Below, one piece after another: positions 1 to 64,000 of a stretch of DNA of 64,000 nucleotides. Below the pieces are notes generated by a model, which worked only from the letters and a program-made list of their open reading frames with translations, did not search any database and was not told the DNA's origin. Position 1 is the first letter of the stretch. Every line of letters starts with the position of its first letter. Where the stretch lies: assembly GCA_963971425.1 (NCBI GenBank), contig OZ020524.1, positions 23,303,022 through 23,367,021 on the forward strand, written 5' to 3'. A program made the position numbers and the translations under genes. The stretch is from Bryoerythrophyllum caledonicum. Lineage: Eukaryota; Streptophyta; Bryopsida; Pottiales; Pottiaceae.

Positions 1-149
1 ATATTTGGAATGAGATGACAAATCTTTTAATGTGAGGTCAAGAATTGTAGAATCAATTTGACGTGCCTTGAGCCAAGCACGTGAGACACAAGTCTTGTCA
101 GGGCGATGTCAATCGATTTCTGAATGAGGTGGGAGATCTATTATTTATT

Positions 150-1846
150 TTAGAGAGGCATTGAAAACTTCTTCACATTCCAGGTGAGGTTCATGTGTGC
201 TATAGTCGCCAACACCATGCATGTTGGAGAGGGCGGCATAGAGGATCTTTGCATTTCCAAAACGTGGAGTGGTGCGATGGGTAGTATGTAGACAAATTCT
301 TCCTTCCCAGAACTAGTACCCGACTTTTTACCTTTTAGAATTTGGTAAAAGGCAACAACTTGCATGATTGCTCAAACCTTGTCATTGATGGCCGCAACAT
401 ACAAATTATTGTTCCTTCTCTTTGACTGTTGCAACTAACTATTAATGGTTGACTCCACCAAAATACATGACGACATCTCGGCCAGTTCATATTTAAATAG
501 ATCTTGCAAGAAATACTTATGGTAAAGTTGGCACTAGATAGGACAAAGTTGACTAATAAATGTACTAGGATATAAAGGACTGCCTATAGCAACAAAGAAT
601 AATGCAATTAGATACGAATGGTAGCTCTCAAGAGAGAGTGCCATTCTCGGCACTATTTTGTTATGGACTTCATAGCACTGATAGGGGATCCGATTACCAT
701 ACAAGATACGCACAACATTCAAATTGGCTTATGCATTGTTATCCATCAATCCTTTGAAATTTGGATTTGGAATACTATGCCTACTCAAAATTGCATTCAA
801 ATTCTTTGAGAACACCTCTTGGGCTGCCACACCTTTGGACGACATATCGCAAATACCAATAGTTATGACTCGGCTGGAAGTGAAATCGTACACATGGTAG
901 GCCATAGTAGTCCAGGACTTGACGCATTTGACATGGTCAGATATTTTCTAAGCATCCAAGTCACCCTCAAGTTGCATCTACTTTACCTTTTAACCGTTTT
1001 TATTTCTACATGGCTTCATTCAATCAACCCCACTGTGAGAACCCACCTCATCTATCCTAAAAGAGAAAACCTTATCGAACTGTGTTCCTTCTTCCAGAAA
1101 ATGGTTCTTTTGGATGAAGGCCCACTTATTGGAACCTCTCATGTTGGAGATGCTATTTATTATTCCAAAATATTGCAAATATCAAAAAGTAATTACCTTG
1201 TTGCGAATATTAGAGGAAGACATATGTTTAAACATGTCCAAGACGGGGACAAGTTCCTCAAATTCAAGTGTCTTCTAGGGAACATGTTCCAGGTATAATA
1301 GTAATTCACTGAGGTACTCCTTGCTTGCTTCAGGGACAATAACTAACCTTGTCGCAAATAGAGTCATCTCTACTTGTTCGTCAATTATGGTACGGAGCTT
1401 AGTTGTGAGTCTCTATAATTTCCTTTCTTTACAACTTGACCATAGATACCGAGATGCATGCAAGCACGTGTTTAGTGGTTGTTTTCCATGTACGTAAGAG
1501 ATCCTTGTGGGGCAACTTCCAATACATGTCGGTTGAATTTGACAGAATGAAATGACAATAGTAGAATGAGGAGGAGAGTGACAATTAGGAACGAAGAGAG
1601 ATGTCGCGGTACCCTTCCATTCAATCTCATTTATAGGTGGCATGCAAAGGGAACGCCGGAGATAGTCGCAAGAACTATAGATAGTAGGCACACCGCATGT
1701 GCTCCAAATAAGCCAACGTTATAAAAAAAAAGGTAACACTCATATTCGATGTGCATCATAATTGTTTGAGTCCATGCGTAGCCGTCATCTTTCTTATCCA
1801 TTCCGTGCAGCTGCCCAACCTTGCTTGACGGCAGATACTTCTCCAA
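150..1846 (-). pseudogene. Decayed SWIM-type MULE transposase (copy A)
   Basis: Three broken minus-strand pieces line up in order with the better preserved transposase at 52072-56685. The piece at 1846-1413 matches the GMDKKHDGH, NETEWEGT and VQPTYLRTCP blocks of that protein (here GMDKKDDGY, NEIEWKGT and IQPTCIGSCP). The piece near 722 keeps NVVRILYG, which follows the second catalytic Asp. The piece at 365-150 keeps a YQILKG / GKEEF block. Many frameshifts and stops separate them, so no functional protein is possible. The gene reads toward the left end of the element. The assignment rests on within-window similarity; the MULE name comes from the DDE and SWIM features of the other copy. Confidence 0.7.
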
Positions 1847-2639
1847 TGGTGGAAGGAACTTCTATAAGAGGTCTCCGATATCGGCGTCTTCTTAGAAAGA
1901 ATAACCAGAAGATATCTGTGACATCGGCATTCTTCTTGAGGGCCCTTCATTAATATAGAAAATGAACTTTCGAAGGGGATGCCAACAACATCCCTCTAGA
2001 GGATGCCTCCAATGTTTAAAAAGGGAACCTACAAAAGAGATGCCGACATCAACACCACTTAGGAGGCTCCTTTAGGGACGGTCTACAAAGGTACCCCGTT
2101 TTTGATGTCATAGTGTGACAAAGTTGGAAAAAACACTACTTATTTCTTTTAGGGTATACAAATGAGGAAAATTATTGAATTTGAAGGAATGATTGATATT
2201 ACTAATGTATCCTGGGGTCCAAGGGAAATTTGCCATTTGTAATCAATATTTGGTTTTATTCACTAAAATCACTAAGAAATCGGGAATTCCATAAAAAATT
2301 TGAAATATTTTTTTTTCACTTTTGTTGATTGAAAGGTTAAATTAACAAGGTTGTACAAGTAGGCCTATATTTTTTTAATTAGTTCGTTGTTGAAATAACC
2401 ATCAACTCAAAATTAGGAATTTTTAGTGTCACAATGTCTCTCCTTTCTAGTTCAGCATTCCTAAACGATTCTTTGTAGAAGGGATTATGTAACAAAAAAA
2501 TGAGTCCTACATGTAAAATCAAGTTAACTTCTACCACCAACCAACCAAAATGTTAAAATTTTTCTTTTCGAATTTTCATTGAACTCTCCAATTTTGCGCA
2601 AAGATGAGTAACCTTAGCACAAAGTGACCCTTCCTATTC

Positions 2640-4480
2640 TTAAAAACAAAACCTCTAAAAGAGATGCCAACATCGGCACCTCTCTAGAAAGATCCTCCAA
2701 TGTTTAAATATGAAACTTCCAAAGGAGCTGCCGACATCATCATACTTCTAGAGGGTCCTTTCAATGTTTAAAAAGGGAACGTCCAAAAGGGCGTCGACAC
2801 TGGCACCTTTTTAGAGGCCCCCTCCAATGTTTATTAAGGGAACCTCCAAAAGAGATGCCGACATCGGCACCCCTCTAAAGGGCTCCTTGAATGTATAAAA
2901 AGGGATCTCCAAAACGGGTTCCAACGTTGGCATTCCCTGTAACTTAATTCCACGACCTAGGAAAACATAAGGGAATTCCAAAACCGTATTACATGTCACC
3001 ATCCGCCACTCTAAAGATGAGTTATCAACGGATGAAGTTTCAAATCTCATAACTTCATCCGCATATAAATCATCCGTGCAATGTCCGATGATAAAGTGTC
3101 ATACAATTTCGGAATTCTCTTGAAATTGCCAAGAGCGTGGTTGCATACTTCAGGGGGTGCCGATGTCGGCTCTCCTTTTAATGGGTCCCTTAATAAACAT
3201 GAGAGAGGCCCTATAAAAGGCAGCCGCTGTCGGCTCCCCTTTTAATGGGTCCCTAAATAAACATTAGAGGGGCCCTCTAAAGGAGTGCCAATGTTTGCGC
3301 CCCTTTTGGAAGTTCTTTTAGTAAACATTAGAGGGGCCCCCTAAAGCGGTGCGAATGTCGACCCCTCTTTTAGAGATTTCCGTTAGAAATATTAGAGGGG
3401 CCCTATAAAGTGTGGCCAATACCGGCCCCCTTTTTAAAGGTTCCTTTAGTAAACATTAGACGGGCCCTATAAAGGACGGCCGATATTGGCGCCTCTTAAA
3501 TTGGAGATTCCTGTTAGAAACATTAGAGGGACTCAATAAAGGACCGCCGATATCGGCGCCCCTATTGGAGATTCCCGTTAGAAACATTAGAGGGACCCTA
3601 TAAAGGGCGGCCAATATCCGCGCCTCTTTTGGAGGTTCCCTTAATTTACATTAGAGGGGCTCTACAAAAATAATAATAAAACTCTAGTCTCCAAAGGAGA
3701 CCGGCGTGAATATAGTGTTTGTTCATTCTCTTCACTAAGCATATGGCCATGGGACATAGGCTAGCGTAATAGAACTACTCCCCCCTCTCAAGGGTAAACA
3801 CTTTTCTACACTAAGTGCTTCCCTACACTAATTGCTTTAGAGACAACTGACATGTCATCTCCCCCAAGGGCTTTGTGGGTCCCTATACAACGAGGCCTTG
3901 GGACCCCCCACCATAATTGGGTGGACTATGGTGGTAGGCACTACGCCGGCAATAGGGCTTGAACTCACAACCACCTCACTGGTGTGCCATGACTCAAACC
4001 ACTACACCAAGGCGGTGGTGCCTTGAGGGGCTCTATAAAGAGCCGCCAATATCGGCGCCTCTTTTGGAGGTTCCCTTAGTAAACATTAGAGGGGCCTTCT
4101 AAAAGCGTGTCGATGTAGCTCCTCTTTTGGAGGTTCCCACAATAAACATTGGAAGGGCCTTCTAAAGAGGTGCCAATGTCAATACCTCTTCTAGAAGTAC
4201 TTGTTCTAAACATTGGAGGGGTCCTCAGAAGAAGTGTCAATGTCGCCATCTATTTTTAAGGTTCTTTTTTTTTGGGGGACCCTGTGGAGAGGTGTTGTTG
4301 TTGGCACCGTCTTTAGAGGTTTGCGTTTTGGAGATAGGAAAGGCCTTGCAATGGGATTTTCATGTCGGAGGCTCATTTGGAGGTTGCTTTTTTGAACATT
4401 GAGGTTACAATTTAGAAGGGTGCGGATGTTGGCACCTTCTTTGAAATTCTTTAAAGAATAATAAGAGGGCCCTTTAGAGA
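2640..4480. repeat. ~65-70 bp minisatellite with palindromic core (copy A)
   Basis: Imperfect units repeat the pattern AACATTAGAGGGGCCC, a short spacer, a GCCGATATCGGC-type palindrome, then CCTTTTGGAGGTTCCC and similar. They run in one orientation at about 2640-2960 and in another phase and orientation from about 3150 onward, and a SINE interrupts them at 3665-4024. Single related units occur at about 1860-2080. Many units contain a self-complementary GCCGAYATCGGC core, so each could form a small hairpin. No coding potential is seen. Confidence 0.75.
3665..4024 (-). mobile_element. tRNA-derived SINE with T-rich 3' tail
   Basis: Read on the minus strand the unit starts with a tRNA-like head. 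There is an A-box-like TTGGTGTAGTGG, then about 30 bases later a B-box-like GTGAGTTCAAGCC. The minus-strand 3' end is T-rich (TTTTATTATTATTTTTG). An exact 11-bp direct repeat, GAGGGGCTCTA, flanks it at 3654-3664 and 4025-4035, as expected for a target duplication. T-rich tails are known in plant SINEs of the Au type. The SINE sits inside the minisatellite and is present in both MULE copies, so it inserted before they separated. Confidence 0.7.
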
Positions 4481-4783
4481 GGTATTGATGTCTTCATGGG
4501 ATGCTGAAGTAGCAAACTTGCAAGCGGCCGCACTATCTCCAAGCTCAGCTTCACTTGTTATCCGTTTTGATTATTGTGTGTATAGATACGTTGACAACGA
4601 GGCCGACGTAGAGTTATATATTCTTCTCTCTACATTTGGTTGTTCCGAGAAGCGGGGGTTTGCAATTTTGAACTTTATCTAATGCTCTGACTTCTCTAAT
4701 TTTATCTTCCGCTTTTTTTAGTGATTAAGTATTATCATTCTGTAATCCACTTTAAATAATACTTGTCATGCTTCTTAACCTTT

Positions 4784-5390
4784 TTAGCATTTGGAATTGC
4801 AAATTAAATAGCTATAGGCCTTTTTGACATGTACCTTTGCATATATAAGTCCTTGATGTATTTGCTTATCAAAATTGAAGTGTCCATTCTTTCCGTCCAT
4901 AATGATGATTGTGGACAAACCGTGGTGTTTAACATACCACTTGCGTGCACGCGTTTTGTTGGTGTTAAAAGTCATGGCCGTACTCCGACGCCAGATTCTT
5001 TGGTGCCAAATGATTGTTGATGCCGGTAAATTTTGTGGTCTCAAGTGACCTCGCTCCATACTTAATGCATGCATCAAAAATCTTATCAAAATGATCATCC
5101 ACAACTTCTTAAGACTCCGCTGACAATTTCTAGCAACTATTATCGTCCATTAAAGAATATCCCTCCAAGAATATACAACAGCATGAGGAACAACTCCATA
5201 CCGTCTATGGAGATGTCTGGCAAGTCCAACATGGAAGTGATTCCTTTCCGCATCTTCTGCTTAAACATGGCTTCACATACCTGCTAATACATTGAGAGAA
5301 TTCACTTGTGTGCCTTTACCAAGCCTCCGTTGCATTAAATGTCACGTCTATTTTGTCTCCAACTTCCAGCTCCATTAAGACCTTGTAATG
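4784..5390 (-). pseudogene. Broken BTB/POZ-like gene fragment (copy A)
   Basis: Minus-strand reading in shifting frames gives a stretch that resembles a BTB/POZ domain. An IDVTFNATEAW-like strand is followed by an EAMFKQKMRKG segment, then LPDISIDGMELFLMLLY, which matches the usual pattern of a hydrophobic strand, an acidic turn and the FLxxLY helix. Downstream comes DDHFDKIFDACIKYGA, like the later BTB helices. The frame changes at least twice and stops are present, so it is not functional. It lies between the minisatellite and the right end of the MULE, so it may be a captured host gene fragment. Moderate confidence, based on motif pattern only. Confidence 0.45.
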
Positions 5391-7084
5391 TCGCCAAAAT
5401 AGAAGTTCTAAGCTATTTTAGCTCCCCATGTCAATCAGCTCTATTATGTTCAAATTCAGCCCCAATTGCTCCATCTTGTCTGCAACGTCCATAGTTCTAT
5501 CATTAGATTCTGTCCTGATGCCGAGTACAAAGAACTTTGGTCGTTCTAAAGAAATGGAACCAGAGCTCTCATATCCTCCTATTCACTCTCGTCCCGTACC
5601 ATTAATCAAAAGTTGCCCTCACGACTCACAACTTTTAGAACCATTATGTTACTTTGAGAATGACTACAAGTTCTAAGACTTGGTTCGAATTTCTTTTATC
5701 AAGTCCTCCTACACTACAAGAATAGGCCAACTCGGTACCCGTAGATCTACTGAACTAGCCATGACGCTGCCTCCGAGATTGTCGCACCATTTTTTCCGCT
5801 CATTGTGTCATCCACATTGCTAGCACGGTGTCTAGAGAGTGTTTACCGTATTATATGCTTACCTTCTTGTATGTTTACGCATTGTCCATAGCGCGTGTTT
5901 ACCGCATTATGTGCTTGACGTGTTAACCACTATGTATGAGGTAAGCTTCATATTTATTGGCAATTGTTCTCTGTTGAGTGTTAATTGTAACTGTATGTAC
6001 TTTTTTGCGCAAGCCGTAGAAGATAAAAATGACAATGTTTTTGGAGAGGATTCTGGAGGGGATCATTGTATGCTTCCTAGATAATTGATTGATTAACCCT
6101 CACCAACTGAACTACACCTCTCAGCGCCGCTTCTGCTAGTAGTTGTCTAAATATAATCCTTCATATTTTTTCATTCCCTCCTCACTGATGTGGTGAGGCA
6201 TTGTTTGCACAAGAAATTTAGACGTGCATGTTCCAATTCATAATGGCAGTGGTGGATCTTACAGTTGCAAATAGAATTCTTCAACCGATCCTAACACCTG
6301 CCTTTTTATTAACTACCATGTCTACTCTATCCGCAACATGTTTGCAATTCTACACTTTTCACCCTCAACATTACTACCTGCGCGGACCTAGTCCATTTGG
6401 TATATTTTTTCAAATTTTTTGCTCATTTCAAGCAATCTATGTTTTGAGGTTCCAAGTTTATAAGACCACTTACTAAAATAGATTAAGCATTCCCTACTAT
6501 CCACTTCTTCATTCAGGCTCTAATTTCTCTTCAAACAATTCAATGTGAATAATATTTGTACTTACTTACATGACATGATCATCCCATATACAATCACTTA
6601 ATAGTTGTGTATTTACTTTTCACATGTGAAAGAACCATTTATTCAAGATTTGTTTATTCTTTATGCCACCTTTAACTTCTGACTTCTTCAAGTATAACTA
6701 AGCAATGTGAGATGCCGACATGCAATACAAAAACCAGTACTTACTACATATATTTGTTTAATTATACAAGAACACAATCCACAATAGATTCCAATTTACT
6801 CTACCACAATTGAAGATCCCATGGTAACTAATTTCTTTTAAAGAGCTCCAACCATCCATGACTACAAGGTATCTAATATCATATAACCAAAAAATAATTT
6901 CTATTTTCAAATTAACTGCCCTTTGCTGCAAACTAGGTGTATAAAATTTCCAACATTAAATCAAAATCCATGGCTGTAGGGCCCTACTAGTCTACTTTAG
7001 CTTTAACTTAAACTTATCTTTTTCTTTGATTCCATCTTTTACTTTTACTTTTACAAAAAATGCACAATTTTTTACACTCTGCGC
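5391..7084. other. MULE interior without recognisable gene
   Basis: AT-rich DNA with only short spurious reading frames. The 6741-6862 part is absent from copy B, with a short ACT microhomology at the deletion borders. Near 6970 there is a CCATGGCTGTAGG motif of the type repeated near several element ends in this window. Confidence 0.6.
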
Positions 7085-7419
7085 TCGCAACCCTACACTC
7101 ACCGCTCACCGCTCAACGCACACAAAATAGCTTTGTCCTCCACGGTCATAGGGTTCCTACAACCCTCACCAAACTCACTCAGCACCCCCTTCTTAAAAAG
7201 TACCTCCCTAGATACTTTGGTATACAAACAGATAAATAAGATAATACTAGGAACCCACGGCTATAGGCCCTCAACCGTCACTTTTTACTTTAATTTTTAC
7301 TTTCTCATTTATATTATTTCCAACTTTATCAAGAACTTTTCCAAAAAATTGCCCAATTTTTTTGCTCTAGGCTCACCGCTCACTGCTCACCGCTCTAGGC
7401 ACGCAGAATAGCTTCGTCC
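7085..7419. repeat. Right terminus of MULE copy A, doubled
   Basis: Two terminus-like blocks lie about 272 bp apart. The inner one, about 7085-7139, reads CTCACCGCTCACCGCTCAACG followed by a CACAAAATAGCTTTGTCC-type end. The outer one, about 7372-7419, has three CACCGCT/CACTGCT units and ends in GCACGCAGAATAGCTTCG. Between them sit inverted copies of a CCTATAGCCGTGG-like motif (near 7140 and 7255). The outer block is the true end judging by copy B. The inner one may be an older or duplicated end. Confidence 0.7.
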
Positions 7420-7907
7420 GTCATCTACTCACCTTCGTACCTCTAATCGCTTCTCTATAAAATATTGACTCTTCTCTTGTACTCATGCGCTTCGCCTCCC
7501 ACCAGGTCTTCTCTCTGCCTTCGGTCTTCTGAGCTCGTTTTCCGCTTGGGTCTTCAATTGGAGTCGCTTACGCTATTGTTTTCCTTGGCTCGTGGCTTCT
7601 TCTCCCCAACGCTTGACCTTCCACGATGTATGTTGTAGTGACCTCTGTTTGTTGTTGTCTTTTGCACTTTCTGCTCAACTTGGGCTCTTGTCCTTAGAAT
7701 TATTGGACACTCTCTGCTTCGGCACTCTCTACACTCTCATGTAGACAACAACATTGGCAATATGTTTTGTCTGGTCTTGCAGTCTTTGAGGTGCTCCGCA
7801 CTCTTTGTTCCTCCTGCACTTTCTGTAACTAATGTACATCTTCTTAGTGAGCTGCTACGTTGTTGGATATCTGCAGTGCTACTAGTCATAGGGACATAGC
7901 CTTTAGA
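7420..7907. other. Unassigned DNA right of MULE copy A
   Basis: A TATAAAATA sequence at about 7456 is followed by pyrimidine-rich sequence. It may be part of the 5' region of the adjacent retrotransposon, but no boundary can be shown. No convincing coding region is present. Confidence 0.4.
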
Positions 7908-8072
7908 ACATTCTAGATTAAAATCTTTAGAATTTTCTAGAATCAAGTTTCTAGAACCATCTAGAAGCATCTTTGGAACTTTCTAGAAATATCTTTGGAA
8001 CTTTCTCGAAGTACCTCTGGAACCTTCTAGAAAAAAGTCTCTAGAAGCTTCCTAATCCTAGGGATATATATA
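7908..8072 (+). promoter_or_regulatory. Heat-shock-element-like cluster and TATA box
   Basis: Within about 140 bases there are eight TTCTAGAA-type matches, including TTCTAGA at 7911, TTTCTAGAATC near 7934, TTTCTAGAACC near 7948, TTTCTAGAAAT at 7980 and CCTTCTAGAAAA near 8023. A TATATATA box follows at 8065-8072. Heat-shock elements are built from alternating nTTCn and nGAAn units, which these satisfy. The cluster lies upstream of the Ty3/gypsy gag, where the 5' LTR promoter would be. No matching 3' LTR was found, so the LTR identity is inferred. Confidence 0.5.
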
Positions 8073-8739
8073 GGAGTCAAGGTTGAAGAATTCTTCAGTC
8101 TCGACAATGCACTTCTTGGAGTTCTAGCTCACCTTTCTTGGTGTCGTTTGTATACTCATCTCGTTAATCCAAGTTCTTGTTAGTTCTTGTTTTGAACTCT
8201 GTGTCGTGTAAACAAAGATTGCTAAACACAACATATCGAGAATCACAACTAACATCAAATAAATTAAAAACATACACTAAAACAAGTATACGTAGTACAC
8301 CCTCAAGGAATAGATAGCAAATCACTAAGTAGTCAAACGTCTCGCACGCCACGACGGAAGAATCAACGAGTGCAAGTACTAGTAGAAGAATGCGGAGCCT
8401 TCACTAATGAAATCACATCACTTACAAACAAAATAACTCACTAACACTCTCTAACTCACTCACAAAGCTTGACTTGACAAAGACGTCAAGTCAAGGACAA
8501 GTGCGGCGCTATACGCACACACGTGCAACCCTAAGTGGATGAAAGTCATCCATGGATGAATGGGGTGCGCTGCCATATGTCCTTAAACATAAACTAACGT
8601 AGATTAGACTAATCTAACCTACGCTAACACCACGAGATGTGGTGTGGTCCTCGACGCCACATCCCATGACAAGAAGCTATTCTTCTGGTTTGACAAGACA
8701 TAGTGGTTCAACAACAAAATGAGCCTCGAGTTAGTCTTA

Positions 8740-10464
8740 TGGACAAGTTCAATGGTACACGTGCCAAGTTTCAAGATTTTGTCAATTAAATTCGATTGAT
8801 AACAGTTTTACAGCCCAAATGCTACCCGACGGAGGAGTCACGTGTTGGATTGGTTGAAACCTTGCTAACAAGACGAGCTCTATTGTGGTTTGCTCTATTG
8901 TTCAAGAAATAATCACCAATTCTGAACAACTTTGAGACATTTTTGGAGGCGTTTGCGGAAGCGTTTGGCGAACATGACAAGGCTCGTTAGGCCACAACAA
9001 AGATTCGATTGCTACGGCAAGGGACGCGATCTCAATCAGCCTATGCATTAGATTTCACGCAATTAATATGGGACATCAACTGGGATAAAGAAGCATTGAT
9101 GAATCAATTTTATTGGGGGTTACCCCCTAAATTTCCAAGAGTCCGCTCGGGGGACTGTAGAAGGTTCGGGCAGGTTCCTATGGTATGATTTTATAACAAT
9201 TTGCTTTGATATTTTTAATGTAGATGGACATTACTAAAAGATTTGTGTGAGTCCAATTTTTTCCTAAATCCGACATTTGATGAAAAAGTTAAAGGATTTT
9301 GAAATTCAAATGGGTAGAGTAGGCACGTCGGGCAACTACAAAAACTTTTGCTAGGACACTCTATTGAATGTGGGATTTTCAATACTAGAAAGTAATATTT
9401 TTTCCTTCCAAGTTTTCAAAAAAATCTCTTGTCTTTAGTGAAAAAAAGCATATAAATCCAAGTCAATCATTTTCACACATTATTGCACTTTATCGGGCAA
9501 GGTACCAAAAACTTCTTCTTTTTCACATAAAACTTTGACATCATCATATTTTTTACTTTTTTTTCCCCGCAAAATTATGTGGTATAAACCTTCATATTGA
9601 CCATCCGGATTCTCATTCTAAAACATACTAAATTCACAAAAAAATATAACGCAAATTCACAATTTTTGACCCTCCACTCCTTGCACAATTTTTTTGAATA
9701 TGTTACCCCTTTTCCTACCTCTTAAAATTGGAGCACAAGGAACTATTATCATGCTTAACGTGATGGAAATGAATTTAGACCTTGTGTAGTGCAAAAATTT
9801 GACATCAAGTGAAGTCAAAGTCCGCTGATCCATGAAACGCAGGGAAGAAAATGGACCCTTTTCTCTACTTCAAACACTATGATAATTGATATTACAATCC
9901 ATGCGGTCAAACTTTATGAATTTTTTAATGTAAGATACTTAATAAGTCTTAATTGAGATCCTGCGGTTAAAACTAGAAGTAAGAGTTTTTTTGTTTCGTC
10001 CTTACTCATTGCACTAAAACAAGCAATTTTGAAGTGTTTTGGTGTGAAATTGTCAGAGAAATTTAGGGATCAAGGGACGACATAATAGATTTGTTGTTAT
10101 CTCTTCCAATCCGCAAACGCTCTATAAAGCCATCAGCCAAGCTGTAAAGTGCGATAACCGTCTATTTCAACGTCGCCGAGACCAATGCTCAAGACATCAG
10201 ACGACTCATCACGGCGCAACTATGTGGGCAAGCAGCCTAAATTCACATTCAGAGGCAGAAGACATGCAAATCGACACAACTTGTATTAGTTCTCTTACTC
10301 CAGAAGAGAAGAAACCATGTATGGAAGACGGATTGTGCTTGTATTGCATAGAAGAAGGCCACAAGATTGAAAACTGCCACAAGGTTGGAAACTGCTCCAA
10401 GAAACAAAATCAACGCACTGTCAAGACTAAAAGCGTGGTAATTCAACAAAACAAAGATGCGTAG
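8740..10464 (+). pseudogene. Ty3/gypsy gag remnant with zinc knuckle
   Basis: The first part (about 8740-9165) translates in broken frames to a retrotransposon gag pattern, with FLEAFAEAFGEHD, a RLLRQGTRSQSAYA block and a DFTQLIWDINWD block ending near FYWGLPP. The second part resumes near 10085 with a DNRLFQRRRDQ-like block. It continues into the open frame at 10222-10464, which holds a zinc knuckle of the CX2CX4HX4C form (CLYC, H, C; about 10336-10377). A ~0.9-kb repeat at 9166-10084 splits the two parts. Stops at several sites make it non-functional. Gag would form the particle in the cytoplasm and bind element RNA. Confidence 0.7.
9166..10084. repeat. ~0.9-kb dispersed repeat, copy 1 (inside gag)
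   Basis: This non-coding AT-rich segment interrupts the gag remnant. It is alignable along its length with 41615-42560 and, less completely, with 38725-39515. Shared landmarks in order are CAAATGGGKAGAG, TCACACATTRTC, CATATTGACCATYYGGATT, CTCCTTGCACA, GTCAAAGTCYGCTGATC and TTGAGATCCTRCGGT. No coding region is present. It is probably a non-autonomous transposable element. No clear terminal repeats or target duplication could be read, so boundaries are approximate. Confidence 0.65.
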
Positions 10465-10935
10465 CCACAATAGGAACCATAAGGCTAGACAATTCGATAC
10501 CCCGACAATAATCAAGTTCCTTCCTTTTTGCCCAACCTGCCCGTTGTTTTACAATTCTTTTGTCTTTAGCCCTCAAAAACTAAAAACCATAGCTTTTTTA
10601 GATTCAAGAGCATTTGCTTATTTTTAGACAAAGAATTTGCTAAGCGTCATGAGATTTGCCTAGTACGAGAATCCAAACTTGTTCACGTAGAAGTGATAGA
10701 TGGACGACCTTTATCCTCTAGAAGTGTCATCCACAAATTTGAACCAGTAAAAGTATCTTTAAGGACCATAGAAGTTATATTATTTTCAACATTAGAACTC
10801 CATCAAACCTTGTTATTCTTAGTCTTTCTTGGTTAGAAAACATAATCCATCCATAGATTGGAGATTCCAAAGGACGACATTTCTTATAGAACATCCAGAG
10901 AGTAATCTTGTTAGAAGACCCCAAATTAAAAACCC

Positions 10936-13407
10936 TTGTTTGTTGGAGCAAGAGCTTTTGTAAGGTCGTCTGAACAAGGCACACCATTTTTCATTTATTT
11001 GACACCAATTAGTGGACATAAGATCTTAACAACAAGTATATCGGAGCAATATAAGGATTTTCAAGACGTATTTAAAAAGAAGAACGCCGACATGCTACCG
11101 GAGCACAGACTATACAATTGCGCCATAGACTTGGAAGAAGGAACACAACCACCTTTTGGCCTAATATACAACCTATCGCAAATGGAGTTGACAAAGTTGC
11201 GGAAATATATTGACAAGAATCTAGCCAAGAATGTCATTCATCACTCAAAGTTGCAAACTGGGGCACCAATCTTATTTGTAAAGAAGGACGGCTCACTATG
11301 GATGTGTGTGGACTATCGAGGTCTCAACAAGGTGACGAAGAAGAACCGTTAAATGTTACCCTTGATCTTTAGTCTTCTAAAACAACTTGGTCTTGCAAGT
11401 GCCAAGGATCTTTACAAAGATCGATCTAACGGGGGCTTACAACCTTCTCCAAATCAAGGAAGGAGACAAATGGAAGACAACTATCCGCACAAGGTATGGC
11501 CATTTTGAGTATAATGTCATGCCTTTTGGTCTTACCAATGCTCCGGCAGTCTTCCAGCACAAGGTATGGCCATTTTGAGTATAATGTCATGCCTTTTGGT
11601 CTTACCAATGCTCCGGCAGTCTTCCAGCACATGATGAATGACATCTTTTGGGAACACCTTGACGATTTCGTCGTCATTTATTCAGATGATATTTTGATAT
11701 ATTCCTAGATAAAAGAAGAGCACAAGAAATATGTTTGGTTGGTTCTTGAAAAACTACGCAAACAAGAACTCTATGCCAAACTGGAGAAGTGCTTATTTTA
11801 CCAAACTAAGATGGAATTTTTGGGATTTGTTGCGACTACGGAAGGCTTGAAGATGGACCCCAAGAAGGTGGAAGCAATCGTGTCCTGGGAAGTTTTAAAG
11901 ATAGTTCGAGATATACAATATTTCTTTGGTTTTGCTAACTTCTATCGGATCTTTCTGAAAAAATATTTTCGAGTCGTTGCTCCGCTCACCCAATTGATAT
12001 GTAAGGACAAGCTCAAAGGGGGCTTCTACCGAAGAAAGAATTTTAAGATCTTAAGACAACATTTACTACGGCTCCAATCTTTGTACATCCAGACTTTGCA
12101 AAGGCGTTCTATCTGGAGACAGATGCTTCGGATTTTGGTGTGGAAGCCGTATTTTTGCAGATGGACGTACACAAGAAGCTCCATCCGGTTGTGTTCTATT
12201 CTTGAAAGTTTTCTACTGGCGAAATCAACTACAAGATTCACGATAAAGAACTCCTTGTTATAGTGAGTTCTTTCCAAGAGTGGCGTCACTTTCTCAAAGA
12301 AGCTACGCATCCGGTGACCGTTTATACAGATCACAAGAATTTGGAGTACTTTATGTCGGATCAAGTTCTAAATCGTCGTCAAGCTCAATGAAATATATCA
12401 CTATCACAATTTGACTTTGTTATCACTTATTGGTTGGGGAAACAACAAGGGCTATTCAATGCATTATCGAGGAGATTGTATATTGCTTCAAAGGCTGGAG
12501 AAGCAGCACCTGATCAACAGTGTACAACATTGTTGAATCTAGAGCAATTCAAGATTTGCGTTGTTGTTGTGCCTATTGATGCCGACTTCTTTAAATAGGT
12601 ATGTGGTGCGACCATTGAAGATAATGTAGTCTTTGATATCAAGCAGCATGTCAATAATGACAAGTTCTTTTGTACATTGAAGAAGATCTTTTGTACTTTG
12701 AGTAACGGTTATATATCCCAAAAGGGCCAACACGACTCCAAGTTCTTCAATCTCGTCACAACTTTCCAGTTGCAGGACATTTTGGATTCAACAAGACTTT
12801 GGAACTTATTTCCCGAGATTTTAGGAGGCCCCAAATATCAAAGGATGTGAAATAGTTCGTCCTCTCTTGTGACAATTGTTCAAGATCCAAGAATCCTCGG
12901 CATCGCCTTTATAGGCTTCTGCAACCATTGCCTATTCCACGTCAACCATGGTTTTCCGTTTCCAAGGACTTCATTACGGACCTGCCGCCATTGGATTTGT
13001 TTGACAACATCTTTCTTATGGAAGAGTGGCTTACAAAGATGACGCATTTTTTCCTTTGCAAGAAGACATTGTCAAGCAAAGACACATCAAGGCTCTTTGA
13101 TGATAATGTGTATCGATATCATAGTCTACTAAATGATATTGTGTCGGATCAAGGAACCCAATTTGTATAAACGTTCTAGAAATCTCTCTTTGAGATTTTG
13201 AAGGTAGATATTAAGCTTTCTTTGGCTATTCATTCTCAAACTGACGATCAAATGGAATGGATGAATCAAGTTTTAGAAGAGTATTTACAATGCAACATCA
13301 ACTATCAGCAAAATGATTGGACTGCATATCTCATACTAGCCGAGTTTGCATATAACAACACCCTTCAACGTCAGGCGTCTTCTATTTTTGCTCATGTTCG
13401 ATTCTAG
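10936..13407 (+). pseudogene. Ty3/gypsy pol remnant (RT, RNase H, integrase)
   Basis: The order is typical of Ty3/gypsy pol. The reverse transcriptase has the MCVDYRGLNKVTKKN block, the [13 protein letters not shown] block, [13 protein letters not shown] and the YSDD active site at about 11679-11690. An RNase H-like LETDASDFGV lies near 12115. An integrase core has Asp in FITDLPP (near 12966), Asp in VSDQGTQF (near 13147) and Glu in QMEWMNQVLEEYL (near 13255). There are stops at about 11350, 11706 and 13168, other frame changes, and a 70-bp tandem duplication. No protease or clear HHCC zinc finger is seen in frame. It cannot encode an active polyprotein. Confidence 0.85.
11491..11630. repeat. 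70-bp exact tandem duplication in RT
   Basis: Bases 11491-11560 and 11561-11630 are the same 70-bp unit, both beginning AAGGTATGGCC and ending CTTCCAGCAC. Since 70 is not a multiple of three, the second copy shifts the frame within the conserved [13 protein letters not shown] block. It is a replication-slippage type of mutation. Confidence 0.9.
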
Positions 13408-13687
13408 TACGTTTCACATTTGCTTGTAAGAGAGTTTCAGAAGCTCCACGTCTGGGAAGGTCAATGGTGGGGGGTCTATGAAATATAACTGGCGCTGACA
13501 TAGATGCTACAACCCTCTACAATAAATCTTTCTTCTGCTCCGCTTCTTCAATAGTACCATCATCTATAGATGATATCAAATGTGAGATTAACTCCTACAC
13601 ATGTCGACGAAGATCATGTGCCTCTCTCTTGCATTCACTTCTTCTCTCATTCTCATTGGATTCACCAACACTTGGAACTTCTTCTTG

Positions 13688-16463
13688 TCACAGAGATAAT
13701 CGCTCATTGTTAGGGTGATGTACGTCATCCATGGGCTCTACTCCAACTTCAGAAGATTGTGAAAGAGAAAAAAACTGCTTCACAATGAATTGGAGCTCAA
13801 TAATATGCTTGCAAGTTGAGTGTCGAGCGGGACAATCACAATAATAAGTGTTCAAAGAAACACTATACTTGATGGTAGGAGAGGATTCACTTGTCATAGA
13901 GAATAGCATGAGGTCTGCATTGACAACTTCCAAAACTGCATCGGGATTGTCTTTGTAAGCTTTCAATATTCATTCTCCCCTTTCAGGCGTAGTCGATGTT
14001 CTTTATCATTGCCTCTTATTGAAAACCTTTTGGAATCACCTACGCATTAAATTGTATGTTAATAAAAATCATAACAATAATAACTTCGACATCAAATAAT
14101 ATATACAAACTAAGATCACAATATAACATAAACATTCAAATAAATGTTTGCATATACTTACTTAAAAGTTGAACTGTCTCAAAATGATCCATGAGGGTAG
14201 GCTTTCCAATTTGACTTCCATCAGCTGCGCTACCAATAATTGCAACATTAGGTCTCAAAGAGCACGATTCACTTTGCCTTGAAACAAACTGCATTTGATC
14301 CATTCCCAATGTCTTTCCACATGATTTGTGGTATTCATACCCCCATAAGCAAAGAGGCGGCTAAACGGAGGCCATAACATCCTCCATGGCACACTCTCTG
14401 CAGCCCAACCTTTGTAAATATATTTTTTAAGACCTGTTATGTGTTTAAAGTCTTCGTAGAGCTTCTGAATGTATAAATTGAAATGTTGTTCTTCAGGACA
14501 ATGCATCAATATATGTAAAGCTCTCCATAGTTTGTCATTTTCCATCATGGAAACTCAGGTGAGAAGATTCTCAATCCATGCTTTCATTATATGAAAATGA
14601 CATAATAAAAAAATTCCGGCCACCTGCATCTTTTCTCAATTTTTTACAGCCCAACAATGTTGATCCACATTCACAACAATGCCTATAGAGTTTAATAAGA
14701 TCTTATGTTTATCAATATCAATTGCACAACGGTCAAGGCAAATTCCAAAGCAATACCTTCGTGTCCTTCTCCTCCATCCTACTTATGGTCCTTCGTGCAT
14801 AACATATAAAACACCAGTACCCCTTTCCCATCCTTATTCAATACAATAGTTGCATAAAGTTGGAGGTCGTATTATTTAGTCTTGAAAGTAGAATCTAAGG
14901 CCTAAGAATTACCAGTTGAGAAACGTCTTGCCAGCGTACGCATCCAATCATTTTGAATTACCACAACAAAAGGCCGCTTCTTGGGATCCTTCTGTTTCGG
15001 TAAGTAAAGTTGATAGAATATAATTTTGTCTTGCTCTTATAAGCTCATACATTCAACTTGTGCCACATTCCAATCATTTTTTAGCAAAGCATCTATACAT
15101 CATATAAAACAACAAATTTGGATACACACATGCATATGAAATATCATTAAAAAATACAAATATATAAGTGCAGGACATAACCATGGATATGACATATACT
15201 TACCACTTAATTGCATATATTGCTTCAATTGGCCTACTTCCTTGGCATTAATAAAAATCGATATGGGACGCGTTCCAATTCCGTCACCATAGCTTTAATC
15301 ATATCTCTATCTTGCTTAGAAGCAAAAGCGACGGTCGATGTAGAAATCACCCTTCTTAAATTTTCTTTCGCCATGCCAAGAACAATTGGATGCACTGGTA
15401 AAAATAAAAGATTGTCGTCTGAACCGGGTACATGTCCTGTATGCCCTAAATGGATAAAAATACGAGCTTCTTTTCTGCTCGAAGATCCACCATCATTGTC
15501 ACTAGAAATAGGTTCCACCGCCTACAACTGAAATGAACAGTTGCACAACCTAGATTTCCTATCTAGTTGACTATTTTTGTCTTCTACAACTCTTGTAGAA
15601 GAGCTCTTTCTATGAGGATGCCTTTTGTTTTGCACCCCTATGGCAACAGAAGTATTTTATAATATAACTTCTGGTTCGTTTGGAATTACGGAATTTTTGC
15701 AATACCTTATGTTTTGTGCATACGTCATCAAGAGTAGCACCCAAGGCATGAAAGGGATTAAGAAGACTCTCATTCCAAAACGTCGAATCTTCACAAGTAG
15801 AATACGAGTGAAGACAATTTTTCACGTAGGACAAATGAATTCCTCACACTCTAATATCCGTGCTCCATTATGCACGGACTGCATTGAATGTAGGAGTTTT
15901 ACGCAAATATTTGCTGGTAATATCGACATGAGCATTTTGGACTATAGAAGACCAAAGTTCAATCAAAAGAATTTATTTGCAATGTGAATCTAGTTTTATG
16001 GAAGCCAATGCTACCTCATCATTCACAAAAATCAATTCAACATTATCTTGGAGGACTTTCTATGGCTCTATGGTATGACCAACATCATTGACATCCACAA
16101 CACGACCATGAACTTTAGAAAGGGAACGAAATTTGAATCCGCTTTGCAAATTTCCTTAAATGAGGGATACACTTTGTTTTGCAAGCATTGGACCATAAGC
16201 TTCATGCTTGCAAGAGTGAAGTGCACATACTTCGGGAAAGTTTTAATTGTAACATGCTCAAAAGAGGGAGAAGAGGACTCATTTGTAGAAATACCAATGT
16301 TTCCACTTGAAAGATTTACGTTGTCATCACATCCATATACTTCTCCATAATTTTCTTCACCTTCCAAATTGGTTTCACAATTGGGGAGTGTAAAATGTCT
16401 TGCAAAACCACCATCACTTTGGTGATTTTGTAGAATTTCTTCTACTCCAACAACACCATTCAA
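13688..16463 (-). pseudogene. Decayed SWIM-domain MULE transposase (second lineage)
   Basis: On the minus strand from right to left there are several blocks: an acidic N-terminal block (16463-16068); a zinc-domain-like block near 15518 with FIHLGHTGHVPGS; near 14905 a LDSTFKT / LQLYATIVLNKDGKGVP stretch like the first catalytic strand of MULE transposases; then 14548-14255 with FAYGGMNTTNHVERHWEW; and finally a SWIM zinc finger (CDC then CKH, CxCxnCxH) near 13840. Frames change and stops occur between blocks; some breaks could be introns. The sequence differs clearly from the transposase of MULEs A to D, so it is another lineage. Terminal repeats were not identified. Confidence 0.7.
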
Positions 16464-16950
16464 TTCGTCCTCAAAATGAAAAGGATAGATGCAATCATTA
16501 TCTTGAATATTATTATCGTCCCCTATGGTATAAGACTAAAAACATGTGAAGAAATAAAGATGTGCTCATAAACACTATATTGCCTTTCTTTTCAAACCTA
16601 AATTGCATAAGTGCAAAAAACCAATATTAATATAAAATTTCAGTAGAATATACTATTTTATATACAAAACACATTCATGTGCACATCGATTGATTTGATA
16701 CAATTAATATAATTTAAAATATAATACCTCCAATATTTGAAAACACAATTTGAAATTGATGTAGATGATGGCGACACCTGCCAATCCTCCACCCCTCAAA
16801 ACCCTTATCATCACAAATGATAAATCACATCAAAGTATTTAATGATGGAGTTGCACATCTAAACATGAAAGTAATATGGTTTAGAATATCAAAGCTTTAA
16901 TTTTGAAAGAAATTTACAAACTTTTTGTAGAATTTGAAGTACCTTCACTT
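16464..16950. other. Intergenic DNA upstream of eL8
   Basis: AT-rich, without a recognisable gene. It probably contains the 5' end of the decayed minus-strand transposase and the distal promoter of the eL8 gene. Confidence 0.4.
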
Positions 16951-17052
16951 GTAAACCCTAATCCTAAACTCTCCCTACACTACTTAGTAACTAAACAAAG
17001 CACATTACGTTGCACACACTACAATACACTACACTAATGTACCCTAAACCCT
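16951..17052 (+). promoter_or_regulatory. eL8 promoter region with telo-boxes
   Basis: GTAAACCCTAATCC at about 16951 and ACCCTAAACCC at about 17041 are telo-box type motifs (AAACCCTA). They lie 290-380 bp ahead of the eL8 start codon. Such motifs are well known in promoters of plant ribosomal protein genes. No strong TATA box is seen, which is also common for these genes. Confidence 0.6.
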
Positions 17053-17334
17053 TCTCCTCACCCTCACTCTCACGACGCAACAAATGCCACTCATCAATCC
17101 ACATCGTACTTAACGCGACAGGTGAGAACTGGGAACAAGGAGGAGAACGACTTACCGAGGCTGGGGTTTGGGGACCACCGAGGCAGGGCAAAGTTAGGTC
17201 TGGGAGGCGGGAAGGCGATCATGAGCGGGGCGAGAGAGCAGTAGTTTCTCTTTCGCTGCGCAGGCTTCGTAGCCATCGCTGCATCGGCCCTGACCTCGCC
17301 TCTTCGCCATCCCCTCCCGCCTCGAACGGACGCC

Positions 17335-18929
<1,595 letters not shown>

Positions 18930-19417
18930 GTTCTTCTGGACTCTGTTTTGTTTTACCATGGAACAAGGTGATTGTTTCCCATATTAAATGGAGCATGACA
19001 GTGACAGTCTTTTTGAAATACTGTTTTCTTTGAAGATCTCATGATTTCATGCAGTCTCGTTTCTGGATTGATGTGTATGATGCACATGTTCTGCTATGAT
19101 ATTTTCGTAGCGTCATTGATGTTCTGCGAAGTGATGACAGTATATGCGAAGGTTTCCTTTTCCATTGTACCGATTCAGGTCGTTTCAATGCATCTTGTGT
19201 TTAAATACAGTGTCCATGAGTGGCATAAACGGCCTGAGCTAATGGCAGAGCGTGTGGAAGAAGCGGGTGTTGAAACTACTCATCTCACACACAGATTCTT
19301 ATCCCCTAATTGAATCAAAGTGATAGAGTTGAGATTTATTTGTTAACCCCTGAAAGCTTGGTCTATTTCTCACGAAAAACAGTACAAAAAAAATGCCCAT
19401 TTGAAGAGAGGGATTTC
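18930..19417. other. eL8 3' untranslated and flanking region
   Basis: T-rich sequence follows the eL8 stop codon and probably holds the 3' UTR. No clear canonical poly(A) signal was picked out. No other gene is seen. Confidence 0.4.
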
Positions 19418-19426
19418 CATTTCAAC

Positions 19427-19702
19427 GGCCAGGGAGAATTGACCCCTCGCGTATCCTTACCCGGGCCACTAGGTGGGGCCAAACTTGCCCCTATTTTGTT
19501 TTTGGATGGGGCCCTATTTATAGCAGGAGAGTGTCAATCCTTCTAGAGTGAACAATTGCCGTAGGCCCCAAATTTGTCAAAAAATAATCAAAGAAAAGCC
19601 TCTGGACCCCCCAAAATAAGAGGGCCAGAAAAATGACCCCATGCAATTAAGACGAGGCCCATCTCGAGTAAGGATGAGTGAGGGGGTCAATTCTCCCTTG
19701 CC
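19427..19702. mobile_element. 276-bp MULE-type MITE with 9-bp target duplication
   Basis: The ends are inverted repeats: the left begins GGCCAGGGAGAATTGACCCC and the right, read inverted, begins GGCAAGGGAGAATTGACCCC. Similarity continues to about 34 bp (CATCCTTAC versus GTATCCTTAC). CATTTCAAC is duplicated exactly at 19418-19426 and 19703-19711. There is no coding capacity. A 9-bp duplication suggests mobilisation by a MULE transposase, but the ends differ from those of MULEs A to D. Confidence 0.85.
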
Positions 19703-19711
19703 CATTTCAAC

Positions 19712-20448
19712 TGATTCCATCTCCGCTGTAAGATCTTTATCCAAGGTGTAGCGACCCGAAACCGCTTTTCAGAAGCCGATTGAATGTTAAAAAAGGACAA
19801 TGCAGAAAGATAAAGACCTGGCAATACAGAAAGATGGAGAACTGGTAAGCAAGCTCAACGAGCAATTTCTCAAATTTAACTTAAGGGTGTTAAATCGACA
19901 TAAAATTGAATCCCTAAAGAACAGAGCCTATAACCGTGGCATAATCCCAATTTCCATTCCAGTGTGTGCTCTATTTCTTCATTAAATATAGATGGAATTT
20001 TTTTTGTTTTATTTTTCAAAGATGAGATCACAAGTCTTGCATATTTCACAAAATTTGCAGATTTTTCGGTGAAAATTTATAGTTATTGTGATTTTTCAAA
20101 GAAAAAATGAAGAAATTTCAACTACGGTCAGCTCCCTTTACAACAACCCTGTTGATTCTGCCTGTTATACATGGAGGCTGCTATATTGAGCGGTTGTTGT
20201 TATGGGAAGGGTGGGTGAAGGCTGTTACATGAAAATGTTGGATGAATGGTTCTATCAAAGGATGACATCACTCATCTAGTTTTGACATGTTTTATTCTAA
20301 ATGAATGTCATGCGGGGTGACATTTTGGTTTGATGGATGTTGTTGGAATACCTGTAGCACAAGGCAAATATTTGCTGTGGACCCATGTCGCCTGTTATAA
20401 TGAATTTGTTGTTGTGTCAGATGCATTTGTAAAGAGTGCCCACTAAAC
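19712..20448. other. Intergenic DNA between MITE and MULE copy B
   Basis: No gene is recognised. A CCTATAACCGTGG motif at about 19926 resembles the motif found near several element ends, which hints at a further decayed element here. Confidence 0.4.
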
Positions 20449-20520
20449 GGGGATTGCTATTTTGCGTGCGCAGAGTGGTGAGCGATGAGCGGTGAGCATT
20501 TGTTTGTGAGCGTAGAGTCC
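20449..20520. repeat. Left terminus of MULE copy B
   Basis: The terminal GGGGATTGCTATTTTGCGTG is followed by degenerate GAGCGGT-type units (GTGGTGAGCGATGAGCGGTGAG). The same 7-bp theme occurs at all MULE A to D ends and could be the transposase binding array. Further inside, CCTATGACCGTGG at 20612 and CCTATCACCGTG at 20725 form a second subterminal motif. Confidence 0.75.
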
Positions 20521-20789
20521 AAAAAGTAAGTTATTTTTTGGAAATTGTGCGATAAAGTAAAACTTCCGAAATATTTTTAGTTGGAAAATATTATTATTAG
20601 TAAAAATGATGGACCTATGACCGTGGAGTAGGATGCATGAATCTTGCGTAGAAAAGGTTGATTTTGATAGTACATGTACCTTATGGTAGAGAAAAGTTGC
20701 ATTTTTCAAATAGAAAGGCCTATCACCGTGATGGTTAGTGTTTTCAATGATGACATGATATAATCTTTTGAGGTTGTAATTATAAAGGA

Positions 20790-21310
20790 AATGGAAAGTT
20801 AGAGAAGGTTAGTTAGAGAGAGTTTGAGAGAGGGACAATGTTTGTTGGTTTAGGGCTAGAAAAAGAGGCAGTTGCAATAAGATTTACAAAGTACAGGAGA
20901 GGAGAGAGGTTAGGGAGTGTCACAAGAGGGACATAGAAAGCTAGGGAGAGTTAGAGTGGCTTATGGAAAAGGACAATTGGAGACAAAATAAGTAAGGGTT
21001 TGGGGAGAGGGTCAATTGGAAGGAGAGTTAGGGAGAGGAACAACAAAATCAAGGGAAAGATAAAGAGTGTGATAGGGGGATGTTGAATTAGGGGGTCCAG
21101 AGAGAGTTAGAAAGAGTGAAGAAAAATCAAGAGGACAATTAGTAGGAGGAAAAGTTAGGGAAAGAGACAAATGGAGGAAGATGCAATTGGGACAAGGAGA
21201 GTAAGAGAGAGTAAGAGAGAGAAATCGAGAGAGCTGGGCACAATTGGACGGAGATTGAGGCGGCACAAAGAGAGTAGAAGAGATAAAAGAAACAAGGGAG
21301 AGTTTGGAAG
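20790..21310. repeat. Purine-rich degenerate minisatellite
   Basis: The plus strand is almost entirely purine, with irregular units such as GTTAGGGAGAGG, GTTAGAGAGAG and GGGACAA. A comparable tract lies in MULE C at about 47100-47900. Long purine strands can adopt triplex structures and slip easily. There is no coding evidence. Confidence 0.65.
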
Positions 21311-22260
21311 ATGGATAGTTGAATTGGCAGAGTTAATATTGATCGTTCTCTTATAATTTCAAAGCAAGTGAGAATCTCTATTCCTACTCGCCATCCCTCC
21401 CCTCAATCTCCGAGAAAATAGAACAAGTGGTCGGCAAGAACATGATTGTGTACAAACTACGTGGGTGGCCATTTTATTCTTACTGCCTTTTCATTATAGT
21501 AGAAAGGAGCAAGACATTGATAGAATACAATTCAAGATTCCTCTGCATTATAGTATTTAACCAGCATAATCTACAAAACTTGTTGGATCTCATTTGAGCT
21601 GAAACTAAGAGCGTGCATGAAGGCATCTACCTTTGCACCTAATCCATAGACTATGTTAAACATGTATTAGAGGTGCTTTCAATACGTCTATGCACCGCAT
21701 ATGCAGAGCCACTTATTTGACATCTCCTTAAAGGATTGGCAGTCGCAGCTAGGAAACTAATCAATTGTCAACAAATATTTTGAAACATTGGAAATGCTTC
21801 TAGACTTGAAGGTCATAATGCAATCCAAAGTTGAAGGCAGAACCATCAGAATTCTACAGATCTTCCCACTCATTAATAGGGCAGAGGCACAACTATTATG
21901 ATATTTTGTAGTTGGAGCTGAAGGGTTTTTTTAAACATGTACCTCTAAGTGGGACGTTTTGTAGAATTGGAGGGAGGAGGATAATCACCCAAGTTTACGG
22001 ATATATCTTCTCCAAACAGCTTTGATAAGCGCGTCAAACAGATTTGATGTTTTGCAACCTAGTTGTAGTTGTAGGTGACTTTGGTGGAAGATCTTTGGCT
22101 TCTACAAGCACATATTTGGAATGAGATGACAAATCTTTTAATGTGAGGTCAAGAATTGTAGAATCAATTTGACGTGCCTTGAGCCAAGCACGTGAGACAC
22201 AAGTCTTGTCAGGGCGATGTCAATCGATTTCTGAATGAGGTGGGAGATCTATTATTTATT

Positions 22261-23957
22261 TTAGAGAGGCATTGAAAACTTCTTCACATTCCAGGTGAGG
22301 TTCATGTGTGCTATAGTCGCCAACACCATGCATGTTGGAGAGGGCGGCATAGAGGATCTTTGCATTTCCAAAACGTGGAGTGGTGCGATGGGTAGTATGT
22401 AGACAAATTCTTCCTTCCCAGAACTAGTACCCGACTTTTTACCTTTTAGAATTTGGTAAAAGGCAACAACTTGCATGATTGCTCAAACCTTGTCATTGAT
22501 GGCCGCAACATACAAATTATTGTTCCTTCTCTTTGACTGTTGCAACTAACTATTAATGGTTGACTCCACCAAAATACATGACGACATCTCGGCCAGTTCA
22601 TATTTAAATAGATCTTGCAAGAAATACTTATGGTAAAGTTGGCACTAGATAGGACAAAGTTGACTAATAAATGTACTAGGATATAAAGGACTGCCTATAG
22701 CAACAAAGAATAATGCAATTAGATACGAATGGTAGCTCTCAAGAGAGAGTGCCATTCTCGGCACTATTTTGTTATGGACTTCATAGCACTGATAGGGGAT
22801 CCGATTACCATACAAGATACGCACAACATTCAAATTGGCTTATGCATTGTTATCCATCAATCCTTTGAAATTTGGATTTGGAATACTATGCCTACTCAAA
22901 ATTGCATTCAAATTCTTTGAGAACACCTCTTGGGCTGCCACACCTTTGGACGACATATCGCAAATACCAATAGTTATGACTCGGCTGGAAGTGAAATCGT
23001 ACACATGGTAGGCCATAGTAGTCCAGGACTTGACGCATTTGACATGGTCAGATATTTTCTAAGCATCCAAGTCACCCTCAAGTTGCATCTACTTTACCTT
23101 TTAACCGTTTTTATTTCTACATGGCTTCATTCAATCAACCCCACTGTGAGAACCCACCTCATCTATCCTAAAAGAGAAAACCTTATCGAACTGTGTTCCT
23201 TCTTCCAGAAAATGGTTCTTTTGGATGAAGGCCCACTTATTGGAACCTCTCATGTTGGAGATGCTATTTATTATTCCAAAATATTGCAAATATCAAAAAG
23301 TAATTACCTTGTTGCGAATATTAGAGGAAGACATATGTTTAAACATGTCCAAGACGGGGACAAGTTCCTCAAATTCAAGTGTCTTCTAGGGAACATGTTC
23401 CAGGTATAATAGTAATTCACTGAGGTACTCCTTGCTTGCTTCAGGGACAATAACTAACCTTGTCGCAAATAGAGTCATCTCTACTTGTTCGTCAATTATG
23501 GTACGGAGCTTAGTTGTGAGTCTCTATAATTTCCTTTCTTTACAACTTGACCATAGATACCGAGATGCATGCAAGCACGTGTTTAGTGGTTGTTTTCCAT
23601 GTACGTAAGAGATCCTTGTGGGGCAACTTCCAATACATGTCGGTTGAATTTGACAGAATGAAATGACAATAGTAGAATGAGGAGGAGAGTGACAATTAGG
23701 AACGAAGAGAGATGTCGCGGTACCCTTCCATTCAATCTCATTTATAGGTGGCATGCAAAGGGAACGCCGGAGATAGTCGCAAGAACTATAGATAGTAGGC
23801 ACACCGCATGTGCTCCAAATAAGCCAACGTTATAAAAAAAAAGGTAACACTCATATTCGATGTGCATCATAATTGTTTGAGTCCATGCGTAGCCGTCATC
23901 TTTCTTATCCATTCCGTGCAGCTGCCCAACCTTGCTTGACGGCAGATACTTCTCCAA
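22261..23957 (-). pseudogene. Decayed SWIM-type MULE transposase (copy B)
   Basis: This is the base-for-base counterpart of the copy A remnant, with the same broken reading frames. The pieces match the copy C transposase in order (GMDKKDDGY, NEIEWKGT, NVVRILYG, then YQILKG with GKEEF). The breaks are shared with copy A, so the gene was dead before the two copies separated and both were moved in trans. Confidence 0.7.
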
Positions 23958-24750
23958 TGGTGGAAGGAACTTCTATAAGAGGTCTCCGATATCGGCGTCT
24001 TCTTAGAAAGAATAACCAGAAGATATCTGTGACATCGGCATTCTTCTTGAGGGCCCTTCATTAATATAGAAAATGAACTTTCGAAGGGGATGCCAACAAC
24101 ATCCCTCTAGAGGATGCCTCCAATGTTTAAAAAGGGAACCTACAAAAGAGATGCCGACATCAACACCACTTAGGAGGCTCCTTTAGGGACGGTCTACAAA
24201 GGTACCCCGTTTTTGATGTCATAGTGTGACAAAGTTGGAAAAAACACTACTTATTTCTTTTAGGGTATACAAATGAGGAAAATTATTGAATTTGAAGGAA
24301 TGATTGATATTACTAATGTATCCTGGGGTCCAAGGGAAATTTGCCATTTGTAATCAATATTTGGTTTTATTCACTAAAATCACTAAGAAATCGGGAATTC
24401 CATAAAAAATTTGAAATATTTTTTTTTCACTTTTGTTGATTGAAAGGTTAAATTAACAAGGTTGTACAAGTAGGCCTATATTTTTTTAATTAGTTCGTTG
24501 TTGAAATAACCATCAACTCAAAATTAGGAATTTTTAGTGTCACAATGTCTCTCCTTTCTAGTTCAGCATTCCTAAACGATTCTTTGTAGAAGGGATTATG
24601 TAACAAAAAAATGAGTCCTACATGTAAAATCAAGTTAACTTCTACCACCAACCAACCAAAATGTTAAAATTTTTCTTTTCGAATTTTCATTGAACTCTCC
24701 AATTTTGCGCAAAGATGAGTAACCTTAGCACAAAGTGACCCTTCCTATTC

Positions 24751-26591
24751 TTAAAAACAAAACCTCTAAAAGAGATGCCAACATCGGCACCTCTCTAGAA
24801 AGATCCTCCAATGTTTAAATATGAAACTTCCAAAGGAGCTGCCGACATCATCATACTTCTAGAGGGTCCTTTCAATGTTTAAAAAGGGAACGTCCAAAAG
24901 GGCGTCGACACTGGCACCTTTTTAGAGGCCCCCTCCAATGTTTATTAAGGGAACCTCCAAAAGAGATGCCGACATCGGCACCCCTCTAAAGGGCTCCTTG
25001 AATGTATAAAAAGGGATCTCCAAAACGGGTTCCAACGTTGGCATTCCCTGTAACTTAATTCCACGACCTAGGAAAACATAAGGGAATTCCAAAACCGTAT
25101 TACATGTCACCATCCGCCACTCTAAAGATGAGTTATCAACGGATGAAGTTTCAAATCTCATAACTTCATCCGCATATAAATCATCCGTGCAATGTCCGAT
25201 GATAAAGTGTCATACAATTTCGGAATTCTCTTGAAATTGCCAAGAGCGTGGTTGCATACTTCAGGGGGTGCCGATGTCGGCTCTCCTTTTAATGGGTCCC
25301 TTAATAAACATGAGAGAGGCCCTATAAAAGGCAGCCGCTGTCGGCTCCCCTTTTAATGGGTCCCTAAATAAACATTAGAGGGGCCCTCTAAAGGAGTGCC
25401 AATGTTTGCGCCCCTTTTGGAAGTTCTTTTAGTAAACATTAGAGGGGCCCCCTAAAGCGGTGCGAATGTCGACCCCTCTTTTAGAGATTTCCGTTAGAAA
25501 TATTAGAGGGGCCTTATAAAGTGTGGCCAATACCGGCCCCCTTTTTAAAGGTTCCTTTAGTAAACATTAGACGGGCCCTATAAAGGACGGCCGATATTGG
25601 CGCCTCTTAAATTGGAGATTCCTGTTAGAAACATTAGAGGGACTCAATAAAGGACCGCCGATATCGGCGCCCCTATTGGAGATTCCCGTTAGAAACATTA
25701 GAGGGACCCTATAAAGGGCGGCCAATATCCGCGCCTCTTTTGGAGGTTCCCTTAATTTACATTAGAGGGGCTCTACAAAAATAATAATAAAACTCTAGTC
25801 TCCAAAGGAGACCGGCGTGAATATAGTGTTTGTTCATTCTCTTCACTAAGCATATGGCCATGGGACATAGGCTAGCGTAATAGAACTACTCCCCCCTCTC
25901 AAGGGTAAACACTTTTCTACACTAAGTGCTTCCCTACACTAATTGCTTTAGAGACAACTGACATGTCATCTCCCCCAAGGGCTTTGTGGGTCCCTATACA
26001 ACGAGGCCTTGGGACCCCCCACCATAATTGGGTGGACTATGGTGGTAGGCACTACGCCGGCAATAGGGCTTGAACTCACAACCACCTCACTGGTGTGCCA
26101 TGACTCAAACCACTACACCAAGGCGGTGGTGCCTTGAGGGGCTCTATAAAGAGCCGCCAATATCGGCGCCTCTTTTGGAGGTTCCCTTAGTAAACATTAG
26201 AGGGGCCTTCTAAAAGCGTGTCGATGTAGCTCCTCTTTTGGAGGTTCCCACAATAAACATTGGAAGGGCCTTCTAAAGAGGTGCCAATGTCAATACCTCT
26301 TCTAGAAGTACTTGTTCTAAACATTGGAGGGGTCCTCAGAAGAAGTGTCAATGTCGCCATCTATTTTTAAGGTTCTTTTTTTTTGGGGGACCCTGTGGAG
26401 AGGTGTTGTTGTTGGCACCGTCTTTAGAGGTTTGCGTTTTGGAGATAGGAAAGGCCTTGCAATGGGATTTTCATGTCGGAGGCTCATTTGGAGGTTGCTT
26501 TTTTGAACATTGAGGTTACAATTTAGAAGGGTGCGGATGTTGGCACCTTCTTTGAAATTCTTTAAAGAATAATAAGAGGGCCCTTTAGAGA
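24751..26591. repeat. ~65-70 bp palindromic minisatellite (copy B)
   Basis: Same array as in copy A, with GCCGATATCGGC-type cores and AACATTAGAGGGGCCC blocks, interrupted by the SINE. Only rare substitutions distinguish it from copy A (for example near 25513). Confidence 0.75.
25776..26135 (-). mobile_element. tRNA-derived SINE (copy B)
   Basis: Identical counterpart of the SINE in copy A, with the same GAGGGGCTCTA flanking repeats and tRNA-like A and B boxes on the minus strand. Its presence in both copies shows it was carried along with the MULE. Confidence 0.7.
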
Positions 26592-26894
26592 GGTATTGAT
26601 GTCTTCATGGGATGCTGAAGTAGCAAACTTGCAAGCGGCCGCACTATCTCCAAGCTCAGCTTCACTTGTTATCCGTTTTGATTATTGTGTGTATAGATAC
26701 GTTGACAACGAGGCCGACGTAGAGTTATATATTCTTCTCTCTACATTTGGTTGTTCCGAGAAGCGGGGGTTTGCAATTTTGAACTTTATCTAATGCTCTG
26801 ACTTCTCTAATTTTATCTTCCGCTTTTTTTAGTGATTAAGTATTATCATTCTGTAATCCACTTTAAATAATACTTGTCATGCTTCTTAACCTTT

Positions 26895-27501
26895 TTAGCA
26901 TTTGGAATTGCAAATTAAATAGCTATAGGCCTTTTTGACATGTACCTTTGCATATATAAGTCCTTGATGTATTTGCTTATCAAAATTGAAGTGTCCATTC
27001 TTTCCGTCCATAATGATGATTGTGGACAAACCGTGGTGTTTAACATACCACTTGCGTGCACGCGTTTTGTTGGTGTTAAAAGTCATGGCCGTACTCCGAC
27101 GCCAGATTCTTTGGTGCCAAATGATTGTTGATGCCGGTAAATTTTGTGGTCTCAAGTGACCTCGCTCCATACTTAATGCATGCATCAAAAATCTTATCAA
27201 AATGATCATCCACAACTTCTTAAGACTCCGCTGACAATTTCTAGCAACTATTATCGTCCATTAAAGAATATCCCTCCAAGAATATACAACAGCATGAGGA
27301 ACAACTCCATACCGTCTATGGAGATGTCTGGCAAGTCCAACATGGAAGTGATTCCTTTCCGCATCTTCTGCTTAAACATGGCTTCACATACCTGCTAATA
27401 CATTGAGAGAATTCACTTGTGTGCCTTTACCAAGCCTCCGTTGCATTAAATGTCACGTCTATTTTGTCTCCAACTTCCAGCTCCATTAAGACCTTGTAAT
27501 G
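26895..27501 (-). pseudogene. Broken BTB/POZ-like gene fragment (copy B)
   Basis: Counterpart of the copy A fragment with the same frame breaks. The LPDISIDGMELFLMLLY block is the clearest BTB-like part. It gives no functional product. Confidence 0.45.
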
Positions 27502-29080
27502 TCGCCAAAATAGAAGTTCTAAGCTATTTTAGCTCCCCATGTCAATCAGCTCTATTATGTTCAAATTCAGCCCCAATTGCTCCATCTTGTCTGCAACGTC
27601 CATAGTTCTATCATTAGATTCTGTCCTGATGCCGAGTACAAAGAACTTTGGTCGTTCTAAAGAAATGGAACCAGAGCTCTCATATCCTCCTATTCACTCT
27701 CGTCCCGTACCATTAATCAAAAGTTGCCCTCACGACTCACAACTTTTAGAACCATTATGTTACTTTGAGAATGACTACAAGTTCTAAGACTTGGTTCGAA
27801 TTTCTTTTATCAAGTCCTCCTACACTACAAGAATAGGCCAACTCGGTACCCGTAGATCTACTGAACTAGCCATGACGCTGCCTCCGAGATTGTCGCACCA
27901 TTTTTTCCGCTCATTGTGTCATCCACATTGCTAGCACGGTGTCTAGAGAGTGTTTACCGTATTATATGCTTACCTTCTTGTATGTTTACGCATTGTCCAT
28001 AGCGCGTGTTTACCGCATTATGTGCTTGACGTGTTAACCACTATGTATGAGGTAAGCTTCATATTTATTGGCAATTGTTCTCTGTTGAGTGTTAATTGTA
28101 ACTGTATGTACTTTTTTGCGCAAGCCGTAGAAGATAAAAATGACAATGTTTTTGGAGAGGATTCTGGAGGGGATCATTGTATGCTTCCTAGATAATTGAT
28201 TGATTAACCCTCACCAACTGAACTACACCTCTCAGCGCCGCTTCTGCTAGTAGTTGTCTAAATATAATCCTTCATATTTTTTCATTCCCTCCTCACTGAT
28301 GTGGTGAGGCATTGTTTGCACAAGAAATTTAGACGTGCATGTTCCAATTCATAATGGCAGTGGTGGATCTTACAGTTGCAAATAGAATTCTTCAACCGAT
28401 CCTAACACCTGCCTTTTTATTAACTACCATGTCTACTCTATCCGCAACATGTTTGCAATTCTACACTTTTCACCCTCAACATTACTACCTGCGCGGACCT
28501 AGTCCATTTGGTATATTTTTTCAAATTTTTTGCTCATTTCAAGCAATCTATGTTTTGAGGTTCCAAGTTTATAAGACCACTTACTAAAATAGATTAAGCA
28601 TTCCCTACTATCCACTTCTTCATTCAGGCTCTAATTTCTCTTCAAATAATTCAATGTGAATAATATTTGTACTTACTTACATGACATGATCATCCCGTAT
28701 ACAATCACTTAATAGTTGTGTATTTACTTTTCACATGTGAAAGAACCATTTATTCAAGATTTGTTTATTCTTTATGCCACCTTTAACTTCTGACTTCTTC
28801 AAGTATAACTAAGCAATGTGAGATGCCGACATGCAATACAAAAAACCAGTACTACAAGGTATCTAATATCATATAACCAAAAAATAATTTCTATTTTCAA
28901 ATTAACTGCCCTTTGCTGCAAATTAGGTGTATAAAATTTCCAACATTAAATCAAAATCCATGGCTGTAGGGCCCTACTAGTCTACTTTAGCTTTAACTTA
29001 AACTTATCTTTTTCTTTGATTCCATCTTTTACTTTTACTTTTACAAAAAATGCACAATTTTTTACACTCTGCGCTTGCAA
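27502..29080. other. MULE copy B interior without recognisable gene
   Basis: AT-rich DNA matching copy A except for a deletion of about 122 bp at 28855, where copy A has 6741-6862. No gene was recognised. Confidence 0.6.
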
Positions 29081-29424
29081 CCCTACACTCACCGCTCACC
29101 GCTCAACGCACACAAAATAGCTTTGTCCTCCACGGTCATAGGGTTCCTACAACCCTCACCAAACTCACTCAGCACCCCCTTCTTAAAAAGTACCTCCCTA
29201 GATACTTTGGTATACAAACAAATAAATAAGATAATACTAGGAACCCACGGCTATAGGCCCTCAACCGTCACTTTTTACTTTAATTTTTATTTTCTCATTT
29301 ATATTATTTCCAACTTTATCAAGAACTTTTTCCAAAAATTGCCCAATTTTTTTGCTCTAGGCTCACCGCTCACTGCTCTCCGCTCACCGCTCACCGCTCT
29401 GGGCACGCAAAATAGCTTCGTCCC
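29081..29424. repeat. Right terminus of MULE copy B, doubled
   Basis: The inner terminus-like block lies near 29090-29130 and the outer one at about 29358-29424. The outer block has more CACCGCT units than copy A (net 14 bp longer), which fits copy-number slippage in a tandem repeat. Confidence 0.7.
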
Positions 29425-29479
29425 CCACTAAACAACGTATGCTTAAACATTATGCAAATTTCACTGGAGATGTACATTA

Positions 29480-30778
29480 CTCACCAATAAGTATACGTTC
29501 ATTTTGCATATGTTCGTTTCCACTCTACACTGCTCCCAACTTTGACACCCTTTTAAAGGCTGAAAAGTTGTCATTTCACAATGAAATTTTTGGCACAAGA
29601 TCATTTCTACATTGACAACATTTGTGCAAAATTTCAAGGTCGGAAGTCCAATTAAAAAAAAGATATTCAAGATCTACCAACATGGGTAGCACTAAGAAAA
29701 GTTTCATAGCTACGAACTTTGACACCCTCCCAAGGATTAAATTTTTTGTTTTTGCCCATGTAATTTTTGGCATGGGACCGCCTCTGTGTTTATAACATGT
29801 TTAAAGTCTAAAACATCCACACAAAGAGACATATTTAAAATCTAGCAACATGTGTAGTTGTGAGAGTAGTTGTAAGAAACATTTCACTCTTCGCCAACTT
29901 TGACACACTCCCAAGGATTAAATATTCTTTTTTTGCGCATGAAATTTTGGGCATGAAACCATTTCTATATCATACACATGTGTGCCAAGTTTTAAGGCTA
30001 GAATACCTACATAGCAAAAGATTTTTGAAATCTACCAACATGTGTAGTTGTGAGAAACATTTCACTCTTGCCGAATTTGACACCCTCCCATGGATTGAGT
30101 TTTATATTTTTTCCCATGAGATTTTGGACATGAGACCATCTCTATGTTGATTATATGCGTGCTTAATTTCAAGTCTAAAATATCCACGATAGAAAAGAAA
30201 AAATTCAAAATCTACCAACGTGCTAATTGTGACAATCAACCAACGGTACCATTTCAACTTTGGCACCTTCCCTAGGTTTGAAAGATTGTTATTTTACTAT
30301 AGAATTTTTAACACATGATCACCTCTATGAATATAACATGTGTGCCAAATTTCAAGGCCAGAAGATGAATAGAAAAACCCCTATTTAAAATCTACCAACA
30401 TGTGTAACTATGAGAAACAATCTTGTGTATCTATTATTGTATTCATCACATGGCTTTGAAATTTAACACACATGTTATGAGCATAGAGATGATCTTGTGA
30501 TAAAACTTTCATGGTAAAATATCAAATTTTCAGCCCTCAAGAGGGTGTCAAAATTGGCAATAGTGAATGGCTTACAACTACACATGTTGGTAAATTTGGG
30601 ATATCTTTTTCTATATTCATCTTCTGGCCTTGAAATTTGGCACACATGTTGTCAACATAGAAATGATCTTGTGCCAAAAATTTCATGGTAAAATGACATT
30701 TTTTCAGCCCTCAGGAGGGTGTCAAAGTTGGCAGTAGTGTAGTGTGGAAACGTTCATGAACGTATACTTATTGGTGGG
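29480..30778. mobile_element. Non-autonomous Tc1/mariner-type element, TA-flanked
   Basis: The left end CTCACCAATAAGTATACG and the inverted right end CCCACCAATAAGTATACG match, and TA lies on both sides (29478-29479, 30779-30780). The interior is made of ~175-bp units that begin with a CCAACTTTGACACCCTCCC-like block. About five are in forward orientation and two inverted near the right end. No transposase is present. It directly abuts the next element and shares one TA with it. Confidence 0.75.
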
Positions 30779-30780
30779 TA

Positions 30781-31367
30781 CTGTACAATAGGGTGACATT
30801 CAAATTGGCCGTTTAGTAGTTCCAGGGATAGTGTCCTACACTGCTGCCAACTTTGACACCCTCCCCAAAGCTGAGAAATTGTTATTTTACCATGAAAATT
30901 TGGGGACATCATCATCTATATGTTGAAAACATGCATACCAAATTTCAAGTCCAGGAGACTTATACAAAAAAACTTATGCAAGATCTACCAACATGGGATA
31001 GCTGTGAGAAAAGTGTCACAGCTGCCAACTTTGACACCCTCCCAAGAATTGAGGAAATTGTTTTTGCCCATGAAATTTTTGGAGCAAAAACATTTTTATG
31101 TTGTTTGCATGTGTGGAAAATTTCAAGTCCAAAAGATCCATACAAAAAATAATATTCCAAATCTACCAACATGTGTAGTTTTGAGAAACAAAGGGGAAAA
31201 CCATTTTACTACTTCCAACTTTGACGCCCTCCTTAGGATTGAGTTTTTATTGATACATAATGAAATTTTTGGCACAAGATCATCTCTACGCTGGTAACAT
31301 GTGGGATAAATTTCAAAGCCAAAAGACATACATAAAAAAAGTTATTCCATATCTATCAACATGTGTA
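30781..31367 (+). repeat. Left ~587-bp inverted repeat, three ~175-bp units
   Basis: Pairs with 32984-33570 in opposite orientation. Each arm has three units starting with CCAACTTTGACACCCTCCC-like sequence (left arm near 30845, 31021 and 31205). Units of the same kind fill the neighbouring element at 29480-30778. Confidence 0.85.
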
Positions 31368-31988
31368 ACTATGATAAACAATTTGAAGGTCATATTGAAA
31401 ATGTCAAAATATCTTTGACACCTCATGCTTTTTTATTGAATTCAATCATGTGAGTAAGCCACCAAACATAAATGCTTCTCAAAAAGATCAATAACATCTA
31501 AATGAAGAAGTGAAGAGGTGTTCCATGCAGAAGAATCCACTTGGCCATAAAGTGTGCATTAGACACATGACAAATTTTTTCTTCTAAATATCTATTGAAC
31601 ACTATGTAAAGGGAATGGTGTGTGTGATTTGTGATAGATTAAATGTTGAGACAATCCTCAAAATAGAGAGTGTTGTATTGTGGGATGCATGAGTGTTGAT
31701 TCACATTGGGCATACATGATGAGTGATTAAGAGCAAAACAATTTTTCATGTATGCATATGGGCTTGTATTTTGGCGACCCTTCTCTCTCCTCTCTGCTCC
31801 AGCACCTTGGCTCCCTTCTCTCCCCCTTGCTCTGCTCCAGCTCTGTTCTCTTTCCTCTGCCAATTGTCACGTGTCAATCCTGCAACCCCCTTTGCTCTGC
31901 TCTAGCCCCTTGGCCCCCTTCTCTCCCCCTTGCTCTGTTCTAACCCCTACTCTACTGCTGTAGCTACCATCACGCACTCTATAAGTTT
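31368..31988. other. Transposase upstream region, pyrimidine-rich
   Basis: Contains a C/T-rich stretch (about 31770-31950) with a partly duplicated CCTTGGCYCCCTTCTCTCCC block. It may include the promoter and leader of the transposase. No other gene is seen. Confidence 0.4.
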
Positions 31989-32999
31989 ATGATGGCAATT
32001 TCAGATGAAATTCGTGCTCGCATCATAGGTTTGAGCGAGGGAGGATTTACATGCGTTCAAATTGCAGCTACTATTGGAGTTCCTATTAGAACAGTTACAA
32101 GGTTAGTAAAAACATTTAGAGAAGATGGAACCTACAAGCGCAAACCTTGCGGTGGAAGTCACGCTAAAAAGCTTAGTGATAGAGATGTTCGTAGTATTGT
32201 GCATTACTCAAAAATTCATCGTTGCTCTTCACTCTCAGAGATTACCAATGCATGTCCTACTCAAGTGTGTAGACGTACTATTCAAAGGGTCTTACATAAA
32301 AATGGCATTTTTAGTCGAATTGCAGTCAAAAAACCTTTTTTGACACCTCGTCACATGTCTCAACAATTAGCTTTTGCTCAGAAGTACCGTGGATGGAGTG
32401 CAAAAGAGTGGGAGCGTGTTGTTTGGACAGATGAATCTACTTTTGAAATTGAAAAAAATTCTCGGATAATTCATGTTTGGAAAAGTGCATACGAGCGTTA
32501 TTCATCAAGTTGTCTAGCTCCTACTTTTAAGAGTGGAAGGACTTCTTTAATGATTTAGGGCACATTTGCCGGAGGACAAAAATCAGAACTTGTCTTTATG
32601 CCTAAAGGTCAACGTTCTAATAAGGATTTTATAGAAGTGGTTTACGATGCCAAATTGGTTCATTTCATGGGTCAAATTCCACAAGGAGTGCTTATGGAAG
32701 ATGGGACACCCGTCCATAGGAGCAAAATATGTGAAGAATGGAGACAAAGCCACCTTCTCGAAAAGCTCAACTGGCCTGCAAACTCTCCGGATCTCAATCC
32801 AATCGAGAACGTTTGGAGGATGTTAAAAGATGTTGTGCAACATGGCAAACAATGCCCTAGAAGCTTAGATGTGTTGAAGGTAGTTCTTGAAAGAGAGTGG
32901 GAGTTAGTCAATGGTACAAAGCTCCTTCAACTATGTCATTCTATGCCCTCTAGGTTATTAGCAGTGATTGACGCTAATGGAGGACATACACGTTGGTAG
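31989..32999 (+). pseudogene. Tc1-family DD34E transposase with one in-frame stop
   Basis: This reads as one frame of 336 residues plus stop, broken only by TAG at 32556-32558 where the family normally has Trp (the MxWGxF block). The N-terminal half has paired helix-turn-helix DNA-binding regions (FTCVQIAATIGVPIRTVTRL near residues 17-36). The DDE catalytic residues are D148 (VVWTDEST), D238 (MEDGTPVH) and E273 (SPDLNPIENVW), with 34 residues between the last two. The enzyme would cut and paste the element at TA sites. The stop codon lies inside the right inverted repeat. The start could be either of two adjacent ATGs. The stop makes it inactive unless read through. Confidence 0.92.
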
Positions 33000-33570
33000 A
33001 TATGGAATAACTTTTTTGTGTACATCTTTTGGCTTTGAAATTTATCCCACATGTTACCAGCGTAGAGATGATCTTGTGCCAAAAATTTCACTATGTATCA
33101 ACAAAAACTCAATCCTAAGGAGGGCGTCAAAGTTGGAAGTAGTAAAATGGTTTTCCCCTTTGTTTCTCAAAACTACACATGTTGGTAGATTTGGAATATT
33201 ATTTTTTGTATGGATCTTTTGGACTTGAAATTTTCCACACATGCAAACAACATAAAAATGTTTTTGCTCCAAAAATTTCATGGGCAAAAACAATTTCCTC
33301 AATTCTTGGGAGGGTGTCAAAGTTGGCAGCTGTGACACTTTTCTCACAGCTATCCCATGTTGGTAGATCTTGCATAAGTTTTTTTATATAAGTCTCCTGG
33401 ACTTGAAATTTGGTATGCATGTTTTCAACATATAGATGATGCTGTCCCCAAATTTTCATGGTAAAATAACAATTTCTCAGCTTTGGGGAGGGTGTCAAAG
33501 TTGGCAGCAGTGTAGGACACTATCCCTGGAACTACTAAACGGCCAATTTGAATGTCACCCTGTTGTACAT
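32984..33570 (-). repeat. Right ~587-bp inverted repeat
   Basis: Inverted counterpart of 30781-31367. Its inner edge overlaps the last codons of the transposase. The three ~175-bp units occur in reverse orientation (TTTGACACC blocks near 33120, 33308 and 33490). Confidence 0.85.
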
Positions 33571-33572
33571 TA

Positions 33573-34134
33573 CACTGCTAAAATTTGGAGTGTAGATGGA
33601 ACTTCCGGGTTTAGCTAAAATTAGTAAATTGGTCCACCATGGTTATAGGCCCAAAGTTCGAACTGCAACAAGTTATTCAATTATATGTATTTTTTCAAAA
33701 TTTTAAATTGGAATGGAAACTAGACTTCATAAGCTTTGTTTTAATATTTGGACTCAAATTCTAAAAATATCCTCTAAATGACTCAAATTAAGATTTTAGA
33801 GCAAAAGCTAGAAGTTTCTAAAATACACTACATTAAGATCCAATGGATAACACTTGTCATGGATTGGGTCAAATTTTCTCCTCCCATTGCTCAATGTTGA
33901 AAACAAACTATGAGTAATTTAACAAGAGAATGCATGCCCATTTGTGATTAATACATTTGTGACTCAAAACTTAAATTGAGACATTTTAGAGTCTCAAATG
34001 AGTGACTTTGAACTCGACAATAGTAGAGATGGAAGTCTCAAACTTTGTGAAATGTCTTAATCTAATGAATATGGCTATAGGGTAGGTTTTTTTGGAGGGG
34101 GGGCGGTGGTTTTGGTTCACTCCACATTACATTA
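33573..34134. other. Spacer between Tc1 element and large nested element
   Basis: AT-rich DNA without a recognised gene. A CCATGGTTATAGGCCC motif near 33637 resembles the subterminal motif of the MULEs. Confidence 0.4.
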
Positions 34135-34165
34135 AACACGCAATTATGCAATTATGCACTTAGCC
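34135..34165 (+). repeat. Left 31-bp terminal inverted repeat of large element
   Basis: AACACGCAATTATGC then AATTATGCACTTAGCC. It contains a short internal repeat of GCAATTAT. Confidence 0.75.
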
Positions 34166-34731
34166 AAGTGCACTGGTTGCTGGTAGAAAGCCGCAAGTTA
34201 TTTGCTCATAACTTTAAAAAAAATCAAAATCTGGCAAAAGTTTACTATGTTCTTTGTCACAAAATTCTGGTGTTTGTCGTGTCAAACAATGGCATCTTCA
34301 TGTTCATATCAATAATATATTTTTTACATTTGCTACATTTTTTTAGAAAATATATGATTTTTAATCTAGTTTGCAAATCCTGCTACAAAATTATAATCAT
34401 GTGCCCAAAGAGATTATAAATGTGTTTTGAGTTATTATAGGATTTTAGAGTACTGCACTACAAATACAATGTGAAAGACATACAAAAATATATTTGCAAT
34501 TTCCTAAGACAGTGTAAAGTACCTCATTGTATTTTATAATGCAAAAACATACATAATTAAGCAATTCCACACTATTGCTGAGGGATTCTAAAATCAAACA
34601 TATCATATGGACCACCCAATATATAAATATATACCATCCACCGAACGATAGACATATCCCAAACTGCATTATACTAACGTATTTGCCACCTAAACTGCGT
34701 GCATGCTCACTATAGTATATAGCTCCAGGGC
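34166..34731. other. Left subterminal region of large element
   Basis: AT-rich, with no gene recognised. It probably holds the 3' end of the minus-strand gene. Confidence 0.4.
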
Positions 34732-37700
34732 TCAGATCTTATCTTCTGGCGCAACGACTCCTTCCACGTGTCCAATGGCGCTACCTACCATAGCGGACAG
34801 TTCATGATCCTGCACTGGACGATCTCCCACATCTTCGATGCCAATGGACGCACACTCAACATATCGGTAATTGCCACGAACACCCTCCCGCGTATGCCTT
34901 ACGCTATCTTCATTGTAGAAAAAACCATCCTCTGTATTGAAGGACATCTCTCGCTCTAATGAGAATGCACCCTGAAATGCAATGATGTCATCGAATATGC
35001 TAGATCTTAGAACGGAAGGCAAGCCTGGTCCGGTATCACTCTAAGTACCTCCGAACGTCTCTTGTGTCTCCGATACTGGCTCTGATTGAGAAGGCATCAA
35101 AGGTTGTGGAATCCTCCTTTGCACTGAAAAAAATTCCAATGAGTCCAATTCTTCTTCCTCTATCTCCAACCTAGGACCATCAAATGTACGCCCCCCTCCT
35201 GCCCTTGCCGCCAAACTAACATCCACTACACCGATATCTTGCATCCTCTTTGTAGGTGTTGCAGACGTCTTCCCTGAAGTATCTCCCACCGCCCGCTGCG
35301 TTGATGGAATCCTCTCTCTTGGAGGAGACGGGGTCACTTCATCTTCATCGGCGTCTGAAGTCCTGCAAGATGAGGAATCTTCAGTGGTACTTGAACGTGG
35401 CAATCTCTCATGTAAACCACCTCCATCCTCATTGCCATCTTCATTCCTCACTCCACCAACCGCCTCTTCGGTCTCATGTACGATGTTGCAACCAGTATTT
35501 ATTCCACCAATCCTAACCAACAGTTGTCCTTGGAAATTGTCAGACAACTTATTGTACAGGAATGAAATTCTCTCTGTACAATCGTCAATGATAGAAATCT
35601 CTTTCAAGGATCGTGGGAATGGCGGTTGATATGTTACACGCCACTTAACCCCAACCACGGGGCAAATATGAGCCCACTAGTCTTGCCAGCTCTGATGGAG
35701 ATCTCTCAAGTGAATCAACTTCAGAGGGTTGGCGTGCCCCACTCCAGTGATCCAAGAATACAAGTGGAAGTGGAAGGTCTCCAGAAACATACCTCGGGCC
35801 AGGAGATGTACCCACATGGTGCTGCATACAAATCACAACATCGCCAATCGGTTGTACTACTTGCTCCAGACGCCCATTCTCTCTAAAATCGAGAGGATAG
35901 GGATTAACCGAGTTGGGATCAAATGCCCAACATCCACGTCGCATAGTAGATCCCTCGAGAAGCTTCACCTTCGTGAAAAATTCTTCGTTGGTATACACGG
36001 CTGCTAGTAACAAGAAGATGACGTTCCATCGTTCAATATTTTTCATCCATAATGTCAGCTGTGCAAAAGCTGCGGATAGCTGGGCATCTCCCCAATAATC
36101 ATCTCCATGCCTACCACCGCCACGTCGACAATCAATCACCCACAAATATGGTTTCCCCAGCTCTATGTAGTCGGTGCAGAATAATCCTCTTCTACACCGA
36201 ACCGGAAGAAGATTCTCTATGTTGTTCTGGCCTAGCCTCTTGACTTCCATGTGCCATTCCCAATTAGCAGTAGCCAATCCTCCCACATCCACGGACAGTC
36301 CAATGTATCCACGCCCCCCTGCTGCAATGTCACCATAATGAAACCTAATGGAAGAGGGGATGAGGTAGCCTATGTCTTCCAGTTTACACACCTTCCTACG
36401 CACAGGAGCGGTCCAAATTTTTTTTCGTGGTAGTATTCAAAAGCTTTCCAAAGGTATCAAGTTATACGTTACTCCTCGGAAAATACTTTTCTACACGGAT
36501 ACGAAAGAACTCCTCAATGGAATTAGGTGTACTTTCCTTGTTCTACACCATCAACCAACGGATGAAATTTATCAGAACTTCTCGTCTCTGATATCGGTCA
36601 ACCACACCGGCAATCGTACGAGGATGTGGATTCTTGTCTTTTACACCGTGAAAGTAATATGCTTGATGGGGTCTTACTCCATCCTTTGTCACCGGCTTCG
36701 CTGCAGCAGACTTTGCCAATCGAAGATAATATGGATTCGGACCCTACCTAACGGCCTCAACCAATTTAGGGTCATCTCCTTTCTTGTTGGTCGTATGTCC
36801 ACATTTGGATCCAGCTTTTTCTTCCTCGCCATGTCCTTCCACTTGTCCTCTTCCTCCTTGCAGTAAAAGACAATGCCGTCTTCGTAGTCCTTGCATACTT
36901 GAATGATAGTTTCGAAGTAGTCATTGCTCGGATTCCATGCATGATTGATCAGATCCTCTATATTTTTGGCCAACCTTTTCACCGTGACAACTCCATCTCC
37001 CTTGGGCAATTTATGCACTGCACTTGCCGCACTCACCAAAGCAACAGCCCTGCATGTATCGTCCGCACGTAGTGTGCTATCAGGCCTCTCGTATAGATCC
37101 CAAATCTGACGGAGCTTCCTCACATCCTCCTCCATGGTAGAATATGAATGTCTCTGGAACTCCGCCACGTTGATCCGCGCAGACTTCTCAATGTAAAAGC
37201 GACGATCATCATATACTACAAAAGATGCCTCCCGCCGCTCAAACGTGTCTAGCTACTCATTTAATGGCATAGTACCATCTCTCCACTGCTGCTGTGCAAA
37301 CTTACAAGCTGCTACTATGTGTTGCCCATCTACTGGTTTCCAAATGATATGATCTTGAAGCCAAGAATATTGGGATCCCATGGCACCCTCTGCAGAAGCA
37401 CTCCCGTGTACAATGAATATGCGCTCAAACTCTCGTGCGATTCCTGCCAACGGAAATGACAACTCCTCCTTCTCAACGACACCATCATCAGTGGTAGTAT
37501 GTACGATGTATCTGATCGGTCGAAGTACCAATCTACTCACCCGAGTTGCGGATTGTGGATCTTTTAAGCGGTTAAATACTTCTCTGACCCTCTTCTGTAA
37601 TAAAACCCGATGGTTCGTTTTCGGATTCTCCACAGATATAATGCGGTCTATGTGTGCCTTAAACACAAAATTCCCCCACACTGATCCTTTTGCAATCTCC

Positions 37701-38693
37701 TCCGTTGTAGGCACTGGTGCTTTTAAATACATTGAAGTTGGAACATCTTGTGGTATTTCGGCATTGACTTCAAATTCCTCTGGAACACTGTCAGAAAGCT
37801 TGTGAAACTCTTCTTCCTCCGGCGCCATGGCTGATAAATTAGCTAAATCTCTCGGTGTAGATGCAGGGGCCCTACGATGGCCATCAGATGTCCTGAGCTC
37901 CGACCTACAAACCCTGCTCCGGATCTTACACTTCTCCCAATCAACTTCCTCGCGCTTGGTTTCAAACTTGTTGGCTTTCTCTTGAACCAGAAGCTACATC
38001 ACTTTCAACACGCCGTGGCCTCTTCGTAGGACGTCTACTTGTTAATGGATGATTCGGTAATGTCTGTACCTCAGAAGCTGTGGTCGGATGTTGGCTTCCA
38101 CTTCCCCTCCTTTCCTTCAGTGGTCGCCAATCCAATTGCAACGGCTCAGCAAGAATTCAATAAACTTCTGTTTCTTCTGGTTCCGCTGGTGGGGCTTGAG
38201 TTGTCGCACGTGATGGGTCCCTCTCACGAAATGCCTCATATCTAATATGTTCCTCCATAACCTTCTTAGCCTTCAGCACCATCTCTGGTGATAACGCTAA
38301 ACAAGCTAAGACGTTATTGTGTCTAGCAGTACGTACCGCAAGAGAGATGTTCAACCAAAACGTCTGCAATGATTTGAAGAATTTCACTTGACTTGGATTT
38401 TGAAGAAGATTCAAAGGAACAGATGCAAGAAGCAACTTTTTCGAAAGAGAAGTCTTCACCTCCGATTGACCTGGACCCACTACGCAAGTAACGTATACCA
38501 TATCATCACGTCGAAGAGTGATTGCCTGGATTTTGCCAAAACTCTTCCCCAACGCCGATGTACGCTTCCTCAGCTCAAAGGGATAATCCATCACCCACAA
38601 GAAGGCGTTCAACTCATCCACTTCCGCAATCCACCAACCGTGGCTCTCCCAAATTCTGTCAGATATTTGGTGGTGCCATAACGCAACACTCAA
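34732..38693 (-). pseudogene. ParB-like (DGQH) gene with possible methyltransferase-like part, decayed
   Basis: A long minus-strand coding region with several breaks. From the N-terminal side: 38693-38157 (WWIAEVDELNAFLWVMDY); a basic linker (KRPRRVESDVASGSRE near 38030); then 37828-36689, which reads through one TAG at 37253-37255. This part has WKPVDGQHIVAACKFA (about 37310-37340), resembling the DGxHR motif of ParB/sulfiredoxin-like domains, followed by FVVYDDRRFYIEKSARIN. After a damaged stretch, 36403-35645 has PYLWVIDCRRGG and HGDDYWGDAQLS blocks, possibly a degenerate motif IV region of a beta-class DNA methyltransferase. A one-base shift near 35650 leads into 35658-35041, then past TAG at 35041-35043 to 34732. 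ParB-like is moderately supported; methyltransferase-like is tentative. Confidence 0.5.
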
Positions 38694-38724
38694 AAAACCT
38701 GTATATCATTACAAAACGATAGTC

Positions 38725-39515
38725 ACTATTAGCATGAATAAGAATTTTTGAACCACCACTCATTGCACAATTTTTTTGAACATGCTACTGTCTACACCCC
38801 TAGTCTACCTCTAAAAACTTTTGCACTACAGAAGATCTAAATCCAACACCATCGTGTTGAGCATATTGTTAGTTCTTTGGTGAAATAGCATATCAATCGA
38901 AGTCAATTATTTACACACATTGTCACACATTTTCGGCCAAGATACCAAAAAACTTATACCTTTCTACATAAATCTTTGAGATCTTCGTATGATTCACTTT
39001 TGATTTATCCTACGCCATTATGTGATGTAAATCTTCATATTGACCATTTGGATTCTCATTTAAAACAATATCAAGTTCACAAAAAAATATAACGTGAATT
39101 GAGAATTATTGAACCTACACTCATTGCACAATATTTTTTGAATATGCTACACTCCTTGTCCACCTCTAAAAATTAGTATATAGCAAACTAACATCATGCT
39201 GAATATTATGGTAATTTATTGAGACCCTTTGAAATGCCAATATTGGACACCAATTGAGGTCAAAGTCTGCTGATCTATAAAACGCAGGGATAAAAATGAG
39301 CCTTTAATCTACTTCAAACATTATAATCTTTCAATCCGTGCAGTAAAATTTTATGAAATTTTGTGAGTATATTACTTAATAAGTCATTATTGAGATCCTA
39401 CGGTTAAAACTATCAAAAAAACTTCAATTTTTTTTCCTTGCAAATTGCACTAAAACAAGCATTTATACAGATTTTTGGTTTAGATATTCTTTACATCATT
39501 TTTGGACCAAGGAAC
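38725..39515. repeat. ~0.9-kb dispersed repeat, copy 2 (partial)
   Basis: Alignable with 9166-10084 and 41615-42560, but lacking the first part. The CTCATTGCACAATTTTTTTGAA block occurs twice (near 38758 and 39120). Non-coding. Confidence 0.6.
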
Positions 39516-41614
39516 TTCGAGTATCAATATCGAGGGTATACTACCAAGGTATGACTAACTGGGCACCTTAACCGGTTATCAACCATGGTATCTATTTCGG
39601 GTATCAATTTAGGGTTTCGAATTAGGGTATTCGAATTCAGGGTATCAATCCGGATATCAATGTGTTGCACCTTTGGGTAGTCCTACGAGAGGTGTATATG
39701 CGCACACCCTTGGTAGTAGTTGTGAGGGAGGCTGTGAGTGTGAGAGAGAGGGTTTGGATGAGGGAGAGGCTTTTGAGAGGCTTGTGGGATTGTGAGAGAG
39801 GGGCTTGTGAGGGCGGAGGGTGGGGAGAGAAGAGTTGTGAGGGAGAGGAATGAATGGGAGGTGTGAGGAAGAGAAAATGTGGGCGGTTAGGGTTTGGTAT
39901 ACACAAAGAGGATAGGGTGCGAGAGGGGAGAGGAGAGATGGAGGTGAGAGGAGAGATGGAGGTGAGAGCACGGGAGGGGGTGGGAAATTTTTTTTAATAA
40001 AAAAATCGCGCCTGAGGCAGGCCCTGAGGCAAGCCGCGCCCTCGAGGCTGGCCACGGGCCTGCGCCTGTGCCATCGCGCGCAATACTTGCGTGCATAATT
40101 TGGACCTCGCATCGCGCGCCTTCACTAGCACAGGGTGCCAGGCCATCGCGCGCGCTTGCGGCTTCCGTCATCGCACTCGCATCTCATTGCTCTCCGTTTG
40201 CTAGGCTGCGCAAAGTTTGAAGTTGCGCGCGCAAGGTTCTTCGTCAACGTTGCGCAACCAGCAGCACCTTGCGCGAGGCCGTTCAACGTTCAAGAAGCAC
40301 CTTCATAGGGTTTGGATTTTTGACCTCGACTATTTTTGGATATGGTCGGTGGAGGAGCACCAGCAGTTGGGGGTGTGCGCACGCACACCTCCATTCTACG
40401 CGAACTCCATGGCAACGGCGGCTAGGGTTTGATTGCGGCGGCTAGGGTTTGGTTGTTGCGGCTAGGGTTTTGTAGTGTGCTCATGTGCTATACTCAGGAT
40501 TTAGTGCCATTCTACGAGCTACTCACTTGACTTCAGTTTTGTGTGATTTTTGAGTGAGTATTTCAGTATTACAAAAACTGTAGTCTCTAGTTGTTGACTG
40601 CTATCTTGTGTAAACATTAAACCTTTGTTGATTTTGCAGTTTAAATCGTACTCAAGTTCATGTCCTCATTTGTGTGCTCCTATATTGGTACTGCTCACTA
40701 TTGTAACTCTAACTGACCTTAATCCTCATGAATCAAACCCTGGAGTTCCCTCATCTTCAGAATTGAAACAAAGCTAGAAGCTTACCAAATTCGCCAAAAT
40801 CTCCTTGATGCGCAAATGTCCTTCAATCTACACAGTACATACAAAGTTGATAGAAATTAGCGAATGAAGACAATTGCACATGGCCTTCAGGTTTCGATTG
40901 CAAGAGAGCTCACCTTAGAAATTGGGAAGAGAAGAGACTTCTAGATTTGCATAGAAACCTCATATTCATGTTGGAACCTTGTGCCCCAAGTTTATTAGTC
41001 AAAGTTTGACTTTAGAACTTTTCACATTTTGCTTTGTTTCTCCTTATGTTTAAACTATTTACATATTATATTAATATTTTGAGCTATATGTAATACAAAG
41101 ATGCTTAGGAGTTTTATCACATAATTTACCATTTAAATTTTATGCATGTGTTGTAGGTAAAGTGGGAAGGGTTGAAAAACATGTTTAACAACGACGAAAT
41201 GGTGATTTAATGTTGAACGCCATCAAGCACCAGTGCATGTACCACTAACACCTGCAACGTATTTTGAGGTAAACATTTATTTTTACACAAGTTTAAGATT
41301 GATTGTTGATTGATCTTCTGTACTATGTTGTTTGTAGAATAACCTTTATGTGGACGTACAAACCTTTTTTTTATTAGCGATTGTAACAAGATCCAATGGT
41401 GTTAGTAATTGCAAGTAGACAACATGGTTCATTTACTCCCCTAGGTTCAGTGGATTCCCTTCGTTTCAGTTCACTTAGATTCAAAAGATTGCATCAGACA
41501 TGATGTAGATTCATTATCATCATGTCAAAAATGATATTAGTTATATTTTATACCAATGTTTAGGGATGCAAAAGAGGTGTAGCATATTTAACCCCTAAAT
41601 GATCAAGTGAAAAA
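39516..41614. other. Central region of large element, GA-rich then CpG-rich
   Basis: Near 39510-39670 a GGGTATCAAT-like phrase recurs. From 39700 to 39970 the plus strand is purine-rich. From 40010 to 40260 the sequence becomes rich in CpG and GCGC, unlike its surroundings. A palindrome GGTGTGCG CA CGCACACC lies at 40372-40389. Three GCGGCTAGGGTTTG-like repeats lie at about 40418-40475 and contain reversed telo-box motifs. It may be the shared promoter region of the two arms. A short open frame (40217-40432) is not convincing. Confidence 0.4.
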
Positions 41615-42560
41615 AATGGGCTTCTTGAAAGTTCGGTCAACTTCCTATGGTGTCAATTTCTAACATTCCTCTTTGAAAATTTTACTATAGAAAGGCATTA
41701 CCAAGACTTTAGTGGGAAAACAGTTTTTACCTAAATTGGACATTTGATCAAAAAGTTTAATATTTTGAATTTCAAATGGGGAGAGCGGGCAAGTCGGGCA
41801 CGTCCAAAAAGTTTTGCTAAAACACTCTGTTGAATGTGAGATTTTTAGTAATCGCAAGTAATATTATTTTCCTTGATGTTGTCAAAATAAGTTCTCGTAT
41901 TTAGTGATAAATAACATATCAACCTAAGTCAAACATTTTCACACATTGTCACTCATTGTTGGGCAAGGCACTAAAAAAACTTCTTGTTTTTCAAATAAAA
42001 CCTAGATATCTTTTCATTTTTCACTTTTTATTTTTTCCACAACAATATGTGGTGTAAACCTTCTTATTGACCATTTGGATTACCAATCTATAACATATTA
42101 TGTTCACAAAAAATTACAATTATGTGAATTAACAAATTTTGAACTTCCACTCCTTGCACAGTTGTAACTTGTTTTCAATATGCTACACCCCTTTTCTACC
42201 TCTAAAAATTGGTGTACAAGGAACTAACATCATGGTTAACAAGATGGTTGTAGATTTAGACCTTGTGTAGTGCAAAAATTAGACACCAAGTGAAGTCAAA
42301 GTCTGCTGATCCACTACACGCAGGGAAGAATATGAACCATATGCTTGACTTCAAACACTATAATCTTTCAATCCGAATGGTCAAAGTTTATGAAATTTTA
42401 TTTATATATTACTTAATAAGTCTTAATTGAGATCCTACGGTCAGTATTAGAAATAAAAAATTTTGTTTCCTTATTTGTTCATTGCACTAGAATTCAACAA
42501 TTTTGAAGTGTTTTTGGTGTAACATTGTCATTGTACCTTTAGGGATAAAGACTCCGTGCA
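41615..42560. repeat. ~0.9-kb dispersed repeat, copy 3
   Basis: The fullest relative of the gag-interrupting repeat at 9166-10084, in the same orientation and with the same order of landmarks. Non-coding. Boundaries are approximate. Confidence 0.65.
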
Positions 42561-42903
42561 AGGAGTTCATGCTCTACAAATTCTTATTTTTTTCATTTCA
42601 ATGCTGTTTTATCAAAAGGTCCAATATCATCATCATATTTTGAACAGTAAATATGTGTTTAGATACATATCTTTTATCAGATGAATGGTGCTTTGAAGGT
42701 TAACAATTGGTACATGTATTTTGAGTAATGTGCAGCCAAAATGTTCCTATTTTTCCAATAGTGATAATGGAGAGCCGCACGATTCAGACTTCTTTGATAC
42801 GGCCACACATCCAAAGGGATAATATGCATTCCAATAGCTCTGTGGGGGCTCGATTAGTACGAGCAAACGTGCAAGGCAAATTCAACAGAGATCTGTTGGA
42901 ATC
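42561..42903. other. Upstream region of split transposase-like gene
   Basis: An open stretch near 42755-42820 reads SDNGEPHDSDFFDTATHPK in a broken frame and could be an earlier exon or decayed N-terminus of the gene that follows. Confidence 0.35.
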
Positions 42904-43155
42904 ATGACATCTGAATTAAAAAGGACGGTAGAATTGCTTTCTGAGAGAGGAGATGTGGTGGGCTTAGCAACCAGGGAGCATGCATTTAAAAGTGGCATGG
43001 AATTGAATGGGTCGAAGTTGTTCCCATTCGAGGTGGCGGTGCGTATCACTAGGGTAGATGATGCATTGCATTGGACCGGAGAGATTGTAGGAGAACGCCT
43101 TGGCATGTGTATGGGCTTCATTATTCGTTGGCATCGGTCTTTGCTACGTGTAGTG
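42904..43155 (+). pseudogene. 5' part of DUF7869-like gene split by MULE C
   Basis: An open frame from ATG 42904 runs without stops to 43164, where MULE C begins. The 9-bp target site (43156-43164) encodes Thr-Val-Glu in this frame. The frame continues exactly at 57526 after the second copy of the site, without a stop until 57978. The encoded segment (ELLSERGDVVGLATREHAF) has no domain I recognise. It is the N-terminal region of the transposase-like protein encoded on the other side of the insertion. Confidence 0.75.
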
Positions 43156-43164
43156 ACTGTAGAA

Positions 43165-43260
43165 GGGGAATGCTATCTTGCAAGCGGTGAGCGGTGAGCG
43201 GTGAGCGGTGAGCGGTGAGCGGTGAGCGGTGAGCGGTGAGACGCGAGCGGTGAGCGGTAA
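43165..43260. repeat. Left terminus of MULE C with GCGGTGA array
   Basis: Terminal GCTATCTTGCAA is followed by eight perfect GCGGTGA units (43184-43239), a variant GACGCGA, then two more near-perfect units. The same unit occurs at the other MULE ends. Confidence 0.9.
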
Positions 43261-43757
43261 GGGGTAAAAACTTTGAAGTTCAGGGACGTCTAAAATGTTA
43301 CTGATAGTAAATTGAAAGGGACCTAAAATTCTATAATAGTCTATTACCTAAAAAGAAACAGAATAAATTTTTAGATAAGACTCAAGAAGAAGAGGTTAGA
43401 GGGAACCCTATATGTGCAGACGTTCTTCGTTGTTGGAAGCCACAAAAATGTAATTGGAATTAGAGTATACGGTGACACCCGGCAAAACTCCTACGATATC
43501 CGTTCGAAGAAGTGGATATCGGAGTGTTAGCAAAGGTGCATAGATGGTAAACTGTCAAAACTAAGGAAATTAGTAATACGAGACATTAGGAATGGTGTTG
43601 TGGGAAGAATATTGTGCTAGTGAAGGCCTTAACCGCAACGAAGGAAGAGAAATATGTAAGAGTGCATAGAACAAAGAAATCATATGAGGGAAAATGCATT
43701 AAATGGTAAGTCACAAAGAAACTTGTTGCCAAGATAGAGGCAACGCAGGAAATGTAT

Positions 43758-46699
43758 CTAGGAAGAAGAGTTACAATAACTATCCGACGATGATAGGAAA
43801 ATGTCGGACTCCTCTAAAGCCTCGAGATCAAGGAACTCATTGAAAGTAAAACCAGAACTAGAGGAAGTGGAAGTAGACAAAGGGGACACGACATTTGCCA
43901 TCTGGTGTGCAGCTTGGCCCGCATACGAAGGGAGACAAAAATCTCGATCCGGTGAAGCTGCCAACGCCATCAAAGTGAATGCAGAAAGCAAGGTCACAAA
44001 TTAGTCTGAGTGAATGAAGAAAGTACAGAAGTATAACTTAAAATTCAGACTTACTTACTCAATCGATTTCTCTTGGAGATCTTGCGGATTGGGGGATCAT
44101 CATCAATGGTGAGGTCCACGGAGTTGGGTTGAATGGAACTGGATTGGGGAGGCTTCAACATAAAAAGTGGCTTCAACACCACCTCAAAAACAGCCTTATC
44201 GGATTCAAAGCCAACGAAATGCCGACCAACAGCGCGACATGCACGAAGGGAGTTTCCTAAATGAGTAGAAAATGTTAGAACTATTGACACAATTTATGAA
44301 AGAGGAAAATACTTTAGTGTGAAAGTATACGAGAAGGTGAAGCCATACCTGTAGATGCGAATGCATCGAAGATCACAGCGCCAGGTTTAGTAAGGGCCTC
44401 GAAAAGCATTTGGTAAAATATGATGCCCTTCTCACGTCCAGCCCTCCATGGAACATTTCCCCGCATAGTCTGGATAGTTAAGTCGTTGTGATTAAGTAGG
44501 ACATCGGTCTCTTCCACTCCCCAACCAGTCTTTGACAGCTGCGCATTCACAATGTATGTGAAGGATCCCAAGGGTAATGCGTTCCTCACGTAAAGAAGGA
44601 TCCGAAAACGGTGGGTCTGTAAAACAAAAGACAAGGCAAAAGAACAAAATTAGGTGGAACGTGAATATAAATATGAAGCATCTCTCTCAAAAATGATCAC
44701 GAACCTTCTTTGACGGATCAGTGGGCAATGCCAACGGTAATTTGTTAACACCCCACCACTCGCGAAGTAACTTGAACTCGTAGGTTGCAGCGTATGACCG
44801 GACGTCGGTGCGGATCTGCACAGACTCAGGAATAACAACCATAATGCATCCCTGTTCATGAAGGAACGAATCAGCAAATTCAAAGAGGGCCTCAATAATC
44901 GGCTCAGCATAAACATTCCAAGATGGAATGTCTTTTGCATCCTGCGAAATCGATGGAACCCAAAGGCCTTCAGGAATGTCCCCGAGGATGAGATCGAATC
45001 CTCGGTGAGGACATGTTGCGCTGCGGGCCGGGTTCGAACTGGAAGGACACACCTGCAGGAGTAAGAGCAAATTCAAATTAGGAGTGAAGGCAAAAACTGC
45101 ATGGCGGAAAGTACTCCTCTTCAAACTGGATTTCAGGTGTGGACATACTACATGGACCAGTTTCCCACAGAATTCCAGTGGACCATAGTAATGAATAAAT
45201 TCCATGGCTCAAGCATACAAATGAAAATGAAACTGAGTAATTAGAACTAAAATTGCGGAATTAGAGTGCCGCCAACGGCACTTCACCAACCAACATATAG
45301 GCTGTAGTCAATGAGAAGCTAATCCGTTTGAAGTAATATACTTGGTTCAAGCATTTACCTTTAGCATGAACTCGATGAGTCGAAGCATGCAAGGGTAGTC
45401 TTTTCCTCCATTCATCAAATCTTGGAGAGATGAGAGCTCCACTCTAATACCCATCTTGGAAGCTGACACACTCGGTGGAGAGAGGCGTCATGAAACGCCT
45501 TCCTTTTAACCACCGAAGGCTGATTTTTAGGAGAGCTCGGAATATCCAAAGATGCTTCAACATCTGGAATGCTCTCCTCAGCAGCTGGAGCAGACTCTTC
45601 CGCGGAAACAGCAGAGGGAATGAGTACCTCAACAACAGGGCCAATCGATGAAGACCCCCGAGACTTCTTTGCAACAGCTTTGCCCTTACCATTCGATTTG
45701 GTTGCGGTGGCAGCCGCTTGGGCAGGGGTCTCCACGCCAATGGGCTCTGGCTGAATGCTGTCTCGCAGTGCAATGTCGAAATGTGGTGGGCTCTGAACTG
45801 GGCAGTCTAGATACCAGCTGCACCGCTCCCAGTGTTGAGGATCCCAATCATTTTTTATTCCCTCTGAGATCATTGTAGACGGGCTCTTGGGATCCAGGTA
45901 GGACGCAAAGAATAGAAGATTGCGTGTCACGGCCCTTGCCGGCATCAAAATGAACTTAAAGTACCGATATAAGGTACGCCGCAATGCCGATGGAAATCCG
46001 CATTGATCTGCAGGTTCATAGTTTTTGTGAATGCCCCTGTCCACGTTGAACTCCCGAAAAAACGCAGTATCCCACAGCTGAATCCGTTGTTCCTCAATAT
46101 AGTCCGAAATTCTAGTGATTGGCTCTCCAACAGCAGGATCGTAATTGACGTCAACACCAATATCTAGCAATGAGCCTTCCAAGAGCCGCTCCGCTTCGTT
46201 AGAGAGCTGCAAAATGAAAGAATTGAGTTAGAATGATAGTTCATATTGGAATAAAACGAAGTCTTACTAGAGGAAGAGTCCCTACCTGAGCCCACCAAGT
46301 AGCGCGGTGAAGCCATTCAGGGAACTCACTATCGGGAAATTTTGACTTGGGAAACCTGAGTGATTCTCGAAGATTGCCGTCTCTATTCCAACGCTGCAAC
46401 CATTTGACTTTCATAACACGGTCCATGGCGGATGTTGCAAGCATACAAAGCTTCTCTTGAGTCATCTCGGAGTCGTCTTCACGAGCTTCGTAATGCAGCT
46501 TCACTTGTGTGAGAAATCCAGGTGTCATGTGTTTGGGATTGGCAACTGGAAGCTGCTTCCGTAGCTCTGAAAGGGTTGATAACTTCATCTTCTGCACTGC
46601 TTTTCTTACGAAGTCTTGAGCATTTGTGGAGGTCCATTCCTTGGGATGTGGAAATCTCTCTGCAAATTTCCTTTGGGCCACCGCAGCGCCCTCTCCAAT
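43758..46699 (-). pseudogene. Beta-class DNA-methyltransferase-like region of MULE C gene
   Basis: Minus-strand exons with good GT-AG sites: 46699-46286, 46206-45359, ~45205-45149, ~45055-44705, 44616-44349, 44256-44054 and a tail exon ending at 43758. The motif order fits beta-class amino-methyltransferases. Motif IV-like DLILGDIPEGLW lies near 44965-45000. Then comes PWRAGREKGIIFYQML, followed by motif I FDAFASTG (near 44350-44375) joined by splicing to NSLRACRAVGRHFVGFESD. The expected DPPY/DPPW is DIPE, so catalysis is uncertain. An acidic Ser-rich tail follows, with LPSYAGQAAHQMANV. A frameshift near 45480 separates the KRKAFHDASL frame from the ASKMGIRVELSSLQDLMNGG frame. The substrate is unknown; DNA (adenine N6 or cytosine N4) is inferred from the family. 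Confidence 0.7.
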
Positions 46700-47099
46700 C
46701 TCTTGTTGTCAAAATGACAACAAATTTGTCAAGCACAGTTAATAACTCATATGGAAAACCGTAGCGCATACAAAAAAATCAAACAAGAATCAGCATTGAG
46801 AAAAAGCCGCTAGCCGCTGGCCATGATTTCTCCCCACCTAAAAAATGAACGGTTGGCATTCAACAACAATTTAACAAAGGGCTTCAAAACTAACATACTA
46901 TGGAGTATATTATTTTTGCCCATTTTGTACCCCCCTTAGCATACTTATGCCCCAAGCCCATAAAGCGCACTACCCTTTAGGTCACGTGACATCAAAGGGA
47001 ATAGTTATAGTGCAGCAGTTGGCCAAAAAAATGTGTTGGAAAAATAGTCAGGACAGATTCGGTATGGCAGTACCGGCCTACCCTATGAGCTTAACGACG

Positions 47100-47900
47100 A
47101 TAAGTTTGAGGAAGAGTATGGGAATGAATCAATGAGGTAGAGTAAGTGAGAATGAGTGAGGGAGAGTCATAGACAGGGACAGTGAGGGAAAGTAATTCAT
47201 GGTCAGAGTTTGTAATTGGTAGAGTTAGGGAGAGTCATGGATAGGAAGAGTAAGGGTGAGGGAGAGAAGGGTGAGGGCAATGGAGAGGGAGTAAGGGAGT
47301 GGTATTGTTGTGGAATGAGTATACGAAAGGAAGAGAAGAAATAGGGAGAATATGAGTGACGAAGATTACTGGAGAGAGAAAGAATCGGTGTGAGAATAAG
47401 AAATCGGAGCGTGAGCTTGGGGTGTGCCGGCAGCGGCACACCTCCACAGCACCAATCTTTCTCAACTAATCATGGCGCTATGGGGTGTGCCGCCACCGGC
47501 AGACCCTCTGCCGGCAGCTGAAGCTTAAGCTTGGTGACCATATTGGAGAGAGGGAGACCAAGGGAGAGGGAGAGTAAGAAGTCGAGACAGTCAAGGAGAG
47601 GGAGACCAAGAGAGTAGGAGAGTAAGAAGTCGGGACAATCAAGGAGAAAGAGACCAAGGGAGAGGGAGAGTAATAAGTCGGGACAGTCAGGGAGAGGGAG
47701 AGTAAGGGAGAGAGAGAGTAGGGGATGAGGGAGAGTAAGGGAGAGGGAGAGTTAGGGTGAGGGATAGTTATGAAATGTAGAGTAATTAGTTGGGACAATA
47801 GGAAGAAGGAGAGTAAATGAACGGGACAAGAGAAGGTCGGGTTGGGACAGAATAGGGGTTGCAACGAGACAGTAAGGAGACGGGTCAGTGAGGGGTCGGG
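47100..47900. repeat. Purine-rich minisatellite in MULE C
   Basis: Degenerate units such as GGGAGAGGGAGAGTAAG and AGTCGGGACAGTCAAGG repeat over about 800 bp. It lies in the probable intron between the ParB-like and methyltransferase-like halves. A similar tract is in MULE B at 20790-21310. Confidence 0.65.
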
Positions 47901-48395
47901 ATAGTAGGGACAGTAAGGGACACTGAAAGGGAGACTGGTGGGTGCACAGGGGGTGTGCTGGCAGCGGCACACCCTCGCAGCGCGTTGCTTAAACAGCACA
48001 GCGCCATGCTTAGCTGTTTAAGCATAGCGCTGTTGGGGTGTGCCACTGCCGACACACCCCTCGTTCACTCGCCGGAGCCAGCGATAAATGGCTGAAGAAA
48101 ACGTCTCCAAATCCGAATAGAGATTCAGGAGTGCACTCAGGGGGTGTGCCTGCAGCGGCACACCCCCACAGCGCCATGCTTAGCTGTTTAAGCATTGCGC
48201 CGTGGGGGTGTGCCGCTGCCGGCACACCCCCTGCTCACACACCAAGGCCAACGAACCGAAACTGAAATAATCCAGAGTCAACGAGCAACATTAAGCATGC
48301 GAATTGATGTACCAACATTTAGCACGCGAATTGAAGTAGCAGCATGAATTGAATAGCAGCTTGGTGCCATGGAGGTGTGCCGCTGCCGGCACACC
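47421..48395. repeat. Cluster of seven 22-bp palindromes
   Basis: The core is stem GGTGTGCCG, loop CTGC, stem CGGCACACC, or its reverse complement. Copies are at 47421-47442, 47484-47505 (imperfect), 47952-47973, 48037-48058, 48143-48164, 48207-48228 and 48374-48395. Four more lie at 50307-50328, 54316-54337, 54383-54404 (imperfect) and 55024-55045. Between some copies lies a second inverted repeat, CAGCGCCATGCTTA with TAAGCATAGCGCTG (47989-48033; 48168-48203). None is in an exon. Confidence 0.85.
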
Positions 48396-48464
48396 CCCAA
48401 CGCACGTACTTCAGATAATTAAGACATTATTGCAGAAACTTCAACTCAACAAAGCCATATGATA

Positions 48465-50030
48465 TTACTCATCAAAATACATTATGTCGTTCTCGAATGT
48501 GCCCTTCCAAGGTAATATGACAGTAGGCGACAGGACTTTAATCAACCTAGTATCCCCATCAATTACAAACTCATAAGTTGAAGAAATTTCAGAATCAGTC
48601 TCACCTGATATAGAACAGAGTTCAAGGACTTCAAGGTCAAGGTATACCACGTCCGCTTGACGGAGTTCTGCTTTGCTTCAGCTGCATTGATTTCCGCTTT
48701 TGAAACTAGCTTCTCAAAATAGTTGAGAGGCTGCCCCGCCATACCTAGAATTCGGTATAGCTTATGAACTAGATTTGTCGTAACGAAAGACTTCTGATTT
48801 CGCCTGAATAGAGGTATAAAAAATCCATTAGAATACAGTCTACAGGTGAAAGTCAATTGATGGGCATGAATATCAAGTATTCTTACCAGTTTTCTTAATG
48901 TAGTGCCGTGAGGAGGACTGGAACATATCCATTCACGTTCAGCAGAATTGACTCCACAGAATAATGCCAACCGGGGTCTTCACCATGGTCCCGATTTATT
49001 ATTGGCAGCCATGCCTGCAGGCGATGATTTCCATCCTAGACATGGAACATCTTTCCTGAGAAGACTCTCAAGTCCGGGTCGGCATTCAGCTTCAACTCGA
49101 AAGCTTCGTTAGCAGCAATCCACGCCGGGCTCCAACCCTTGAGGACGTCGTCAGAAACATCTACTGTCTTACCCACGTGATTCTCGGCTGCAACATAGAA
49201 CACACCAGAGCCCTCCATGTAACCGTTCCTAAGAAAGTGTGACCCCAGCCCCATGACATCGTTCTTCAAGTGTGGTCGAATGATTGGTAGTCCAATCATT
49301 CGGCATAATGGGATGTTAAGCTTAGACTTCTCCTTAGGCTGAAATCGAAGTCCATCCAGAAGTGCAGTCGTGTTTACGATCTCCTTTAAAACAAGATCGT
49401 CCATCTGCTTCTCCAAATCCGTAGTAGATAGTGGCTCTGTTGAAGTTCAAACAAGTTTTGACACTTCTACAACGTCCTCACTTCCGCCCCATCATCATTC
49501 AACTGTTCACCAAGTGCAATTGCTGCCAAGAATGAAATTTTGGTGTTAATATCACATGCCAACTAAAACTTTAATTCAATTCAATAACTTACCTAATGGC
49601 TGCAATTTAGAGTTGTGAGTCTCCATTTTAGTGTCAACTTCGTCTCCGCGAACTGAAACCTCAGACTGGCTCTCCATTTCTACAATGACAGATGAATCAT
49701 ATTAGTAGGATTGATAAAATAACTCAGAATAATATGAATGTGAAACCAAGTCCTGGTAAAAAAATAATGATCAAGAGCTTAACAACAACCTCCATCTGAA
49801 TTTTAATACTTCAAGGCTCAGTAGACTGGCTGCGAGATCTTCACATCAATATGCACATCTTCACCAGAGACATCACTAGTAGGTTTATGACAAACAGAAC
49901 TACGACCTAGATGAAGGACGGGCTGTTCCAAAATTTTAAAGAAAAAATTGAAATGGCGCTCCGCAAACTTCTCACTCCACAAAAACATCCCCAGTTCTGA
50001 GTATTGCAAGAAGTAGCGCCAGTGCTTCAC
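48465..50030 (-). pseudogene. ParB-like (DGNHR) region of MULE C gene
   Basis: The main exon runs from about 49436 to 48887. It contains LGSHFLRNGYMEGSGVFYV, then KGWSPAWIAANEAFELKLN, then DGNHRLQAWLPIINR (DGNHR at 49035-49021). The order of a hydrophobic strand before DGxHR and a helix after it fits ParB/sulfiredoxin-like domains, which bind DNA or hydrolyse nucleotides in known families. TAG interrupts at 49036-49038 just before DGNHR, and TAA at 48895-48897. The next exon is 48803-48605 (VHKLYRILGMAGQPLNYF). A possible upstream exon is near 50030-49818 (KHWRYFLQYSELGMFLW). Splicing from 48605 to 46699 would be in phase 0, so this and the methyltransferase-like region may be one gene. It could also be a separate gene. 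Confidence 0.6.
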
Positions 50031-50588
50031 AAAATTTCAGTGCTATTCAAGAATAACCTCATCAGTTTGCTGATTGAGACTGACTGACTAAAGAGCGTAA
50101 AAATCTGTCTGAAACGAGCCGACGTTGATGGTTGTAGACGTTGATGGATGTCTGAAACGAGCCAAGGTTGTCTTCTCTTCCGACCTGTCCATGAAGTCTG
50201 TCGACATAGACAGAGGCTTCGCAGACTATTCAGACAATTGACGATCTACCTTATCAAGAGCAACATCCGTGATCCTACTACCGTGAAGCTGAACACTAGA
50301 GCAGAAGGTGTGCCGCCGGCGGCACACCCTCCCATAATTCCCTGTCGACATTGACAGGCTCTCGCGGACGGAGTGCCAATTAAGGTAGACCCCTCCACGC
50401 TTCAAATTCCACAAACCCTAAACCCCTAAAACAAAGAACAACTCTAAAACACCATTATTCTCAACCAAAAGCACGCAAGACGAATTCACAAAGCCCTATT
50501 CCACGAAATCTAAGGCACATGAAAACCCCACAAACAAAGAGGAACCCAGAATACCAAAACATGAAATCATTAGCAAACAAAGAAATAC

Positions 50589-50747
50589 CTGTAGAGCGAC
50601 GTGCCGAACTAGCTTTGGCACCGTCCATCTTTGACTGTCCACCGCACGCAAGCTCCTCGTCGACTCCCGTACGCTCTTCTCCTCCAGCAGGTCGTTCACG
50701 ATCGCACTGACGTTCCACACAATCGCCCTAGCGATCTTCACGGCCGC
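50589..50747 (-). pseudogene. Candidate upstream exon of the ParB-like gene
   Basis: A 159-bp minus-strand open stretch (53 codons) bounded by a pyrimidine-rich CAG acceptor (50750-50748) and a CAG/GTATTT donor. It includes IVNDLLEEKSVREST. There is no recognisable domain and no proof that it belongs to the same gene. Confidence 0.3.
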
Positions 50748-50750
50748 CTG

Positions 50751-52071
50751 GAAGCAAAAAACGAATAGTCTAGTTCAGATTCCGCGGGTCGACACCATGA
50801 TCGAAGTCCTACGCATTTCAGAAGTTAGTTCAGACAGAAACCTAAACCTTCACGCAAGTAGGCCAGTATGCACCCACAAAAGCCGCCCTGAACCCTAAGA
50901 CGTCCGCTTTATAAAATGACAGAGTACCAAAGTTTAAGCGACGTCACTACCTAAAATCTCAACTCATTAAGTCACAGTTGCACTCCCATCACAAACAAGT
51001 TTTTCCCAGCAATCACCTTTTAACATGTTATCAATTTACAAACTACTCAAATCACATGTCAATCACAAAAGTACACATGCCTAAAGAGATTGCGGCCAAT
51101 CCTCGCCACTACCTGAGTTTGTTGTCAATTCCCTGCCCTCATTCATTCCACCATCATTGGTTTCCTCCTTGAATTGACGGCTTCCATCATAACATTCAGG
51201 AATTCCAGTTAGCTTAGCACTATTCTGTCTAACATCTCTATTCTGAACTCCATCAATCTCTAATCTCTTGGAAGTTTCAGGAAAGGATTCATTGGACTTC
51301 CCCATAGCCATGCCTCTCATTTCTCTACTTCTCATCAATGTTCTGCGATCACTAAAATAGAGCTTCTGCTTTCGTCCTTTCATAACACAAGAATCACATC
51401 GCCAAAGTTCAACCTCTCTAGGGCAAAAGTAAAGGATACATATATTGTGCATGTCTTGTAAAGAAGTAAGCAGGGTCATTTTAGGGTGACCCTTGAAACC
51501 CTCAAGTTCCCATCATAAGCAAATCAACCGTCATGTACTTGATATTATTATTGTTGTTCATTAATTTGTGCCCAACTGATTGAGCCGGCTACTTCGAGCA
51601 TTAATGCATCAAACCGCCAAAGCAATATTGAATTATATTCACATGGCCATAATGTAGCCAAACCGCCAGATTCACACTTTCTGAGAGCCACCATATTTTA
51701 GGCAACATCGTCATATCCTATAAAGAATCCATTGTCATAAATCCATGGTACCACACCTATGTCAATTCAATGTGTTACTGTTGATTGTATTCATAATCCC
51801 TGATTTGGATTGTTCTCAATCAGATTTCGGACCTTCCAATTGATTCTTGTTTTCATAATGAAATCGATTTTTCTTAAGTTTCCATTAATTTATGTTCAAT
51901 ATTTACGGCGGAAAAGATTTATTGGCACATTTCCTGACAATCTGTGCGCCTGCAATTGCTCTGAACACTCCGGGATATCAATGTGCCACCTATTCACCTT
52001 CCTGCCAGTACATGAGGCACCCCTTCATTTGTTGTAGTTCTCTTCTTTTGTAGCTTTGTTATCGGATTAGA
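50751..52071. other. Region between the two divergent arms of MULE C
   Basis: The minus-strand gene and the plus-strand transposase diverge from here, so promoters for both are likely. A minus-strand open stretch at 51479-51081 (WRCDSCVMKGRKQKLYF) is not recognised. No clear TATA or terminator can be assigned. Confidence 0.4.
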
Positions 52072-54422
52072 ATGGCTTCCTTGGCAGATTATGTGGCGGG
52101 ATCCGTCGTCATCCGTGGAAAGAGTGGAGGCGTCCCAATCTATTACTCCACTGATACTGAGGGAATGGCGAGTGTTAGTTCCCTTCAATTAAGTCAGCGT
52201 TTCCATATCAATGAGGGGTCCGTGCATGTTGAAAAAGAGGAATTTGATGAGTACACAGGGGAGCTCACACACACTGTGGCTCAGTTATCATGTACTCGAA
52301 ACAATGCAGTAGTCTGGTCATTGCAGTGTGGGAAATACAGAGTGTATGGAGCTAGGGATAGTCCAGACGATTCGCCTACAGTTTCCTTAACACCCAAGTT
52401 GTCTACCGCAGCATCACAGGTGACTCCTTTGCTGCAGAAAGTGAAATTAGAACCGGTAGAGAACTTCATTCACATCCTCAGCGATGAGTCCGACAATGAT
52501 AGTCTAGGATTTAGTCCCTCTGAATCCGAGAAGAAACCGTCACTTCCTGCCATGCCTCCGCCCGTAGTTGCGTCTTCCACTCTTCCTCCGAGATCAAAAC
52601 CCACAGTGATGCCTAATCTTCTTCCATTTTCTAGTACAATCCACTGTTTATGTAATCTTCAGTCTCGATCCAGATCAAAATTTGTTTTAACTAAGTTAGA
52701 TTTTAATTCCATTAGAGTTGAGAAGGTGGAATTCCTTCCACCATCGTTTAATGGAGATGTCATTTTTGAGCTTCCAGCCATTGGGAAAGGAACTTCCCTA
52801 TCACAGGCTGGATCGCTCCTGGGCATGGATAAGAAACATGACGGTCATAGTTGGACAAGAACCATGACCACTCACATTGCGAATGATTCCAACCTTACCT
52901 TCAGGACATCTTCATGTTTGGGACATTTGCAATGTCTTAATCCTCATTGCAAATACTTAGAGCGTAAGCCTAGAGCGTCAAACGTGAATGAGACGGAATG
53001 GGAGGGCACCTCGTCATCTGTTTTTGGTGTTGGTGATGATTCTCCAGCTGGTTCTAGAGTTGTCTGCAAACTTTGCCGAGTTCAGCCTACCTACTTAAGA
53101 ACCTGCCCAGCCAAAATTCACTATGTGCTGGGGAAGGACACCATGTCCCGTTTATGTGTCCATATTGGAACACATGAGCATCCTGTCAAATTAGGCAACT
53201 ATCGAGATTCCTCCTCGAAGCTGAAGACCCTCATTTCTGAGCAAGTAGAGCGGACCCCAACTGCCACAAACTCTACCATTATTTTGGAAGCAAGTAAGGA
53301 GTTTCTGGGTGAGCTTCTGCTGTGTCCAGAGGGAGTTTCACAGAAGCCACTAGTCTTAGAAGAACTAGTTCCGGTCTTGGAGAAATTTAAGCAAATGACA
53401 TCTCCCAGTATCCGAAACGAGGTTACCACTTTTAGATACTTAAGACGCTTTGGTGTAATGGATAGCATCACTAAACTTCGAGGATCAAACAACTGGGCTT
53501 TTGTACAGGAGAATAGATTTCCTGGTCAAGGCGCTGATTCGGACAAGGTGTTTGTATTTAAGATGGCAGAAGTTGGTCCTGGCAGCGGAGTAGATCTTGT
53601 GAAGCGAATGCAACTCAGAGGAGACCTTGAAGATTCATGGATCATGTTTGACCATGTCAAACGAGTGAAGGGATGGACCACGATGGGTTGTCACGTGTAC
53701 GATTCAACCTACTGCCGTGTCATGACGATTGTCGTCTGTGACATGCAATCCGAGGACGTCAAAGCTCAGCTAGTGTTTTGGAAGAACTTGAATGCAGTTG
53801 CTGCACGACACAATGTTTCGACAGTTTCATTCAAGGGATTCATGGCTGATAGTGCACAGGCCAACTGGAATGTAGTCCGGATTCTCTACGGGAGCGGTGA
53901 TGCGTCAGTACCTATGGACAATCGGGAGTGAACGTGCCTATTTCACTGGACTCAATCCCTTGAAAAGCACACGAAGGCTGACATTAGAGCCGGCCTTCAA
54001 GAGCAACATCGTCAGCTTTGCAAACTGTACAAGGATGCAAAGACAATGGAGGAAGCCGAAGCAAAGTACTTGGCAATCAAAGCGTGGTGGTTATCGTCTG
54101 GCGCAACATCTGATGCTGGTGCCGTACGTCTTGATTTATGGCTTGCCTTCTGGCATTTTCGATATCGACAATGGGGTGGGTTTATGGTATCAGTATGTTC
54201 CTTCTTCATTCATGCCACATATCTTTATAGAATTCTTTTTTTTTAAGTAATATATCATGTTATTGTCACATTTTGATACCAATGTAATGACAATCTGGAT
54301 CATGCTAGCTGAGAGGGTGTGCCGGCAGCGGCACACCTTTGCTGGGTAGACCTCGACAGCGAGTCTTGTACCACTTGTTAAGGGTGTGCCATTAACGGCA
54401 TACCTACATCTTGTGAGTCTTA

Positions 54423-54622
54423 NNNNNNNNNNNNNNNNNNNNNNNNNNNNNNNNNNNNNNNNNNNNNNNNNNNNNNNNNNNNNNNNNNNNNNNNNNNNNN
54501 NNNNNNNNNNNNNNNNNNNNNNNNNNNNNNNNNNNNNNNNNNNNNNNNNNNNNNNNNNNNNNNNNNNNNNNNNNNNNNNNNNNNNNNNNNNNNNNNNNNN
54601 NNNNNNNNNNNNNNNNNNNNNN
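54423..54622. other. Assembly gap of 200 N
   Basis: Exactly 200 N, probably a scaffold gap of unknown true size. It lies in the predicted transposase intron. Confidence 0.99.
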
Positions 54623-54780
54623 CCCAAATGCTGCGCGCGCGGTCCGAAGGCACGCGCCCGCCCCTTGATGTGACGTGGAAAGCCGTCTGACGTGTCGTGC
54701 ACACGTGTTTTACCAGGGGGTAAGTTGAAAATTTGATTTAGGGTTCGTAATTTTTTTTTACACGCAACTGTCCGCCAAAA

Positions 54781-54853
54781 AGTGCTGTCCGTCCTGTCCG
54801 TCCGTCCTACTGTCCGTCCGTCCGCTGTCTTTGGGCCCCTGTCCGTCTATGTA
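54781..54853. repeat. GTCCGTCC tandem repeats
   Basis: CTGTCCGTCCGTCC-type units recur irregularly over about 70 bp in the transposase intron, just after the gap. Confidence 0.7.
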
Positions 54854-56685
54854 GACAACCCTGGGTATCCTTTACAACTGATGCTCCTTCTATCTCTTCT
54901 CTTTTCGAATATTTTCTCTCACCAGAGCAATTTTCAATTGACTTCCAATTTCTTCTAAACCTTCAGTTACCAGTTTCCAAGTTTTTTAATGCAGCAAGCC
55001 CGTGTCATTGAGCTTGGATAATGGGTGTGCCGCTGCCGGCACACCTTCCTCTGGTTCGACCTTTTTTTTTGTAGTAGCCTTACTAATTCTTCCTTTTCTT
55101 TAAAACAGACCTTGAATTTTACATGTACTTTTTACTACGTTGTCTAGCTTTTCCGTCTTCCTCTAGTAGATTGGTCGCAATCCCTATTTCATGCTTCATC
55201 TTTTACAGGTTCATTAATCAAATTTTTTTTTATTGAGGTCTGCAGGAACTTTCAGATTCTGAATTAGCTGAAATGCCATCTTGCAATTTAGCGGAGATTG
55301 TCCACAATAAGTGGTTGCAGCAGTTCGGAAAGCGTGGTAATGATTTATACGTTGCCACTGTTGATGACATGGTTCAAGCATTCGTGGCTTGTTATCAATT
55401 CTCGAAAGGAGAGCGTGGAGGGCAAGGGCCTGGGAAGGAAGAGCTTCGTCTTCGTGCTGCTCAACGCATTTCTCAACGTTCGGGAAACTCCAAAGCACTT
55501 CATGAGGCTTTCTGCAATATGCCTGGAGCTGCTGAGTTTTGCACTCGCCCTCCGCATTTGAAAGGAGAGGAAGTCTTCTTGTCCCTGAAACGGAAGCCAG
55601 ACCTTCCTCCTGGATCTGAGTTCGATTCTCATCGTCCGAACAAAATCAGCGTTTCACGTCCAAGGGTCGCGACAAGGGCGTCTTCACGAATATCCATTGA
55701 CCTCACTACTGACGAGTGTGTGTTTTCAGCAGTAGGGGAAGCTCCAGCCAACCCCGCCAATTTCCCTCGAACAGAAACGTCAATACGGGTAACCCATATT
55801 GTGGGTGTGTTGGAGACTCCTTGCGACGAAAGCAAATGGCATATTGCAAGGCTGCCAAAGACATGAGCTAAAGCATGTTTTGCTCAACAGGCTAATACAA
55901 AGAAAAAGTGTATTGCTCGAATTGTGCAGAACAACAAGAGTATTGCCGCACCGACCTACAGTGGCATGATGAAGAACTATCAGAAGACGAGGATTGATAA
56001 GATGGTTTTTTTCTTTTCTAACGATGACATCAATCGCTGTGTGATGGGATCGAAGAGGGACTGGGTTATTTCTAAGCCACCGGTTCCTGACGTTTGGCCG
56101 GTGAAAGTTGGCACGTCCCGTATGAAGGCCAAGATTCTACGTCTTGGAAATGCCGGTTTTCGACTTGCCGAGCGCGTCATGCTCTCTCCCTGGAAGTTGT
56201 TCTCTCAGGATGGTGTATTATTTGACTTGAAATCTGTTCATACTCCGGCGAACTAAGATGAGCATCCGAAGTGGAGATTTGGCAAGAACATTCGTCGGAA
56301 TCCGAAGGCCCCAACCACGAGACATTGGAACACCTGCGCATCTGTGCTTTTTGTTCTTGGAAAAGTCAGTAACTTTCTAATGCTCCCTGACCCCGCGTTT
56401 GGCTGCATTCTCTCGTTCAAGTCCAAATCCATTACTAAGGTTTCAAACTACATGCTTTCTATCAGTCAATTTCCTAGTTGTGACTGTCTGTCTTTCAAAG
56501 AGATGTCCAACAAGTCCCTTGGCAGACGTCCTCAGTGGTGTTACTGCAAACACCTTTATTTTATCTTCACCATTGTTTGTGAGCTAGATTCGGAGGTGGA
56601 TGTCTTTATGCACGCCCCTAGTTTTAGCTTCAACGAGATTAAGCGTGTTCTCGAAGTCTTGCTTCAAAAAGAGGGCTGCACCTAG

Positions 56686-57377
56686 TCTTTGAGTTCACAA
56701 AGTATCATGTGTAACTGTTTTCTATAATATGTAAGAGATGGTGAGACTACTGGGCCACCGCTGTATTGGCAAGTTGAACTGTTCTTCATTCGCCGAGTGT
56801 TTTTTTGTCACTCTCTTTTCTCACTTTTTCTATCTTCACGTTTTTCCCTCATTTTTTCACTTTGTTTTTTTTTTTTTGTCTTTTTTTTTTTTTTTTTTTT
56901 CAGACGTTTTTTTTCTTCAGTTTTTTTTTCCTGCAGTTTTCTTTTCACTACTTTTTTTCACCGGGGTTGGTGTCGATCTTGCTATTGCCTACTAAAGTCT
57001 GTCTCGTGAAGTACAAGATTTTTGAGCAAGGAATCGAACCCTAGGGCCTAGACCTTATTCTTCTTGTTATTCGGCACTATCCTCCGGGTAGTTATGGTCG
57101 TCTCGGACCGTCGTTCATCCCTAAACCGAAAACACTTCTTAAAGGACCCAAAACCCTGTTTCAGGTCCACGGTCATTTATGTGAAATTGTACTGTTGTTT
57201 CATCGGTCGTAAGGTCGTCTTGGAATCCTTATTTTAGATTATGTTTCGTAACATAATTTTCAGCTTTTGTAGTCTAATTACTATTGTATAGTAAAAAAAA
57301 TTCTTCTGTATTGTTAAAAAGTTACTTTCATATATGGAAAAAGTGACAAATTCCAAAAAAAGTTACCAACTTTTTTC
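56686..57377. other. Right subterminal region of MULE C
   Basis: Contains long T-runs (about 56780-56960) and otherwise AT-rich DNA after the transposase stop. Short frames here come from the poly-T tract. It probably includes the transposase 3' end. Confidence 0.5.
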
Positions 57378-57516
57378 TCACCGCTCACCATTCACCGCTC
57401 ATGTCTCACCGCTCACCATTCACCGCTCATGTCTCACCGCTCACGTCGCAACGCTCACCGCTCATGCCTCACCGCTCACCACTCACACCTCACCGCACGC
57501 AAGATAGCTTCCTCCG
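57378..57516. repeat. Right terminus of MULE C with inverted GAGCGGT units
   Basis: CTCACCGCTCACCATTCACCG-like units repeat about ten times with variants (ATGTCTCACCGCT, ACGTCGCAACGCT), ending in CGCACGCAAGATAGC and TTCCTCCG. The array is more degenerate than the left end. Confidence 0.85.
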
Positions 57517-57525
57517 GCTGTAGAA

Positions 57526-60069
57526 CCTGATATCACAGGTGTCCATGGTGACATTGGATCACAGATAGCACCTACACAAGTGATGGCCCCAGAGTTTGAT
57601 TTTCCTGAGTTCATCAACACATCAAGATCCACCAAGAGGTCTCGACGCAGTAGTCATGCTTCAAACGCCATAGATGAAAATTCCCCGTTTTCCCAATCTA
57701 TTCCCTCAAACATCCGAGATTTGCCCCATGTAGATGGATTTGCTTATGTTAGACCAACACGTCGTCCCTATTCTATGCAAAATAGGAGAAGGAGAGATTC
57801 AAGAGAGCCATCATTGACAGAAGCTGCACCAGCTAAGGTATCGTTTAGAAGTGTGCAAATTGCAATGGCACAAGGAGTATACAAACGCAATTGTTTGAGG
57901 GACGTCCAACAAGGTATCTATTGGACATGCGATATAATGCATGGTCTAATGAGTTTTCAGTACGAAGTACGTGGATGAGACAGATGCTAGTTTCATTTTA
58001 CACAAGGACGGAAGGAACTCGTCGAGACAAGTTTGTAAGAAAGTTAGATGGAAAACAAGTTTGCAATGCTTGCTACGCTCTTGGGGTTGGATATCCACAG
58101 AGGTGCTTTAAGCAATTGAAGAAGGACTGTCTAATATATGGAAGAGTGACATCGATTCACGGCAATATCCTTTCAGATCCGATCAGAGAGAGCACTAGAA
58201 TGTCTGCGGCAGAGGCTTGCTTTAAATCGTTTGTCGATGAAGCTGGTTGTCCTCAACCTCATCGTTGTATTTGCCGTAAGAGTGACAACGAAGTGGTGCC
58301 TCTCATTCTCCTTCCTACGAATACAGCCAAATTTTATGTATTCAATTACGTGAACGAGGAGGTCAAGAGAATTTGTAATGGGGAAACCATTTCTATGAGT
58401 TCGTTCCGGAGGATGTGGCGCATCAAGTATCCCCACGTTCAGGTACCTCCATTCTCGAGATTCTCAAAGTGTTATCATTGTTGGGAGTATAAATGTGCAA
58501 TGGAGGAACCACCAATGCGGATGCAAAGATAGAGATAAAGGAATTGTTTATGTTGTATTTGCGCAACCAGATGGAAAAACGTAGGCATTATTGGATATTG
58601 AAGAGGTCGTATTATATTAGCCCTGAGTTGTACATGTGCATCATAGTGGATGGCATGGACCAAAATACGACCATGGTACCGAGGATGCGGCAGATTGTGA
58701 AGAACATTGAACATCGGTTTGTGAAGACCCATCTGTATGGTGCTCTTGTACATGGGATTGGTTTATATTGCGACGTGTGGTTTGGGGCTCACCACGAACA
58801 CGATAGCAACCAAGTCGTGAGTATATTGTTGTACGTGATAGGAGATGTGTTGCGGAGGAAGGGCTTTTTGCCACCAACATTGCGAATCCAGGCGGACAAC
58901 TGCACACGCGAGAACAAAAACATTTATATATTTGCTCTATGTGCTACATAGGTGGGATTGGAGTTTTTTCAGGAGGTGGAACTATCTTTTCTTATAGTGG
59001 GCCATACACACAAAGATATTGATCAACGCTTCAGTTGTATATCAAATACGTTGAAGAGGTCGGACGTGGACTCGTTAAAGGAAATGATGAGTCTTATAGA
59101 ACGAGGAACATCTCCTACGAAAGCATTTGTTAGCGCCCGGCTGCTAGAGAATGTATAGGATTGGAAATTGTTCATAACTCCTCACTTATTGACAGGTCAA
59201 GATTCATTGGTGGGCATAACATTTCCGCACCACATGCGATTCTACATGGACAATCGAGAAGGGACTCGTGAGGTTCGAATACAACACAAGCATTATTGCA
59301 AGGATCCATGGGGACCGGAGGCCGGGACGAAAACTTTGAGGTCGTTGCCAAGTAGGGAAGAGCGACCATCGTTTGCGGAAGTTTGTGGAGTGGACGTACG
59401 GGAGTTGAAGGCGTTGGATGACTTCATTGTATATAAACAAAGGTGCATTCAAAGATTGCAGCATGAGGACAAGAATCGTGAGGCAAAAGTAGAGGCTGAA
59501 AGATTGAAACTCTATTTAGTTGAATTTCCACACAAAGAATATAGCAATGAGCATCATTCCTCACCGTTTTGGCCTTCAGAGTTCTCCAACAGCGGACCTA
59601 CAGAGAGTGCATCTTTGGATGTAATGGATGGTGCAAGTGAAGAAAATCGCGAGATAGATGTCGTAGAGCAGGTAGTGGCGATGCTTCCAAATGCCGAGGC
59701 TCGAGGATAATTTGGTCCTCGTAGAGGAAGACCCTCTAATTATGCACTACGCAGGACATAACGAATAGAGCGCAATTATGTTGAAGAAAGAGCCGAAGAA
59801 GGAACATGTATGAAGATAATCACGATCCATTTCCACCATTTAATCCACAATTTGATATCTGTTGTGGAAAATTTGTAGCCTTGAGTGTTGATCGAGTAGA
59901 AATAGAAGGCGGTGTACCATTCTATGTGTGGAAAGTGATTGAGGAAGGAAAAAACCGATGGAGACTTAAGATAAAGGTTTGTTGGTATTGGCCCATCATC
60001 CAAAAGGGGGTTGTTGATGGACATGGGTCTTCTACACAGCGGTATGCAAATTGCATGGACTCATTCTAG
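57526..60069 (+). pseudogene. 3' part of DUF7869-like transposase gene
   Basis: This continues the frame of 42904-43155. The first open part runs to about 57880, then the frame shifts into 57891-58532 (FVRKLDGKQVCNACYALG, a Cys-rich region). A second shift near 58500 leads to 58493-59710, which reads through TAG at 58949-58951 and 59156-59158. The core has VDGMDQNTTMVPR (near 58650), LRIQADNCTRENKN (near 58890) and VGHTHKDIDQRFS (near 59000). These blocks are typical of the RNase-H-like DUF7869 family found in many mobile-element-like proteins. After the stop at 59710, 59806-60069 encodes FVALSVDRVEIEGGVPFYVW, a small beta-rich domain also seen with this family. Its assumed role is transposase of the large element. 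The damage makes it inactive. Confidence 0.7.
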
Positions 60070-60859
60070 GAGCCATCTGGGGAGAGCCATAGTTGGGTAG
60101 AGAAAGATGCATGCATTTTTTCATGGGTAGACACACCGGAAAGAACCATGCCAGGGGCTTACGGGTAGAGAAAGCGCAATGTATTTGGAGTGTAGGTTGA
60201 AAGCAAGATTCGCATTCTTCAATCGGCAAAGGCTCACATACTATAATATATTGCAATGCAAACCAAAGTTATCGATGACGACCGTTTGCAAGCAGCCCTA
60301 AATTCTATGGAATAGATAGTGTGCCTTTTTTAGAATATATTAGTTGTGTATGGTAATTGATATATAGTGTATGTGTAAGAGTAGTATATTCTAAAGGCGA
60401 TGTAAGACGTTATGTCATTAATCCTATAGAGGAAAGGTAATTTTACTATTGGTGCTAAGTCCATTTGTAGAAGAATCTATATTTGGTTTCCACCATTGTA
60501 TGCATTATGTACTACGTAGAATATCTTTTAATCAACTGCCAACCCTTGCATAATGTATGTTTTTTTGTGATTACGCCTGTTTGTATACTACAATCCTTCA
60601 AATCTATCTTTGAAATATTGTGAAACTATATTAAATACACATTTATCTAGTATTAACGAGGGCCCACCAAAAATTAGTTGAAAATGCCAAAAAATCGCTT
60701 CCAATATTAACAACCATGATTGTATGTAATATTGTTGCAGAAGCTCAATTTTTTTTCCTTTGGTAAACTTTTTTTTTGCAATTTTGCAATTTTGCAATTT
60801 TACAATTTTGCCACTTTTGTTCGCAATGGCCGCCGTTGTACCCAAGTGCACTTTTAAAT
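60070..60859. other. Right subterminal region of large element
   Basis: The first ~100 bases may still be decayed coding DNA (VEKDACIFSWVDTP in one frame). Four TTTTGCAAT units lie at about 60775-60812. The rest is AT-rich without a gene. Confidence 0.4.
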
Positions 60860-60890
60860 GGCCAAGTGCATAATTGCTTAATTGCGTGTT
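60860..60890 (-). repeat. Right 31-bp terminal inverted repeat of large element
   Basis: Inverted copy of 34135-34165 with 2 mismatches. ATTA follows directly, as it precedes the left end. Confidence 0.75.
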
Positions 60891-60894
60891 ATTA

Positions 60895-61255
60895 CTGTAA
60901 TCGGTCGTGTGGTGAGATTTGCCGATGTAGCAGCAGGCTACAGTTGGATGAGAGCAAGCCGGTTATCAGTGGTAACCGGCAGCTTCTACCACAAAATCTG
61001 AGATTGCAATCATGACATCAACGTGTAATCTCTGGCGTTCACTCGAATCTCATCCGATAACGCGGAATCAATGCAATAAAAGTAATCATTGTTGTTGAAT
61101 GAATCTTAGCCGTCTACTTGAATCCGACAGTTCCCACACGACCGGTTACCAACAGTAACCAACCTCCTCAGGCCAACTACCTAATATAGTCAGGACTTTA
61201 TAAATGTTACAAGTTGGGAGTAGCAAAAAAATAACACATATAGAATTATAATCAG
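60895..61255. other. Spacer between the large element and MULE D
   Basis: Contains two related GGTTATCAGTGGTAACCGG / GGTTACCAACAGTAACC inverted motifs (near 60959 and 61144). No gene was recognised. Confidence 0.4.
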
Positions 61256-61304
61256 GAATGCTATCTTGTGAGCGGTGAGCGGTGAGCGGCGAGCGGCGAG
61301 CACT
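61256..61304. repeat. Left terminus of MULE D
   Basis: GCTATCTTGT is followed by GAGCGGT twice and GAGCGGC twice. CCTATTGCCGTG at about 61355 and CCTATAGCCGTGG at about 61472 are subterminal motifs also seen near the MULE B ends. Confidence 0.75.
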
Positions 61305-62472
61305 GAATTCATGACAATTTTTACCATTGTTTTTGTTGTGAAATTAAAAAAGAACACCTATTGCCGTGAGTGTAGGTGGATTGTGCTTAGAATTTTTTTT
61401 TTTTTTAAATAAAAAAATTAGAGAAATTCTTGACCTGCAATCGCTTTAATTTATAGTCTATTGAATAGAGGCACCTATAGCCGTGGCACCATTATTAGAA
61501 TTTTGGCAAAAAATTACAACTATAAGTAATTTGATAAGAGATAATGTAACATATATTACAATGCAAACTTGTATTCCAAATAATAACGATTTTATATTTC
61601 ATTAACGGGGGAAACGTACATCTATAATCCTTCTATTTTCTTATACAATAGAATTTAAAATATGCAGATAAAGTACATCTATTCAACTATCTAAATTGTA
61701 TTACTGCAAATATCATAAGTCCATGGATAAACATCGCTTGAATAACTCTACGAATTGCAGTAGAAGAATTCTCTCGGATGTGTATTACTATTCTAATTGA
61801 GTCAAATATGTAGCAATATTCTAATAAATATCAAGGTGCATGAAGCGAAATGTATGAAGTGAACATGCTATATGGGTATAAAAGACGAATGAAAACAAAA
61901 AACATCAAAACAAAAACACAAAAAATAAGTTGCTAGAACTGCGCCTACCCTGTGCCTACCATGTATCTAAACTACACCAAGCGAATTGGGGCGGGTCTCT
62001 CAAGGTCCTTGTATACCCGGCACTAGCACCCGAAGGCTGCCACGGCAGTATCAATTGCAACTTGAGATGACCAGGCCATCCGGGCTTGTCACTGAAAGTA
62101 TTGGTGGTACTCAGCCATTATATAGTACACCTCCCCAGCCTCTCCAATTGATATGGGATTATGGAAATTTTAGAAAGAAGGTTCAGGGTGCCGAATGGAG
62201 AGAATGATAGTGATGGACCATCTAAAAATATTTGAAACTTTGTAAACAATTCATGGTGTGATAAAGGTATAATTCTAATTTCAAAAACACATTATTACAA
62301 TTGATTATAATCCATCAGTGAAGTATCATTTTAATCTATTAGATTATCTAACTAGAGTACAAACATTAATGTGATTGAAATGAAGAATCAAATAAGACAT
62401 GTAAGGGTGATATGTATCCATAAATCCAAAGCCTCATATCAGGTCAATACGGCATACAAAATAGAAGAATCA
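61305..62472. other. Subterminal DNA of MULE D
   Basis: AT-rich DNA without a convincing gene. The small plus-strand open frame at 61986-62207 has no recognisable domain. Confidence 0.4.
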
Positions 62473-64000
62473 CTACTCTTCACTACTGAACTCATCGTCA
62501 CTGCCCTGATGGATAAATGGCATACTGCTATGAGAACCACTATCGGAATCAATACTACCCTCCTCAGCCTCGTCATCCACAAAATCCTTTGCTCCAGAGC
62601 CGGATCGAGCAGTCGGTGGACGTCGTGAAGGCGACGGCTGCGCTACGGATGCAATGGCAGCAGCTTCGGCATATCCAGGCAAAATATGTTGCTGCTCCGG
62701 ACTCACAACCTTCCATGCCAAGCGAGCCAGCACTCCAACGGGAGGTGTTGACAGAGAAGCCATCAACGACGTCGAGAACCGTCTGCAACAAATTTGGATT
62801 AGTAAAATACGAATGATAGAAAGAGATTAAAAAAAAAACAAATAATGGAAGAGAACTTACTTACAAGTTCTCTTAGGCGCAGTCTTAATCTCTGGTTCAT
62901 CATCACCAAGCTCCAAAGGGCGCTTGAGAGAAGACTGCTCCAAGGGCTCAACAATCGCAGAAGTAACCTCCACCGTCTGTGGAATCATGGGTCGAAGCAC
63001 CTCGTCTACCAAGTCCTTGTCTGCCTCCAAGGCAAGAATATGACGCTTGAGGGCTTTGCAAGCCTGAATAGATGCACCTGCAAAAAGTATAGAACACAAA
63101 CAGTATGAAATTAGAATCATGGTTTGATAATCAAACCACAAAATGCAAGTAAAAATTAATATACCCGTAGAAGCGGTAAGGTCCATGACGATCTCATCCT
63201 CCTTGGTGCAAAGATCAATAAGAGCCTCCAATAGATTCTGCGACTTCTCCCTGGCTCCTTGCCATGGCATCCCGGTGGAGGCCCTCACCGTCAGTGACTC
63301 CTGGGTGATGTAATTGGTCAGATGACCGTCTGAAGAAAGTTCAATCCCATCCGCCAAGAGCTCCACTCTGTCATTGAAGACAAATGGAATTGGAGGATCC
63401 CTCTTCCGAACAAAACACTTGACCATGAAAGTCTTGTGTACGCGGCCGGGGCGACCATCAGAGAAGAGGGGAAGTCCATTGATGGCGAACTACTTCGCCT
63501 CTTCGTCAAATCCCGACCACTGAGACCAGGAAACCAGTTCATTTGAAATGAACTTGGAATCTGGATAGAACACAATGATAGCTCCACCATCACGAAGAAA
63601 TGACTCAGCCAACTCGAAGTTAAACCGAATCCACAATGATTCTCTCCGACCCTTGGGGGTCAGCACTGTGGGTAGTGAGTTCCATGGTGGAATCACAGTA
63701 CCACCCTGAATGCCTGGAACTGGCAAGTCCTCCGGAACGTCAAATATGAACATATCCGCCAAACCATCCTCAGTCAACTCCCCCTTCATGTAACGCGGCT
63801 TCGATCCGCCATTGGCCATCAACCACTGTGCAATATCCCTCCAAACTGGCGGAACGTCATCCTCAGCTGTAACTGAATCATAATCAGTAAAGATAGAGTA
63901 GGCGCTGGTATTGATTACCTCAACAGCTACAGTGGACTCCGTCTGCTCCACTACAGGAATCGAATAAATGGTCTGAGCTGGCTTTGCAATGAATGCTCCT
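62473..64000 (-). pseudogene. Methyltransferase-like gene of MULE D, truncated by window
   Basis: A homologue of the MULE C gene, read from beyond 64000 leftward. The first exon in view runs to 63166 with one in-frame TAG at 63490-63492. It has the motif IV-like DMFIFDVPEDLP (near 63745), then FAESFLRDGGAIIVFYP-like sequence, PWQGAREKSQNLLEALI, and motif I MDLTASTG. After an intron (63165-63078) comes ASIQACKALKRHILALEAD. The intron falls after the first base of the same Gly codon as in MULE C, which proves common descent. A further intron leads to a tail exon ending at 62473 with LPGYAEAAAIASV and an acidic Ser-rich end. The expected DPPY is DVPE here. The N-terminal ParB-like part would lie outside the window. 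Confidence 0.65.

Follow-up and report, generated by a model that had tools for sequence, protein, structure and literature searches.

The window, a stretch of 64,000 nucleotides from Bryoerythrophyllum caledonicum, holds MULE C (43165..57517), a 14,353-bp Mutator-like element whose terminal inverted repeats begin with GGGGAATGCTATCTTGC and continue into GCGGTGA repeats, and which is flanked by the 8-bp target duplication CTGTAGAA (43157-43164 and 57518-57525). Removal of MULE C in silico yielded a 259-aa open frame spanning the junction. MULE D lies 4 kb to the right; its left part occupies 61253..64000 and the element, 16,477 bp in all, continues beyond the window to window position 77729, with GCTATCTTGTGAGCGGTGAG at both ends and a 10-bp target duplication, GAATTATAAT, at 61243-61252 and 77730-77739. 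Both elements carry a 20-bp end pattern without mismatch at each end, and the terminal inverted repeats are identical at 84 of 98 aligned positions in MULE C and at 42 of 43 in MULE D. The two flanks match at every position of the target duplications of MULE A (9/9 bp), B (10/10), C (8/8) and D (10/10), a match of 8 bp being reached by 0.36% of random position pairs. The first-pass annotation had placed a gene with ParB-like and methylase-like halves inside a MULE, and this placement held: in both MULE C and MULE D the ParB-methylase gene stands head-to-head with a transposase, both genes lying inside the matching terminal repeats. MULEs A and B have related ends and a transposase, with no trace of the ParB-methylase gene. 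A third such gene, suspected at 35041-38705 from a DGQH noticed by eye, was dropped as lacking similarity to the family, and Rfam and tRNA scans were empty.

The transposase of MULE C is read on the plus strand from a first exon at 52072..54210 (43.9% to the L013 transposase, with an in-frame TGA at 53929-53931) and a second exon region at 55198..56418 (39.7% to L013, E 2e-80). The best Pfam match of the L013 transposase was Transposase_mut (E 0.038, 13.3 bits, below the cut-off of 21); Pfam reported no Transposase_mut match for the window transposases, and no transposase exceeded a Pfam cut-off. A SWIM-like CxC...CKH stretch was seen by eye in MULE D, where Pfam reported no family.

The ParB-methylase gene of MULE C lies on the minus strand. 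Its ParB/Srx-fold exon (49446-48898) is open from 49446 to 49036, where an in-frame TAG (49038-49036) directly precedes the DGNHR motif (49035-49021), and then reads on to 48898; most relatives have a Trp in place of this stop. The second exon (48602..48787, TNLVHKLYRI...VLYQ) is followed by a middle-region exon (46286..46701, EIGEGAAVAQ...WWAQ), an exon for the rest of the middle region and a linker (45359..46206) and the methylase exons. The first of these (44705..45052) contains a motif IV-like DIPE (44980-44969), the next (44349..44616) a motif X-like PWRAGREK and the motif I FDAFASTG, of which FDAFAST is at 44370-44350 and the closing G is split by an intron, and the third (44051..44256) RACRAVGRHFVGFESD, including GRHFVGFESD, and a basic tail. 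A likely last exon at 43758..44000, its frame uncertain, would encode an acidic, serine-rich tail comparable with exon 7 of the relative L002. A further stop at 48897-48895 and probable frameshifts near 49480 and near 45480 interrupt the gene, and the MULE C copy is decayed. A 5′ end at 50030, as first annotated, found no support; the likely first exon has an ATG near 49677, a position that is itself uncertain. The MULE D gene (66550-62473, minus strand; its 3′ part, 62473..64000, is in the window) has seven exons with GT-AG introns, laid out as in L002, and 1,161 codons with one internal TAG (63492-63490); its motif IV reads DVPE (63741-63730).

That the two halves form one gene had been proposed from a splice junction running from 48605 to 46699. 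P0113, a predicted protein of Ceratodon purpureus, runs continuously from the ParB exon into the next exon and across this same junction (VLYQ, then QELGEQ), linking the second exon to both of its neighbours. Furthermore, the MULE C composite aligned with intact L002, an uninterrupted seven-exon relative encoding 1,136 aa, in a single colinear match (1047 columns, 25.6% identity, E 2.7e-89). The competing possibility, that unrelated host genes had been captured, was not borne out; a single gene in an element context held. As judged by sequence searches, similarity is beyond chance for both the ParB exon (108 relatives, weakest E 7e-11) and the methylase domain (5 relatives). The full-length composite, searched against 5.8 billion proteins, gave no match at E<=0.001 among 7996 candidates scored, probably because the relatives are stored exon by exon.

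L002, L003 and L013 are filed in a cyanobacterial bin; we infer that they are plant DNA, since spliceosomal introns interrupt L002 and L003 and each of the three is similar to plant transposon genes. Comparison of L002 with L003, which does not cover the ParB exon and has one stop within the tail compared, gave a dN/dS of 0.11, a value that shows selective constraint between these two relatives. The pair on which this value rests was not placed in elements by the end-pattern search; neither L002 nor any part of its bin, G001, contains the pattern, and the transposase of this bin is on a different contig from L002. The ratio for MULE D against L002 (0.118 overall) has little meaning because synonymous sites are saturated, dS being about 2.9 overall and impossible to compute in the ParB and middle regions.

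For the N-terminal half, an AlphaFold model of the ParB exon (pLDDT 92.4) shows a predicted ParB/Srx (ParB-CTPase) fold, with ParB, Srx and Noc as the best structural matches in the PDB. Foldseek searches of the PDB and BFVD with this model returned nothing at E<=0.001; the match at rank 4 in BFVD (E 0.016) carries a phage DNA methylase annotation. At the level of sequence, the Pfam ParB family matched none of 41 family members, PHROGs ParB matched L002 weakly (E 0.25), and phage tblastn with the ParB exon gave 1 weak match; neither the ParB exon nor its profile gave a useful result in sequence searches of Pfam, NCBIfam and the PDB, and a viral-contig scan using the ParB alignment was unproductive as well. 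Among the 108 relatives, some of them fragments, the motif reads DGNHR in 90, DGNYR in 3 and DGNHW in 1, with none readable in 14, and DGNHRH is present in 20 of 20 genomic loci. From the alignment and the literature we read this stretch as Box II (the P motif) with its conserved Arg. The ParB/sulfiredoxin-like setting first proposed for DGNHR is supported by the modelled fold, and a protein with the predicted fold should be able to bind nucleotide. In the exons scanned, Pfam reported none of the other domains of ParB partition proteins (HTH, ParA-binding, dimerisation).

The C-terminal domain is, by profile comparison, homologous to amino-methyltransferases, which together with the modelled ParB/Srx fold supplies a structural or profile match for each half. 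PF01555 matched MULE C at 28.4 bits (cut-off 26.7); a MULE D piece (12.6 bits) and P0002 (14.7 bits) fell under the cut-off, and the main exons of L002 and L003, which exclude the last methylase exon, gave no match. HHalign scored the methylase domain against phage methylases at 97.5%, with controls at most 1.05%, and phage tblastn with the L002 methylase returned 35 records with a best E of 0.1, some of which bear a methylase annotation. The assignment rests on such profiles because the AlphaFold model of the MULE D methylase domain was poor (pLDDT 42.8). The methyltransferase layout of the first-pass annotation stands: DIPE, FDAFAST and GRHFVGFESD are present and the homology is upheld by profiles, but the catalytic motif is non-standard. 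In the nine relatives covering motif IV it reads D[VI]PE in eight and DVPK in one; the catalytic [DNS]PP[YFW] of PF01555 is not found, the aromatic residue being missing in 9/9. Ser replaces the first Gly of motif I in every relative covering it. Conserved residues include Asp and the second Pro in motif IV, TG in motif I (IG in one relative) and the lysine of the motif X-like REK. Where methylase motifs could be read on the coding strand (9 of 20 genomic loci), DVPE and WRGAREK occurred in 8 and one locus was unmatched; 7 'DEPE' matches came from another frame and were set aside. Since the motif is D[VI]P[EK] and not DPPY-like, methylation is unproven.

Across the genome, the matches listed comprise at least 79 methylase copies (those scored among 3363 first-look candidates) and at least 62 transposases (those scored among 3241). 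Intact-looking copies, which the first-pass annotation had suggested seeking elsewhere in the genome, are indeed among them, the main exon being open in 51 of the 79 listed. A listed transposase lies head-to-head within 7.5 kb of 23 of the 79 listed methylase copies, against a random mean of 0.08; for 39 of the 62 transposases, the list contains no methylase in head-to-head position. Six of the 79 copies, hand-picked and all with an open main exon, were examined with long flanks, and five had both ends and a transposase. Target duplications of 10-12 bp flank four of the six; none was found for C6_27.58, which has both ends, and C1_10.15 has one end only and no transposase. C14_12.60 carries two extra transposase fragments on the opposite strand. 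These elements form a two-gene family present in many copies, many of which look intact and recent.

Based on these results, the ParB-methylase gene is almost certainly the second gene of a two-gene family of Mutator-like DNA transposons in a plant. Chance capture of host gene fragments in the manner of Pack-MULEs, with no role for the element, is largely refuted and very improbable. Host-gene capture is frequent in MULEs, according to the portion of PMC6446971 available, the MULE C copy is decayed, and the end-pattern search did not place the constrained pair L002/L003 in elements; however, gene, place and orientation are the same across elements with a methylase identity of only 27%, head-to-head pairing recurs genome-wide among the matches listed, and MULE D retains a seven-exon gene with one stop. 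By sequence and model, the predicted protein has an N-terminal ParB/Srx fold, a middle region and a C-terminal amino-methyltransferase domain, and its basic tail suggests nuclear import. Taken as a whole, the explanation we narrowly favour is a second MULE gene whose protein acts on element DNA; that this protein is a DNA-acting anti-silencing factor or transposition helper we put at even chances. The protein would act in trans on the element's own DNA: the ParB fold would serve as a nucleotide-gated switch for DNA loading, and the methylase fold would bind bases close to the element ends or modify them. The element might thereby stay expressed and mobile against host silencing, VANC-like in effect, or its ends might be made ready for the transposase. 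Many copies look intact and recent, and the element may therefore use the gene to mark its DNA or to protect it.

What the methylase fold does can be read in several ways. Real base methylation by the protein is rather doubtful, and so, to the same degree, is a role as an active modifier that places N6 adenine or N4 cytosine methylation on element DNA as a self-mark for transposase or host. The homology over the methylase domain, the retained REK lysine and motif I region, the constraint on the domain and the phage ParB fusions to PF01555 already known (PMC12704722, in part) all speak for such an enzyme; D[VI]P[EK] in 9/9 relatives covering the motif speaks against it, as does the rotifer N4CMT, in which changing the SPPY Ser and Tyr to Ala abolished 4mC (PMC8885841, in the part available). 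A possible reading, still short of an even chance, is a pseudo-enzyme: the fold would have lost catalysis, would retain DNA binding or base flipping alone, and would serve for targeting or as a helper in transposition. No relative that covers these positions has the motif IV aromatic or the first Gly of motif I, yet the domain is constrained; however, the motif IV Asp and second Pro, the motif I TG (one IG) and the lysine are conserved, as if SAM binding mattered. It is unlikely that the enzyme acts on RNA, protein or a small molecule, for example to modify host silencing factors: its named profile relatives are DNA methylases, although an altered active site is compatible with another substrate and the ParB fold serves as an ATP-binding module in SerK and Srx, enzymes not acting on DNA (PMC12704722, in part). 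We offer only tentatively, as rather doubtful, a phage-style modification or counter-silencing system, in which a ParB-fold switch would load the methylase-derived domain at the ends of its own element and the D-x-P-E site would make a base modification or base-flipped state undescribed in plants, allowing escape from host silencing.

Few MULE accessory genes are understood; the best known of them, VANC, is an anti-silencing factor. The accessory gene described here, bacterial or phage-like in design, is present in many element copies, its main exon open in most of those listed, and this intact-looking, many-copy plant material offers a direct, testable route to asking if DNA transposons of eukaryotes modify their own DNA or protect it. 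We found no description in the literature of a MULE with a ParB-methylase gene. The comparisons that follow draw on the available parts of the sources cited. The known accessory genes mudrB, mutB, vanB and vanC (PMC6446971, PMC10398659, PMC5735166, PMC13317346) likewise sit beside a Mutator-like transposase in elements with target duplications of 8-11 bp (PMC6446971), but their proteins are not described there as methylases or ParB folds, and 'methyltransferase' does not occur in those parts of PMC6446971 and PMC13317346. Dinoflagellate and charophyte elements also carry a DNA methyltransferase for which self-methylation is proposed (PMC5890265); they are retrotransposons with host-derived C5 cytosine enzymes, whereas ours is a DNA transposon with a bacterial-type amino-methylase. 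The bdelloid rotifer N4CMT is another bacterial-type amino-methylase inside a eukaryote, and differs in its chromodomain fusion, its intact SPPY and its placing of 4mC on transposons for silencing (PMC8885841). A survey that includes phage fusions of the ParB-CTPase fold to N6_N4 methyltransferase (PF01555) (PMC12704722, PNAS 2025) has no occurrence of 'plant', 'moss' or 'transpos' in the main text available. These phage proteins combine the same two folds in a single protein and are tied to mobile elements; in contrast, the gene described here belongs to a eukaryotic DNA transposon and is interrupted by introns, and its predicted product has D[VI]P[EK], a long middle region and a basic tail.

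The first-pass annotation had joined two halves of a minus-strand gene in MULE C (43165-57517), a ParB-like part and a methyltransferase-like part, on the strength of phase-compatible splice sites, and this reading holds. An intact relative on contig L002 consists of seven exons and six GT-AG introns and encodes an uninterrupted protein of 1,136 aa, in which the ParB domain lies N-terminal-most and the methylase C-terminal-most; the spliced translation of the decayed MULE C copy gives a single colinear match to this protein. The related gene of MULE D, an element that runs past the right edge of the window, lies partly beyond that edge and has seven exons that match those of L002 in order and content, with one internal stop, and its product is 57.8% identical to the L002 protein over 1133 aligned residues. 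The window is of eukaryotic DNA, and two predicted Ceratodon purpureus proteins are among the relatives of the ParB exon, which suggests a moss as host. Within one intron of the MULE C gene, short palindromic repeats cluster around GGTGTGCCGCTGCCGGCACACC at 47400-48410. Elsewhere in the window, long minus-strand frames at 35041-38705, where VDGQH had appeared by eye to stand in a ParB-like setting, were considered as a further candidate, and no similarity to the ParB-methylase family was found.

The methylase half was assigned by profile comparison. The spliced C-terminal 273 aa of MULE C score 28.4 bits against the Pfam family PF01555, exceeding the cut-off of 26.7 bits, and the top PDB relatives of this half are DpnA and CcrM. 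In HHalign it matches ten viral amino-methylases at 97.5% (E 6.8e-12), while one reversed and five shuffled controls gave at most 1.05%. This alignment runs from motif IV to motif I, which is the beta order. At motif IV, where the annotation had noted DIPE, the nine relatives that cover it carry D[VI]P[EK] (D[VI]PE in eight and DVPK in one); eight of the ten viral enzymes carry D[LP]PY, the other two being unmatched by that pattern. AlphaFold gave no usable model of the methylase half.

Four MULEs with paired ends lie in the window or reach beyond it, and each is flanked by a target duplication: 9 bp for MULE A (-1652..7420), 10 bp for MULE B (20449-29423), 8 bp for MULE C and 10 bp for MULE D, where a duplication of 8 bp is reached by 0.36% of random position pairs. 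MULEs C and D share a layout in which the 3′ end of the ParB-methylase gene lies near one terminus and the 3′ end of an opposite-strand transposase gene lies near the other; their transposases are about 44% identical and their methylases 27%. MULEs A and B encode a related transposase, and a search of both detected no ParB-methylase. They are 99.94% identical to each other over 6.7 kb and have different target duplications (TCATCTACT and CCCACTAAAC), which argues for recent transposition of a related element that lacks the ParB-methylase gene. When MULE C is cut out in silico, its flanks join into an open frame of 259 aa that spans the insertion point; MULE C therefore inserted in a coding stretch, splitting the frame upstream of an adjoining gene with a DUF7869 domain (57526-58951). 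The window also holds a Tc1/mariner-like element (30778-33573), whose 562-bp arms are 98% complementary and which includes a transposase fragment carrying HTH_Tnp_Tc3_2.

A search for intact copies, proposed in the annotation, was run on the 437 Mb genome, in which the window lies on contig 12 at 23303022-23367021, with the main exon of L002 (546 residues) as query, and 79 of 3363 candidates were scored. These represent at least 79 methylase copies on 14 contigs, 78 matching the full query and one matching 544 residues, and in 51 of the 79 listed the match is free of stops. A transposase search of the same genome scored 62 of 3241 candidates. Among the matches listed, 23 of the 79 methylase copies have a transposase within 15 kb, every one of them head-to-head at a distance of 3.9-7.5 kb; random placement gave a mean of 0.08 such pairs and a maximum of 2 in 2000. 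A copy with no partner among the matches listed may still have one in the genome, and such absences carry little weight. Six copies were opened in segments of 26 kb each: five contain the transposase and both ends, and four have target duplications of 10-12 bp, with element lengths of 12.6-15.5 kb. Nearest-copy identities of 99.5-99.94%, at the seven loci that yielded a comparison, point to recent spread. The element is present in many copies and looks recently active.

Between L002 and a second relative, L003, the fusion protein is under constraint, with a dN/dS of 0.107 over 882 codons, a comparison that lies outside the ParB exon. By part, the values are 0.108 for the methylase, 0.067 for the middle and 0.66 for the tail. 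A pattern search for the 20-bp terminal sequence of MULEs C and D found it neither in L002 nor in the rest of its bin, and L002 and L003 may lie outside elements. These two contigs and a transposase-bearing one, L013, are filed as an uncultured Synechococcales genome, yet the transposon genes on them resemble those of plants, and those of L002 and L003 contain spliceosomal introns; their presence in this public bacterial bin is apparently contamination.

In the proposed mode of action, the ParB fold would bind nucleotide and load on DNA; an Arg-to-Ala change in Box II abolished nucleotide binding in PMC12704722. The methylase fold would make contact with bases. The L002 protein has a basic tail, KRPLEVDDDEPEVKTAPKRRC, which may be a nuclear signal. 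Our leading guess is that the ParB-methylase may serve as an anti-silencing factor, because transposons are silenced by DNA methylation, which VANC proteins oppose for VANDAL MULEs (PMC10398659, PMC13317346). Next after anti-silencing comes a possible role as a helper at the element ends in transposition.

Among open-licence papers we found none that reports a eukaryotic transposon carrying a ParB-methylase, and the text of PMC6446971, which lists MULE accessory genes, does not include a methylase. The two-gene MULE-like element bearing a ParB-methylase is real and unusual, a new form of such elements. C5 methylases carried by retrotransposons are described in PMC5890265, and fusions of ParB to PF01555 in phages, in keeping with the annotation's statement that ParB-amino-methyltransferase fusions are known, in PMC12704722.
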